NCBI RefSeq assembly: GCF_001536285.1
Contig: NZ_FAOZ01000049.1
Location: 1 to 42,663 of the forward strand
Direction of reading: 5' to 3'
Source: Parafrankia irregularis
GTDB lineage: Bacteria > Actinomycetota > Actinomycetes > Frankiales > Frankiaceae
DNA: 42,663 nucleotides
Part shown: piece by piece, positions 1 to 42,663 of the stretch
Layout: every line of letters starts with the position of its first letter
How positions within the stretch are numbered: the stretch's first letter is position 1
Notes under the pieces: model-generated
Told to the model about the DNA's origin: nothing
The model's input: the letters and a program-made list of their open reading frames with translations, nothing else
The model's database searches: none
Made by a program: the position numbers and the translations under genes

Positions 1-26
1 TGTAGGGACGCCGGTCTAGATGTCCA
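1..26 (+). repeat. Left terminal inverted repeat of the transposon
   Basis: It starts TGTAGGGACGCCGG and ends AGATGTCCA. About 22 of 26 positions match the right end. More TGTCC motifs follow at 41, 52, 71, 218, 229 and 248, several as TGTCCA followed by CGACCGG-like sequence. This is the array expected for binding of a TnsB/TniA-type transposase. Confidence 0.88.
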
Positions 27-306
27 ATGGCCGCGATATATGTCCAGTCGATGTCCAACGACCGGTGTTCTGTCCACAGCGGACTACCGGGGCTACGGCA
101 AGCCGGGGCAAAGGCGACGGAAGCCCTCGACGAGCCCGTGAAACAGGGCAGGGAAGGAGATTTCTATGCGGATTTAGGTTGCGTGATACCGGAGACGTTG
201 TGCACTGGCGTCCTGTTTGTCCGCAGCGTGTCCAGCGACCGGACTGATGTCCAGTGATCTACCGTGCCAGTTGGGATCATGTCTTCTATCTGGGGAGATG
301 GTAGCG

Positions 307-1029
307 ATGGTGACTGATGCTCAATTGAGCGTCAGGGATTCCACTGGCGCGGTGTCGACGTACGAGGATCTGTCGCTGGTTGACCTTGCCGCGACGGTGG
401 CTGGGTGTCCGTGGCGGGTTTTTCGATGGCGGCAGGGACAGGCGCACTACTCGGGCTGGTATTGGTCGGTGACGATGGCGGGCCATGTGGTTTATGAAAG
501 CCGGCTGGAGCTTGCCCGGCTCCTGCTCGCCGATTTCGATTGTTCGGTGGTGGGAATCGCGGCGCAGCCTTTCTGCCTGACCGCGGAGGTGGATGGGCGG
601 CTCCGGCGGCATGTTCCGGACTTTCTGCTGGTGGACCCGGGCGGGCTGGTGACCGTGGTCAATGTGAAGCCGGCGGAGCAGCTGGCCAGGGAGAAGGTCG
701 CGGAAGCGTTGGCCTGGGCGGGCCAGGTTTTCACGCGGGCCGGCTGGTGCCATGAGGTCTGGTCGGGGGCGCCGGCGGCGGTGCTGGGAAATGTGCGGTT
801 CCTGGCGGCCTATCGGCGTGCTGATCGGGTCGACGCCGAGGCCGTCGAGGAGATCGATCGGACGGTCACGGGGAGGGTGGCTCTCGGTGAGGTGGAGGCC
901 GGGTTGGCGGGCCGGTTCGCGGTCGAGGTGTGCCGGCCGGCGTTGCTGCATCTGGTGTGGCGGGGCGTGTTCCGCGTCGATCTGGACAGGCCGTTGTCGC
1001 CGGTGTCGGTGCTGGAGCGTGTGGTGTGA
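307..1029 (+). CDS. tnsA: TnsA-like transposase endonuclease subunit
   Basis: This 240-residue protein resembles the TnsA subunit that cuts the 5' ends of Tn7-type elements so that they move by cut-and-paste together with a DDE transposase. The restriction-enzyme-like core is visible: Glu64 in VYES, Asp105 in VPDF, and Lys121 in NVKP. Known TnsA proteins have Gln-x-Lys at the last motif; here it is Asn119-Val-Lys121. I chose ATG 307 because GGGGAG sits nine bases upstream; ATG 298 is in frame but too close to it. The stop overlaps the GTG start of tniA, so the two are translationally coupled. Classical Tn5053 elements lack TnsA, so this belongs to the TnsA-bearing branch. The family call is firm; activity is inferred. 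Confidence 0.85.
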   Translation: MVTDAQLSVRDSTGAVSTYEDLSLVDLAATVAGCPWRVFRWRQGQAHYSGWYWSVTMAGHVVYESRLELARLLLADFDCSVVGIAAQPFCLTAEVDGRLRRHVPDFLLVDPGGLVTVVNVKPAEQLAREKVAEALAWAGQVFTRAGWCHEVWSGAPAAVLGNVRFLAAYRRADRVDAEAVEEIDRTVTGRVALGEVEAGLAGRFAVEVCRPALLHLVWRGVFRVDLDRPLSPVSVLERVV

Positions 1030-3131
1030 GCGCGACGGTGACGGTGACGATCGGGACGAGGCTGGTCCACGACGGCGAGATGCGCACGGTCGTCGGTATC
1101 GAAGCGCAGCGGCTGCGGCTGCGTGACGGGCAGGGCCGCGAGGAGCTGGTGCACACGGCGACGGTGCTGGCGAATCCCGCGACCTCGGTGCTCGGGGCGG
1201 ACGGGGAGCCGGTGGCGCCGATGGAGGCGTTGGGGCCGGTACTGGACAGCCTGGACGGGCCGCGACGCGCCGAGGTGCTGGCGCGGCTCGGGCATGTGCG
1301 TGAGGTGCTGACCGGCTACGTCTCAGGAACGGTGACGCTGGCGGCTGCCGGTGAGCCGCGGGCGGCCTACGAGATGGCGGTGCCGTTGATGGACCGCTAC
1401 GCGGCGAAGGCCGCGGAGGTGGGGGTGGACGTCCGGACGGTGCGCCGCTGGGTCCGCGCGGTCCAGACAGCGGGCGCCGCGGGGCTGGTCGATCAGCGCA
1501 TGGTGCGGCTGGCCGATCCGTTCACCGGGGTCGATGAGCGGTGGTTGGCGATGTGTCGGCTGGTGCTCGACGAACACACCGACGCCAGCCGGCCGACCCG
1601 GCAGCTGCTGCTGGAACGGGTGGCGGCACGGCTCGACGCCGAGCACGGCGCCGGATCGGTGCGGGCGCCGGGGCGGCGGCGGGCCCGGCTGGTGCTGGAG
1701 GAGTTGTCCCGGGCCACCCACGCGTTCACCGGCGCGACGGCGGCGAAACGGTCGATCGCGAACCGGCCGACACAGCCTTACGGGCGGCTGCGCGCGACCC
1801 GGCCGGGTGAGTACGTGCTGGTGGACACCACCGGGTTGGACGTGTTCGCGATGGAACCGCTGACCTTGCGCTGGGTCCGGGTCGAGCTGACCGTCGCGCT
1901 CGATCTGTATTCGCGGTGCGTGACCGGCCTGCGGCTCTCCCCGGTGTCGACGAAGTCCGTCGACGCGGCGGTCGTGCTCTACGAGTCGCTGGTGGTGGAC
2001 ACGGCCCGGGGCAGCGGCGGCGGTCTGCTGCCCTACGCGGGGCTGCCGGACACCGTCGTCGTCGAGGCGGAGCCGGGGCTGCCGGGGGTGGCCGCGGAGA
2101 GCATCGTCGTCGACCACGGCAAGATCTTCCTGTCGGAGCATCTGCTGTCGGTGTGTCAGCGCCTCGGGGTGTCGGTGCAGCCGGCCCGGCCGCTGACCCC
2201 CACTGACAAGGCGCCGGTGGAGCGGTTCTTCCGGACCCTGCGAGAAGGATTGCTGGCGGCGTTGCCCGGCTACAAGGGGCCGGATGTCCACAGCCGTGGG
2301 AAGGATCCGCAGGGCTGCGCCTACTTCTTCGTCGACGAGCTGGAGACCGTGATCCGCCAGTGGATCGTCGGGATCTACCACCGGCGTCCGCACGGCGGGC
2401 TGGTGGACCCGGCGGTGCCGGGGTTGGATCTGTGTCCGGCGGAGATGTTCGCTCACGGTCTGGTCCGGGCCGGTCGGCTGCGGGTGCCCGCGCGGACGGA
2501 TCTGGTGTTCGATCTTCTGCCGGTCGCCTGGCGGACCATCCAGCATTACGGGATCGAGGTCAACGGGCTTCGTTACAACGGCCCCGTGCTGGGCGGCTAC
2601 CGCAACCGGCTCAGCCCGTTCACCGGTCGGCACGCCGGCAAGTGGCCGGTGCGCTACGACACTGACGACATCTCACGGGTCTACTTCCAGGACCCGGCCG
2701 ACCAGCGCTGGCACACGCTGGTCTGGGAGCACGCCGGCGGTGTCGGGATGCCGTTCTCCGCGGACACGCTCGCCTACGCCCGCCGCCTCGCGCTCGCCGA
2801 GGGCCGTCACGTCGATGACCGGCTCGCCCTGGCGGACCTGCTGGACCGGTGGGACGCGGGGCTCGTGCGTCATCCCGCCGAACGTCGGATGGCGATCCGC
2901 GCGAGCGAGCAGCGCCAGGCCCGGTTGCAGGCCGCCGTCGGCGGCGACCTCGCGGCGGCCTGCGAGCTGCCGGCGGTCAGCGCCGGGCTGGAACCCGCCG
3001 GGACACCGGCGGGTTCGTGGCGGGCCGGTGACGACGACTGCGACGGTGAGCTGGACGGCGCCGCCGCCGACGAACCGGCCAGGATCGCCGACGAGGAGTT
3101 CTACGCCGACGCGCTGAGGGTCGTGCCATGA
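1026..3131 (+). CDS. tniA: TniA/TnsB-family DDE transposase
   Basis: This protein of about 701 residues is a Mu/TnsB/TniA-type integrase-fold transposase that would cut and join the transposon ends. The catalytic triad is complete: Asp267 in LVDTTG, Asp363 in VVDHGK, and Glu399 in PVERFF, with 35 residues between the last two. An N-terminal helix-turn-helix (VDVRTVRRWV region) and a Mu-type beta-barrel domain after the core fit end binding. The GTG at 1026 overlaps the tnsA stop and is the natural start. An ATGA overlap couples it to tniB. Its binding sites are probably the TGTCC motifs at both ends of the element. Confidence 0.93.
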   Translation: MSATVTVTIGTRLVHDGEMRTVVGIEAQRLRLRDGQGREELVHTATVLANPATSVLGADGEPVAPMEALGPVLDSLDGPRRAEVLARLGHVREVLTGYVSGTVTLAAAGEPRAAYEMAVPLMDRYAAKAAEVGVDVRTVRRWVRAVQTAGAAGLVDQRMVRLADPFTGVDERWLAMCRLVLDEHTDASRPTRQLLLERVAARLDAEHGAGSVRAPGRRRARLVLEELSRATHAFTGATAAKRSIANRPTQPYGRLRATRPGEYVLVDTTGLDVFAMEPLTLRWVRVELTVALDLYSRCVTGLRLSPVSTKSVDAAVVLYESLVVDTARGSGGGLLPYAGLPDTVVVEAEPGLPGVAAESIVVDHGKIFLSEHLLSVCQRLGVSVQPARPLTPTDKAPVERFFRTLREGLLAALPGYKGPDVHSRGKDPQGCAYFFVDELETVIRQWIVGIYHRRPHGGLVDPAVPGLDLCPAEMFAHGLVRAGRLRVPARTDLVFDLLPVAWRTIQHYGIEVNGLRYNGPVLGGYRNRLSPFTGRHAGKWPVRYDTDDISRVYFQDPADQRWHTLVWEHAGGVGMPFSADTLAYARRLALAEGRHVDDRLALADLLDRWDAGLVRHPAERRMAIRASEQRQARLQAAVGGDLAAACELPAVSAGLEPAGTPAGSWRAGDDDCDGELDGAAADEPARIADEEFYADALRVVP

Positions 3132-4285
3132 ACCGCCCGGACGCGGTGCTGTCCGACCGTGACGAGCGGGACTGGAACCTGTCATGCAAGGACGGCTGGT
3201 TCGCGATGGTCGACACCCCGCCGAGGACCCGCCCGCCGCGGCACAGCGCCTGCGAGATCGCGGGGATGTCGCGGACCGTCCGGCTGCGTTACAACGAGAC
3301 CCGTGCCCGTTGGCACGCCAACCTCGGCCCCGTCGCGACCCCGGGCATGGACACCGTCTTCGAGCAGCTCGACGAGATCTGCGGATCGAACCGGCAGGAC
3401 GGGGAGAAGGTCAAACCCGCCGCGGTCCTCGACGCGCTTCCCGGGCTGGGCAAGACGACCGCCGCGCTGGCGTTCGCCCGCGCCTTCCACCGCGAACAGG
3501 TCGACCTCTACGGGCCGACGGTTCCCGCCACGGGCGGCCAGTGGCAGCGGGTGCCGGTCGTTTACCTCGGGCTGACCTCGAACACGACGATCCGCAGCCT
3601 GAACGCGATGCTCTGCCGCTTCTACGCGCTGCCCGCCCCTGACCGCGGCACCGCGACACGCCTGGCGAACCGCGCCGCCGAATGCGTCGCCGGGTGCAAG
3701 ACCCGTCTCGTCGTCGTCGACGACGTGCACTTCCTCGACGTCCACCGTCGCGATGGCCGGGAGGTCGCCAACCATTTCAAGTGGCTCGCCAACACGTTCC
3801 CGGTGACGTTCTTCTTCGTCGGGGTGGGGCTACGCGCCCGCGGGCTGCTCACCGAGGGCCTGACCGGCGCCGACGCCGCGTTCTCCCAGACCGCGCGACG
3901 GTGGAACGTCCTCACCCTGACCCCGTTCGAGATCCACAGCGAGGCCGGGCGGCGCACCTGGCGCAACCTGCTCCTCGGTATCGAACGCGACCTGGTTCTC
4001 GCCGAACTCGGCCGGGGAACGGTCGCCGAGGACCTGTCGGACTACCTGTTCGCCCGCAGCTCCGGGCACTTCGCCTCGCTGATGTCCCTGATCGCCCGGG
4101 GCTGCTACCGGGCCGTCAGGACCGGCGCGGAAACCCTCACCGCCGGTCTGCTCGACGCGGTCCGCATCGACGAGGCCGCGGAGAAAGCCCGCCGTGACCT
4201 GCACGCCGCGCTCGGCGCGGGCCGGCTGACCAGCCGGCCCGCCCGCCAGACCACCACGCGCCTGGGCGGGGAGGGCGCGGCATGA
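3128..4285 (+). CDS. tniB: TniB/TnsC-like AAA+ ATPase
   Basis: This 385-residue ATPase belongs to the family that links target selection to the transposase by ATP-dependent assembly on target DNA. Walker A is PGLGKTT at residues 105-111, and Walker B is the hydrophobic strand ending in VVVDD near residue 195. A sensor region and arginines follow in the FFFVGVGLRARG stretch. The start ATG overlaps the tniA stop (ATGA) and the stop overlaps the tniQ start in the same way, so the three are one translationally coupled unit. The length is a little above the typical TniB size, with about 50 extra N-terminal residues. Confidence 0.9.
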   Translation: MNRPDAVLSDRDERDWNLSCKDGWFAMVDTPPRTRPPRHSACEIAGMSRTVRLRYNETRARWHANLGPVATPGMDTVFEQLDEICGSNRQDGEKVKPAAVLDALPGLGKTTAALAFARAFHREQVDLYGPTVPATGGQWQRVPVVYLGLTSNTTIRSLNAMLCRFYALPAPDRGTATRLANRAAECVAGCKTRLVVVDDVHFLDVHRRDGREVANHFKWLANTFPVTFFFVGVGLRARGLLTEGLTGADAAFSQTARRWNVLTLTPFEIHSEAGRRTWRNLLLGIERDLVLAELGRGTVAEDLSDYLFARSSGHFASLMSLIARGCYRAVRTGAETLTAGLLDAVRIDEAAEKARRDLHAALGAGRLTSRPARQTTTRLGGEGAA

Positions 4286-6627
4286 CCCGCCGGCTCCCGT
4301 TCACCCTGACACCGCTGCCCGGGGAATCGTTCGAGAGCTGGACGACCGCCTACGCGCGGCGCCTGCGCGTCACCACCAGCGAACTCACCCGCGCCCTCGG
4401 CCTCACCGCCGACCCGCCCCCGGCCGTCACCACGCCGCTCACGGTCGCCGACGCGACCGGTCTGACCCCCCGGACCTTCGCCGCGATGTTCCACCCTCCG
4501 CTCCCGGATCTGCCCCCGCGCACCCCCGACGCCCTGCGCACCGCGGCGACCGCGGGACGCACCAGCCGGTTCTGCCCGACTTGCCTGGCCGAACATCCCG
4601 GCCGGTTCGCCCTGGCCTGGCAGCTGCGCTGGACGTTCTTCTGCCTCGATCACGGCCAGCCACTCGCGGACCGATGCCCGCGCTGCGGGTCCACCCAACC
4701 CGTCCGGCACCCGTCCGGACGGACACCACCCGGTCATTGCACCCGCCACGTCACCGCCGCGGCGACCACCACCCGCTGCGGCTTCGACCTCACCGAGCCC
4801 CCCCACCCCACCTGCGCCGATCCCGCCGCCGCCCACACCGCCCAGCAGCTGATCGACCGCAGCCTCGCGCGGCTACGCCTCCCACCCGACGCCACCGCCC
4901 GGCACGAAGCCCTCGCCACGCTCACCGACCTGACCATCCTCGCCGCCCACATCGCGACGAACGACCGCCCCCGCCGCCAGCGAACACCCGTCGCGGGCGA
5001 CCTGCGGGCCGACACCCTGCTCACCGCCTACCAGCTGCTCACCGCCCCCACCGCTGGCCGCCCGGACGACCCCCTCGCGCCCCTGGTCGCCCACCACTCG
5101 GCCGGGCCCCGGCCCCTGGCAGTGCCCGAGTCCTGGAAATCCGCCAGCCCCAGCCTGACAACCCGCATCGCGCACAGCCGCGACGGATTCCTGCGTCCCA
5201 TCGAACGCCTCCGGCACGCCACCACCCTGCCCACCTTGCATCCCCCGACCACCGACCCCACCAGCGGCGAACCGGACCCGGCCGTCCTGCGAGCCGCACG
5301 CCTACCCGACCAGCTCTGGCCCGTCTGGACGATCCGTCTCCTCGACGACGACTCCCTCGAACCGGTGACCTTCCGCCCCGCGGCGATCGCGGCGCTTCTG
5401 CTTCCCCACAGCGCTCTGCGGCTCAACCAGATCACCGCCCTCGTCAGCGACCAGATCACCGGCGGCACCGTCGCCCACCAGCTCGGCAAACTGACCCGCG
5501 GCCCCGCCGGCAGCACCACGCTGCGCATCCTCACCGAACTCGCCCTGGCCTGCGACACCCACCCCATCCCGATCGACTACACGCGCCGCCGTCACCTCGC
5601 CGCCACGACCGAGCTGATCGACCGCGCGACCTGGAGAAGCTTCCTCGGCCCCGGGGAGCTGCGCCGCGGGCACCGACGCCGCCTCGATTTCGCCCGCTCC
5701 TACCTCTACGAACTCCTCACCGACGGCAACCTCGCCATCGCCTCACCGCCCTACCGGATCGTCGACCCCGCGCGACGCCCCGCCTACCACGAGTTCGTCC
5801 TCGGGATGCCCGCGCCGCTCGCCGACGATCTCACCAGCCACGCCCACGCCCTGCTTCTCCACGCCGGCGTCACCGACGAGCCGCTGCGCTGGGCCCCGCC
5901 AGCGCACTGGGTCCACACCCACGACTGGCCCGGCGCCGATCTCGAACACACCGACCCCGCCCCCATCCACGACCTGCTCACCCGCCAGCACCGATCCCCG
6001 CAGCAGGTCGCCGAAACCCTCCACATGTCGACAGAGCACGTCCGCCAAGCCGTGCGGCTACACCCGCTGCCACGCCCGCTCTATCCCACCCACCGCGCCG
6101 GAGCGATCCTCCCGCTCCACCCCGACACCAGCCAGCAGCACAAACCCGGAATCCATTACGTCGACCCCACCTGGCTCCACGAACAATACGTCACCTGGAA
6201 ACGCACCCTCGCAGACATCGCCGACGAAATCGGCTGCGTTTACAGCACCCTCCGGGCTTTCGCGGAGAAACACGGAATCCCGCTACGTCCATCCGGCGGC
6301 TCACACCACATCCACACCCTCACAGGAACCCACCCCTCCCAACTACCCGAACCACTACGCAGCGCCCTCACCGGCCACCAAGCCCATCTCCGCCTCGAAC
6401 GCTTCACGATGATCGTCCGACATTCCAACCTCACCAGAGCCGCCGAAGAAGCCGGCGTCACCCCCGCCTCCCTCTCCGAACAGCTCACCTACCTCGAACG
6501 CGTCTGCGGCGGCACCCTCATGCGCCGCCACCACCCCAGACGCCTCGACAGCCCCACAGAACTCGGACAGGCACTACACCTCCAGATAGAAGCCCACATC
6601 CTCCACGACACCACCAGCCACCCATGA
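4282..6627 (+). CDS. tniQ: TniQ-family target-selection protein with C-terminal LysR-type HTH
   Basis: This 781-residue protein has the TniQ N-terminal domain with two zinc-knuckle pairs: FCPTC near residue 96, CLDH, then CPRC near residue 135, and later Cys residues. TniQ/TnsD proteins choose the insertion site and recruit the ATPase. After a long helical middle part there are several possible DNA-binding elements. One HTH lies near residues 570-595 (SPQQVAETLHMS...). A second lies near 640-670 (TLADIADEIGC... ending HGIPLRPSG). The last 75 residues resemble a LysR-type winged HTH (NLTRAAEEAGVTPASLSEQL). The last domain is unusual for TniQ and may set target specificity. The start overlaps tniB by ATGA. 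Between the stop and the right end there are only about 120 bp. Confidence 0.87.
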   Translation: MTRRLPFTLTPLPGESFESWTTAYARRLRVTTSELTRALGLTADPPPAVTTPLTVADATGLTPRTFAAMFHPPLPDLPPRTPDALRTAATAGRTSRFCPTCLAEHPGRFALAWQLRWTFFCLDHGQPLADRCPRCGSTQPVRHPSGRTPPGHCTRHVTAAATTTRCGFDLTEPPHPTCADPAAAHTAQQLIDRSLARLRLPPDATARHEALATLTDLTILAAHIATNDRPRRQRTPVAGDLRADTLLTAYQLLTAPTAGRPDDPLAPLVAHHSAGPRPLAVPESWKSASPSLTTRIAHSRDGFLRPIERLRHATTLPTLHPPTTDPTSGEPDPAVLRAARLPDQLWPVWTIRLLDDDSLEPVTFRPAAIAALLLPHSALRLNQITALVSDQITGGTVAHQLGKLTRGPAGSTTLRILTELALACDTHPIPIDYTRRRHLAATTELIDRATWRSFLGPGELRRGHRRRLDFARSYLYELLTDGNLAIASPPYRIVDPARRPAYHEFVLGMPAPLADDLTSHAHALLLHAGVTDEPLRWAPPAHWVHTHDWPGADLEHTDPAPIHDLLTRQHRSPQQVAETLHMSTEHVRQAVRLHPLPRPLYPTHRAGAILPLHPDTSQQHKPGIHYVDPTWLHEQYVTWKRTLADIADEIGCVYSTLRAFAEKHGIPLRPSGGSHHIHTLTGTHPSQLPEPLRSALTGHQAHLRLERFTMIVRHSNLTRAAEEAGVTPASLSEQLTYLERVCGGTLMRRHHPRRLDSPTELGQALHLQIEAHILHDTTSHP

Positions 6628-6719
6628 CGACACGAACAGGCACAGCGAAGAAATGGACAACCACCCCGGCCCCCAAGAAAGCACGGGAAACCCCCAGTGG
6701 ACACGATCACGGCACCCGA

Positions 6720-7310
6720 ATGGACATCTTCGCCGGCCTCCCTACAGCTGACAACTCCGCAGCGCGCAGAGGTGCCACAAGGCCGCGACGCGCCTTCCGG
6801 GGACACCTTCACCGCGCGACGTGCCGTCCGAGCGGACGTCATCCCCGGCCTCCCCACGGCCCGCTGCCACGGCGACTCGCCCGCCGCCGCGCTCGGCAGG
6901 CGGCACCCCCCGCCCCGGGCCGAGGCGGGGCGGCGGGGCGCGGCTCGAGGGATGCCGGGGCGGCCAGCGTCGAGCTGGTCATCGCCACCCCGCTGCTGAT
7001 CACCATGCTCCTGGTCGTGATCCAGTTCGCGTTGTGGGCGCACGCGAGCCATGTGGCGGCCAGCGCCGCCCGTGGCGGTGCGGACGCAGCCCGCGTCTAC
7101 GGCGCCGCACCCACCGCCGGAGACGACGCCGCGCGGCTCATCCTCGCCCAGCTCGGCGGCACCGTTCTCACCGGCACGGGCGTCCAGCTCGACCGCCGGC
7201 CCGAGACGGTCACCGTCACCGTCACGGGAAACGCGGTCAGCCTGCTGCCCGGAATCTCCCTGCCGGTGACCGGCCACGCCACCGGAACCCTCGAACGGCC
7301 AACACCATGA
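6720..7310 (+). CDS. TadE-like pilus assembly protein, 5' end disturbed by the transposon
   Basis: The last 120 residues are a typical TadE-like protein: a short charged lead-in, then DAGAASVEL followed by a single membrane segment (IATPLLITMLLVVIQFALW) and an extracellular domain. TadE-type minor pseudopilins act in Tad (Flp-like) secretion or pilus systems at the membrane. No ATG, GTG or TTG is available in frame between the transposon end (6746) and the membrane segment. The only start I see is ATG 6720, inside the transposon end, which would give a fusion with about 70 Arg-rich extra residues. Codon use between 6750 and 6930 does not fit this frame; frame 1 has the higher GC3. The original start was therefore probably upstream and displaced, or the reading frame shifted. 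The stop overlaps the next start by ATGA. Confidence 0.6.
   Translation: MDIFAGLPTADNSAARRGATRPRRAFRGHLHRATCRPSGRHPRPPHGPLPRRLARRRARQAAPPAPGRGGAAGRGSRDAGAASVELVIATPLLITMLLVVIQFALWAHASHVAASAARGGADAARVYGAAPTAGDDAARLILAQLGGTVLTGTGVQLDRRPETVTVTVTGNAVSLLPGISLPVTGHATGTLERPTP
6721..6746 (-). repeat. Right terminal inverted repeat of the transposon
   Basis: Read on the minus strand it starts TGTAGGGAGGCCGG and reaches AGATGTCCA at the same spacing as the left end. Additional TGGACA motifs (complement of TGTCCA) lie at 6654 and 6698, giving three sites on this end. The + strand carries an ATG at 6720 whose frame stays open into the neighbouring tadE-like gene. Confidence 0.88.
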
Positions 7311-7834
7311 TCAGCATCATCGGGCTGTCCCGCCGAGGGCGCCACGGCGCACCGGCCCGGCCGGGCACAGACCAAGACGCGGGGTCGGCCGCGGTCGAAC
7401 TGACCCTGCTCGCACCGCTGATCATTCTGATGCTGCTGCTGATCGTCTACGCGGGGCGGGCGGTGAACGCCCGCGGGCAGGTCGACACCGCCGCGCACAC
7501 CGCCGCCCGTGCCGCGAGCCTCGCCCGCACACCCACCCTGGCCATCGCCGCCGCCCAGGCGGCCGTCGCCCCGGACCTCACCGGGAACACAGGTCCCTGC
7601 ACCGCCCTGACGGTGGAGGTGGACACCAGCCAGTTCCGGCCCGGAGGTGTGGTCCGCGCGACAGTGGCCTGCCGGCTGGACCAGTCCGACCTCGCCGCCG
7701 GCCTTCCCGTCCCCGGCGGGCGCACGGTCACCGCCGCCGCAGCCGTGCCAATCGACCTCTACCGCGGTGTCACCGCGACCGCGGCGGCCTGGCCGCCGGC
7801 CGGCACAGACTCTTCCTCACGGGAGCAGGTGTGA
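7307..7834 (+). CDS. TadE-like protein
   Basis: This 175-residue protein has an N-terminal charged stretch, then DAGSAAVEL leading into one membrane helix (LLAPLIILMLLLIVYAG), and an extracellular domain of about 120 residues. This is the TadE/TadG pseudopilin layout. Cys residues in GPCTAL and VACRL could form a disulfide outside the membrane. The ATG overlaps the stop of the first TadE-like gene, and the stop overlaps the GTG of the lipoprotein gene, so it sits in one coupled operon. Its likely role is as a minor component or assembly factor of a Tad-type surface apparatus. The rest of such a locus (ATPase, TadB/C) would lie to the left, outside the window. Confidence 0.75.
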   Translation: MISIIGLSRRGRHGAPARPGTDQDAGSAAVELTLLAPLIILMLLLIVYAGRAVNARGQVDTAAHTAARAASLARTPTLAIAAAQAAVAPDLTGNTGPCTALTVEVDTSQFRPGGVVRATVACRLDQSDLAAGLPVPGGRTVTAAAAVPIDLYRGVTATAAAWPPAGTDSSSREQV

Positions 7835-8526
7835 GACGACCGCCGCACACCGCCGACCGGCGGCACCCGGGCCTGACCGTCGCACCGCGGCCCTGTGTGG
7901 CCGCACTGCTCCTCCTCGCTGTCCTCGCGGCCTGCACGGCTCCCACCCGGGCCGGCCAGGAGCAGCCGCGCACCCCGACCTCGACGCCGGCACTCAGTGA
8001 TGACCCAGAGGCAGCATTGCCTGTCCTGCCGCCAGGGAACACGATCACCGACAACGGTGTCCCGCTGGGATTCCCGCACAGCACCTCCGGAGCGGTCTCG
8101 GCGGCGGTCCGCTGGACCTCGCTGCTCCTGCCACGCACAGAAGCCGACCAGGCCGAGATTCTCACCACCATCGCGACCCCGAGCTACCTGCTGCAACGCA
8201 CCGCGGGAACCCTCCTCGATCATGTCTACGCCCCACCCGATCTCGCTCCGGGAAGCGCGTTGTTCTTCCGCCCGCTCGGCACCCACCTCCTGGCCACCGA
8301 CCCCGACCAGCCGGTCATTGCCGTCCTGCACGCCAGCCGCGTCTCGGGCACCAGACGGCCCACGGTGCTCGTCGGCTCCGTGACCTGGGAACTGGTCTGG
8401 GACGGGGACGACTGGCGCCTCGCCGACCTCCACCCCACCCTGCCCTCCGCCGGGCTACGGGTACCGGAGACGGACAGCCCGGCCGCGGTGACCGCGGCCG
8501 GGTGGGATCGGTTCCGCCGTGCCTGA
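7831..8526 (+). CDS. Putative lipoprotein of the Tad-like operon
   Basis: This 231-residue protein has a signal peptide ending in a lipobox, LAAC, with Cys35 as the lipidation site. It is preceded by a hydrophobic run and an Arg/His-rich start, so it is expected to be anchored outside the membrane. I do not recognise the mature domain. The GTG start overlaps the preceding TGA, and its stop is overlapped by the next gene. Its place between TadE-like and Tad-like genes suggests an accessory part of the surface apparatus. Confidence 0.7.
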   Translation: MRRPPHTADRRHPGLTVAPRPCVAALLLLAVLAACTAPTRAGQEQPRTPTSTPALSDDPEAALPVLPPGNTITDNGVPLGFPHSTSGAVSAAVRWTSLLLPRTEADQAEILTTIATPSYLLQRTAGTLLDHVYAPPDLAPGSALFFRPLGTHLLATDPDQPVIAVLHASRVSGTRRPTVLVGSVTWELVWDGDDWRLADLHPTLPSAGLRVPETDSPAAVTAAGWDRFRRA

Positions 8527-8947
8527 CCCCACCCGGAAGGACGCGGGGACGGTGACCGCGTTCTTCGTCGTCCTCACCGTGGCGCTACTCGCGGTGACCG
8601 GTCTCGTCGTGGACGGCGGGCTCGCGTTGGACCGGAAGTCCGCCGCGGTCAGCCTCGCCGCCGAGGCCGCCCGCGCCGGCGCGCAGGGCCTGGACCTGGC
8701 CACCTACCGGGCCAGCGGCGTCATCCAGCTCGACCCGACCGCCGCAGAGCGGCGGGCCGAGCAGTACCTGGCCACCGCCGGCACGGAAGGGACCGTCACC
8801 GCGACCGCCGCCACGGTGACGGTGACGGTGACAGTACGTGTCCCCACCCAGCTCCTCGGGATAGTCGGGATCGACACGCTCACCGTCACCGGACAGGCCA
8901 GCGCCGCCCCCGTCCACGGCGTCACCGCCCCGGCCGGTGCCCCATGA
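8519..8947 (+). CDS. Tad/TadG-like membrane protein
   Basis: This 142-residue protein begins with KDAGTVTAFFVVLTVALLAV, a single N-terminal membrane helix of the kind seen in Tad/TadG-like proteins (putative Flp pilus-assembly TadE/G-like). It then has GLVVDGGLALDRKSAAVSLA, typical of the family, where a helix packs next to the membrane segment. The remaining part is Thr/Val-rich beta sequence. The GTG start overlaps the lipoprotein gene by 8 bp, and the stop overlaps the next ATG by ATGA. It is part of the same coupled operon. Confidence 0.72.
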   Translation: MPDPTRKDAGTVTAFFVVLTVALLAVTGLVVDGGLALDRKSAAVSLAAEAARAGAQGLDLATYRASGVIQLDPTAAERRAEQYLATAGTEGTVTATAATVTVTVTVRVPTQLLGIVGIDTLTVTGQASAAPVHGVTAPAGAP

Positions 8948-11934
8948 GCCGCCGACACAGACCCCGCCGTGTCGGGCCGCTGCACCGTCTCGCCGGGCTG
9001 GCACGTGCCCTCGGCGCCCTCACCGCCTCCGGGGTGCTGCTGATCGCCGCGCCCGCCGTGATGTGGCGGCTGGTCGGCTGGCCGCTGCCCGACCGCGTCC
9101 CCGCCTGGGATGACGTCGTGGCCGGCCTGACCGGACCGCTGACGCAGGACCTGATCCTCGGTCTGATCGGCGCCCTGTTCTGGTACACCTACGCGCTGCT
9201 CGTGCTGTCGGTGGCTGTGGAGGTCGTGGCCACGGCCGGTGGCTGGACCCGGCCCCGGTTGCCTACCGCCGGCCCCGCGCAGGCGTTGGCCGCGGTCCTC
9301 GTCGGCACGGTCCTCGCCGGCCTTCTCACCGCCACCGCCCGTGCCAGCACCGGCCCGCCGACGGCCGCGGTCCTCACCGCCTACGCGCGGCCCGCGGCCG
9401 TCACCGCCCCGGCCGATCCCACCGCTGACGCCGCGCGGCCCCCTGCGGCGGCGAACGCCATGGTGCCGGCCGGGCTGGAGTGCACCGTCGCCCCCTACGA
9501 CACCCTGTGGTCACTGGCCGAGGACTGGCTGCACGGCGACGGGCTGCGCTGGCGCGAGATCTGGACCCTGAACCAGGGCCGCGTCCAGGCCGACGGGACC
9601 GCGCTCACCAACCCCGACCTGCTGCGCCCCGGCTGGATCCTGCGCCTTCCGCCCGACGCCCAACCCCCGACGCCCCCGATGGCTCCGGAGGGGCCCGACA
9701 CCACCGCCGCGCCCCACGCCTCCGGTCCCGCCACCCCACCCACGACCACCCCGGCACCGCTGCCACCGACGGCACCCGGGACCGCCGCACCTGCCGCACC
9801 TGCCGCACCGGGCACCTTCTCGCCCGCCCCTTCCGCTCCCGGGTGGACCCCGACCATCCCCGCGAACCCGGCCCCCTCCACTCCCGGCCCGGCCCCACAC
9901 ACCAGCCCGGCCCCACGCACCGACACGCCCGCACCGCACCCGGCCCCACCGGGTCAGGACCGGCCGGTCCGACTGCCCTCGGGCGCGGCCCTCCCGCTCA
10001 GCCTCATCACCGCACTCGCCGCCGCCGTGGTCGCCGCCCGGCTCCTGCGCTCCCGCCGCCGCCGTGTCCCGACCCCACCCGGCCAGCCCATCCCGACCGA
10101 CCCGCCCCTACCCCTGGTCGTCCGCGAGATCCTGCGCGCCAGCCGCCCACCCACCGACGACACCGACAACCCCGACGACGGCGACGGAAACGACGACGGG
10201 CAGGGTCCGCAGGACCCCGAACCCGGCAGCGACCCCGACCCCGTACCGGCATCCGAACGGCACGACCCGCCGCAACGGGTACCCGCCGGCCCGTCGCCGA
10301 CGCCCCGCCCAGCCGACGCGATTCCCGGCCCCGCCGAGGCGGGGGACCTGGACGGGCCTCTCGCGGAGCTGGTGCGCACCGGACGGCTCGACCTGCACGG
10401 CCCCGGCGCACCCGCCGCTGCCCGCGCGCTGCTGGTGCACGTCCTCGCCGCCCACCACAGCGACCACACGGCCTGGCCCTCCCGGCTGATCATCCCGAGC
10501 GGTCTGGCCGACCGGCTCGACCTGCCGCACGCCGTCCTCGACGTTCTCCCACAGGTCACCATCACCGCCACCACGCAAAACGCCCTCGACCTCGCCGACC
10601 GTGAGGCACTGCGCCGCGCCCGGCTCGCCGAGGACACCACCGCGGCGAGCCTGGAGGAGCTACGCGCCGGCCTGCCCGACGAGATGATCCCCACCGTCCT
10701 GCTCGTGGCCACCGTGGCGAGCGCCGACGACGGCCGGCTCGGCGCCCTCGCCCACGCCGGGGCACGCGTCGGCCTCTATCTGCTCACCCTCGACCCGACC
10801 GGCGGCCCGGCCGGCGATGGTCAGCCGGCACCGCCCTGGCATCTCACTCCCGCCCAGACCCGTGACCTTCTGCGCCTCCTCGCGGACGCTGCCGACCAGC
10901 CCACCCCCACCACCGACTCCCCGCCCCCTACCGAGACAGCCGCCCCCAACCCGATGGTCGAGGCCCTCCCCGCGCCCCCGACGGGCACGCCGCCGCCCCC
11001 CGACCCGGGACCGCCACCCGTCCCCGCCGAACCGCCAGCCGACGACCCGCCCACCACCAGCACCGTCGACGAACCCGCGGGCCAGCCCGGCCACCTGGAC
11101 CGGCCGGGCCCGCGGGTGCGGCTGATGCTCTTCGGCCGGCCCGCCGTCCACCTCGACGGCACGCCGCTGGTCGGCGGACTACGGACCCTCAGCCTGGAAA
11201 TCGCCGCACATCTCGCCGTCCACCCCAGCGGCGTCACCGGCGACCGACTCGCCGCCGACCTCCTGCCCGACCAGGACCCGACCCGCGCCCGCAACCAGGC
11301 CTACCGCGCCGTCGCCGCGCTGCGCGACACCCTGCGCACCGCCACCGGCGACCCGACCCTCACCCCGATCCTCAACAGCAAAGCGGGCTACCGCCTCAAC
11401 CCGGCCGTGGTCGACGTCGACGTGTGGGAGTTCGACGCGGCGCTGCACGCCGCCGGACACGCCCCCGACGACCCCGCCCGTGTCCTCGCGCTCACCCGGG
11501 CCGTCGCCCTCGCCACCGCCACGCCTCTCGGCGATACCGCCTACGACTGGTCCGCCCCGATCGTCGCGGACCTGGAACACCGCGCGGTCGACACGCTCGC
11601 CGACCTCGCCGACCTGCTCGCCGACGACCACCCCGACCGGGCCCTGGCCTACCTCGAGCAGGCCCTCGCCCTCACCCCGACGGTCGAGGACCTCTACCGG
11701 CACGTGATGAGCCTGCACGCCGCCCGGGGACGCGTCGACGCGGTACGCCGCACCTACCAGCGGCTGCGCGACGCCCTCGACGCCCACGGCCTCGACGTCG
11801 ACCCCACCCCCGAGACCCAGGCCCTGCTCGCCCACCTCACCCGCACCCCACGCCCCACCCCAGCCCCTGCCACGACCGGGCCCCGGCGCATCGTCCGCCC
11901 CGCCATCCGCCACCCCGACCGCCCCAGCACCTGA
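8944..11934 (+). CDS. Membrane protein with LysM domain and C-terminal BTAD/SARP-like regulator domain
   Basis: This protein has 996 residues. Hydrophobic segments near residues 20-42, 58-90 and 108-125 are followed by a LysM domain (about 178-237, starting CTVAPYDTLWSLAEDWL), which in other proteins binds peptidoglycan. A long Pro/Ala/Thr-rich linker follows, then another membrane helix near 345-365 with a basic stop-transfer end (SRRRR). An acidic, Pro-rich cytoplasmic part leads to a DNA-binding-type winged helix near 720-800 (RVRLMLFGRP...) and a bacterial transcriptional activator domain (TPR-like) near 810-965, as in SARP regulators. The predicted layout is a cell-wall-facing LysM and a cytoplasmic regulator on one chain. 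It is the last gene of the Tad-like operon and may sense assembly or wall state; that role is inferred. Confidence 0.8.
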   Translation: MSRRHRPRRVGPLHRLAGLARALGALTASGVLLIAAPAVMWRLVGWPLPDRVPAWDDVVAGLTGPLTQDLILGLIGALFWYTYALLVLSVAVEVVATAGGWTRPRLPTAGPAQALAAVLVGTVLAGLLTATARASTGPPTAAVLTAYARPAAVTAPADPTADAARPPAAANAMVPAGLECTVAPYDTLWSLAEDWLHGDGLRWREIWTLNQGRVQADGTALTNPDLLRPGWILRLPPDAQPPTPPMAPEGPDTTAAPHASGPATPPTTTPAPLPPTAPGTAAPAAPAAPGTFSPAPSAPGWTPTIPANPAPSTPGPAPHTSPAPRTDTPAPHPAPPGQDRPVRLPSGAALPLSLITALAAAVVAARLLRSRRRRVPTPPGQPIPTDPPLPLVVREILRASRPPTDDTDNPDDGDGNDDGQGPQDPEPGSDPDPVPASERHDPPQRVPAGPSPTPRPADAIPGPAEAGDLDGPLAELVRTGRLDLHGPGAPAAARALLVHVLAAHHSDHTAWPSRLIIPSGLADRLDLPHAVLDVLPQVTITATTQNALDLADREALRRARLAEDTTAASLEELRAGLPDEMIPTVLLVATVASADDGRLGALAHAGARVGLYLLTLDPTGGPAGDGQPAPPWHLTPAQTRDLLRLLADAADQPTPTTDSPPPTETAAPNPMVEALPAPPTGTPPPPDPGPPPVPAEPPADDPPTTSTVDEPAGQPGHLDRPGPRVRLMLFGRPAVHLDGTPLVGGLRTLSLEIAAHLAVHPSGVTGDRLAADLLPDQDPTRARNQAYRAVAALRDTLRTATGDPTLTPILNSKAGYRLNPAVVDVDVWEFDAALHAAGHAPDDPARVLALTRAVALATATPLGDTAYDWSAPIVADLEHRAVDTLADLADLLADDHPDRALAYLEQALALTPTVEDLYRHVMSLHAARGRVDAVRRTYQRLRDALDAHGLDVDPTPETQALLAHLTRTPRPTPAPATTGPRRIVRPAIRHPDRPST

Positions 11935-12683
11935 CAGGCGCCCCGGCCAGATCATCGCCCGCGCCGCCCACCCATCGAAAGGCGCATCCACGACGATTTC
12001 CCGCGAGGTTTCCGCACCTTTCCGTGGAACATTTTCCCTTGTCGCGCGAGTCATTTCCCGGACGTGACAGCGGCTTCTTCATGTCTTATTTCCGCACCGT
12101 TCCACGGTCGTCTTCTCCTCTCTCGGAAATCCGCGTGAGGCCGGTTCAGGGCCGAGAACCCGCGGCCCACCGATGGAGGGTCACGGTGCCTGGCACCCGA
12201 TCTCCGAGGCGGCCGGCCTCCCTGCCCCCAGGTACAGCGAGTCTCGTCACCGCGCACGTCACAGGCCCGCCGCAGTCGCCCACCAGGAGCCCACGGAAGC
12301 GTCCGACCGGCCCGGTCCGCTCACACGGCGGGCGGTAGCCCGTCCTGTCCATCGGCGCGCCGGGCGTTGGACAGCAACGATTCCTCACCGTCTTCGGCGA
12401 TGTGCGCCGGGCGTGGTGGTCACGATCGGACTCGGATCAGACACGTATCAGAAGGCCGGCGGTAACAACTACGGCGCCGACCAGGTCATACACGGAGCGC
12501 GAAACCGGTGGTATCGGTCTCAATGTCACAGATCGGCACCCCTCCGATGCGCTACGGTCGCCGTGCGCGTGCTCGCCGCACCCGCATGGTGACGGCCTGC
12601 CCCGCCCGTGACCCCCACGTTCGCCTCCAGGAGGTGCGTGAACCCTGCCCTTACCTTTGCTTGAAAGCAAGAATAGAGGTCGT
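11935..12683. other. Non-coding region upstream of the regulator gene
   Basis: About 750 bp without a convincing gene. It contains a locally AT-richer stretch (12000-12130) with two similar copies of TTTCCGCACC (near 12008 and 12090), each followed by a TCCGTGG- or TCCACGG-like motif. Close to the next gene there is an AGGAGG at 12629-12634 and a palindrome TTGCTT-GA-AAGCAA at 12657-12670. The palindrome overlaps a possible TTG start and could be an operator for the regulator. No terminator of the long operon is obvious. Confidence 0.5.
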
Positions 12684-13826
12684 GTGAGAATCTCCGAGCT
12701 GGATTTCGGGATCAAGCTGGACGATTTCTCCGAAAAGGTATGGCGCACCGTCGCGCGCCACCCCTACTGCGACATCGACCTGCTCGCCGAATGGCTCCGA
12801 AAGCCCGAACCCATCGTCGAGGCGGAAATCGGCCGGCTCGTCGACGCCGGCCTGCTCCGCCAGGTCGGCCGCCAGTGGGAACCCCAAGACCCGATCAAGG
12901 TCCTGCAGGCCCGCCACGCACAACGCGAGGCCGCACTCAGCGCCGAACGCGCCCGCATGGACGACCAGAAAGCCCAGCTCTACCGGTCGGGCATGTTCGG
13001 GGACTACATCGCCGGCCGCCGACGCACCGGCACCACCGCCGGAGTCCAGTTCCTCGCCCGCGACGAGATCTTCCACAAGATGGCCGAGCTCACCACCCAG
13101 GCCAGCACCCGGATGCGGTTCCTCCAGACCGGCCCGCCACCCCCCGGCCTCGGCGGCAACGTGCCCGACCTGCTCGTGCCCGCCGCCGCCCGCGGAGTCC
13201 AGATCAGCAGCGTCTGGACACCACCCGCGCTCAGCGCCGCGCAACGACGCACCCCCGGCCGGCGCCTACCCCCCATGGGAGTCCTACGCCTCGCCCCGGC
13301 CCTACCGATGCGCACCATCGTCTGGGACACCACCGCAGCCCTCATCCCGGTCCGCGACGACGACCTCGACGAAGGCGGCCTCGTCGCCGTCGCACCCACC
13401 CTCGTGCGCGCCGTCACCGACATGGTCACCCGCATCGAGGCCGCGATCCCCGTCCAACGCCACCCTGCCGGCGCCCAGGAACCCGCCGCGATGCGGCGGC
13501 AACGCGCACTGCTCATCCTGCTCGGACGGGGCCTCGATGACGTGCGCGCCGCCCGGGAACTCGGGGTGTCGGAACGGACGGTGAAGCGCGACGTCGCCGA
13601 ACTGTGCCACCGCTTCGGGGTCAGCACCCGCTTCCAGCTCGGCGCCGCCGCCGCGACCGCCGGCTACCTGCCCCACACCCCCACACCCCCACCACCCGCA
13701 CAGCCCCCAGCACAGGCACACCGACCCGACCCGCCCACCGGGCCCCCCGGCCGCATCGCGGTCCCACCGCGCACCGGGAACCAGCCGCTGCCAGCCCGCG
13801 CACCGGCCCCATCGCACCGGCCATGA
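12684..13826 (+). CDS. Two-HTH transcriptional regulator (TrmB-like winged helix + LuxR-type HTH)
   Basis: The N-terminal 70 residues look like a winged helix (HPYCDIDLLAEWLRKPEPIV... with VDAGLLRQ), similar to TrmB-type domains. The middle resembles the phospholipase-D-like part often found in such regulators. Residues about 275-325 carry a LuxR-type HTH (AARELGVSERTVKRDVAELC). The last 55 residues are a Pro-rich tail. I chose GTG 12684, preceded by AGAGG at a short spacing; a TTG at 12657 is in frame but lies inside a palindrome and lacks a well-placed ribosome site. It ends 21 bp before the convergent gene. The target is unknown; autoregulation at the palindrome is possible. Confidence 0.75.
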   Translation: MRISELDFGIKLDDFSEKVWRTVARHPYCDIDLLAEWLRKPEPIVEAEIGRLVDAGLLRQVGRQWEPQDPIKVLQARHAQREAALSAERARMDDQKAQLYRSGMFGDYIAGRRRTGTTAGVQFLARDEIFHKMAELTTQASTRMRFLQTGPPPPGLGGNVPDLLVPAAARGVQISSVWTPPALSAAQRRTPGRRLPPMGVLRLAPALPMRTIVWDTTAALIPVRDDDLDEGGLVAVAPTLVRAVTDMVTRIEAAIPVQRHPAGAQEPAAMRRQRALLILLGRGLDDVRAARELGVSERTVKRDVAELCHRFGVSTRFQLGAAAATAGYLPHTPTPPPPAQPPAQAHRPDPPTGPPGRIAVPPRTGNQPLPARAPAPSHRP

Positions 13827-13847
13827 CCCCCTCTCGGCAGCCCGGTG

Positions 13848-15047
13848 CTATCCGGTCCTCTCCCACCGGCGCAGGAGCAGGCGCAGGGCGGCGCAGACTC
13901 CGGCGGCCAGCGCGAGAAGGCTCACGCCGAGCAGCGCCTCCTGGCCCAACCGGGTCCGCCACGAGGCATCCGCCGCCGTGGTGCCGGCCGCGACCAGCAC
14001 CACAAGCCCTCCCACGAGAAACATGGCCAGGAAAGCCAGGCGTGGCACCGCCACGCCTGGCAGATCGGTGTGCACCGGTCTGGGCTCGGGAACGTCGACG
14101 TCCCCGGCGTCGGGGTGCGGCATGCTCCCGATCAGGTCTCGTTCCCGCAGGTACACCGTCCTGGCAGGGCTGTCCCACTCCCCGGCGTCCAGCAGATAGC
14201 GCAGCGCCGTGTCGATACTCACCCGCGCCTCGGCCGCGCGGCCACACAGGCGCTGCCCGGCCGCGAGCCGCCCCCACAGCACGTGATCGTCAGGCCAGGT
14301 GGTGACCGCTTCCCACGCACGGGCGCACAGCCGCTCCCCGACGCCGTGCCCGGGGGCGGCGAGGGCCAGCGCGTGCAGACATACCTCGACCACCAGCCGG
14401 GACCCGGGATCGGCGGCCCACGCCCGGTCGAGCAGACCGTCGGCGTAGACGGTGGTGTGGCGGCGGTCTCCGCGGGCGGCGAAGCCCCGCAGAGCGGTGA
14501 CCAGCGCACCGCCCTGGAACCCCTCCCCGGCCCCGAGGACCAGCGCCGACCCCTCCAGGAAGCAGCCCAGCTCGTCGAACCGCAGGTTCCCGTAAAGCTT
14601 CGCGGCGTGAAAGACGGCGGCGAAGGCGTACACCTCGGAGGTGTCCCTACCGGTCAGGGCGCCAGCTGCCGCGGTGAGGTCGTGGTCGGACTCCACCGAC
14701 GCGCGGGCCTCGACACCGAACCCGAAGGACCACTCCCACGCGATCACCGACCTCCGCTCGGCGGGGAGGCCGGAGTCGTCGCGCAGCCAGCGGGCACACG
14801 CCACCGCCGTCGCGACCCCGGGCTCCGCCTGGATCCGCAACGCCCAGAACGCGCGGGCGCACGACAGCCACGGTTCCCCGGCGTCGACGGGGAACGGGGG
14901 CCGGGTCAGACCCGCGGCGAACAGCCCGGCGGCCACCGCCACGCACACCCGCGTCCGCTCCGCTGGCGCGGTGCCCGCGCTGTTCTCGAGCCAGCGCGTC
15001 AGCGCGGCGACGTCCGCGCCCCACCCGTCCTCCACACCGATGATCAT
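13848..15047 (-). CDS. Putative membrane protein with helical repeat domain
   Basis: This 399-residue protein starts MIIGVEDG; I chose ATG 15047 because it overlaps the stop of the upstream gene as ATGA. The first 300 residues are Ala/Arg/Leu-rich helices like a TPR-type repeat, without a motif I can name. Near the C-terminus are two membrane helices (AFLAMFLVGGLVVLVAAG and LLGVSLLALAAGVCAALRL) separated by a short loop, with a basic end. It may be a membrane-anchored scaffold. The gene is convergent with the regulator gene. Confidence 0.65.
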   Translation of the reverse strand: MIIGVEDGWGADVAALTRWLENSAGTAPAERTRVCVAVAAGLFAAGLTRPPFPVDAGEPWLSCARAFWALRIQAEPGVATAVACARWLRDDSGLPAERRSVIAWEWSFGFGVEARASVESDHDLTAAAGALTGRDTSEVYAFAAVFHAAKLYGNLRFDELGCFLEGSALVLGAGEGFQGGALVTALRGFAARGDRRHTTVYADGLLDRAWAADPGSRLVVEVCLHALALAAPGHGVGERLCARAWEAVTTWPDDHVLWGRLAAGQRLCGRAAEARVSIDTALRYLLDAGEWDSPARTVYLRERDLIGSMPHPDAGDVDVPEPRPVHTDLPGVAVPRLAFLAMFLVGGLVVLVAAGTTAADASWRTRLGQEALLGVSLLALAAGVCAALRLLLRRWERTG

Positions 15048-15533
15048 AGGGCGGGGTGCGGTCGGCTGCCAGCCGTCCGCCCGGCCGGGACCGTTTCCGG
15101 TGAAAGGTCCTCGCGCGGGCGGGTCTGGCGGCAGTGGGGATATCCGGTGCCGCGGCGGGTGACAGGTGCCTGCCAGGTGTGGTCGTGGGGGCAGCGCCAC
15201 CAGACCCGCCGGTTGGACCGGGGACGCAGCTCGGCGCCGGTGAGGTCCCCGTTCAGGGTGGGGTCGAGCTGGGCGGCGAGGCCAGGGTGCAGGTCAGCGA
15301 GGGACTGGCCGGGCTCGGGCCAGTACCCGCAGCGCGCGCAGCCACGGCCCTCGGCGGTGCGGTTGCGATCCCGGCGCGACCTCCCTGGCGACGTCGGCCT
15401 GCTCCGCCCGTTTGACGTGCCGCTTGTACCCGTCCCGGCCCTGACGGGCGGTCTCCGAACAGCAGCCAGGCCGGCAGCAGGACTGCCCGCCAAACGTGCG
15501 GATGAAGTAGTCCTTACGGCCGAGCATCTTCAT
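15044..15533 (-). pseudogene. Zinc-ribbon protein gene with a 1-nt frameshift
   Basis: ATG 15533 opens a frame beginning MKMLGRKDYFIRTFGGQ with a Cys-rich stretch (SCCRPGCCSET) and a basic helix ending near AREVA. That frame then runs into unlike sequence. In the next frame the sequence continues naturally with RDRNRTAEGRGCARCG, then SLADLHPGLAAQLDP, LNGDL and VWWRCPHDHTW. This is the treble-clef zinc-ribbon pattern of DUF4379-like proteins. Dropping one base in the GCGCCGGG run near 15372 joins both halves into one protein of about 160 residues. Either the gene is inactive or the base is a sequencing error. Its stop overlaps the start of the membrane protein gene (ATGA). Confidence 0.6.
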
Positions 15534-15570
15534 GACCCGGCTTCTCTGTCCGCGGTGCGGTCGGGGTGGG

Positions 15571-15605
15571 GGCCGGCGGCCCTCGGGGAGAGCGGGCCGC
15601 CGGCC
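15571..15605 (-). terminator. Hairpin terminator after the DUF3846 operon
   Basis: A perfect 12-bp inverted repeat (GGCCGGCGGCCC and its complement) with an 11-nt loop, nine bases beyond the stop of the gene ending at 15614. There is no T-run, as usual in high-GC actinomycetes. Confidence 0.7.
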
Positions 15606-15613
15606 GGTCTGGA

Positions 15614-16312
15614 TTAGCGGGTGGGCGTGGGTGTGAGGGTGGTGCCGTCGGGGTGCGCGGCGTACACCCCGGCATCGCCCTCGGCGGCTGCCTTGTCGAC
15701 GGCGGCCTGTGCCTGCTGGCGGGTCTGGCGGACGGCGTAGGGGTCGACGCGGTCGCCCCAGACGGTCCACACCGCCTCCCCGTCGGTGACGGAACCGGCC
15801 GTAGGCTCCCCGGCGGCGGTGCCGACGGGGAGCGCGCGGACCGCGAAGCGGCTCCCGGGCTTGAAGTCGGCCAGGAGGCCGACCTTCTCCCAGACAGCGG
15901 CGTAGGCGGCGAGCAGCCCGGGATGGGTGCCGTTGTCCGCCCAGTCCCCGCCGCTGCGCCGCACCTCGAGCCGGACCTGTTCGGCGGTGAGGAGGCCGAC
16001 GAGAGTGTCGGGGACGTCAGTGTCCAGTCCGTCGGCGTCGACGGGCCCGGTGACGTAGGTGTCACCGACGATCTGCAGATCCCAGCCGAACCGGGGCGCG
16101 TGGAACGCGGCGAGCGCGGTCGCGCGCTCGTTCAGCCCCAGGCACAGCCTGAGGCCGTCTTCGTTCGCCCACAGCGACCCGACGTCGGCGAGGTCGACGC
16201 GTTCGATCGAACCGCCGACGAGGGTTTGGAATCCGCGCAGGTCCGTCGGACTCATCTGGATGAGGGCGTGCGGGGCCTCAGGGTCGGCGGGCACCGTCAA
16301 CACTCGGATCAT
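15614..16312 (-). CDS. DUF3846-domain protein (longer paralog)
   Basis: This 232-residue protein begins MIRVLTVPADP. It matches the DUF3846 pattern: a short beta strand, a region around LVGGSIERVDL, then LWANEDGL and an N-rich ERATALA stretch. The family is common in actinobacterial plasmids and phages and has no settled function. An extra 100-residue C-terminal part (aromatic strand VWTVWGDRVDPYAV) follows. The ATG overlaps the stop of the upstream paralog as ATGA, so it is the last gene of a three-gene coupled operon. Confidence 0.75.
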   Translation of the reverse strand: MIRVLTVPADPEAPHALIQMSPTDLRGFQTLVGGSIERVDLADVGSLWANEDGLRLCLGLNERATALAAFHAPRFGWDLQIVGDTYVTGPVDADGLDTDVPDTLVGLLTAEQVRLEVRRSGGDWADNGTHPGLLAAYAAVWEKVGLLADFKPGSRFAVRALPVGTAAGEPTAGSVTDGEAVWTVWGDRVDPYAVRQTRQQAQAAVDKAAAEGDAGVYAAHPDGTTLTPTPTR

Positions 16313-16836
16313 GACCGGTTTCCCTTTCTGTTCGACGTCGCGGGTGGAGCGCCGACGATGCGGATGAGGGGCATGTCCTCGTCCGGTATCCGTCGCATCC
16401 TGTTCCAGGTGTGGGCGTAGGCATGCTCGAAACCGACGTAGCGACGGCCCTGAGACCATCTGCGGGCGCCGGGTTGTTTCGTCTGGACGAGGAACTCGCG
16501 GTGTTCGAGAAGGCGGATCAGTTCTTCGGGGGCGTCGGTGTCCCGTCCCTCGATGGTCGTGGGGCCGGCGAGGAAAGCATCGCCCCGAAGAATGGGCCGT
16601 GGTATCCGAAGCGGGCGGGTGTGGAACGCGGCGAGCGCGGTCGCGCGCATATTGCACGGCCCGGGGAAACGGGGATTCTCCTCGGGAAGGTACAGGCTGC
16701 TTTCCGGGTCGGTGACACTCACCGGACGCAGGATCCCTCCGACGAGCTTTTCCATGCCGGGAATGTCGGTGGGGTCGAGTCGGAGCCGGCGCGTCGGGAG
16801 GGTCGAGTCCGCCGGGATCACCAGGGCGGTGATCAT
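16309..16836 (-). CDS. DUF3846-domain protein (shorter paralog)
   Basis: This 175-residue protein begins MITALVIPADS. It shares with its neighbour the same layout: L.PTDI.G...LVGG.L/S, then an ENPRFPG stretch followed by MRATALAAFH. The two genes are adjacent, coupled paralogs. The central part is conserved while the C-termini differ. The start overlaps the stop of the upstream unknown gene (ATGA). Confidence 0.72.
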   Translation of the reverse strand: MITALVIPADSTLPTRRLRLDPTDIPGMEKLVGGILRPVSVTDPESSLYLPEENPRFPGPCNMRATALAAFHTRPLRIPRPILRGDAFLAGPTTIEGRDTDAPEELIRLLEHREFLVQTKQPGARRWSQGRRYVGFEHAYAHTWNRMRRIPDEDMPLIRIVGAPPATSNRKGNRS

Positions 16837-17297
16837 GGGATGTGGGGCGGCGGGGCGGCCTCGCCGGTGGGCGGGGTGGCGCCGGGGGCGTGCGCGACGT
16901 AGGGCCAGCCCTGGATCTGCAGCCAGCGGGTGGCGGCGCGGGCGGTCCCGTACGACAGCTCGGCGCCGATACGGATCGGCGTGGCGGCCCAGACGGACCA
17001 GTCCCCGCCGTCATCTGGTGTGACCGGGAGCGGTGCGAACGCGGCGAGGACTCCCATGCGGATCAGCGCGGCGGGTGTGCCGGGGCCGAAGGTGCACGCC
17101 CACTCGAGCTCACCTCCCGGTGCGGTGTGGCGGCGTACATGCAGATGCCCGGCCGTGTTCTCGACCTCGACCCGGCCATGCCGGTACAGGTCCGGCCCGG
17201 TTCTGACCTGCCAGAATCCGTGGCCGATAAGGAAAGCGGCCAGGTCGAAAGGCGAATCCACCGGTGGATCCGTCCGGGTGTTCACACGCTGGTTCAT
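16833..17297 (-). CDS. Unknown small protein, first gene of the DUF3846 operon
   Basis: I do not recognise this 154-residue protein. It begins MNQRVNTRTDPP, has an aromatic, beta-rich centre (LIGHGFWQVRTGPDLYRHGRVEVEN) and a Pro-rich tail. A segment ATALAAF-like motif (MGVLAAFAPL) and WSVWAATPIRIGAEL resemble pieces of the DUF3846 proteins downstream, so it may be a diverged member. The ribosome site GGCAG/GAAACGG is weak. It is the first gene leaving the divergent promoter region 17298-17587. Confidence 0.55.
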   Translation of the reverse strand: MNQRVNTRTDPPVDSPFDLAAFLIGHGFWQVRTGPDLYRHGRVEVENTAGHLHVRRHTAPGGELEWACTFGPGTPAALIRMGVLAAFAPLPVTPDDGGDWSVWAATPIRIGAELSYGTARAATRWLQIQGWPYVAHAPGATPPTGEAAPPPHIP

Positions 17298-17587
17298 GGG
17301 CTGCCGTTTCTGTGCGGGGCGTGAAGGGGCACGCGGGCGCCCACGTCACGCGGGGGGATGAGGGGAAACGCGTCCGGGTGGCCTACACGCCTGGTGTGGC
17401 GGAAATCCCGGAACGCCAGGAACCGTAACTTGATCAGATTTGGTTCAGCAACGGTTCCGCGCATTCCCCAGGCAGTGATCCATGTCACTGGCCATGGCCG
17501 GCGGATATGGCTGGCTGAACGCGATCGAATCGAGATACAGCTGTTCACGTACCCACAAACCGCACCCACAAATGGGGGTTGTGAACA
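17298..17587. promoter_or_regulatory. Divergent intergenic region with a conserved block
   Basis: 290 bp between the divergent DUF3846 operon and the two-winged-helix gene. It must hold promoters for both directions; no hexamer pair stands out. It contains a block (17475-17568) that recurs near 26155-26248, described separately. A GGGGGTT ribosome site lies just before the ATG at 17588. Confidence 0.5.
17475..17568 (+). repeat. Conserved block upstream of a winged-helix gene (copy A)
   Basis: Starting GTGATCCATGTCACTGG, this block matches a block on the minus strand at 26155-26248 over about 94 nt. Read as codons from the GTG it gives VIHVTGHGRRIWLAE...IEIQLFTYP. The other copy gives VIHVTGDGWRIRLAG...IEVQLIAYP. 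Many differences are silent third-position changes, so it may be a short coding sequence under selection rather than a mere operator. In copy A the frame overlaps the start of the gene at 17588. Confidence 0.55.
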
Positions 17588-18934
17588 ATGGTCGACGAGA
17601 ACGAATCAGCCGACGCCGACATCGCGCGTGTCCTGGAAATCCTGCGGAATCACCAGGGGCCCGCGACCCTGGCGGAGATCCGGGTCGCGGCCGGAATGAT
17701 GGTCGGGCAGTTGCGGCCGGTGCTGGACCGGATGGTGGACACCGGCCAGCTCATGACGTCGCGACGGGCCGGGGTCCGGGGGCAGCCGTCGCAGTGGGCC
17801 CTGATTCCCACCCCGGGCGACGCGCCGGCACCCGACGTCACCACGCCCACCGGGCCACCGGCCGACACCGACACGCCCGCCGACGGGGACACCCAGGACG
17901 ACGGTGGCCGGCCGCTGATCACCGAGACCGGCGCCGCGCCGGACACCTCGCTGGACCTGGAGACCGCCCCCGACCTGGAGACCGTCGCACCATCGGACGC
18001 CGTTTCCGCGCCGTCCGCCGCTCCCACCGGCCATGCCCAGGCCGCCGACGCCGAGGTGATCGTGGAGCGCCCGGCAGAAGCCGAGCGGGAAACCGCCCCG
18101 GTACGGGCCGGCGACACGGCGGAGGACCCGGCCGCCTCGGCGGGCGCCGCGGACACCGCGACCGCGACGACGCAGGAGGGCCTCGCTGCCGAGGGCGAGG
18201 CCGACCCGCCCTCGCAGGAACCGCCCGCGACGCCCCCCACCGACATCGACGGGGTCATCAGCGCCGAGGCGGGCACCGAGACACCGCCCGACGTCCCCAG
18301 CGTGCACCCGCCGGTTCAGAACCCCCCAGCCGGCGCGGGTGAGGATCTCGCCGCCGTATCGCCGACGCCGACGGAGGCCGCACGCGGATCAGAGACCGGC
18401 GCGGATCCCACCACGCCACCCTCGCCGTTCGTCGAGGCGACATCCGGCGAGGGCACCGCAACCGCGCCCGGGGACGGGCCGACCCCCAGCGCGCCGGCCC
18501 CCGACCCCACCCCGGCTCCGGTTCCGGTTCCGGCGGGTGTCCAGGCGGGCGGGGCGGGGTGTGCGGCGTGGTCCTGCCCGGCGGCGCACTGCCCGGTACG
18601 GGCCGGTGTGGCACCCCCGCCCCGGCCGGCACGGCGCCGCGCCCCGAAGCCCCCGGCCGCGGTCGCGAAGCGCACGACGAACGCCGACGGGCAGCCCCGG
18701 CTGCAGGCCGGGGCGCTCACCGCGATGGTCCGGACGGTGCTGGCGACGAACGCCGACGTCGCGATGAGCGTGACCGAACTCAGCCGTGAAATCCCGGACC
18801 GCTCCTCCGGGGCGATCAACGCCTCCTGCGACGCGATGACCGGCCGCGGCGAGGTCCGCCTCGTCCCGGGCCGGCCGAAACGCTTCCAGATCACCCCCGC
18901 CGGACTCGCCCTCGCCGCCGGCGCCGGTACCTGA
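17588..18934 (+). CDS. Protein with two winged-helix domains joined by a long disordered linker
   Basis: This 448-residue protein starts MVDENESADADIARVLEILR. Residues 8-75 form a winged helix (GPATLAEIRVAAGMMVGQLRPVLDRMV... with wing RRAGVRGQPSQWAL). About 250 residues of Pro/Ala/Thr/Glu low-complexity sequence follow. A short Cys cluster (C-x4-C-x4-C, around residue 324) and a basic patch come next. Then a second winged helix lies at about 375-440 (VTELSREIPDRSSGAINASCDAMTGRGEVRL). The second domain resembles the N-terminus of the AAA+ protein at 34934-36091 (same RSSGA, L/A-D-x-L/M-T and PRRY/PKRF positions). This suggests two DNA sites bridged by a flexible tether. It is the first gene before the DprA-like cluster. 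Confidence 0.65.
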   Translation: MVDENESADADIARVLEILRNHQGPATLAEIRVAAGMMVGQLRPVLDRMVDTGQLMTSRRAGVRGQPSQWALIPTPGDAPAPDVTTPTGPPADTDTPADGDTQDDGGRPLITETGAAPDTSLDLETAPDLETVAPSDAVSAPSAAPTGHAQAADAEVIVERPAEAERETAPVRAGDTAEDPAASAGAADTATATTQEGLAAEGEADPPSQEPPATPPTDIDGVISAEAGTETPPDVPSVHPPVQNPPAGAGEDLAAVSPTPTEAARGSETGADPTTPPSPFVEATSGEGTATAPGDGPTPSAPAPDPTPAPVPVPAGVQAGGAGCAAWSCPAAHCPVRAGVAPPPRPARRRAPKPPAAVAKRTTNADGQPRLQAGALTAMVRTVLATNADVAMSVTELSREIPDRSSGAINASCDAMTGRGEVRLVPGRPKRFQITPAGLALAAGAGT

Positions 18935-18944
18935 GCCCCCTACC

Positions 18945-18972
18945 CGGCGGGCGGCGGGAACGCCGCCCGCCG
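18945..18972 (+). terminator. Hairpin terminator
   Basis: A perfect 12-bp stem (CGGCGGGCGGCG) with a GGAA tetraloop, 10 bases after the TGA at 18934. Confidence 0.75.
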
Positions 18973-19010
18973 CCCCGGGTCCTCCCGTTTCCCACCGCGA
19001 AGGGATTCCC

Positions 19011-19436
19011 ATGACCAGTTCCTCGGAGGGCCGGGTCGGCTCTCGGCTGAACCCGGACGGCACGTTCACCGTCACCGTGTGGCCGGGCGCGCCACGCGAC
19101 GCGATCGTGCACGGCCTGCTCACCGTCCCGGCCGGTACCGGCTTCGCCGGCACCCCCGCCCACCCTCACCGTCCAGCCGTCCTGCTCCTCACACCCCCCG
19201 GCGGGGACAGCATGCCCGCCGCCGCCGGGTGGGTGCCCCGGATACCGCTCGCCGACGCGGCGGTCGAGGTCGACGCGATCGAGGGCGCGCTCACGACGTT
19301 GCTCGCCGCCGCCGCTCTCGAGCTCCCGGACCTCGCCCGACGTCCCGAGACCCGGGCGTTGCACGACGCTCTCGGCCGGCTCCTGCGCCCCGGCCCGGAC
19401 GGCCCGCCGCCGTGGCGGGTCCCGCGCCCCCGATGA
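19011..19436 (+). CDS. Unknown small protein
   Basis: I do not recognise this 141-residue protein. The first half is beta-rich (GTFTVTVWPGAPRDAIVHGL), and the second half is helical and Ala/Leu-rich (VEVDAIEGALTTLLAAAALELPD). The start ATG 19011 follows CGAAGGGA at a good distance. Its stop overlaps an ATG at 19433, in frame with the DprA-like gene; I prefer the later start for that gene. It probably forms a short operon with the DprA-like gene downstream. Confidence 0.55.
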   Translation: MTSSSEGRVGSRLNPDGTFTVTVWPGAPRDAIVHGLLTVPAGTGFAGTPAHPHRPAVLLLTPPGGDSMPAAAGWVPRIPLADAAVEVDAIEGALTTLLAAAALELPDLARRPETRALHDALGRLLRPGPDGPPPWRVPRPR

Positions 19437-19483
19437 CCGCCACCGCAGCTCTTCCCGTCGGCTCTCGTCGAAAGGTCCTGGCC

Positions 19484-20311
19484 ATGCCCGATGAGAATCA
19501 GCGGCTCGCCCGCGCCGCCCTGACCGCCCTGTCCTCGGCCATCCCCTTGACCGACAGCCCGGCACGGACCGATCTCGCCGAGGTCTGGGCGTGCCTCGCC
19601 CCGCACCACCGGACCGTCGACCCGGCGCGTCTGCTCGACGAGGCGGATGCGCAGGGCTGGCGGCTACTGATCCCCGGGGATCCCGGATGGCCGTCCGCCC
19701 TCGACCACGCAACGGTCGGGCCGGTGGGGCTGTGGGCGCGGGGCGGCACCGGCCCGCCGGTGGCGGCCCGCCGCTGCGTGACCGTGGTCGGTGGGCTCAT
19801 CGCCTCCGCACACGCCGAACGTGTCACCGGTGACCTGGTCAGGGACCTGACCGGCCCGACCGTCGACCCGGTCACCGTGGCCAGCACCGGGCTTGGGAGC
19901 GGCGTCGACGTCACCGCGCTGCGGGTCGCCGCCACGCACCGCCGCGCCGTCGCGGTCCTGTCCTCCACCCGAGGGATCACCCGGCGCCACCAGGCTCACC
20001 TCGACCGTGTCACCGACGGCGGGATGGTCCTGTGCCTGGCCCCGCCCGGTGTCCTGCCGACCATCGGTCACGCGCACGCCCGCGTCCGGCTTCTCGCGGC
20101 CCTGTCCGCCGCGACGGTCCTCGTCGAGTCCGAGGCGCGGGGCGCCGCGTTCGACACCGCACGGGCCGCCCAGACACTCGGCCGCCCCGTCCTGGTCATC
20201 GCCGGCCCGGCCCCGGCGCTCGGCGCCGGACCGCGTGCCCTGCTCGCCGAGGGCACCGCGTGGCCGGTCACCGGCGCGGACGACGTCCGCGCCGTCCTCG
20301 ACCAGACCTGA
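19484..20311 (+). CDS. DprA/Smf-like Rossmann protein, copy 1
   Basis: This 275-residue protein has the DprA order: a short helical N-terminus, then GWRLLIPGDPGWPSAL (equivalent to the YP..L entry of DprA), and a beta strand VTVVGG. Then come ASTGLGSGVDVTAL (equivalent to SGLA.GID), ATVLVESEARGAAFDTA (equivalent to VVEA...S...TA) and ending PVLVIAGPAPAL with LLAEGTAW. DprA binds single-stranded DNA in transformation; relatives in the SLOG fold bind nucleotides. Here the usual G-S-R motif is degraded (VGGLIAS), and the C-terminal winged helix of DprA is absent. I chose ATG 19484 because it has AAAGG upstream and fits the starts of the other copies. It is one of five paralogs in this window. 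Confidence 0.72.
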   Translation: MPDENQRLARAALTALSSAIPLTDSPARTDLAEVWACLAPHHRTVDPARLLDEADAQGWRLLIPGDPGWPSALDHATVGPVGLWARGGTGPPVAARRCVTVVGGLIASAHAERVTGDLVRDLTGPTVDPVTVASTGLGSGVDVTALRVAATHRRAVAVLSSTRGITRRHQAHLDRVTDGGMVLCLAPPGVLPTIGHAHARVRLLAALSAATVLVESEARGAAFDTARAAQTLGRPVLVIAGPAPALGAGPRALLAEGTAWPVTGADDVRAVLDQT

Positions 20312-20318
20312 CCTCCCA

Positions 20319-20363
20319 CCGCAGGCCCGGGGGTGTGTGCCGTTCCCGCCCCCGGACCTGCGG
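20319..20363 (+). terminator. Hairpin terminator between DprA-like copies 1 and 2
   Basis: Inverted repeat CCGCAGG-x-CCGGGGG with its complement, one mismatch in 15 bp and a 15-nt loop, eight bases past the stop. Confidence 0.65.
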
Positions 20364-20414
20364 CACCAGGCCTTTCACCGATCCGGCCTGTCCTCAGAGG
20401 AGGGGAGCTTCGTC

Positions 20415-21263
20415 ATGGCTGAGTCTGCGCGCGACGCGGAGCGTCGTGCCCGCGCCGCGTTGACCTACCTGCCACCCGACCGTGCCCGCACCCGGCGGAT
20501 CCACCGCCACGGACCGGTCGCGGTATGGGAGATGATCGCCGGCCGGTATCCCGGCGTCGACCCCGGACGGCTGCTGGATCCTGACACCGCCGACGGGTGG
20601 CGGCTGATCATCCCCGGCGACCCCGACTGGCCCGCGACCCTCGATGGGACCGGCGGGCCGCTGGGCCTGTGGGCCCTGGGCGGCGGGGATCCGGCGGCGC
20701 TGCTGGTCCGGGCGGTGACGCTCACCGGTGCCCGCGCGGGCAGCGCCTACGGCCGGGCCGTCGCCGCCACGTTGGCCACCGACCTGACCGGCTCTTCGGC
20801 GCGGGTACCGGTCACGGTCGTCGCCCACGGCGGTGGTGATGGCGCCGACGGCGCGGCCCTCACCGCCGCCGCGCACCGGCCCGGGGCGGGTGTGGTCGCG
20901 GTCCTCGACACCAACACCGACCTGTTCCACCAGTACGAGCTGCTCACCGCGGTCGCCTCCGCCGGTGCGGTCGTCAGCGCCGCCGCGCCCGGCGCGTACC
21001 CCACCCCCGGCCATGTCACGGCCCGGATCGATCTGCTCGCGACTCTCGCCCACGCCGTCGTCCTCGTCGAGGCCGGCCCCGGCGACGACGACGCGCTGTC
21101 CGTCGCCTACACGGCCCGCTATCGGCGCCGCAGGCCGGTACTCGCCGTCCCCGGGCCGATCACCGCACCGGCGAGCGCCGGCCCGCACGTCCTCCTACGC
21201 GACGGCACCGCCCGTTGCGTCACCACGGCCGCCGACATCACCGCCCACCTGCCCCAGACCTGA
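20415..21263 (+). CDS. DprA/Smf-like Rossmann protein, copy 2
   Basis: This 282-residue protein starts MAESARDAERRARAALTYLP. It is closer to canonical DprA than copy 1: VTLTGARAGSAYGRAVAATLA matches the G-x-R-x-x-[ST]-x-Y-G motif. HGGGDGADGAAL fits the G-x-A/D helix, and HAVVLVEAGPG with RPVLAVPGPIT and SAGPHVLLRDGT fits the DprA C-terminal core. The winged-helix end of DprA is missing. GAGGGGAG lies upstream of the ATG. It sits in tandem with copies 1 and 3, each with its own terminator or spacer, so these are probably separate transcripts or loosely linked. Confidence 0.75.
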   Translation: MAESARDAERRARAALTYLPPDRARTRRIHRHGPVAVWEMIAGRYPGVDPGRLLDPDTADGWRLIIPGDPDWPATLDGTGGPLGLWALGGGDPAALLVRAVTLTGARAGSAYGRAVAATLATDLTGSSARVPVTVVAHGGGDGADGAALTAAAHRPGAGVVAVLDTNTDLFHQYELLTAVASAGAVVSAAAPGAYPTPGHVTARIDLLATLAHAVVLVEAGPGDDDALSVAYTARYRRRRPVLAVPGPITAPASAGPHVLLRDGTARCVTTAADITAHLPQT

Positions 21264-21486
21264 CCTCCCCGGTGCCCGTGCACGCCGGCCTCGACCTGGC
21301 CGAGGCCCGCGGAGCGCGGGAGATCACGACCCCGAGGGCCCCGCACCGCGCCAGCGCTGGCCGCGATCGCGGGGCAGGCCCGGCCAGCCCGCGTGTCGTG
21401 GGGGCGCTCGCCCGTAGGCCACGCCCCCTCGGCGGTCAGCCCGCCTGCCGATCCCACCCCCTTTCCCGACCGTGAAGGAGCTCGCC

Positions 21487-22341
21487 GTGACGATCGAGAC
21501 CCCACCGTCCGCGGACGCACGCCGGGACGCCGCCGCCGCGCTCACCGCTGTGCCCGTCGACCTGTGGGCCGAGGACCTGCGCTGGAGACATCCCGTGGAT
21601 CTGTGGGCGGATCTCGCACCGACCTATCCGCGAGTCGACCCTCGGCGGCTGCTCGAGGACGCCGCCACCGACGGCTGGTGGTTCCTCCTTCCCGGCGATC
21701 CGCAGTGGCCCGCCGCCCTGACCCGCGATCTGCGACCGGGACCGGTCGGGTTGTGGGTCCGCGGCTTCGGGGACCTCTCCGTACTCGCGGACCGATCCGT
21801 CACGATCACCGGCAACCGGACGAGCACCGGGTACGGGACCCAGGTCGCCGCCGACCTCGCCGCCGCGCTGGCGCCCCGGTGGGTGGACCGGCCGGTCACC
21901 ATCGCCGCCGCCGGGACGGGCGACGGGGCCGATGCCGCCGCGTTGCGCGCCGCCGCCGCGACCGGTACCGCGATCGCCGTGCTCGCCACCACCAGCGAAC
22001 TCACCGGGTAGAACGAGGACCTGTTCGAGGAGATCACCACCCGGGGCGGGCTGGTGGTCTGCGTGACCGCGCCCGGCACCGCACGGCACGGCCTGCACGC
22101 TCTCGCCCGCGCGCGGACTCTCGCGGTCCTGACCCGGGGCACGGTCCTGGTCGAGTCCCCTGCGCACGGCGGGGCGTGGGAGACCGCCTGTACCGCGTGG
22201 CGGTACAGGCGCCGGGTGATGGCGGTACCCGGCCCGATCACCGCCGCGCTCTCCGAAGGCCCGCACCGCTTGCTGGCCGAAGGCACCGCGCGGATGGTGA
22301 CCGGCCCCGACGACATCCGCGCCCACCTCGACCGCACCTGA
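21487..22341 (+). pseudogene. DprA/Smf-like copy 3, interrupted by an amber codon
   Basis: GTG 21487 (AAGGAG six bases upstream) opens MTIETPPSADARRDA and runs with the family pattern through GWWFLLPGDPQWPAAL, VTITGNRTSTGYGTQ, and GTGDGADAAALRAAA. A TAG codon at 22009-22011 then stops it. The same frame continues right after with NEDLFEEITTRGGLVVCV to ...PGPITAALSEGPHRLLAEGTA, the expected C-terminal half. Apart from the stop the gene is full length (285 codons). It is either inactive, a misread base, or a truncated two-piece product. GC and codon use stay coding-like on both sides, so the loss looks recent. Confidence 0.7.
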
Positions 22342-22346
22342 CCACA

Positions 22347-22367
22347 GGGCCGGCCTTCCGCCGGCCC
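22347..22367 (+). terminator. Hairpin terminator after DprA-like copy 3
   Basis: A perfect 8-bp stem GGGCCGGC with a 5-nt loop, five bases past the stop at 22341. The rest of the 330-bp stretch to 22673 shows no gene. Confidence 0.6.
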
Positions 22368-22673
22368 CGCTGTCAGTGCGCATCCGCCCCCGGCGCAGCC
22401 GGCGGCGCCGCCGCGACGGGCCGCCGGCACTCTCGGCCGCCTCGCCGTCGCCCTCCCCGACCCCGTGCGCCCCGGGAACGTCACCAGCGCCCAGGACCTG
22501 CCGCGCGGCGGCCTCGCCCACCCCGCCACGACCGCCACCAACATGCCCGACCCGCGTGGGGGCACCGCGTCCCGGCGGCCCCCACGCGGGTCAGGCACAG
22601 GCCCGCCCCATCCCAGCACGCGGACCGTGCGTGCGCGTCCCTGACCCACCAGGCAACGACCCGGAGGCCGAGC

Positions 22674-23660
22674 ACGCAATCCACACCCGTTTCCTCGGAG
22701 AGCACCCACCACGCGGCGCTCACGATCCGCCACAGCCGCGACACCGGCACCTTGATCGAAGGCACCTCACGGGCGGACCGGGCGATCCTCGCGCCGATCT
22801 TCACCCGGCATCGGGTCCGCTGGTCCGGCCTCATCGGGGAGGACGGCTCCTGGTACCGGCGTCACAGCCGAGGCCGGGCCGCGGACACCTTCCGCATCGA
22901 CGAACTCGCCGACGCGCTCCGCTCCGTCGGCTACCCCGTCACGATCAGCATCGACGACAGCCCCCTCACCGACATCGCCGCGCTCGAGACGGCCCGGATC
23001 GAGCGAGCCGAAGACCGCGCCGCCCACCACACCGACGCCGCCGGCCGGGCGACCCGCCGCGCGGACGCCCGCCGCGACGCCGCCGACGCCCTGCGCGGCG
23101 CGATCCCGCTGGGCCAGCCGGTCCTGCCCGGCCACCACTCCGCACCCGGGCATCGCCGTGACCTGGCCCGCGCCGACCGCCACGACGACGCCGCCGCGCA
23201 GGCCACCTCCAGCGCCGGCTACCACACCGACAAGGCCGCCGCCGCGACCCGCCACGCGCACAGCCGCCACGACGTCCCCGCCGCCCTGCGCCGCCTGACC
23301 ACCCTCGAAGCCGAACAGCGCGCGGACACCCGCGCCCTGCGGGCCGCCGAGAACCGGGCCGCCGGCGGAGGGCCGGCGCCACATCCCGGCTGGAAGGCCC
23401 GTCTCGAGGCGAACATGACCCAGCGGGCAGCCGAGATCGACTACTGGACCCGGTACGTCGCCGAACAGGAAGCCGCCGGAGTGAAGATCTGGCGGCCCGC
23501 TGACTTCCAGGCCGGGGACGAGGTGAAGGCGGCGTTCGGCGGGTGGCACCGGGTCCTGCGCGTCAACACCCGCTCCCTGACCATCCCCCACTGGGACCTG
23601 GAAGGCGAGACCTGGCGGCTGACCTACGACAAGGTCCTCGACCACCGGCCCCGGCGCTGA
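22674..23660 (+). CDS. DUF3560-domain protein with an ACG at the expected start
   Basis: The protein matches the DUF3560 pattern: LTIRHSRDTGTLIEGT near the N-terminus, then WYRRHSRGRAADTFRIDELADALRS and an Ala/Arg/Glu-rich coiled-coil. It continues with IPLGQPVLPGHHSAPGHRRDLARA and ends with a small beta domain (KPADF.AGDEVKAAFGGWHRVL). DUF3560 proteins occur on actinobacterial plasmids and phages; function unknown. No ATG, GTG or TTG is in frame before the conserved part. A GGAGG at 22663-22667 sits six bases from ACG 22674, exactly where ATG would be expected. The start has therefore probably mutated from ATG, which may reduce or abolish expression. The C-terminal 230 codons are duplicated at 26266. 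Confidence 0.68.
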   Translation, partial: TQSTPVSSESTHHAALTIRHSRDTGTLIEGTSRADRAILAPIFTRHRVRWSGLIGEDGSWYRRHSRGRAADTFRIDELADALRSVGYPVTISIDDSPLTDIAALETARIERAEDRAAHHTDAAGRATRRADARRDAADALRGAIPLGQPVLPGHHSAPGHRRDLARADRHDDAAAQATSSAGYHTDKAAAATRHAHSRHDVPAALRRLTTLEAEQRADTRALRAAENRAAGGGPAPHPGWKARLEANMTQRAAEIDYWTRYVAEQEAAGVKIWRPADFQAGDEVKAAFGGWHRVLRVNTRSLTIPHWDLEGETWRLTYDKVLDHRPRR

Positions 23661-23667
23661 CACCCTG

Positions 23668-23720
23668 ACGCGCGATGGCCCGACACCCCCCGCGTTCGGG
23701 GGTGGCGGGCCATCGCGCGT
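23668..23720. terminator. Bidirectional terminator between convergent genes
   Basis: A perfect 15-bp outer stem (ACGCGCGATGGCCCG and complement) encloses an inner CACCCCCC/GGGGGTG stem. It lies between the DUF3560 gene on + and DprA-like copy 4 on -, and can serve both. The duplicated unit at 26950 has lost it. Confidence 0.75.
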
Positions 23721-23745
23721 GGCGCGGAGGCGGGCAGGACCCGGG

Positions 23746-24597
23746 CTATCCGGTGGGGAGCCGGGCGGTGATGTCGTCCACGGTGACGGCGGGAACGGCG
23801 AGGCCCCCGCGCAGAAGCTGGTGGCATCCCCCGTGGCCGTGGACGGTCAGCCGTTGGGCGGGCGGGAGGGCCATGACGAGCCGGCCCCAGTCGTGGGCGG
23901 TCCGGGCCAGCGTCATCGCCTGCCCGGCCGTCTCGGACTCGACGACGAACAACGCCGGGGTCATCGTCGCCAGCAGGGCCGTCCGTGCCTCGCACCGGCG
24001 GTAGTAGCCCCCGGCGTCGGGGTCGGCGGCGGCGAGCGGCGGGGCGGTGGCGAGGACGACACCTCGGGCGGCGACCGTGGTGAACAGGCCGCGGTAGCGG
24101 GTGAGGGCCGCCGGTGTCGGCGAGGCGAGCAGGGCGATGGTGGGACCGTGGGGCGCGGCGCTCGTCACCGCGCGCAGCCCGATCCCCATCGACACGACAC
24201 CGGTCACGGTGACCGGCGGTGCGGCGGTGACGAGCCCGACGGCGAGACGCTCGGCGTGGTCCGCGCCGTGGGGGCTGGGGCTCCGGGTGCCGGTAAGGGT
24301 GACCGACCGGGCCGTCAGGTCGCCGAGGTGGCCCTCACCGTGCACCCACATGCCGATCGGTGTCCGGTCCGTCGGCGTCAGGGTGGTCGGCCATTCGTCG
24401 TCCCCGGGACACAGCAGTCGCCATCCCCGGACGGTGTGGGTGGCGAGCAGCCCGTCGGGGTCGAGGTCCACGTCGGCGTGCAGGGACGCCCACACGGCCT
24501 CGGCGCCGTCGGTGTGGACGGCGGAGGTGCGGTCGGGGTCGGGGGGAAGCTGGGTCAGCGCGGCGCGGGCGCGGCGCTCCCCGGTCGGGACAGGCAT
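23746..24597 (-). CDS. DprA/Smf-like Rossmann protein, copy 4
   Basis: This 283-residue protein starts MPVPTGERRARAALTQLPPD. The DprA-like landmarks are present: GWRLLCPGDDEWPTTLTP, VTLTGTRSPSPHG, a strand near IALLAS, ALFVVESETAGQAMTLARTA and a C-terminal GGCHQLLRGGLAVPA. The central GID-type segment is degraded (VVSMGIGLRAV). The ATG has AAAGG about nine bases upstream. It lies downstream of the small Cys/His gene (24695-25060) in the same direction, so the two are probably co-transcribed from the conserved leader region. It pairs with copy 5 in the duplicated unit. Confidence 0.72.
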   Translation of the reverse strand: MPVPTGERRARAALTQLPPDPDRTSAVHTDGAEAVWASLHADVDLDPDGLLATHTVRGWRLLCPGDDEWPTTLTPTDRTPIGMWVHGEGHLGDLTARSVTLTGTRSPSPHGADHAERLAVGLVTAAPPVTVTGVVSMGIGLRAVTSAAPHGPTIALLASPTPAALTRYRGLFTTVAARGVVLATAPPLAAADPDAGGYYRRCEARTALLATMTPALFVVESETAGQAMTLARTAHDWGRLVMALPPAQRLTVHGHGGCHQLLRGGLAVPAVTVDDITARLPTG

Positions 24598-24694
24598 GCA
24601 CGGGACCTTTCACGAGAACGCGGATCGGGCGGGGCCGGTGCCCGCCCCAGGGGCGCGCGGTGTGTCACCGGGCACCTCGGGCGGGTGAAGGCGG

Positions 24695-25060
24695 TCAGGC
24701 GGAGGTATCGACCGGTGCCGGGCCGGGGTTGGCGGGGCGGGATCCGCCGTCGGAGGTGGCGGCCACCGGCTGGGCCGCTGCCCACGGGAACAGCAGGATC
24801 AGTGGCGTGCCGGCCGGGACCGGGAACGGCTGGGAGACGCGGTGGTCGACACGCCATGACTCGACGCAGCGGGGGCAGACAGTGATCGCGTGAGGCGCCC
24901 CGTAGTCGACGGTGCCGTGCGGCCAGCCGTCGGGCGCGGTGTCCGGGCAGCCGCCGGGGAAGTACGGGATCAGATCGGCATCGAGGGCCTCGTTGTCGGG
25001 ATGCTCGGCGGCCTCACGCAACACGACGAGGACACGGTCGGTGGCCTCGGAACCATGCAT
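24695..25060 (-). CDS. Small Cys/His-motif protein (unit 1)
   Basis: This 121-residue protein starts MHGSEATDRVLVVLREA. Its centre has the pattern FPGGCPDTAPDGWPHGTVDY, then PHAITVCPRC: a Cys after GG, a PH, and a CxxC that could bind one zinc. The same pattern occurs in the proteins at 27847-28212 and 32254-33057. The C-terminus is a Pro-rich tail ending PVDTSA. CGGAG sits six bases from the ATG. It is the first gene of a pair with DprA-like copy 4 and has the same length as its paralog in unit 2. I know no family for it. Confidence 0.65.
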   Translation of the reverse strand: MHGSEATDRVLVVLREAAEHPDNEALDADLIPYFPGGCPDTAPDGWPHGTVDYGAPHAITVCPRCVESWRVDHRVSQPFPVPAGTPLILLFPWAAAQPVAATSDGGSRPANPGPAPVDTSA

Positions 25061-25386
25061 CGGGAACTCCGTTTCACGGTGATGGCGGGTTCCGGCGCCC
25101 CGGGCGAACGCCGGAGGCGGAATCATCGGAATGCGGGCCGCGTGTATCGAACGAATGTGGTGTCGCGGCGCGCGGTGGAATCGTAGCTCGCCGTCCCGGC
25201 GCGGTAAACAATTCCGCATCACACGCCGACAATTATGGAAAGTCCGCATTCGAGGGTTCTTCAACCTTGCCTGCGGCAGCTTTTTCTTCACCTGCGTGAA
25301 GGTGCGCGAGGACGATTCCGGAAGATGAACTGCTTCAGGTCCCCTTCCGAAACCGGGCGGTGTGGCTACCGATCTTCACCGCGAGG
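25061..25386 (-). promoter_or_regulatory. Leader/promoter region of unit 1 (repeat copy R1)
   Basis: This non-coding region upstream of the small Cys/His gene is clearly similar to 28213-28527. The strongest part is near 25178-25226: TCGTAGCTCGCC, then CCCGGCGCGGTAAACAATTC, then CGCATCACACG, with one difference over more than 45 bases. Such conservation, while flanking bases have drifted, points to a promoter or operator. The far end (25340-25386) resembles the last 15 codons of the gene at 28475, so the duplication once included that gene's 3' end. Confidence 0.6.
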
Positions 25387-25401
25387 CGCGGGGCCGAACA
25401 G

Positions 25402-25443
25402 GTGAGCCCCCCCCGGGGGGCGGTGATCCCCGGGGGGGCTCAC
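25402..25443 (-). terminator. Hairpin terminator after the winged-helix gene
   Basis: A near-perfect stem of about 16 bp starting GTGAGCCCCCC with its complement and a 10-nt loop, 17 bases beyond the stop of the gene ending at 25460. Confidence 0.7.
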
Positions 25444-25459
25444 CGCCGGTCGGGCAGGG

Positions 25460-25966
25460 TCAGGCGGACGTGTCGGCCGGCACGGGGTCGGTACCGGCCG
25501 GGCGGGATCCATCCACGGGCGTCGCGGCCTCGGTGAGCATCCTCACCAACCGCCGCGCCTCCTCATCCGTGAGGCGTAGACAAGCAAGACCACCCATCCA
25601 CGGCGCGTTGACCGTCAGGATCACCGTGGCCGCGCCGTCATAGTCGGGTCCCGGTCGCACGCCGACCGTGCCACGATCGGACAGGACCGTTGCCAGGGGC
25701 GTGGGCGGGGTACCCCATCCGGGATGGGCGACGACAACCGACCCGCCTGCTACTGCGGCAGGATGGTCCGGCACGGTCCACCGCGGCTCGGGACCGTCGC
25801 CCGCCCCGATCACCTCACCGGCCTCCAGGTAGGCGAGCAAGCTCTCGACGAGCTCCGGGGAACGCAGCCCGGTCCACCACGCCAACTCACCGAGATCCAT
25901 CGGCCCCGTCGCTCGACGCAGCACCTCCGGCACGGTGACAGGAGCCGGTTTCGGCAACATAGCCAT
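25460..25966 (-). CDS. Small winged-helix protein
   Basis: This 168-residue protein starts MAMLPKPAPVTVPEVLRR. Residues 10-65 look like a winged helix (GPMDLGELAWWTGLRSPELVESLLAYLEAGEVI with a short wing to RWTVP). The C-terminal half has a beta pair (ATVILTVNAPWMG) and a helix (LTDEEARRLVRMLTEA). The last residues DPVPADTSA are nearly identical to the end of the unrelated small Cys/His protein at 27847, and the DNA around the stop is also shared. The gene's 3' end therefore came by recombination. AAGGAT lies upstream of the ATG. It sits between the two duplicated units, as an insert of about 860 bp. Confidence 0.62.
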   Translation of the reverse strand: MAMLPKPAPVTVPEVLRRATGPMDLGELAWWTGLRSPELVESLLAYLEAGEVIGAGDGPEPRWTVPDHPAAVAGGSVVVAHPGWGTPPTPLATVLSDRGTVGVRPGPDYDGAATVILTVNAPWMGGLACLRLTDEEARRLVRMLTEAATPVDGSRPAGTDPVPADTSA

Positions 25967-26154
25967 AGCAATCCTTCCATCGCAGGCCAAGGGCGAGGTT
26001 TCGCCCCCGGGGAACTCGCTATTTACGGCAGGCTTCGGAAAACGCATCACGTCGACGCGGCCATCGATAGCCGCATTCCAGGGGCCGGACATATCAAGCT
26101 CGGCGGATCGGTAGCTAACCTTTTCCCGCCGAGCGTTTCCACCGCCCCTGTTGC

Positions 26155-26248
26155 GGATGCGGTTTTCCGGGTACGCAATCAGCTGTACCTCGATCCGACG
26201 GAACCCGGCCAGCCGAATCCGCCAACCATCACCAGTGACATGAATCAC
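26155..26248 (-). repeat. Conserved block upstream of a winged-helix gene (copy B)
   Basis: Minus-strand match to 17475-17568. From GTG 26248 it reads VIHVTGDGWRIRLAG...IEVQLIAYP. Here the frame stays open into the winged-helix gene about 190 bp further on. It ends directly at the truncated DUF3560 copy, so it marks a junction. Both copies lie upstream of winged-helix genes. Confidence 0.55.
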
Positions 26249-26265
26249 CGTCCGGGACCGGATCG

Positions 26266-27048
26266 ATCGCCGCGCTCGCGGCGGCCCGGATCGGGCGGGC
26301 GCTGGACCGTGCCGCCCACCACACCGATGCCGCCGGCCGGGCGGCGGGCCGCGCGGACGCCCGCCGCGACGCCGCCGACGCCCTGCGCGGCGCGATCCCG
26401 CTGGGGCGGCCGGTCCTGCCCGGTCACCGCTCCGCACCCGGGCATCGCCGTGATCTGGCCCGCGCCGACCGGCACGACGATGCCGCCACGCAGGCCACCG
26501 CGATCGCCGGCTACCACGCCGGCAAGGCCGCCGCCGCGACCCGCCACGCGCGCAGCCGCCTCGACGTCCCCGCCGCCCTGCGCCGCCTGACCACCCTCGA
26601 AGCCGAACAGCGCGCGGACACCCGCGCCCTGCGGGCCGCCGAGAACCGGGCCGCCGGCGGAGGGCCGGCGCCACATCCCGGCTGGAAGGCCCGTCTCGAG
26701 GCGAACATGACCCAACGGGCCGCGCGGATCGACTACTGGACCCGGTATGTCGCCGAGCAGGAGGCGGCCGAGGTGAAGGTGTGGCGGCCGGAGGACTTCC
26801 ACCCTGGGGATGAGGTGAAGGCGGCGTTCGGCGGATGGCACCGGGTCCTACGCGTCAACACCCGCTCCCTGACCATCCCCCACTGGGACCTGGAAGGAGA
26901 GACCTGGCGGCTGACCTACGACAAGGTTCTCGACCACCGGCCCCGGCCCCGGGCGCGGACGCGACCGCGTCAGACCGCGGGCAGATGGCCGGTGATATCG
27001 GCGACCGTCATGACCGGCACGGCGACGGCGCCGCGGAGGAGCTGGTGA
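26266..27048 (+). pseudogene. 5'-truncated DUF3560 copy
   Basis: From ATC 26266 the sequence repeats the C-terminal 230 codons of the DUF3560 gene (22980-23657), with about nine in ten residues the same by eye. The N-terminal domain (LTIRH...) is absent. An in-frame stop at 26236 and no start before ATG 26707 exclude a full product. The normal stop is lost, so the frame runs on into the 3' end of the convergent DprA-like copy 5. An internal start at 26707 would give 113 residues, including the whole small C-terminal domain. Confidence 0.75.
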
Positions 27049-27800
27049 CAGCCGCCGACGGGCTCGGCGTCGGTCTCGGGGGGCACCGCCAGCACCGTGC
27101 GGCCCCGACGGCGGGCGGCCCGCGCGGTTTCCATCAGCGGGCCTGACGTTTCCGTCTCGACGACCAGCAACGCCGACGACAGCGCCGCGAGGAGCGCCGT
27201 GCGCAGAGCAGTGCGACGGCTCGGTGCGTCGCGCACGGAGGGCCCCAACGGCGGGGCGTCGCTCAGCTGGACGCCGTGGACCGTGACCATCTCCAACAGC
27301 TCGGGATGGCGGGAAAGCGACGTCGCCGTCAGGACGGCCACGGTCGGCCCGTGGGTCACGGCGGCGGTCAGGGCCTGCACCCCGACACCCACCCCCACGG
27401 TCGCGATCACGGTGACCGTGGGGGTGGCCGTGACGAGCCCCTGCGCGAGCTGGCCGGTGAGGTGGGCTCGGTGCGGGCTCGGCCTGCGGGTACCGGCGAC
27501 CGCGACGGATCGGGCCATGAGGTCGGCGAGGTGGCCGTCACCGCGCGCCCACAGGCCGATCGGCATACCCCGTGCCGGGGTGAGGGTCGGCGGCCATTCG
27601 TCGTCCCCAGGGCACAGCAGCCGCCATCCCCGGGCGGTGTGGGTGGCGATCAGCCCGTCGGGGTCGAGGTCCGACCCGGCGGACAGGGACGCCCATACGG
27701 CCTCGGCGCCGCCGGTGTGCACAGCGGCGTCACGGGCCTTGTCGAGGGGGAACAGGGTCAGCGCGGCGCGGGCGCGGCGCTCCTCGGGCGGGACAGGCAT
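26970..27800 (-). CDS. DprA/Smf-like Rossmann protein, copy 5
   Basis: This 276-residue protein starts MPVPPEERRARAALTLFP and is the partner of copy 4. It shares GWRLLCPGDDEWP, the GTRRPSPH strand-loop, ALLVVETETSGPLMETARAA and the end GGCHQLLRGAVAVPV. The middle has drifted strongly (ATVGVGVGVQALTAAV). By eye only about 55-60% of residues agree with copy 4, although the flanking DUF3560 parts agree far better. The stop overlaps the run-on frame of the DUF3560 remnant. GCGTTGGAATG-type spacing with AAAGG lies upstream of the ATG. It is probably co-transcribed with the gene at 27847. Confidence 0.7.
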   Translation of the reverse strand: MPVPPEERRARAALTLFPLDKARDAAVHTGGAEAVWASLSAGSDLDPDGLIATHTARGWRLLCPGDDEWPPTLTPARGMPIGLWARGDGHLADLMARSVAVAGTRRPSPHRAHLTGQLAQGLVTATPTVTVIATVGVGVGVQALTAAVTHGPTVAVLTATSLSRHPELLEMVTVHGVQLSDAPPLGPSVRDAPSRRTALRTALLAALSSALLVVETETSGPLMETARAARRRGRTVLAVPPETDAEPVGGCHQLLRGAVAVPVMTVADITGHLPAV

Positions 27801-27846
27801 TCCAACGCCTTTCAGGACGATGCGGATCGGGCGGGGGTAGGGGCGG

Positions 27847-28212
27847 TCAGGCGGACGTGTCGGCCGGCACCGGGTCGGTGTCGGCCGGGGATCCGTCCCC
27901 GGGCGTGGTGGGTGCCAGCTGGGCTGCGACCCACGGGAACCGCAGGGTCAGCGGCGTGCCGGCGGGCACCGTGACCGGTGCGGACACGAGGTGGTCCTCA
28001 CGCCACGAGTCGAGGCAGCCGGGGCAGATCGTCGTCGCGTGGGGGTCTTCGTAGTCGACGGTGTCGTGCGGCCAGCCCTCGGGGGCGCTGTCCGGGCATC
28101 CGCCGGGGAAGAACGCAACGACACAGGCCGCGTTCAGGTTCGGGTTGGTCGGGTAGTCACCGGCCTCGCGTAGGTGGGTCAGGACACGGTCGGTGACATC
28201 GGAAACATGCAT
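27847..28212 (-). CDS. Small Cys/His-motif protein (unit 2)
   Basis: This 121-residue protein starts MHVSDVTDRVLTHLREAG. It has the same GGCPD...GWPHDTVDY...PHATTICPGC pattern and the same length as the paralog at 24695; about 60% of residues agree by eye. The tail is DPVPADTSA. CGGAG lies six bases before the ATG. It is the first gene of a pair with DprA-like copy 5, driven by the conserved leader R2. Confidence 0.65.
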   Translation of the reverse strand: MHVSDVTDRVLTHLREAGDYPTNPNLNAACVVAFFPGGCPDSAPEGWPHDTVDYEDPHATTICPGCLDSWREDHLVSAPVTVPAGTPLTLRFPWVAAQLAPTTPGDGSPADTDPVPADTSA

Positions 28213-28527
28213 GGGGAACTCCGTTTCACGGTGGGGTTTTCCGGCCCGGCGTGCGCCGGGAATCATTGGTGGATGTGCGCCACGCTCGTCGGATTGAAAC
28301 GGGGATCGTGGCGTGCGGTGGAATCGTAGCTCGCCATCCCGGCGCGGTAAACAATTCCGCATCACACGTCGGGAATGGGGAAAGCTCACGTTCGAGGATT
28401 CTTTAACCTTGCCCGCGGCGGCTTTTTCTTCGCCTGCGTGAGGCGGGTCGAGGATGTATCGGAGGGGCGCTGGTTCAGGTCCCCGCCGGTACCGCGCGGC
28501 GTGGCCGCCGATCTTCACCGGTCGAGG
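28213..28527 (-). promoter_or_regulatory. Leader/promoter region of unit 2 (repeat copy R2)
   Basis: It matches R1 (25061-25386). The core near 28325-28370 carries GTAGCTCGCC, CCCGGCGCGGTAAACAATTC and CGCATCACACG. Its upstream end overlaps the 3' end of the gene at 28475-28864. It probably contains the promoter of the small Cys/His - DprA pair. Confidence 0.6.
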
Positions 28528-28864
28528 GGGCCGCTGGTGGAAGCCGTTGGGCGGGCAGGTGGCCGTTATCCGTCACGGCTTCCCGGGCGTCGGCGATGGT
28601 GATGCCCTCGGTGCGGAGATGGTCGAGGAGCTGTTCGCGCCGGCGGAGGAGATCCGTCACCTCGCCCAGGAGCACGGCAAGGTCGTCGGAGTCCACGTAG
28701 CTGTCGCCGTCGTCGTGGATACCCTGCAGGCAGGTGTTCAGCGCGGGGATCGCGCGGGTGCTTACCAGGTCCAGCAGGTTCTGCCGTACGTCGGCGTAGT
28801 CGACCACGGCGGCGGCCAGGTCTTCGTCGCCGTGGACTTCTGCCAGCAGATCGGGCGGGTACAT
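28475..28864 (-). CDS. Unknown acidic helical protein
   Basis: This 129-residue protein starts MYPPDLLAEVHGDEDLAAAV. The first 85 residues are helical and acidic (ALNTCLQGIHDDGDSYVDSDDLAVLLGEVTDLL). The region DDGDSYVDSDD looks like a loop of an EF-hand-like site but is not a clear match. The tail is basic and Pro-rich. GGAGG lies upstream of the ATG. Part of its 3' end recurs in R1, so it once belonged to the duplicated unit. Confidence 0.58.
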   Translation of the reverse strand: MYPPDLLAEVHGDEDLAAAVVDYADVRQNLLDLVSTRAIPALNTCLQGIHDDGDSYVDSDDLAVLLGEVTDLLRRREQLLDHLRTEGITIADAREAVTDNGHLPAQRLPPAAPSTGEDRRPRRAVPAGT

Positions 28865-28959
28865 GGGGCTTCCTCCGTGGTGTGGGAGCGGGTGGGTGGC
28901 TCGTGCCGCCGGTGTCGGGGCAGCCCGTCCGTGCGGAACCGGTGTGGCCGGTGTGGCCG

Positions 28960-28990
28960 GGGGCGCGGGTGACGGCGGCCCCCGCGCCCC
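28960..28990. terminator. Hairpin between minus-strand genes
   Basis: A perfect 10-bp stem GGGGCGCGGG with an 11-nt loop, in the 280-bp gap upstream of the gene at 28475. It can end the transcript from the gene that stops at 29147. Confidence 0.55.
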
Positions 28991-29146
28991 GGTGTGACGG
29001 CCGGCGTCACCCGTGCGTCGAAGCCGGAGCCGGCGGCCGAACCGGGGCCGGTGCGGGGGTGCCGGGTGGTCGGGGTGCGGGGTGTGTGGCAGGCGGGCCG
29101 GACGGCGTCGCGGGAGCCGCGTCCCGGCCGGGGGCGAGGGCCGTGC

Positions 29147-29649
29147 TTAGTGCTCTTCCTCCGTGGGGCGCCCCGAGGGTGCGCCGGTGTCGGGCTGGTA
29201 CCAGTCCGGGTCCGCGGCGAGGTCGCCGGTGTTGAGGCGGGCGCAGTCGGCCCAGGCCGCTGCCCAGGACTTCGGCGGGTCGCCGGTGTAGAGGGAGCAG
29301 TCCGTCCAGGCCCGGTCCCGGGTGGGTGTGCCGTGGTCCCGGATCCGGTAGGCGCCGAGGCTTTCCACCTCGACACGGAACCGGGACAGCGGGAACAACA
29401 GGTGGACCTGCTCCCGGTCGGTGGGTGACAGCCGGTGCAGTCGAAGGTCCGCGCCGAGCCGCGCCGGTATGCGTCCGGGGTGGATCCGGAAAAGGGTGCC
29501 GGCGTCGCGGCCGTCGGCGGTGGTGAGGTCCGCGAGGACCTCGAAGCCCCGCTCGTGCGCGGGCGGGCCGTGGACCGGTCGATGGTCAGCGCGACCCCGC
29601 CGAGAACGAGGGTCTCGGTCTCCGGGTCTTCCGCGCGGGCTGTGTGCAT
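29147..29649 (-). pseudogene. Unknown gene with a 1-nt frameshift
   Basis: ATG 29649, with a strong GGAGGAG ribosome site, begins MHTARAEDPETETLVLGGVALTIDR. That frame then turns into Arg/Ser/Thr-rich nonsense. From about 29577 another frame takes over with VHGPPAHERGFEVLADLTTADGRDAGTLFRI and continues to YRIRDHGTPTRDRAWTDCS and a stop at 29147. Adding one G in the CGGTCC run joins both halves into a protein of about 168 residues. It is therefore either a recent pseudogene or a base-call error. The product is unknown; it looks beta-rich. Confidence 0.55.
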
Positions 29650-29970
29650 GGATATCTCCTCCACAACGGGACGGTGATCCCAGGTGGGAAAAGGGAAAGG
29701 AGGGGAGAACGCGTCGGGGGCTTCCGCCGTCGCGCCGGCTGGGAACGGGAAACTCGGGGTGTGGCGCGACCGAAAAGAGAAACCCTGGGATGTTCCGGCT
29801 GTGAGCCGGCAGGTTTTCTGTGCACCGGAGGGGTCAAGAACGGCGGGCCGGTGGTCGCCGCCCGGGCAGGTGCCGATGGGCCGGAGGTGAGGAAGGGTGC
29901 GCGCACGAGGGGGTGTGGCGGGGGAAAGATGGCCGGTGGATTCTCGCGGGCCGGTGCGGGTCTGGTGTTG
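29650..29970. other. Non-coding gap
   Basis: 320 bp between minus-strand genes. G-rich, with GGAAAGGAGGGG and a GGCTGTGAGCCGG hairpin-like piece. No gene or clear promoter seen. Confidence 0.4.
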
Positions 29971-30369
29971 TCAGGAGGACGGAGAGCGGGGGCCGTCGAG
30001 CGGACGGAACACGATCTCGCTGTCGGCGTTGGCGACGGTCGCCCACTCGTCGAGCAGGTCGGCGAGGGTCTCGGCGAGGGTGCCGAGGTGGTCGTCCGCG
30101 GGCCCGGTGTCCGTGTGGACGCGGAGAAGGCGTCCGCGGGGTTCGTCGAGTTCGTCGTGGTAGGTCTCGACGTCGAGGTGTGTCGCGGCGGGGCAGGTGG
30201 CGCGTGTCCCGGCCTCGATCTCGTCTTCCAGGACGGCGCGTAGCGCGTCCCGGGCGTCGAGGAACACCTCGCGTGCGCGTTCACGCGGCTCCGGGGTATC
30301 CGACGTGGCCGGGTCCGGGTGGGCCGTGCGGGTGGTGGGGTGCCTGTGCGGCCTGCGTCGCGGTCTCAC
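29971..30369 (-). CDS. Unknown small acidic protein
   Basis: This 132-residue protein uses GTG 30369, with AGGAGG six bases upstream. The first 30 residues are basic and Pro/Thr-rich. The rest is helical and acidic (EVFLDARDALRAVLEDEIEAGTRATC, then LAETLADLLDEWATVANAD). No family recognised. It belongs to the array of minus-strand small genes. Confidence 0.55.
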   Translation of the reverse strand: MRPRRRPHRHPTTRTAHPDPATSDTPEPRERAREVFLDARDALRAVLEDEIEAGTRATCPAATHLDVETYHDELDEPRGRLLRVHTDTGPADDHLGTLAETLADLLDEWATVANADSEIVFRPLDGPRSPSS

Positions 30370-30539
30370 GGTCTGCCTCCTGGCAAGGGCGAGGAACGAA
30401 TGTCGGTGGGGCTGGCGGGTCCCGGTCGGTGCCCACTGCCCGGCCGGGCCGGTGAGCAGCGGGCTCCCTCCGGGGTGACCGGCGGCCGGCCGACGGGCGC
30501 GGTCGGGGAAGGCGCCGCACGCCGGTCACCTGCGGGGGG

Positions 30540-31301
30540 TCAGCGCGCTCGCGGGATCCGGCGCAGGCCACGGGCGGCACGTGCGCCGGACCGGCGCTCG
30601 GCGCGATCACCGCCGGACGCGGACACCGGGCCCACGTCGCCCACCGGGTCGCGGGGCGCCGGCGGTGTGAGGGGGGTGAGGACACGATGGGTGTCAGCGA
30701 TCAGCCGTCCGGCCAGCGGGAGGAGGGAGGCCTCGTCGAGGACATAACCGCCCCCGGGTGGCCAGTGGTCCGCCGGATGGGTCAGAAGCTCGGCCCAGCC
30801 GGTGGGAGTGAGGATCTGCGCGGTGGCGGACGAGGTGTGCTGGTGGTCCTCGTAGCGGTCGTGGACCCGGAAGACCCGGACCCGGACCGTGTGCTGGGGC
30901 ATCCGGTAGACCCAGGTCAGTTCGTAACCGCGCCCGACGCGCCCGGAGGACTCGTGTTGGAGGACGCCGACGCGGTCCACCGTGTCCTCGGGGCCGAAGA
31001 ACTGCCATGAGGCGCGGTGGGGGCCGCCGGCCGCGCGGACGTGCAGGAGGGGTTCCTCGTCGCGGTCGAGGGCGGTGAGGTCGAGGGGATCCAGGACGAC
31101 CCACAGGTCGGTGCCGTGTCGGGCGTGGTCACGGGCTCGCCGGTCGGGGTCGGTGTCGCGGTAGAGGTCACCGGAGTGGAGGGCGATGGCCTCGACGGGA
31201 CCGAGCTGGTCCCGGCCGTCCGGGGACTGCGGGGGCGCCGGCGTGTGCGCGGCGGTGGGTGTCGCGTCGTCGGTGCGGGGGTGCGCGGGGGGCTGGTTCA
31301 T
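30540..31301 (-). CDS. Unknown 253-residue protein
   Basis: It starts MNQPPAHPRTDDATPTAAH with a Pro/Thr-rich lead of 35 residues. An alpha/beta part follows (DLWVVLDPLDLTALDRDEEPLLHVRAAGG, FFGPEDTVDRVGVLQHES, YELTWVYRMPQHTVRVRVFRVHDRY), then a helical end and a basic tail. The WELTWVYRMP-like strand pattern recalls small beta-barrel proteins, but I cannot name the family. GGGAG lies six bases upstream of ATG 31301. Just upstream is a decayed remnant of another gene's 3' end. Confidence 0.58.
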   Translation of the reverse strand: MNQPPAHPRTDDATPTAAHTPAPPQSPDGRDQLGPVEAIALHSGDLYRDTDPDRRARDHARHGTDLWVVLDPLDLTALDRDEEPLLHVRAAGGPHRASWQFFGPEDTVDRVGVLQHESSGRVGRGYELTWVYRMPQHTVRVRVFRVHDRYEDHQHTSSATAQILTPTGWAELLTHPADHWPPGGGYVLDEASLLPLAGRLIADTHRVLTPLTPPAPRDPVGDVGPVSASGGDRAERRSGARAARGLRRIPRAR

Positions 31302-31362
31302 CGGTGCTCCCTGAAAGGCGTGGGTCGTGGTGGAGGGGTGGCGCGGGGCGGGGACGGGTTGG

Positions 31363-31531
31363 TCAGAGGTGGGTGTGGAGCGCGAGGAGGAGGCCGCCGT
31401 CGGGGCTGCGACGGACGGTGACCACCTGTCACAGAGGGCCTGGTAGAAGGCCGCGTCCAGGAGCAGGGATCCCCGTATGGCGTCGGGTGGGCTCCGTGGT
31501 CGATCAGGTGGGCGGCTTCTTCGGGGGTGAG
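31363..31531 (-). pseudogene. Remnant of the 3' end of a gene like that at 32254
   Basis: On the minus strand LTPEEAAHLIDHGAHP is followed in a second frame by RGSLLLDAAFYQALCDR. A third frame then gives VVTVRRSPDGGLLLALHTHL and a stop at 31363. Together these match the end of the protein at 32254 (LTPTEAAHLITTGDHP, QGSLAFNAALIEALHTGR, IVAACMPDGTLTFTHGHL). Two frameshifts and no start make it a decayed copy. The rest of the gap up to 31698 shows no gene. Confidence 0.65.
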
Positions 31532-31698
31532 GTGCGGGTCCTGCGGCGTTGGTGTGGGGCTGGGTGGGGAAAGGGCCGCAGGGCTTGGCGTGGCGGTGAG
31601 GGCCGGTCTCCCGCAGGTGGCGGGTGAGGCGGGTCCTGCGACGGGCGGGGGGTGCCTGCCGGGCCGGGCCCGGCAGGTGGGTGGGTGGGGGGTGCTGG

Positions 31699-32013
31699 TC
31701 AGTCGTCGGCACCGCCGAACCCGGAGGCGGCGAATGCCTCCCTCTCGGCCTGGAGCTCTTCCTCGGCCTTCACGCGCCAGGCCGCGGCCGCGAGTTCCTT
31801 GGCGTGGTCGGGGTCGGTGGCCTCGACCACGCTGATCCAACGGGTGTAGTCGTTGTCGGGGCTGATGGTGCCGGCCGGTGTGTGAGCGCCGGTGAGGATC
31901 GCCGCGACGTACAACGTCCTGCTGTCGTCCTCGTTGTCGATGAGGCCGATCACTGTGTAGGCCTTCAGGCGGCCGGTCGGGGTCGGGTCGTGGGGGGCGC
32001 TCGGGTGGGTCAT
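31699..32013 (-). CDS. Unknown small protein
   Basis: This 104-residue protein starts MTHPSAPHDPTPTGRLKAY. It has a beta core (TVIGLIDNEDDSRTLYVAAILTGAH, TRWISVVEATDPDHAKELA) and a helical acidic tail (KAEEELQAEREAFAA). The layout resembles small actinophage or plasmid proteins whose function is unknown. GAGGTGA precedes the ATG. Confidence 0.6.
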   Translation of the reverse strand: MTHPSAPHDPTPTGRLKAYTVIGLIDNEDDSRTLYVAAILTGAHTPAGTISPDNDYTRWISVVEATDPDHAKELAAAAWRVKAEEELQAEREAFAASGFGGADD

Positions 32014-32092
32014 GGCTGGTCACCTCACGGATCGGTGGCGGGTAGGTGGGGTGGCGCGGCCCCGCACGGTGGGGGCCGCACCCGGCGGGGTG

Positions 32093-32180
32093 GCTGGGGG
32101 TGAGGGCGCGCAGCGCGGCCTTGGCGATGGCGTGGCGGTGTCGCTCGGGTTGGTGAGGGTGACGGCCTGGGCGGGAACCG
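32093..32180 (-). pseudogene. Remnant of the 3' end of the VWA gene
   Basis: Minus-strand sequence reads VTLTNPSDTAT and, after a frameshift, AIAKAALRALTP. It matches the last 25 codons of the VWA protein (ITLDTPTTTATAIADAALRALRP). No start or stop is preserved. It is one of several 3'-end copies scattered in this minus-strand region. Confidence 0.55.
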
Positions 32181-32206
32181 GATTGCCGTCCTCGGGGGTG
32201 GTGGGT

Positions 32207-32240
32207 GGCCCGGGGCGCGGATGCCGGCGGGCCCCGGGCC
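32207..32240 (-). terminator. Hairpin terminator
   Basis: A perfect 9-bp stem GGCCCGGGG with a 16-nt loop, 13 bases past the stop of the gene ending at 32254. Confidence 0.6.
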
Positions 32241-32253
32241 GGGGCGCTGGCAG

Positions 32254-33057
32254 TCAGCCGAGGTGGCCGTGGGTGAAGGTGAGGGTGCCGTCAGGCATGC
32301 ACGCGGCGACGATCCGTCCGGTGTGCAGGGCCTCGATGAGCGCCGCGTTGAAGGCGAGGGATCCCTGGGCCGCGCCGGGGTGGTCGCCGGTCGTGATCAG
32401 ATGGGCGGCTTCGGTGGGAGTCAGGAGTCGTCCGCCGGCTGGCAGCGCGGGGTGTGGCCCGGTGCCGGTGGCGCCTGGTGTGCTGTCGGGGTCCTTCTCA
32501 CCGGTCTGGTAGCCGCCTTCGGCGAGCACCTCACGGAGCTGCATGGGGCCGAAGCGGGGTCCGAGCCGGGTGTGGAACCGCTGGCCGGTGTGCCGGTGGT
32601 GCAGGTGGAACTCCAGGCCGGTGGCGTGCAGGATCACCCGCGTGTGGTCAACCGGGTGGTCCCACACGTAGGTGTCCTCCAGACCGGGCAGGGGCAGCCA
32701 GCCGGCCCGGGTGAAACCCGCCTCGTCCAGGACGGTGACCAGGTCGAGGTCCACTCCGTGGGCGGGGGTGGAGCCGACCAGGTAGGTCAGCGGTTCGTAG
32801 GGGGCGTGGGTGCGAGTGTGGGGGTGGGTGTAGAGGTACGGCTCCTCGATGTCCGCGGTGAGGCGTCGCTGCGGGAGACAGGCCGGGCAGACGGTGGCGG
32901 AGTGGGGACCGTCGTAGACCCCTTCGGAGGCCGGCCAGCCGGGGAAGACCTCCGGGCAGCCTCCGCGGAGGAACGGCACGACATGGTCGGCCACCGGGGC
33001 GGGGTCGCCGGGCCGGGCGTGGGGGCGGATACGCACGAAACCGCTGATCAGGTCCAT
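32254..33057 (-). CDS. Unknown protein with the Cys/His motif
   Basis: This 267-residue protein starts MDLISGFVRIRPHARPGD. The first 60 residues contain FLRGGCPEVFPGWP, GVYDGPHSATVCPAC, the same Cys/His pattern as in the two 121-residue proteins of the duplicated units. A middle region is beta-rich (RVILHATGLEFHLHHRHTG), followed by FGPMQLREVLAEGGYQTG. The C-terminus (LTPTEAAHLITTG... ending THGHLG) looks like a small helix-strand module and is copied as a remnant at 31363. GGAGGT lies upstream of the ATG. A terminator follows. The function is unknown; metal binding by the Cys/His motif is an inference. Confidence 0.62.
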   Translation of the reverse strand: MDLISGFVRIRPHARPGDPAPVADHVVPFLRGGCPEVFPGWPASEGVYDGPHSATVCPACLPQRRLTADIEEPYLYTHPHTRTHAPYEPLTYLVGSTPAHGVDLDLVTVLDEAGFTRAGWLPLPGLEDTYVWDHPVDHTRVILHATGLEFHLHHRHTGQRFHTRLGPRFGPMQLREVLAEGGYQTGEKDPDSTPGATGTGPHPALPAGGRLLTPTEAAHLITTGDHPGAAQGSLAFNAALIEALHTGRIVAACMPDGTLTFTHGHLG

Positions 33058-33097
33058 GGAGACCTCCGGGGAAGAGACACGCGGGATGGGGTGGGGT

Positions 33098-33128
33098 GGG
33101 CGCGGCCCTGGGGGGTGGGGCCGCGCCC
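33098..33128 (-). terminator. Hairpin terminator after the VWA gene
   Basis: A perfect 11-bp stem GGGCGCGGCCC with a 9-nt loop, nine bases past the stop at 33138. Confidence 0.7.
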
Positions 33129-33137
33129 GGAGGCGGG

Positions 33138-34844
33138 TCAGGACGGGCGCAGGGCGCGCAGCGCGGCGTCGGCGATCGCGGTGGCGGTGGTCGTGGGGGT
33201 GTCGAGGGTGATCCCGGGCGCGGGTGGGATCGGGCTGTTCGTCTTGCTGGGGGTGATCCACAGCAGGTGGCAGCCGCTGGAGGCGAGCCGGCGCAGCCTG
33301 GCCTCGCCCTGCTCCTTCTCGGTGGTGAGGAACTTCCCGTCGGAGATGACGACGAGCAGCCGGATGGCACCGCCGGGGCGGTCGAGGCCGAGGCTGGCGG
33401 TGAGCAGGTCGACCGCTTCGGTGAAGACCTCGGTGCCGTCGTTCGCCTCGAACTTGGTGACTTTCTGCGGGGCGGCCCCGGGATGGCTCAGGGCCCGGAC
33501 ATGCCGTCCGAAGATCACCGTCTGGGTGTGGGTGCCGGGCACGGCGGCGGCGGCCGTCGCGGTGATCCACGCGGTCGAGGCGGCCGGTTTCGCGAACGTG
33601 CGCATGGACCCGGAGACATCGACCGCGATACCCAGCCGTAGCGGAGGGTTCGGGATCTTCTTGTGGCGGGTGCGGGTGAACGGCCTTGCGGTCGGGAGGG
33701 CGCCTGCGGCGCGTTGGGCGTCGGCGGCGAGCGCGCCGCGCATCCTCAGCCGGCCCGGTGGGGTCGCGGAGGTGACGGTGACCGGGACGCGTTCGGGGAC
33801 GGCGGCGCGGCGCAGGGCACGGGCCAGGGTGCCCGCTGCGGTGCGTTCGACGCGGGTCGCCGGGCGGGTGCCGGCGGTGCGGGTCTCCCCGTCGAGGGAG
33901 TGCCCGTGCGTGTCGGCGGTGATCGCGTCGAGCGCCTCGGCGATCGCTTCCCCGAGGGGTGTCGCGCCGTCAAGGGCCGGACCGGTCCCGGTGCCGGCGC
34001 CGGCGAGCACGCGGTCGGTCTCTTCCTCGTCGTCGCCGACGAGGTCGGCCCACTGCTCGCCGAGACGCAGCATCGTGGCGGTGTCGTCGTCGGCGGTGGC
34101 GGTGGCGGCCTGCCAGATACGGCGCAGTGCGGCGAGGTCATCCGCGCCGAGGATCGCCGCGCACACCGTCTCGACGGGGGCTGTCTCGGTGGGGCCGAGG
34201 ATCCCGGCGTCGGCGCGGGCGAGGAGGAGGGCGGCGGCGCGGGCGGCGGCGGCGCGGGTCATCGGGACCGGTGGCGCCGGGGTGGGCGCGGGTGGGACCG
34301 GGGTACTGGCGGGCGGTGCCGGTACGGGTGGGAGTGCTCCCCCCGCCGCCTCGTCGTCGGGGTCGGGCAGGAATGTCGGGAGGATGAGGGTCTTGGCGCT
34401 GGCGCGCAGCCAGCGGCGGTGGGTGGGGCGCCGGCCGGTGTGCGCGGCCTCGATCCTCGCCTCCTCGAGGAGCATCGCGGCCCGTCCCGCGCGGCTGCTC
34501 ATGGTGGTCGGAGAGTCCCAGTGGGTGTGGGCGGCGTGGGCGCCTTCGTGGGTGAGTACTCCCCACAGGGCGGGGTAGCGCCGTGCGTCCGTGGCGGTGC
34601 CTTCCACGGTGGTGGGGTCCATGCCTGCGGGGAGGATGGCGGCGTCGATCTCGATCGCGGCGAGGGAGGGGATGTGCACCCCGGGGGCACCTCGGCCGGC
34701 GCCGGGGGCGCAGGTGACGACCAGGTCCTTACATCCGGAGATGGTGGCGATCTCGGCGGTCATCGCGGCGGAGATCCGCAGCCACTCGCCTTCGGGGGCG
34801 GGCGCGGGGATGGTCGGGTCGGTGTGGATGTGCTCGGCGGGCAT
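33138..34844 (-). CDS. VWA-domain protein with HExxH-type N-terminal domain
   Basis: This 568-residue protein has an N-terminal domain with LTHEGAHAAHTHW: His99-Glu100-x-x-His103, followed 24 residues later by Glu-Glu in LLEEARIEAAH. That is the HExxH...E layout of zincin-like domains seen in VWA-linked proteins. After a Pro-rich linker (about 180-200) and a helical part comes a VWA domain from about residue 400. Its MIDAS motif DVSGSM starts at Asp409, with a TD/DGTEVF segment and LLVVISDGKF later. Such proteins work with MoxR-type AAA+ ATPases; the partner gene lies directly upstream. The sequence supports a metal-binding, possibly peptidase-like domain, but catalysis is not shown. The C-terminal 25 codons have a remnant copy at 32093. 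Confidence 0.8.
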   Translation of the reverse strand: MPAEHIHTDPTIPAPAPEGEWLRISAAMTAEIATISGCKDLVVTCAPGAGRGAPGVHIPSLAAIEIDAAILPAGMDPTTVEGTATDARRYPALWGVLTHEGAHAAHTHWDSPTTMSSRAGRAAMLLEEARIEAAHTGRRPTHRRWLRASAKTLILPTFLPDPDDEAAGGALPPVPAPPASTPVPPAPTPAPPVPMTRAAAARAAALLLARADAGILGPTETAPVETVCAAILGADDLAALRRIWQAATATADDDTATMLRLGEQWADLVGDDEEETDRVLAGAGTGTGPALDGATPLGEAIAEALDAITADTHGHSLDGETRTAGTRPATRVERTAAGTLARALRRAAVPERVPVTVTSATPPGRLRMRGALAADAQRAAGALPTARPFTRTRHKKIPNPPLRLGIAVDVSGSMRTFAKPAASTAWITATAAAAVPGTHTQTVIFGRHVRALSHPGAAPQKVTKFEANDGTEVFTEAVDLLTASLGLDRPGGAIRLLVVISDGKFLTTEKEQGEARLRRLASSGCHLLWITPSKTNSPIPPAPGITLDTPTTTATAIADAALRALRPS

Positions 34845-34862
34845 CCGGGACTCCTCGGCCGG

Positions 34863-34892
34863 GGCGGGTGGGCAGGCTGGCGCCCACCCGCC
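34863..34892 (-). terminator. Hairpin between the AAA+ and VWA genes
   Basis: A perfect 11-bp stem GGCGGGTGGGC with an 8-nt loop, about 40 bases past the stop of the AAA+ gene. It could lower read-through into the VWA gene. Confidence 0.6.
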
Positions 34893-34933
34893 GCGTGTCG
34901 TGGGACGGGTGAGGCAGGGCGAAGGGGCGGAGG

Positions 34934-36091
34934 CTAGATCTGCTTGCCGAGGGCGAGGGGCGTGAGCTTCGCTCCGAACGCCTTCTCGACCGTCTCCGCG
35001 ACCGTGGGCCGGTCCTCGGTCGGGGCGACCCCGATCAGGTTCGCCGCCGCCGCCGGGACACCCAACACGTCGACGATCTTCTGGAAGGCGATCAACTCGC
35101 GGAGCTGGGGTGACCAGCCGATGTCACCGGACTCGCGGCGACGGTGCAGGTTCCGGGCGACGGTGACCGCCCGCCTGTCGATGTCGAGTTTGGTGGCCAG
35201 GTCGAAGTCGGTGGACACCTCGATCTGCACGCTGAACCTGCTGGAGAGGGCCTCGGTGAGGATCGCGCCATGGACCCCCGGGTTGTGGCCCGCGATGATG
35301 TAGAAGCCAGGCTTGGCTTCGATCGTTTCGCCTTTGTGGGCCTTGACCACGATCCTTTTCCGGCCGTCCATCGCCGGGTACATGGCCGCGAGGACCGCCG
35401 GGCTGATCAGGGTGGCGTCGTCGACGAGCAGGACCTTTCCCTCCTGCATGGCGCAGATGAGCGGCCCGTAGACGAACTCGTACCGGCCCGTCGGTGTCTG
35501 GGTGTACTCCCCGATCAGGTCCCCGACCTGGGTGTCCCCATCACCCGCGATGGTGATCAGATCCTCCCCGAACGCCGCCTCGATCACGCTCGTCTTGCCG
35601 GTGCCGGGCGGTCCGTAGAGCAGGACCGGTACCTCGGCGGCGCGCAGTTTGCGCAACACCTCGACGTCGGGCAGATCGGCCAGTTTCCTCGGCCGGTAGA
35701 CCTGCCCGGAGGGGCGGATGATCCCCCCGTCCGGCGTCGTCGCCGGTACCGCCGGGGGCGCCGGCTTCGGCGGGACCGCAGCGGGGACGGGAGGTGCCGG
35801 TGGGGCCTTCGGCGGGAGGGTCCCGGCCTTGATGGCGAGTGCGTCCCCGGTGGTGGGGGTGGCGGCGTACCGGCGTGGCGCCGGGCTGGTCAGGGCGGCC
35901 TGCCCCGCCTCGGTCAGGCGATCCAGAGCGTTGCCGACCGCACCCGAGCTACGCCCTCCGAGGGCTTTCGCGATCGCCGTGGGGCTGTGGGAGCCCGTGT
36001 TGTCGAGGAGGAACTCGGCGACAAGGCGATGCAGGGCGTACGGGGACAGCCGGGGCGTCTCGGGGGCGGGGGTCGGGGCAGGGCTGGTCAT
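34934..36091 (-). CDS. AAA+ ATPase of the MoxR/CobS/GvpN type with N-terminal winged helix
   Basis: This 385-residue protein starts MTSPAPTPAPETPRLSPYAL. Residues 15-76 form a winged helix (SPTAIAKALGGRSSGAVGNALDRLTEAGQ, wing PAPRRYA) that resembles the second domain of the protein at 17588. A Pro-rich linker leads to the ATPase: Walker A GPPGTGKT at 160-167, Walker B VLLVDDATL around 220-228, and GHNPGVHGAILTEALSSRF with sensor and arginine residues. MoxR/CobS-type ATPases act with VWA proteins as remodelling machines on a protein or metal-loading target. The VWA gene follows directly. GGAGATCAGG lies upstream of the ATG. CobS-like phage and plasmid ATPases are the closest type I can name. 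Confidence 0.83.
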   Translation of the reverse strand: MTSPAPTPAPETPRLSPYALHRLVAEFLLDNTGSHSPTAIAKALGGRSSGAVGNALDRLTEAGQAALTSPAPRRYAATPTTGDALAIKAGTLPPKAPPAPPVPAAVPPKPAPPAVPATTPDGGIIRPSGQVYRPRKLADLPDVEVLRKLRAAEVPVLLYGPPGTGKTSVIEAAFGEDLITIAGDGDTQVGDLIGEYTQTPTGRYEFVYGPLICAMQEGKVLLVDDATLISPAVLAAMYPAMDGRKRIVVKAHKGETIEAKPGFYIIAGHNPGVHGAILTEALSSRFSVQIEVSTDFDLATKLDIDRRAVTVARNLHRRRESGDIGWSPQLRELIAFQKIVDVLGVPAAAANLIGVAPTEDRPTVAETVEKAFGAKLTPLALGKQI

Positions 36092-36130
36092 CCTGATCTC
36101 CAGGCAGGTGAAGGAAAGGGCGAGGGGTGG

Positions 36131-36167
36131 CTCCGGGGTGGCGTGCGGGGCGCACGCCACCCCGGAG
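36131..36167 (-). terminator. Very strong hairpin terminator
   Basis: A perfect 17-bp stem starting CTCCGGGGTGGCGTGCG with a 3-nt GGG loop, 10 bases beyond the stop of the gene ending at 36178 and just before the AAA+ gene. Confidence 0.75.
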
Positions 36168-36177
36168 GCTGGGGGCG

Positions 36178-36552
36178 CTACCGGCGGCGCAGGCGGCGTC
36201 GGAGCGGGCGGCGGCGCCGGGGGGCCGGCCGGAACTGCTGGGTGCCCACGACGATGTCGAAGTTCGCCGGGTTCCACGGGTCGCCCGGGGGGAGGTCTCC
36301 GACGACGTCGATATGGACCCAGGTCCCGAGGTGGTCGTTGACGAGGCTGACGGTGACCGGCGCTCCCGGTATCCCCGGTGTCCACCGCTGCGAGTGGGTG
36401 CCGGGCCGGTAGGACGATCGCGTCACGCGGCCTCCGATGGGTGCGGGCACCTTCACCTCGTCGAACCTCTCGACCGAGTCGAAGGAGGTCTGGGTACCGC
36501 GCCTGGAGGTGACCTTGGTGAGGGCCCGGCGTGCGGTGCGCATGGGTCGCAT
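36178..36552 (-). CDS. Unknown small basic protein
   Basis: This 124-residue protein uses ATG 36552 (GGAG six bases upstream; a later ATG at 36543 is less well placed). It starts MRPMRTARRALTKVTSRRG and has a beta-rich middle (PVTVSLVNDHLGTWVHIDVVGDLPPGD, NFDIVVGTQQFRP) and an Arg-only tail. The middle resembles that of the next protein (LTTWVYQEP...LEIVFDGKTI), so they may be distant relatives. Confidence 0.55.
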   Translation of the reverse strand: MRPMRTARRALTKVTSRRGTQTSFDSVERFDEVKVPAPIGGRVTRSSYRPGTHSQRWTPGIPGAPVTVSLVNDHLGTWVHIDVVGDLPPGDPWNPANFDIVVGTQQFRPAPRRRRPLRRRLRRR

Positions 36553-36623
36553 GGGGACTCCGTCCGAGTGGTGGATCGATCGCAGGGGGGCGTGCTGGCT
36601 TTCCCGCGTGGGGGTGGGTGGTG

Positions 36624-36938
36624 TTACCGGTGGCGGCGCAGGAGGCGGCGCAGGCCTCGGGTGCGGCGGACGGTCGTCAGGCACCCGTGCGGGCACGACG
36701 TCTGCTCGGCGGTGGGCGGGTTGAGGGTGCGCACCAGGCCGACCGCGTCCGGGTCGACCTCCGGGGCCCAGTTGAGGATCGTCTTGCCGTCGAAGACGAT
36801 CTCCAGGGCGAACGGCGCGGTGCGGTAGTCCGCTAGGGAGAAGATCTCCACCGACATGGCGCCGTCGGGTTCCTGGTAGACCCAGGTCGTTAGGTTCCCG
36901 ACGGTGAGGTAGGCCAAGGCCGTGTCATCGCGCGGCAT
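36624..36938 (-). CDS. Unknown small protein with basic tail
   Basis: This 104-residue protein starts MPRDDTALAYLTVGNLTTWVY. It has beta strands and an end with SCPHGC followed by RRTRGLRRLLRRHR. The CPHGC motif might bind metal or form a disulfide. The gene overlaps the 3' end of its upstream neighbour by 14 bp, so translation is probably coupled. Confidence 0.55.
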   Translation of the reverse strand: MPRDDTALAYLTVGNLTTWVYQEPDGAMSVEIFSLADYRTAPFALEIVFDGKTILNWAPEVDPDAVGLVRTLNPPTAEQTSCPHGCLTTVRRTRGLRRLLRRHR

Positions 36939-37224
36939 CGTGATCGACTCCTTCGCGGGTGCGGCCGAGGGCCTCGGTGATCGCCTCGAGGTGTCCCTCG
37001 TGCTCGGCGTAGGTGATCCACTTCTGGGTGGTGCGGAAGGGCCGGACGGCGGTGTACTCGTTGCCCGGGAGCTTCCTTAGCCGGAACGCGACCTCCTCGA
37101 CGCTCATGTCCTCGACGTTGTGGGGTGTCGGGCCCACCGCGTTGATCCCGAGGATCGGGTCGACCAGGTGGGCGTAGTAGACGCCTTCCGGGTGCGGGAA
37201 CACCGCGATGCGTGGTGCGGGCAT
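36925..37224 (-). CDS. Unknown small protein, first gene of the minus-strand array
   Basis: This 99-residue protein starts MPAPRIAVFPHPEGVYYAHL. It has a perfect AAAGGAGGTGA ribosome site, the best in the window, so strong expression is likely. The first 40 residues are beta-rich; then come a helix (SVEEVAFRLRKL) and a final helix (EHEGHLEAITEALGRT). It is the first gene downstream of the repeat-rich region 37225-38038, which probably holds its promoter. Confidence 0.6.
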   Translation of the reverse strand: MPAPRIAVFPHPEGVYYAHLVDPILGINAVGPTPHNVEDMSVEEVAFRLRKLPGNEYTAVRPFRTTQKWITYAEHEGHLEAITEALGRTREGVDHDAAR

Positions 37225-37384
37225 GACGGGTCACCTCCTTTCATGTGGGCGGGTCCGATGCGCGTCCCGGTCGCGTGTCGCGGTACCGGTTTCCCGGTCG
37301 GGATTCGTGTTTCGTGTTTCCCGTTCGGGCGGTGCGTTTTCGGTGTGGGACAACATTAACCTCGTCCATTCGGCAATGGGAAGG

Positions 37385-37435
37385 GGTTTTCCATGACTCT
37401 TTAGGAATGTTTTCCGAAAAGAGTCATGGAAAACC
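37385..37435. repeat. 17-bp perfect inverted repeat
   Basis: GGTTTTCCATGACTCTT at 37385-37401 and its exact complement at 37419-37435, separated by 17 nt. A third, 14-bp copy (AAGAGTCATGGAAA) lies at 37493-37506 in the same orientation as the second. Repeated sites of this kind are usual for an operator or an iteron-like origin. Confidence 0.7.
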
Positions 37436-37459
37436 GCTTGCCTGTTTCGAAATGGCGAG

Positions 37460-37481
37460 CTATCCGCGTGCGCGCGGATAG
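37460..37481. repeat. Short palindrome
   Basis: CTATCCGCG and its complement with a TGCG centre, between the second and third copies of the 17-bp repeat. Probably a protein-binding site. Confidence 0.55.
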
Positions 37482-38038
37482 GTAATGACGAAAAGAGTCA
37501 TGGAAATGCGGGTGTGAATGCGCGCGGGTCGAGATAGAATGGCGGCAACGGAATCGGCGCACGACGGAAGGGGTGGTGGGGATGTGCACGCGGACGCGAC
37601 CGGCGGCGCTCCGCCGCCTCCGCCCGCGCGCGTGCGCGGCCTCGCGCGAGGCGGCGAGGCGGGGCCCTGGGGCCGGCGGGACGCCGGGCCCAGGGGGCCG
37701 ATAGCCGCCCGGAGGCGGAAAACCGGGTGGTGGTCCGGGGTCCGCCCCTGGGGCGGGCGCCGGGCCGCCGCACGTGTTTTCCAGCCTCCGGGCGGCGTAG
37801 CCTGGCCCACCCTCGGAGGGGGTCGCAGGCCGCTGACCTGCGTCTTTGCCGGCGGGGTCCCCCTCCGGCCTTGAGCGGACGACGAAACGGAACCAGAAAC
37901 GGACGAAGAAACGGAGCCCGTAACGGAGGGCGGGGGTGCCGGCCGGCCCCTGCCTCTTCGAGCCGCCGGTTCGGGATGCTCGCCGCGGCCCACCCGGGGC
38001 TGCGGCAGGCATACCGCGGAAAGGGCGGGGGTGTGTGG

Positions 38039-38410
38039 TCAGGCGGCGGGTCGGGTGGCGCCGCGGTAGCTGGACCGGACATACGTTTCGGTCCGTACCG
38101 GCGCCCCGCGCCGGGGCGCGTTCACCATGTTCCCGCTGCCAATGTAAATTCCGACGTGGGTGATGTCAAATTCGGATGTTCCGTAGAACACGAGGTCTCC
38201 GATTTCCAGGGGCGTTCCTGGAGAGAGACGCGGTCCGGCGTCGAACTGGTCCTGCGCGACCCGGGGAATGGTGATCCCGGCGGCGGCGTACGCGGCCCGG
38301 GTGAGACCGCTGCAGTCGAATCCATTCTCGCCGTAATCGGGTTCTCTGAACTTGCGCAAGTCGGACAGATCATATTTGTCTCGGTTGAGTCGTTGGCTGG
38401 ACGGGTGTGA
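38039..38410 (-). pseudogene. 5'-truncated NlpC/P60 gene fragment
   Basis: The minus strand reads into a NlpC/P60 domain: NGFDCSGLTRAAYAAAG with the catalytic Cys, GDLVFYGTSEFDITHVGIYIG with the catalytic His, and MVNAPRRGAPV. The family cuts peptidoglycan peptides. The lead-in LSHPSSQRLNRDKYDLSDLRKFREPDYGE is in frame but has no ATG or GTG. The frame begins right after the end of the recombinase gene. It therefore looks like the left-over 3' part of a gene split by the recombinase element. Confidence 0.68.
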
Positions 38411-38420
38411 GAGGATGGCC

Positions 38421-40931
38421 CTACTCGGGTGACCGGTTCTCGGGCGCATTGGTGGTGATGGTGCGTGCGACGAGGTGATGGACACTGGGCATGCCGAGGT
38501 GGACGGTGGTCTGCCGGTTGGTGAGGCGGTCGAGATCGGTGAGTTTTGCTTCGGCGGCGGCGAGGCTGATGGTGAGGCCCTCGATTTCGCCGAGCCATCC
38601 TTGCTGTTCGGCTTCGCTGATGCGTGCTTGCAGGTTGTCATGAACCTCGACGAGTCGTGGCCGCTGGGCCGGGTCAGGCCGCAGCATCGGGCATCGAATG
38701 CAGGCATGTTCATGGATGCACGGAGTGTTGTAGGCGCGCCCGCAGGTGCCGAGGGATACTTTGCGCCGTTGAAAGTGGCCGAAGAAGTCTTCCCATTCTT
38801 GTTCCGTCGGTGTCCGGTATTCTTCGCTGGGGCGCACGGAACGGCGTCGGGAGATCCATGCGCGGTGCGCTTCGATCGTTTCCTCGGGGTAGGTCGCCTT
38901 GTAGCCCATCGTGGTGTTGATGTCGCGGTGCCCGCAGATGGCCTGGGCGATGTGGGGTGGGAGTCCGCTCATGACAGCGTCGGTGACGAAGATGCGGCGG
39001 AAGTCGTGCGGGGTGAAGTCGAGGGGCTTTTGGTCCGGTCCAGTCAGTCCGGAGTGTGCGAGGGCGTTGCTGAGCGCCTTCTCGATGGACCGGCGTGGTA
39101 TCGCTCGGTTTTCGGCGCCCCAGCGTCGTTGGAACAGCAGAGGCATCGGCGGAAGCCAGACGCATTCGTGGATGTCGTAGGAGGGGACGAGAGGCACGGT
39201 TCCAGTGGCGTCGCGGACGCGGCAGACCACGGCGCTGAGGACGTCGGCGAGTTCCGGGCTGATCAGCAGAAGGCGTTCGGTGTCAGTTTTTGACGGCGCT
39301 ATCTGTAGGAGGGGAACCAGCTCGCCGGTGGCGGGAAGCTGGTATTGGATGAAGCTGTGGTGGGTGAGTTCGAGGAGTTCCTCTGCCCGGATTCCGGTGT
39401 GTCGCAGGATTTCCACCGTTGCCCATGCCCAGAACGCTTCGTGTTCTTCAAAGGTCAGGTCGTGGCGAACGCCGCTGTTCTGGTCGTCGGCCCAGACCTT
39501 CGTGCCGCCAGCGGTCGGCATGAGTGGCCGTAGAAATGTGCGGTCCGCGATGGTGAAGGTCTCACCGGGGTCGGTGCGGCGAGCGACGGCGAGACGCTCC
39601 GCGGTGTCATGGCGACGCTTCTCGACAATGCGGACAAGGGCGGGCAGGTGCGGCAGGCGCTCGCGGGTGCGCTGGTCCATCCGCGCCTTGCGGCGCATCC
39701 GCTCTTTCCACCGATTGACGTCGGCAGGCGTGACGGGGCAGGGCGCGGCCCAAGGGCCCCAACGGGCTGGGTCTTCCAACGCCCACTGCGCAATGTCAAG
39801 ATAGAAGGCACGGACTGCGAACATGCAGCTCTTGGCGTTCGCCCGCGGGGTCTCCACGTCGACGAAACCCCCGTCAGTGTCGGCCGCCTTCGTAGTTCTC
39901 ACTTGGATGCGTTGCTTCCAAGCCGTGGCGACCTCGTCGGGAAGGTGGAGGGAGTAGATTCCGGGATGGTGGCGCTCCAGGTCTCCCCAGAACAGGCCCG
40001 CGAGCTTTTCCGCGAGTTCCTTCAAGCTGACGTAGTCCACTGCTGGCTGCCGGTAACGCAGATACTCGACGAGGAGATTCCGCACCGGCCGGCAGCGTAG
40101 AGCGAACCGATCCACGAGCGCCTCGACGGTGAGCTGTCCGGTTGCGCCGCGGAAGGCCCGTATCGTGGGTGGCGCATCGGGAGAGAAGATCCCGGCGTCG
40201 TGCAGGAGCTGGTAAAAATAGGTCTTGCAGGTTCCACCTTTGGCCTGCACCGAGCTTTGGACGTCCAGCAACTCCACGCAATCGCCGGGGACGATATCGG
40301 CGATGAGTCCGCCTTTGCAAGCCATGATCGTGGCGGTGCGGTAGAGAGCGAGACGGACCATCAGCGGCGCCGCGGCAGGGTTCTCCCGCGCGCAGGCCCG
40401 CAGCCGGGCGAAACCGTCGGGGTCACGGGAACGTTCCATGGCCGCTTGGAAACGCGGGGAATGACGGGTCATCATCCACCGCACCCCGGGCCGGATCACA
40501 TCCCCGCAGATCAAGGCGAGCAGGCCAGTCGAGAGACAGGGCTCGTTGGTGTCGTCGCCGACTCCCCGCAGCCATTGCACGGCTATTTCCCGCCAGTGCT
40601 TCCCGTCGATCTCCTGCACTCCTGTGGCGAGCCATCGCTGCTGCCAGGTAGCGCCTGAATGGCCCTGCAGCCACCGCAGGACGCCGGTGATGCCGCTGCG
40701 TCGTTTCCATTGCACGGCCTGCTTGTCAGACCCGTAGGGCGGGGGAACAAGGAGCTCAACGATGTCACGACTGCCAAGGAAGGTTTCCGGCCACGACCCC
40801 GGAACTGCCCGCGGCGGGAACTGTATCCGCAGACGCGCGGCAGCGCCAGCGGTGCCGCGCATCGTCCCGGGTTTCCTGACAATGGAATGTGACCCGATGG
40901 ATGGATCCGGCCGATCCAAGACCTCGGTCAC
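38421..40931 (-). CDS. Large tyrosine recombinase (second of a pair)
   Basis: This 836-residue protein has the tyrosine recombinase signature in its C-terminal half: Arg515 in TGIRAEELLEL, Lys548 in APSKTDTE, His642-x-x-Arg645 in PHDFRR, His668 in CGHRDI and Tyr677 in MGYKATYP. A Cys/His cluster follows (CGRAYNTPCIHEHACIRC, around residue 745), perhaps zinc-binding. The long N-terminal part is helical with Trp/Arg-rich segments. Its ATG overlaps the stop of the first recombinase (ATGA), so they are made together. The size pairing (414 + 836) recalls TnpA/TnpB of Tn554-type elements, but I cannot confirm that family. GC is lower than in neighbouring genes, a sign of transfer. Confidence 0.82.
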   Translation of the reverse strand: MTEVLDRPDPSIGSHSIVRKPGTMRGTAGAAARLRIQFPPRAVPGSWPETFLGSRDIVELLVPPPYGSDKQAVQWKRRSGITGVLRWLQGHSGATWQQRWLATGVQEIDGKHWREIAVQWLRGVGDDTNEPCLSTGLLALICGDVIRPGVRWMMTRHSPRFQAAMERSRDPDGFARLRACARENPAAAPLMVRLALYRTATIMACKGGLIADIVPGDCVELLDVQSSVQAKGGTCKTYFYQLLHDAGIFSPDAPPTIRAFRGATGQLTVEALVDRFALRCRPVRNLLVEYLRYRQPAVDYVSLKELAEKLAGLFWGDLERHHPGIYSLHLPDEVATAWKQRIQVRTTKAADTDGGFVDVETPRANAKSCMFAVRAFYLDIAQWALEDPARWGPWAAPCPVTPADVNRWKERMRRKARMDQRTRERLPHLPALVRIVEKRRHDTAERLAVARRTDPGETFTIADRTFLRPLMPTAGGTKVWADDQNSGVRHDLTFEEHEAFWAWATVEILRHTGIRAEELLELTHHSFIQYQLPATGELVPLLQIAPSKTDTERLLLISPELADVLSAVVCRVRDATGTVPLVPSYDIHECVWLPPMPLLFQRRWGAENRAIPRRSIEKALSNALAHSGLTGPDQKPLDFTPHDFRRIFVTDAVMSGLPPHIAQAICGHRDINTTMGYKATYPEETIEAHRAWISRRRSVRPSEEYRTPTEQEWEDFFGHFQRRKVSLGTCGRAYNTPCIHEHACIRCPMLRPDPAQRPRLVEVHDNLQARISEAEQQGWLGEIEGLTISLAAAEAKLTDLDRLTNRQTTVHLGMPSVHHLVARTITTNAPENRSPE

Positions 40932-42172
40932 GGCGTTCTCCCGGGGAAAAGGACCTGCAGGCTGTCAGGCCGGTATCCCACGGCCGGCGGAGGCGGTGGC
41001 GCGACAAGGCCCGCGGCCTGGCGGGCATGGTGAGCGCGCATTCCGGCGAGGACCTCGTCTTCGAACGGTGTCGTGTAGATCTGCGTCGTCGTCAGGCTGG
41101 CGTGCCCGAGGACCCATTGCACGTCGGTCAATGCCACCTGGGGATCCCGTGCCATACGGTAGGCGGCCGTATGACGAAAATCATGCAAGGTCCAGTTACT
41201 CCCCAACATGGCCTGCGCCCGGTTGAGGGCCGCCCTGGCGGCATGATAAGTCAAGGGGCGAGCCGGCCGCCGCAATGTCCACCAGAGGGGGCAGTCCGGT
41301 CCGGACGGCGCCAGATCATGAACCTCCTGCTGATACAGACGAAGCCATACGAAGGCATCCGGAGACGCCGGCAGCCGCTGGATTGTCCGGGAACCTTTCC
41401 TCACAACGCTGATCAATTGCTGGCCTGGGTCAGCATCAACCTGGGTAGCCCCCAACAGCTCGGACGCGCGAGCACCGGTTGACACGTAAAACGCAACCAG
41501 TGCACGGTCGCGGTGGCTCAGCAACGCCGCGAACAACTCGTTGAAGCGCTCGTCCGGGATCGCGCGAGGTACCCGCTTCGGGATGCCCGGACGATACAAG
41601 CCGACCCTCGTGTTGCGAAACGGCTCCAGCGGATTATGGTGTGCATGGGGCCGTCCCTGGTCCTCCCGCTGCCGGACCAGCGGAAACGGATTTATGACAG
41701 GCCCACTACCCCAGCGCCGGTGGCAATCATAGAAGGCGCGCAGGACGGTTTCGCTATGCGCGACTGTACGGGCCGCATACTTCACCCCCGGGGCCGGCCT
41801 TCCCGTGACTGGGTTCGGGCGCCCCGCCCCCGATACTTTCCTCGTTCGCTGGCTCCGCGCCGGCTTGTCGATAGTTCTCAGCCAGCTGGAGAAGTCACGC
41901 GCTTCGACTCTGCCCGCCGCATCCCAGGACACATCAACCGCCCACAGGAAACGGAACCAGCGAAGAAGGTCCAGCCCATAGGAGCGTTGCGTTGCCGCCG
42001 ACCGGCCTGCTGCCTGCAGATCCTTCAAATAGACCGTGACCGGCTCCACAACACGCCCAGTTCCGTCCAGCAGACGGTACGGCTCGAACAGCTCGCCCGT
42101 GTCTCGCAGGCATCCGACACAAGGCACTACCAGCGCGGCCAAGTCTCGCGACTCATTCTCAGTATCGATCAT
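40928..42172 (-). CDS. Tyrosine recombinase (first of a pair)
   Basis: This 414-residue protein has a complete catalytic set: Arg235 in STGARASELL, Lys259 in VRKGSR, His330-x-x-Arg333 in LHDFRH, His357 in VLGHAS and Tyr366 in TTQIYTTP. The N-terminal SAM-like DNA-binding domain is seen around residues 45-110 (VTVYLKDLQAAGRSAATQRSY). I chose ATG 42172 with GGAG upstream. A longer frame from 42334 would overlap the stop of the NlpC gene but lacks similarity in its first 54 residues. It is coupled to the larger recombinase by ATGA. Site-specific integration or excision is the expected role. Confidence 0.83.
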   Translation of the reverse strand: MIDTENESRDLAALVVPCVGCLRDTGELFEPYRLLDGTGRVVEPVTVYLKDLQAAGRSAATQRSYGLDLLRWFRFLWAVDVSWDAAGRVEARDFSSWLRTIDKPARSQRTRKVSGAGRPNPVTGRPAPGVKYAARTVAHSETVLRAFYDCHRRWGSGPVINPFPLVRQREDQGRPHAHHNPLEPFRNTRVGLYRPGIPKRVPRAIPDERFNELFAALLSHRDRALVAFYVSTGARASELLGATQVDADPGQQLISVVRKGSRTIQRLPASPDAFVWLRLYQQEVHDLAPSGPDCPLWWTLRRPARPLTYHAARAALNRAQAMLGSNWTLHDFRHTAAYRMARDPQVALTDVQWVLGHASLTTTQIYTTPFEDEVLAGMRAHHARQAAGLVAPPPPPAVGYRPDSLQVLFPGRTP

Positions 42173-42330
42173 CGCCCTACTCCAGCGGACAGACGCAGAG
42201 AACGGGCGCTCACCACGCCGGAACCTCCACGCGATCCAGTGGTCTGATTGTCGCCATGCCCTTCGGTTACGACGGTGGACGGACACACAGCGAAAATCAC
42301 TATTCCTATCCAGCCACACCGTGGTCACCT

Positions 42331-42663
42331 TCATCCCCGATCCGCAGGCCGTGTTACCCCTACAAGATTGCGCCAGATCGAGTCGATGCGGACGACGGCA
42401 CCCCGATGAGGAGCATTAATCATTTGAGTTGACGAGATTGCAATCCCGACGTGCGTGACATCACCAGGCCCGGTCCCGAAGAACAGCAGGTCCCCCGGCT
42501 GCAGGACCGAGCTTGCGGGAACCAGCGGTCCCGCTTCGTACTGTTGCTGGGCGGTTCGGGGCAAGTTGACCCCGGCTGCCGCATAGGCAGCACGAGTCAG
42601 ACCCGAGCAGTCAAAACCGCCGGTGACCTTGACCCGGCCATCTGGTAGTTCAGTCAACTGGGG
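42331..42663 (-). CDS. NlpC/P60 protein, 3' part (cut by the window end)
   Basis: Minus-strand frame open at the window edge: VTGGFDCSGLTRAAYAAAG with the catalytic Cys, GDLLFFGTGPGDVTHVGIAI with the catalytic His, MINAPHRGAVV, ending TRPADRG. About 60% of residues agree with the fragment at 38039, but codon choice differs (fewer GC third bases), like that of the recombinases. The stop overlaps an ATG of the long recombinase frame. The 5' part lies outside the window, so the gene may be complete there. Confidence 0.7.
   Translation of the reverse strand, partial: PQLTELPDGRVKVTGGFDCSGLTRAAYAAAGVNLPRTAQQQYEAGPLVPASSVLQPGDLLFFGTGPGDVTHVGIAISSTQMINAPHRGAVVRIDSIWRNLVGVTRPADRG

What the first reader, a model, noticed from the sequence alone, without database searches (positions are those of the whole stretch)
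19484..27800. Five diverged DprA/Smf-like Rossmann paralogs in 8 kb
Three tandem copies on + and two on - keep the DprA core landmarks but lose the C-terminal winged helix, and in several cases the GSR or GID motifs. Normal genomes hold one dprA for transformation. Local expansion with strong divergence resembles SLOG-type nucleotide sensors in conflict systems, or proteins that counter host variation. This could be an undescribed system.
Basis: partly seen in the sequence, partly recalled or inferred. Interest (0 to 1): 0.72.

Follow-up and report, generated by a model that had tools for sequence, protein, structure and literature searches.

The report
DprA paralog cluster on mobile element
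A soil bacterium related to nitrogen-fixing Frankia carries, on DNA related to conjugative elements, five diverged copies of the DNA-uptake protein DprA that keep its shape but have lost most of the site that grips single-stranded DNA, which suggests that mobile DNA has put a recombination protein to a new use.

Summary
Five DprA-family genes lie at 19484-27800 (three +, two -); copy C has an in-frame TAG. All five match PF02481, and models of A and E match solved DprA structures and ShosA far better than other SLOG proteins. They are DprA derivatives, not generic nucleotide sensors.

The genome is Parafrankia-like. Clusters of three to five copies occur in 4 of 6 sampled genomes of the genus. 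In two of them the cluster shares a contig with an integrase and type IV transfer genes. Three genomes of two other genera carry a single copy beside DUF3846 genes. Paralog groups predate the species split and evolve fast, under weak constraint.

In 17 invariant columns of canonical ssDNA-pocket motifs (set chosen after seeing the alignment) the cluster retains 29% on average, against 66% in 55 other invariant columns. Dimer-interface positions are partly kept. Elsewhere, DprA relatives sit beside ComM-like genes, one with altered Walker motifs.

Most likely these are element-borne DprA derivatives that modulate ssDNA recombination, perhaps as decoys, rather than canonical RecA loaders. That mechanism is inferred. 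No effector, toxin or PRTase partner was found in the scan. New variant of a known kind.

The parts
19484..20311 (+). DprA-like A (275 aa); GSR Arg replaced (GGL); orthologs in 4 other loci
   Evidence: PF02481 1.2e-22; model pLDDT 84.4, best PDB match 3maj Z 29.4; orthologs on C68 and in G002, G003, G004
20415..21263 (+). DprA-like B (282 aa)
   Evidence: PF02481 5.8e-21; orthologs in G002, G003, G004
21472..22341 (+). DprA-like C, interrupted by an in-frame TAG at 22009-22011; no ortholog in the other clusters examined
22752..23660 (+). DUF3560 protein (start uncertain)
   Evidence: PF12083 2.2e-20; 79% identical homolog in the G003 cluster
23746..24597 (-). DprA-like D (283 aa)
   Evidence: PF02481 3.2e-19; orthologs in G004, G003 (5' part missing) and G002 (frameshifted)
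24695..25060 (-). 121-aa Cys/His-containing protein upstream of D
   Evidence: no Pfam hit; homologs upstream of E in L042 and of D in L045
26266..27048 (+). Degenerate second DUF3560 copy (remnant of a segmental duplication)
   Evidence: 300-nt direct repeat 26266-26565, 91% identical to 22974-23273; 26707-27048 is 92% identical over 80 aa to the intact copy
26970..27800 (-). DprA-like E (276 aa)
   Evidence: PF02481 1.1e-24; model pLDDT 88.9, 3maj Z 28.3; ortholog in G004
27847..28212 (-). Second 121-aa Cys/His-containing protein, upstream of E
   Evidence: 60% identical to the first copy
19011..19436 (+). 141-aa protein of unknown family, directly upstream of A, with homologs in four other cluster loci (L042, L045, L047, L048)
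   Evidence: 58-62% identity; no Pfam hit to rely on
17588..18934 (+). 448-aa protein; sequence and relatives suggest a winged-helix domain at each end (inference)
   Evidence: homologs in L042, L045, L047, L048 and in G014 and G027; MarR/HTH hits in the G027 homolog; itself no Pfam hit
16309..16836 (-). DUF3846-like protein (below Pfam cut-off)
   Evidence: PF12957 0.0018; homologs in four other loci
15614..16312 (-). DUF3846 protein
   Evidence: PF12957 6.8e-11
33138..34844 (-). VWA (CoxE-like) protein of the element backbone
   Evidence: PF05762 9.3e-7; 79% identical in P. soli
34934..36160 (-). AAA_5 ATPase of the element backbone
   Evidence: PF07728 2.6e-17; 82% identical in P. soli
7005..11934 (+). 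Element backbone: TadE/Tad-like proteins and BTAD protein
   Evidence: PF07811, PF13400, PF03704; homologs in L043 and, for the last two genes, L045

Best explanation
SHOWN: the five genes are DprA-family proteins (N-terminal helical domain plus Rossmann fold, no winged helix). They belong to a clade that lies on conjugative-element DNA wherever its context could be read (Parafrankia, G014, G024, G027), and that multiplied in Parafrankia into at least five old lineages kept in different species. Compared with canonical DprA they have lost most of the ssDNA-pocket motifs while much of the scaffold and part of the dimer interface are kept. INFERRED: they act on the DprA/RecA step of ssDNA handling, when the element's strand arrives in a recipient or when the host takes up or repairs DNA. 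They probably do so not as ordinary RecA loaders but as modulators that pair with each other, with the host DprA or with RecA, and so change or block recombination of ssDNA. Fast divergence would follow from tracking host partners or rival elements.
For: Family and fold. Mobile context: in P. soli (G004:C237) and P. colletiae (G002:C143) the cluster is on one contig with a tyrosine integrase and PrgI-, VirB4/TraC-, VirD4/TraG- and Replic_Relax proteins (Pfam on the P. soli proteins and the P. colletiae coupling protein; the other P. colletiae genes by reciprocal BLAST to them). Clade: cluster genes with G014, G021 and G024 against canonical and accessory DprA 100/100, 81/99 with plasmid copies and G027 added; groups A, B, D, E, F starred in both. 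Selection: dN/dS of 21 ortholog pairs 0.39-0.74, against 0.12-0.37 for VirD4-, VirB4-, PrgI-, Replic_Relax- and TrbL-like genes and 1.04-1.44 (means of 18 settings) in neutral simulation. Pocket: N209, P174 and a basic residue at 202 in 0 of 17 cluster rows, R115 in 9, R208 in 17; canonical rows keep N209, P174, R115 and R208 in 10 of 10 and a basic 202 in 9 of 10. Retention over 17 pocket columns 0.29 against 0.66 over 55 other invariant columns, permutation p 0.0003. Link to recombination: in G024 and G027 the DprA-like gene is beside a ComM/ChlI-like gene. DprA lies near ssb, ParB or a relaxase on 3 of 10 plasmid records opened. Published: DprA raises recombination in E. coli Hfr crosses (PMC12386762, passages).
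Against: No biochemical or genetic evidence for any of these proteins. DNA binding may have moved to other residues: some members are basic (pI up to 11.4), though the window's five are near neutral (5.9-7.2), and D, E and F rows keep arginines near 203-204. Of the dimer-zone positions, 249 is G in 9 of 17, 263 L in 17, 264 R in 13, 269 L in only 3 (9 of 10 in canonical), 271 T in 11, 275 D or E in 16. The four Replic_Relax contigs of the same genome (C4, C22, C43, C45) carry no DprA hit. 10 of 18 contigs with DUF3846 have no DprA-like hit. The window's own element is damaged: its NlpC/P60 gene is truncated by recombinase genes and no T4SS gene was found on the contig. The pocket columns were chosen after the alignments had been seen, and the permutation test ignores shared ancestry of rows. 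The highest dN/dS (0.74) overlaps the lowest single neutral runs (0.70).
Confidence: 0.42

Rival explanations
1. Ordinary element-borne DprA: the proteins coat and protect the incoming single strand of the element in the recipient and hand it to RecA or the replication machinery.
For: An accessory DprA matches 124 of 72,556 plasmid records (some are chromosome-sized). In 3 of 10 plasmid records opened dprA lies close to ssb/DUF4192/ParB or to ParB, MobC and a relaxase. T4SS genes on two related contigs imply ssDNA transfer (inference).
Against: Of the 9 plasmid DprAs aligned, 7 keep RSG and YP and 5 keep N209; the cluster keeps none of N209, P174 or a basic 202. One protein would suffice; this does not explain five lineages.
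Confidence: 0.25
2. SLOG-type sensor or antitoxin of a defence or addiction system, like ShosA/PsyrA: the proteins sense a nucleotide or phage/plasmid DNA and control an effector.
For: PADLOC ShosA profile hits A and E (3.4e-15, 5.3e-17); the ShosA structure scores Z 23.6 and 23.3, for E tied with H. pylori DprA. DprA homologs as antitoxins are in print (PMC9122126, passages; PMC4670107, passages).
Against: No PRTase, helicase or other effector domain in 29 other window ORFs scanned with Pfam. Of eight other window proteins given to PADLOC, only the AAA protein had hits, weak ones to P-loop proteins.
Confidence: 0.13
3. Decaying duplicates with no function: duplication followed by drift.
For: C has a nonsense codon, the P. 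colletiae D gene is frameshifted and the G003 D gene lacks its 5' part. dN/dS is higher than in the transfer genes.
Against: Five ortholog groups are kept in frame in different species. dN/dS of 0.39-0.74 lies below the simulated neutral means of 1.04-1.44, though single neutral runs go down to 0.70. Many scaffold residues are kept.
Confidence: 0.13
4. Decoy (a special case of the best explanation): the proteins are dominant-negative partners that disable the host's DprA/ComM step, so that incoming homologous DNA cannot delete the element (anti-transformation).
For: Pocket motifs lost, scaffold better kept. A ComM homolog with altered Walker A and B motifs lies near the accessory dprA of G001:C194, and a ChlI-only ComM relative lies beside the DprA-like gene in two elements. 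The genome has a ComEC-family gene. A pneumococcal prophage reduces transformation by raising host DprA (PMC12637031, abstract and passages).
Against: Natural transformation is not known to me in Frankia (recalled). The G001 DprA near the altered ComM belongs with canonical DprA in the tree and keeps an intact pocket; that its contig is mobile is only inferred from a ParB-like neighbour. Dimer position 269 is lost in 14 of 17 rows. No interaction data.
Confidence: 0.16

Closest known systems
Canonical DprA/Smf (PF02481; S. pneumoniae 3uqz, R. palustris 3maj, H. pylori 4ljk)
   Same: Same Rossmann fold and, for 3uqz and 3maj, N-terminal domain; Z 23.8-29.4; many invariant scaffold residues kept
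   Different: Most ssDNA-pocket motifs lost; below the NCBIfam dprA cut-off; several copies together
ShosA / PsyrA / RqlI DprA-like antitoxins
   Same: DprA fold outside competence; in P2-like phages in one case (PMC9122126, passages)
   Different: No PRTase or helicase partner found among the window ORFs scanned
Plasmid-borne dprA of Actinobacteria (Nocardioides pCHL, Pimelobacter pA-N39, Arthrobacter pJ337-114)
   Same: Short DprA (302-343 aa) carried by plasmids, near ssb and ParB or near ParB and a relaxase
   Different: Single copy in the stretches read; pocket intact in these three
T4SS-type ICEs of Actinobacteria (PMC3218068, abstract and passages)
   Same: Integrase plus VirB4/VirD4-type transfer genes on the related contigs
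   Different: The passages I saw do not mention DprA; I did not see the paper's tables. Ends of the present elements were not found

Membership tests
DprA superfamily (PF02481) | Match to the DNA_processg_A profile over the gathering score | tested here: met
   5 of 5 copies (C in two parts), 43.4-87.2 bits against 29.6
DprA superfamily (PF02481) | DprA fold: N-terminal helical domain and Rossmann fold | tested here: met
   Models of A and E (2 of 5 copies), pLDDT 84.4 and 88.9; 3maj Z 29.4 and 28.3
Housekeeping DprA (NCBIfam TIGR00732 equivalog) | Score over the curated cut-off of 191 bits | tested here: not met
   35.8-90.5 bits
Housekeeping DprA | ssDNA-contact residues (Sp R115, K202 and others; Hp R52, K137, R143; passages of PMC4066776 and PMC4489622) and motifs RNR, RSG, YP | tested here: not met
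   R208 17 of 17, R115 9 of 17, N209, P174 and basic 202 0 of 17; retention 0.29 against 0.66, p 0.0003, columns chosen after seeing the alignment
Housekeeping DprA | Dimer zone (Sp G249, S250, I263, Q264, L269, T271, D275; passage of PMC4066776) | tested here: inconclusive
   249 G 9, 263 L 17, 264 R 13, 269 L 3, 271 T 11, 275 D/E 16 of 17 rows; 250 not counted; no dimer was modelled
Housekeeping DprA | RecA loading on SSB-coated ssDNA | not testable with these tools
   needs biochemistry
ShosTA / PsyrTA / RqlHI toxin-antitoxin | Adjacent PRTase or PRTase-helicase toxin gene | tested here: not met
   No such Pfam domain in 29 other window ORFs scanned; six small predicted ORFs were not scanned
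SLOG effector systems (ThsA type) | SLOG domain fused or linked to an effector domain | tested here: not met
   No second Pfam domain over its cut-off in the DprA-like proteins; no effector domain in the neighbours scanned
T4SS-type ICE | Integrase, coupling protein and T4SS ATPase on the same contig as the cluster | tested here: met
   P. soli contig by Pfam; P. colletiae contig by Pfam for the coupling protein and BLAST for the rest. On the window contig itself no T4SS gene was found
T4SS-type ICE | att direct repeats bounding the element | tested here: inconclusive
   tRNA-Lys beside the integrase of P. colletiae, but no 17-nt repeat of its surroundings on the contig

The most novel reading that the evidence does not exclude
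Conjugative elements of Actinobacteria carry a captured comM-dprA recombination module that has been turned against its source: DprA copies with a dismantled DNA pocket and ComM relatives with altered or missing ATPase parts act as decoys that disable host ssDNA recombination, protecting the element from deletion by homologous DNA. In Parafrankia the DprA arm has multiplied into a set of co-maintained paralogs, perhaps forming mixed dimers.
Probability: 0.15. Interest if true: 0.8.

Novelty: new variant of a known kind. Interest (0 to 1): 0.5.

Why it matters
DprA is the hinge between incoming single-stranded DNA and RecA. Elements that keep several DprA derivatives with altered DNA sites would show that mobile DNA evolves its own control over this step. 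The conserved groups A, B, D, E and F give ready-made proteins to test whether they help conjugal establishment, block transformation-based deletion, or sense something else.

Tried and rejected
Generic SLOG sensor: weaker than DprA in sequence and fold searches. Toxin-antitoxin: no partner found in the ORFs scanned. Phage origin: no match for A in 50,697 phage records, and none of 28 candidate stretches of viral contigs encoded a relative. Plasmid search with E gave 11 records, all below 60% identity, all annotated as DprA. ICE ends by repeats around the tRNA-Lys gene in P. colletiae: none. The genome-contig scan found only two named loci, P. colletiae and P. soli, from one short pattern, so the spread is judged from the genome search. 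The Tsukamurella 'plasmid' with yifB-dprA looks like a chromosome piece (rplS, lepB, ribonuclease HII and YraN genes beside it) and was left out of the plasmid rows. DUF3560 as constant partner: in 2 of 4 clusters only. Read-through of the TAG in C: another DprA-like gene with a TAG (G021:C127) has it near the N-terminus, so no shared site; I treat C as broken or an assembly error.

Literature: ten searches of the held open-access library. None of the listings I saw showed a paper on DprA clusters of ICEs. 'Leading region' + DprA + conjugative gave 0 papers; DprA + 'integrative and conjugative element' + paralog gave one unrelated genome paper. One search was swamped by unrelated words. Papers were seen as passages, not read whole. 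After the recount of the dimer positions (269 lost in 14 of 17 rows) I lowered the decoy and novel-case odds by 0.02 each and raised decay by 0.01.

Full report
WHAT IS THERE. The window is a whole contig (C49, 42,663 bases) of a 9.54-Mb, 82-contig genome. The only named relatives found for the cluster are Parafrankia colletiae and P. soli, and two same-genus genomes have contigs of the same lengths as those records, so I call the genome Parafrankia-like. Five DprA-like genes are confirmed: A 19484-20311 +, B 20415-21263 +, C 21472-22341 +, D 23746-24597 -, E 26970-27800 -. All score over Pfam's cut-off for DNA_processg_A and below the NCBIfam dprA equivalog cut-off. C carries an in-frame TAG at 22009-22011 with coding composition on both sides. 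The same genome holds a housekeeping dprA (C5), a canonical-like accessory one (C52) and a sixth cluster-type gene (C68).

FOLD. AlphaFold2 models built from 11 sequences reached pLDDT 88.9 for E and 84.4 for A; B, C and D were not modelled. Foldseek with E ranks DprA chains and ShosA first. VIA-align gives 3maj Z 29.4 (rmsd 2.8, 266 aligned) for A and 28.3 (rmsd 3.1, 265 aligned) for E; 3uqz 27.5 and 24.6; 4ljk 27.0 and 23.8; ShosA 23.6 and 23.3; Moco carriers 17.5 and 17.6; ThsA 11.5 and 12.5. They are DprA proteins without the winged helix, not generic SLOG domains.

CONTEXT. In P. soli (G004:C237) five and in P. colletiae (G002:C143) three cluster genes, one of them frameshifted, lie among the same neighbours: a 153-aa gene and DUF3846 genes on one side, a wHTH-like gene and a 141-aa gene directly before A, a 121-aa Cys/His gene before D or E, then VWA and AAA proteins. 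On the P. soli contig the backbone goes on into Replic_Relax, NlpC/P60-transglycosylase, VirB4- and PrgI-like genes and a tyrosine integrase, all over Pfam's cut-offs, with TrbL- and HTH_17-like genes below them. The P. colletiae contig has the coupling protein and homologs of the others. This is the make-up of a T4SS-type ICE, a class known from Actinobacteria (PMC3218068, abstract and passages). The ends were not found. In the window the element is damaged: its NlpC/P60 gene is cut at residue 202 by tyrosine recombinase genes, one of which has a 764-aa identical copy on contig C43.

SPREAD. With a profile of the five, 94 of 97 genomes have a match, 75 of them exactly one. Clusters of three or more occur in 4 of 6 genomes of the genus (G000, G002, G003, G004) and in no other genus of that sample. 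In 393 genomes of the class, 14 pass 1e-57; outside the genus these are single hits, or in G021 two on different contigs (weaker cluster-type genes would be missed at that threshold). DUF3846 is found in 14 of 97 genomes, on 18 contigs. Eight of the 18 contigs, in seven genomes of three genera, have a DprA-like hit within 3 kb of it: G000:C49, G002:C143, G003:C177, G003:C149, G004:C237, G014:C1, G024:C471 and G027:C402 (coordinates compared by eye); ten have none. G014, G024 and G027 carry a single DprA-like gene there, and G014 and G027 share the AAA, VWA, wHTH-like and BTAD-like neighbours. So a DprA-like gene is a recurrent but not obligatory part of this element family and multiplied in Parafrankia.

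AGE AND SELECTION. In a tree of 32 proteins the cluster genes with G014, G021 and G024 split from canonical and accessory DprA at 100/100, the cluster genes form one clade (97/93), and groups A, B, D, E and F (P. soli 3 and G003:C149) are each starred. With plasmid genes and G027 added (41 rows) the split is 81/99 and the cluster 89/92. The element context of G021 was not shown. The paralogs are older than the split of the species compared. Nei-Gojobori dN/dS in 21 ortholog pairs is 0.39-0.74. In the P. colletiae/P. soli comparison VirD4-, VirB4-, PrgI-, Replic_Relax and TrbL-like genes give 0.12-0.37, the integrase 0.44. Neutral simulations of three of the genes give means of 1.04-1.44 in 18 settings, single runs down to 0.70. 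So there is constraint, but weak. Several neighbouring small genes are as fast or faster (up to 0.91).

THE DNA POCKET. Residues known to matter for ssDNA binding are R115, K119, K144, K175, K202 and K225 in pneumococcus (PMC4066776, passages) and R52, K137, R143 in H. pylori (PMC4489622, passages). Of these, K119, K144, K175 and K225 are not conserved in the canonical Frankiaceae and other rows either. In 17 cluster rows R208 (= Hp R143) is kept in 17, R115 in 9 (plus 2 Lys), R210 in 8, and N209, P174 and a basic residue at 202 in none; canonical rows keep R115, R208, N209, R210, P174 and RSG in 10 of 10, and a basic 202 in 9 of 10. D, E and F rows keep nearby arginines at 203-204, so some positive charge remains. 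Over 17 pocket-motif columns that are invariant in canonical-like DprA, mean retention in the cluster is 0.29, against 0.66 over 55 other invariant columns (20,000 permutations, p 0.0003). I chose the motif columns after seeing the alignments, four altered plasmid rows were left out, and rows are related, so p is a guide only. Dimer-zone positions are kept unevenly: 263 in 17, 275 in 16, 264 in 13, 271 in 11, 249 in 9, 269 in 3 of 17. The single-copy relatives (G014, G021, G024, G027) already lack N209 and P174, so the loss began before the expansion. Two Streptomyces plasmid DprAs also have altered pockets, so this is not unique to Frankiaceae.

A LINK TO COMM. In G024 and G027 the DprA-like gene is followed by a gene whose C-terminal part matches the ChlI domain of ComM/YifB (Pfam 1.1e-5 and 0.016, both under the curated cut-off; HHalign 97.4%, E 1.4e-11; 20 column shuffles gave at most 0.51%). 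In G001:C194 an accessory dprA, of the canonical side of the tree and with intact pocket, lies near a full-length ComM homolog in which GPPGSGK reads GGTPTAA and LFLDE reads LLLTD. On the chromosome comM and dprA are neighbours. Such elements thus seem to carry relatives of the chromosomal pair, in part with altered motifs. The Parafrankia clusters have no such gene among the predicted proteins.

PLASMID RELATIVES. The accessory DprA of G001 finds 124 of 72,556 plasmid records; of the 75 in the ten commonest genus names 53 are actinobacterial, and some records are chromosome-sized. Of ten records opened, two have ssb, DUF4192 and ParB genes beside dprA (pCHL, pA-N39, both typed non-mobilizable although pCHL has a MobF relaxase gene 8 kb away), and one has ParB, MobC and a relaxase (pJ337-114, typed conjugative). 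Six others show no such set and one looks chromosomal. DprA raises recombination in E. coli Hfr crosses (PMC12386762, passages). This gives moderate support for a role of element-borne DprA in ssDNA recombination after transfer.

MECHANISM. Identity, element context, age and loss of the pocket motifs are shown. That the proteins act on the DprA/RecA step is inferred from ancestry, the ComM link and the plasmid contexts. Whether they help the element, block the host or do something else is open. I favour modulators without canonical ssDNA loading. The boldest form is the decoy. DprA is already known as a meeting point of prophages and transformation in pneumococcus (PMC12637031, abstract and passages). 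Against it: Frankia is not known to me to be naturally transformable (recalled), though a ComEC-family gene is present.

VERDICT. A real and conserved expansion of DprA derivatives on conjugative-element DNA, a new variant of a known kind, with an untested function.

Noticed in passing
window 1026-6627: Transposition genes: a Mu-transpos_C/rve protein (TniA-like), TniB and TniQ, next to the element backbone; the TniQ protein also ends in a LysR-type HTH.
   Followed up: no
window 38421-42334: Two tyrosine recombinase genes truncate the element's NlpC/P60 gene (C-terminal part left within 38039-38449); a 764-aa stretch of one is 100% identical to a product of contig C43. A different NlpC/P60 fragment follows at 42331-42663.
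   Followed up: partly
window 22974-28520: Segmental duplication of DUF3560 - DprA-like - 121-aa gene, copies 3.1-3.3 kb apart; the matched DUF3560 stretches are 91% identical, those of D and E 73%.
   Followed up: partly
L051 8484-10043: ComM/YifB homolog with altered Walker A and B motifs near an accessory dprA in G001:C194.
   Followed up: partly
L060 5800-6771, L061 5341-6231, L062 3520-4413: A second, separate kind of DprA-like protein (about 300-320 aa, with MRN in place of RNR in the two printed) in G028, G004 and G003; G028:C191 has two hits within 2.2 kb.
   Followed up: no
L044 10446-11303: DNA methylase (N6_N4_Mtase) gene close to the integrase and HTH_17-like gene of the P. soli element, with an 89% identical homolog in P. 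colletiae.
   Followed up: no
L049 6853-7686: A sixth cluster-type gene (group A ortholog) near a contig end in the same genome, so a second related element may exist.
   Followed up: partly
L069 (Tsukamurella record NZ_LR134461.1): A record filed as a plasmid carries rplS, lepB, ribonuclease HII, YraN, yifB and dprA genes in a row and is probably a piece of chromosome.
   Followed up: no
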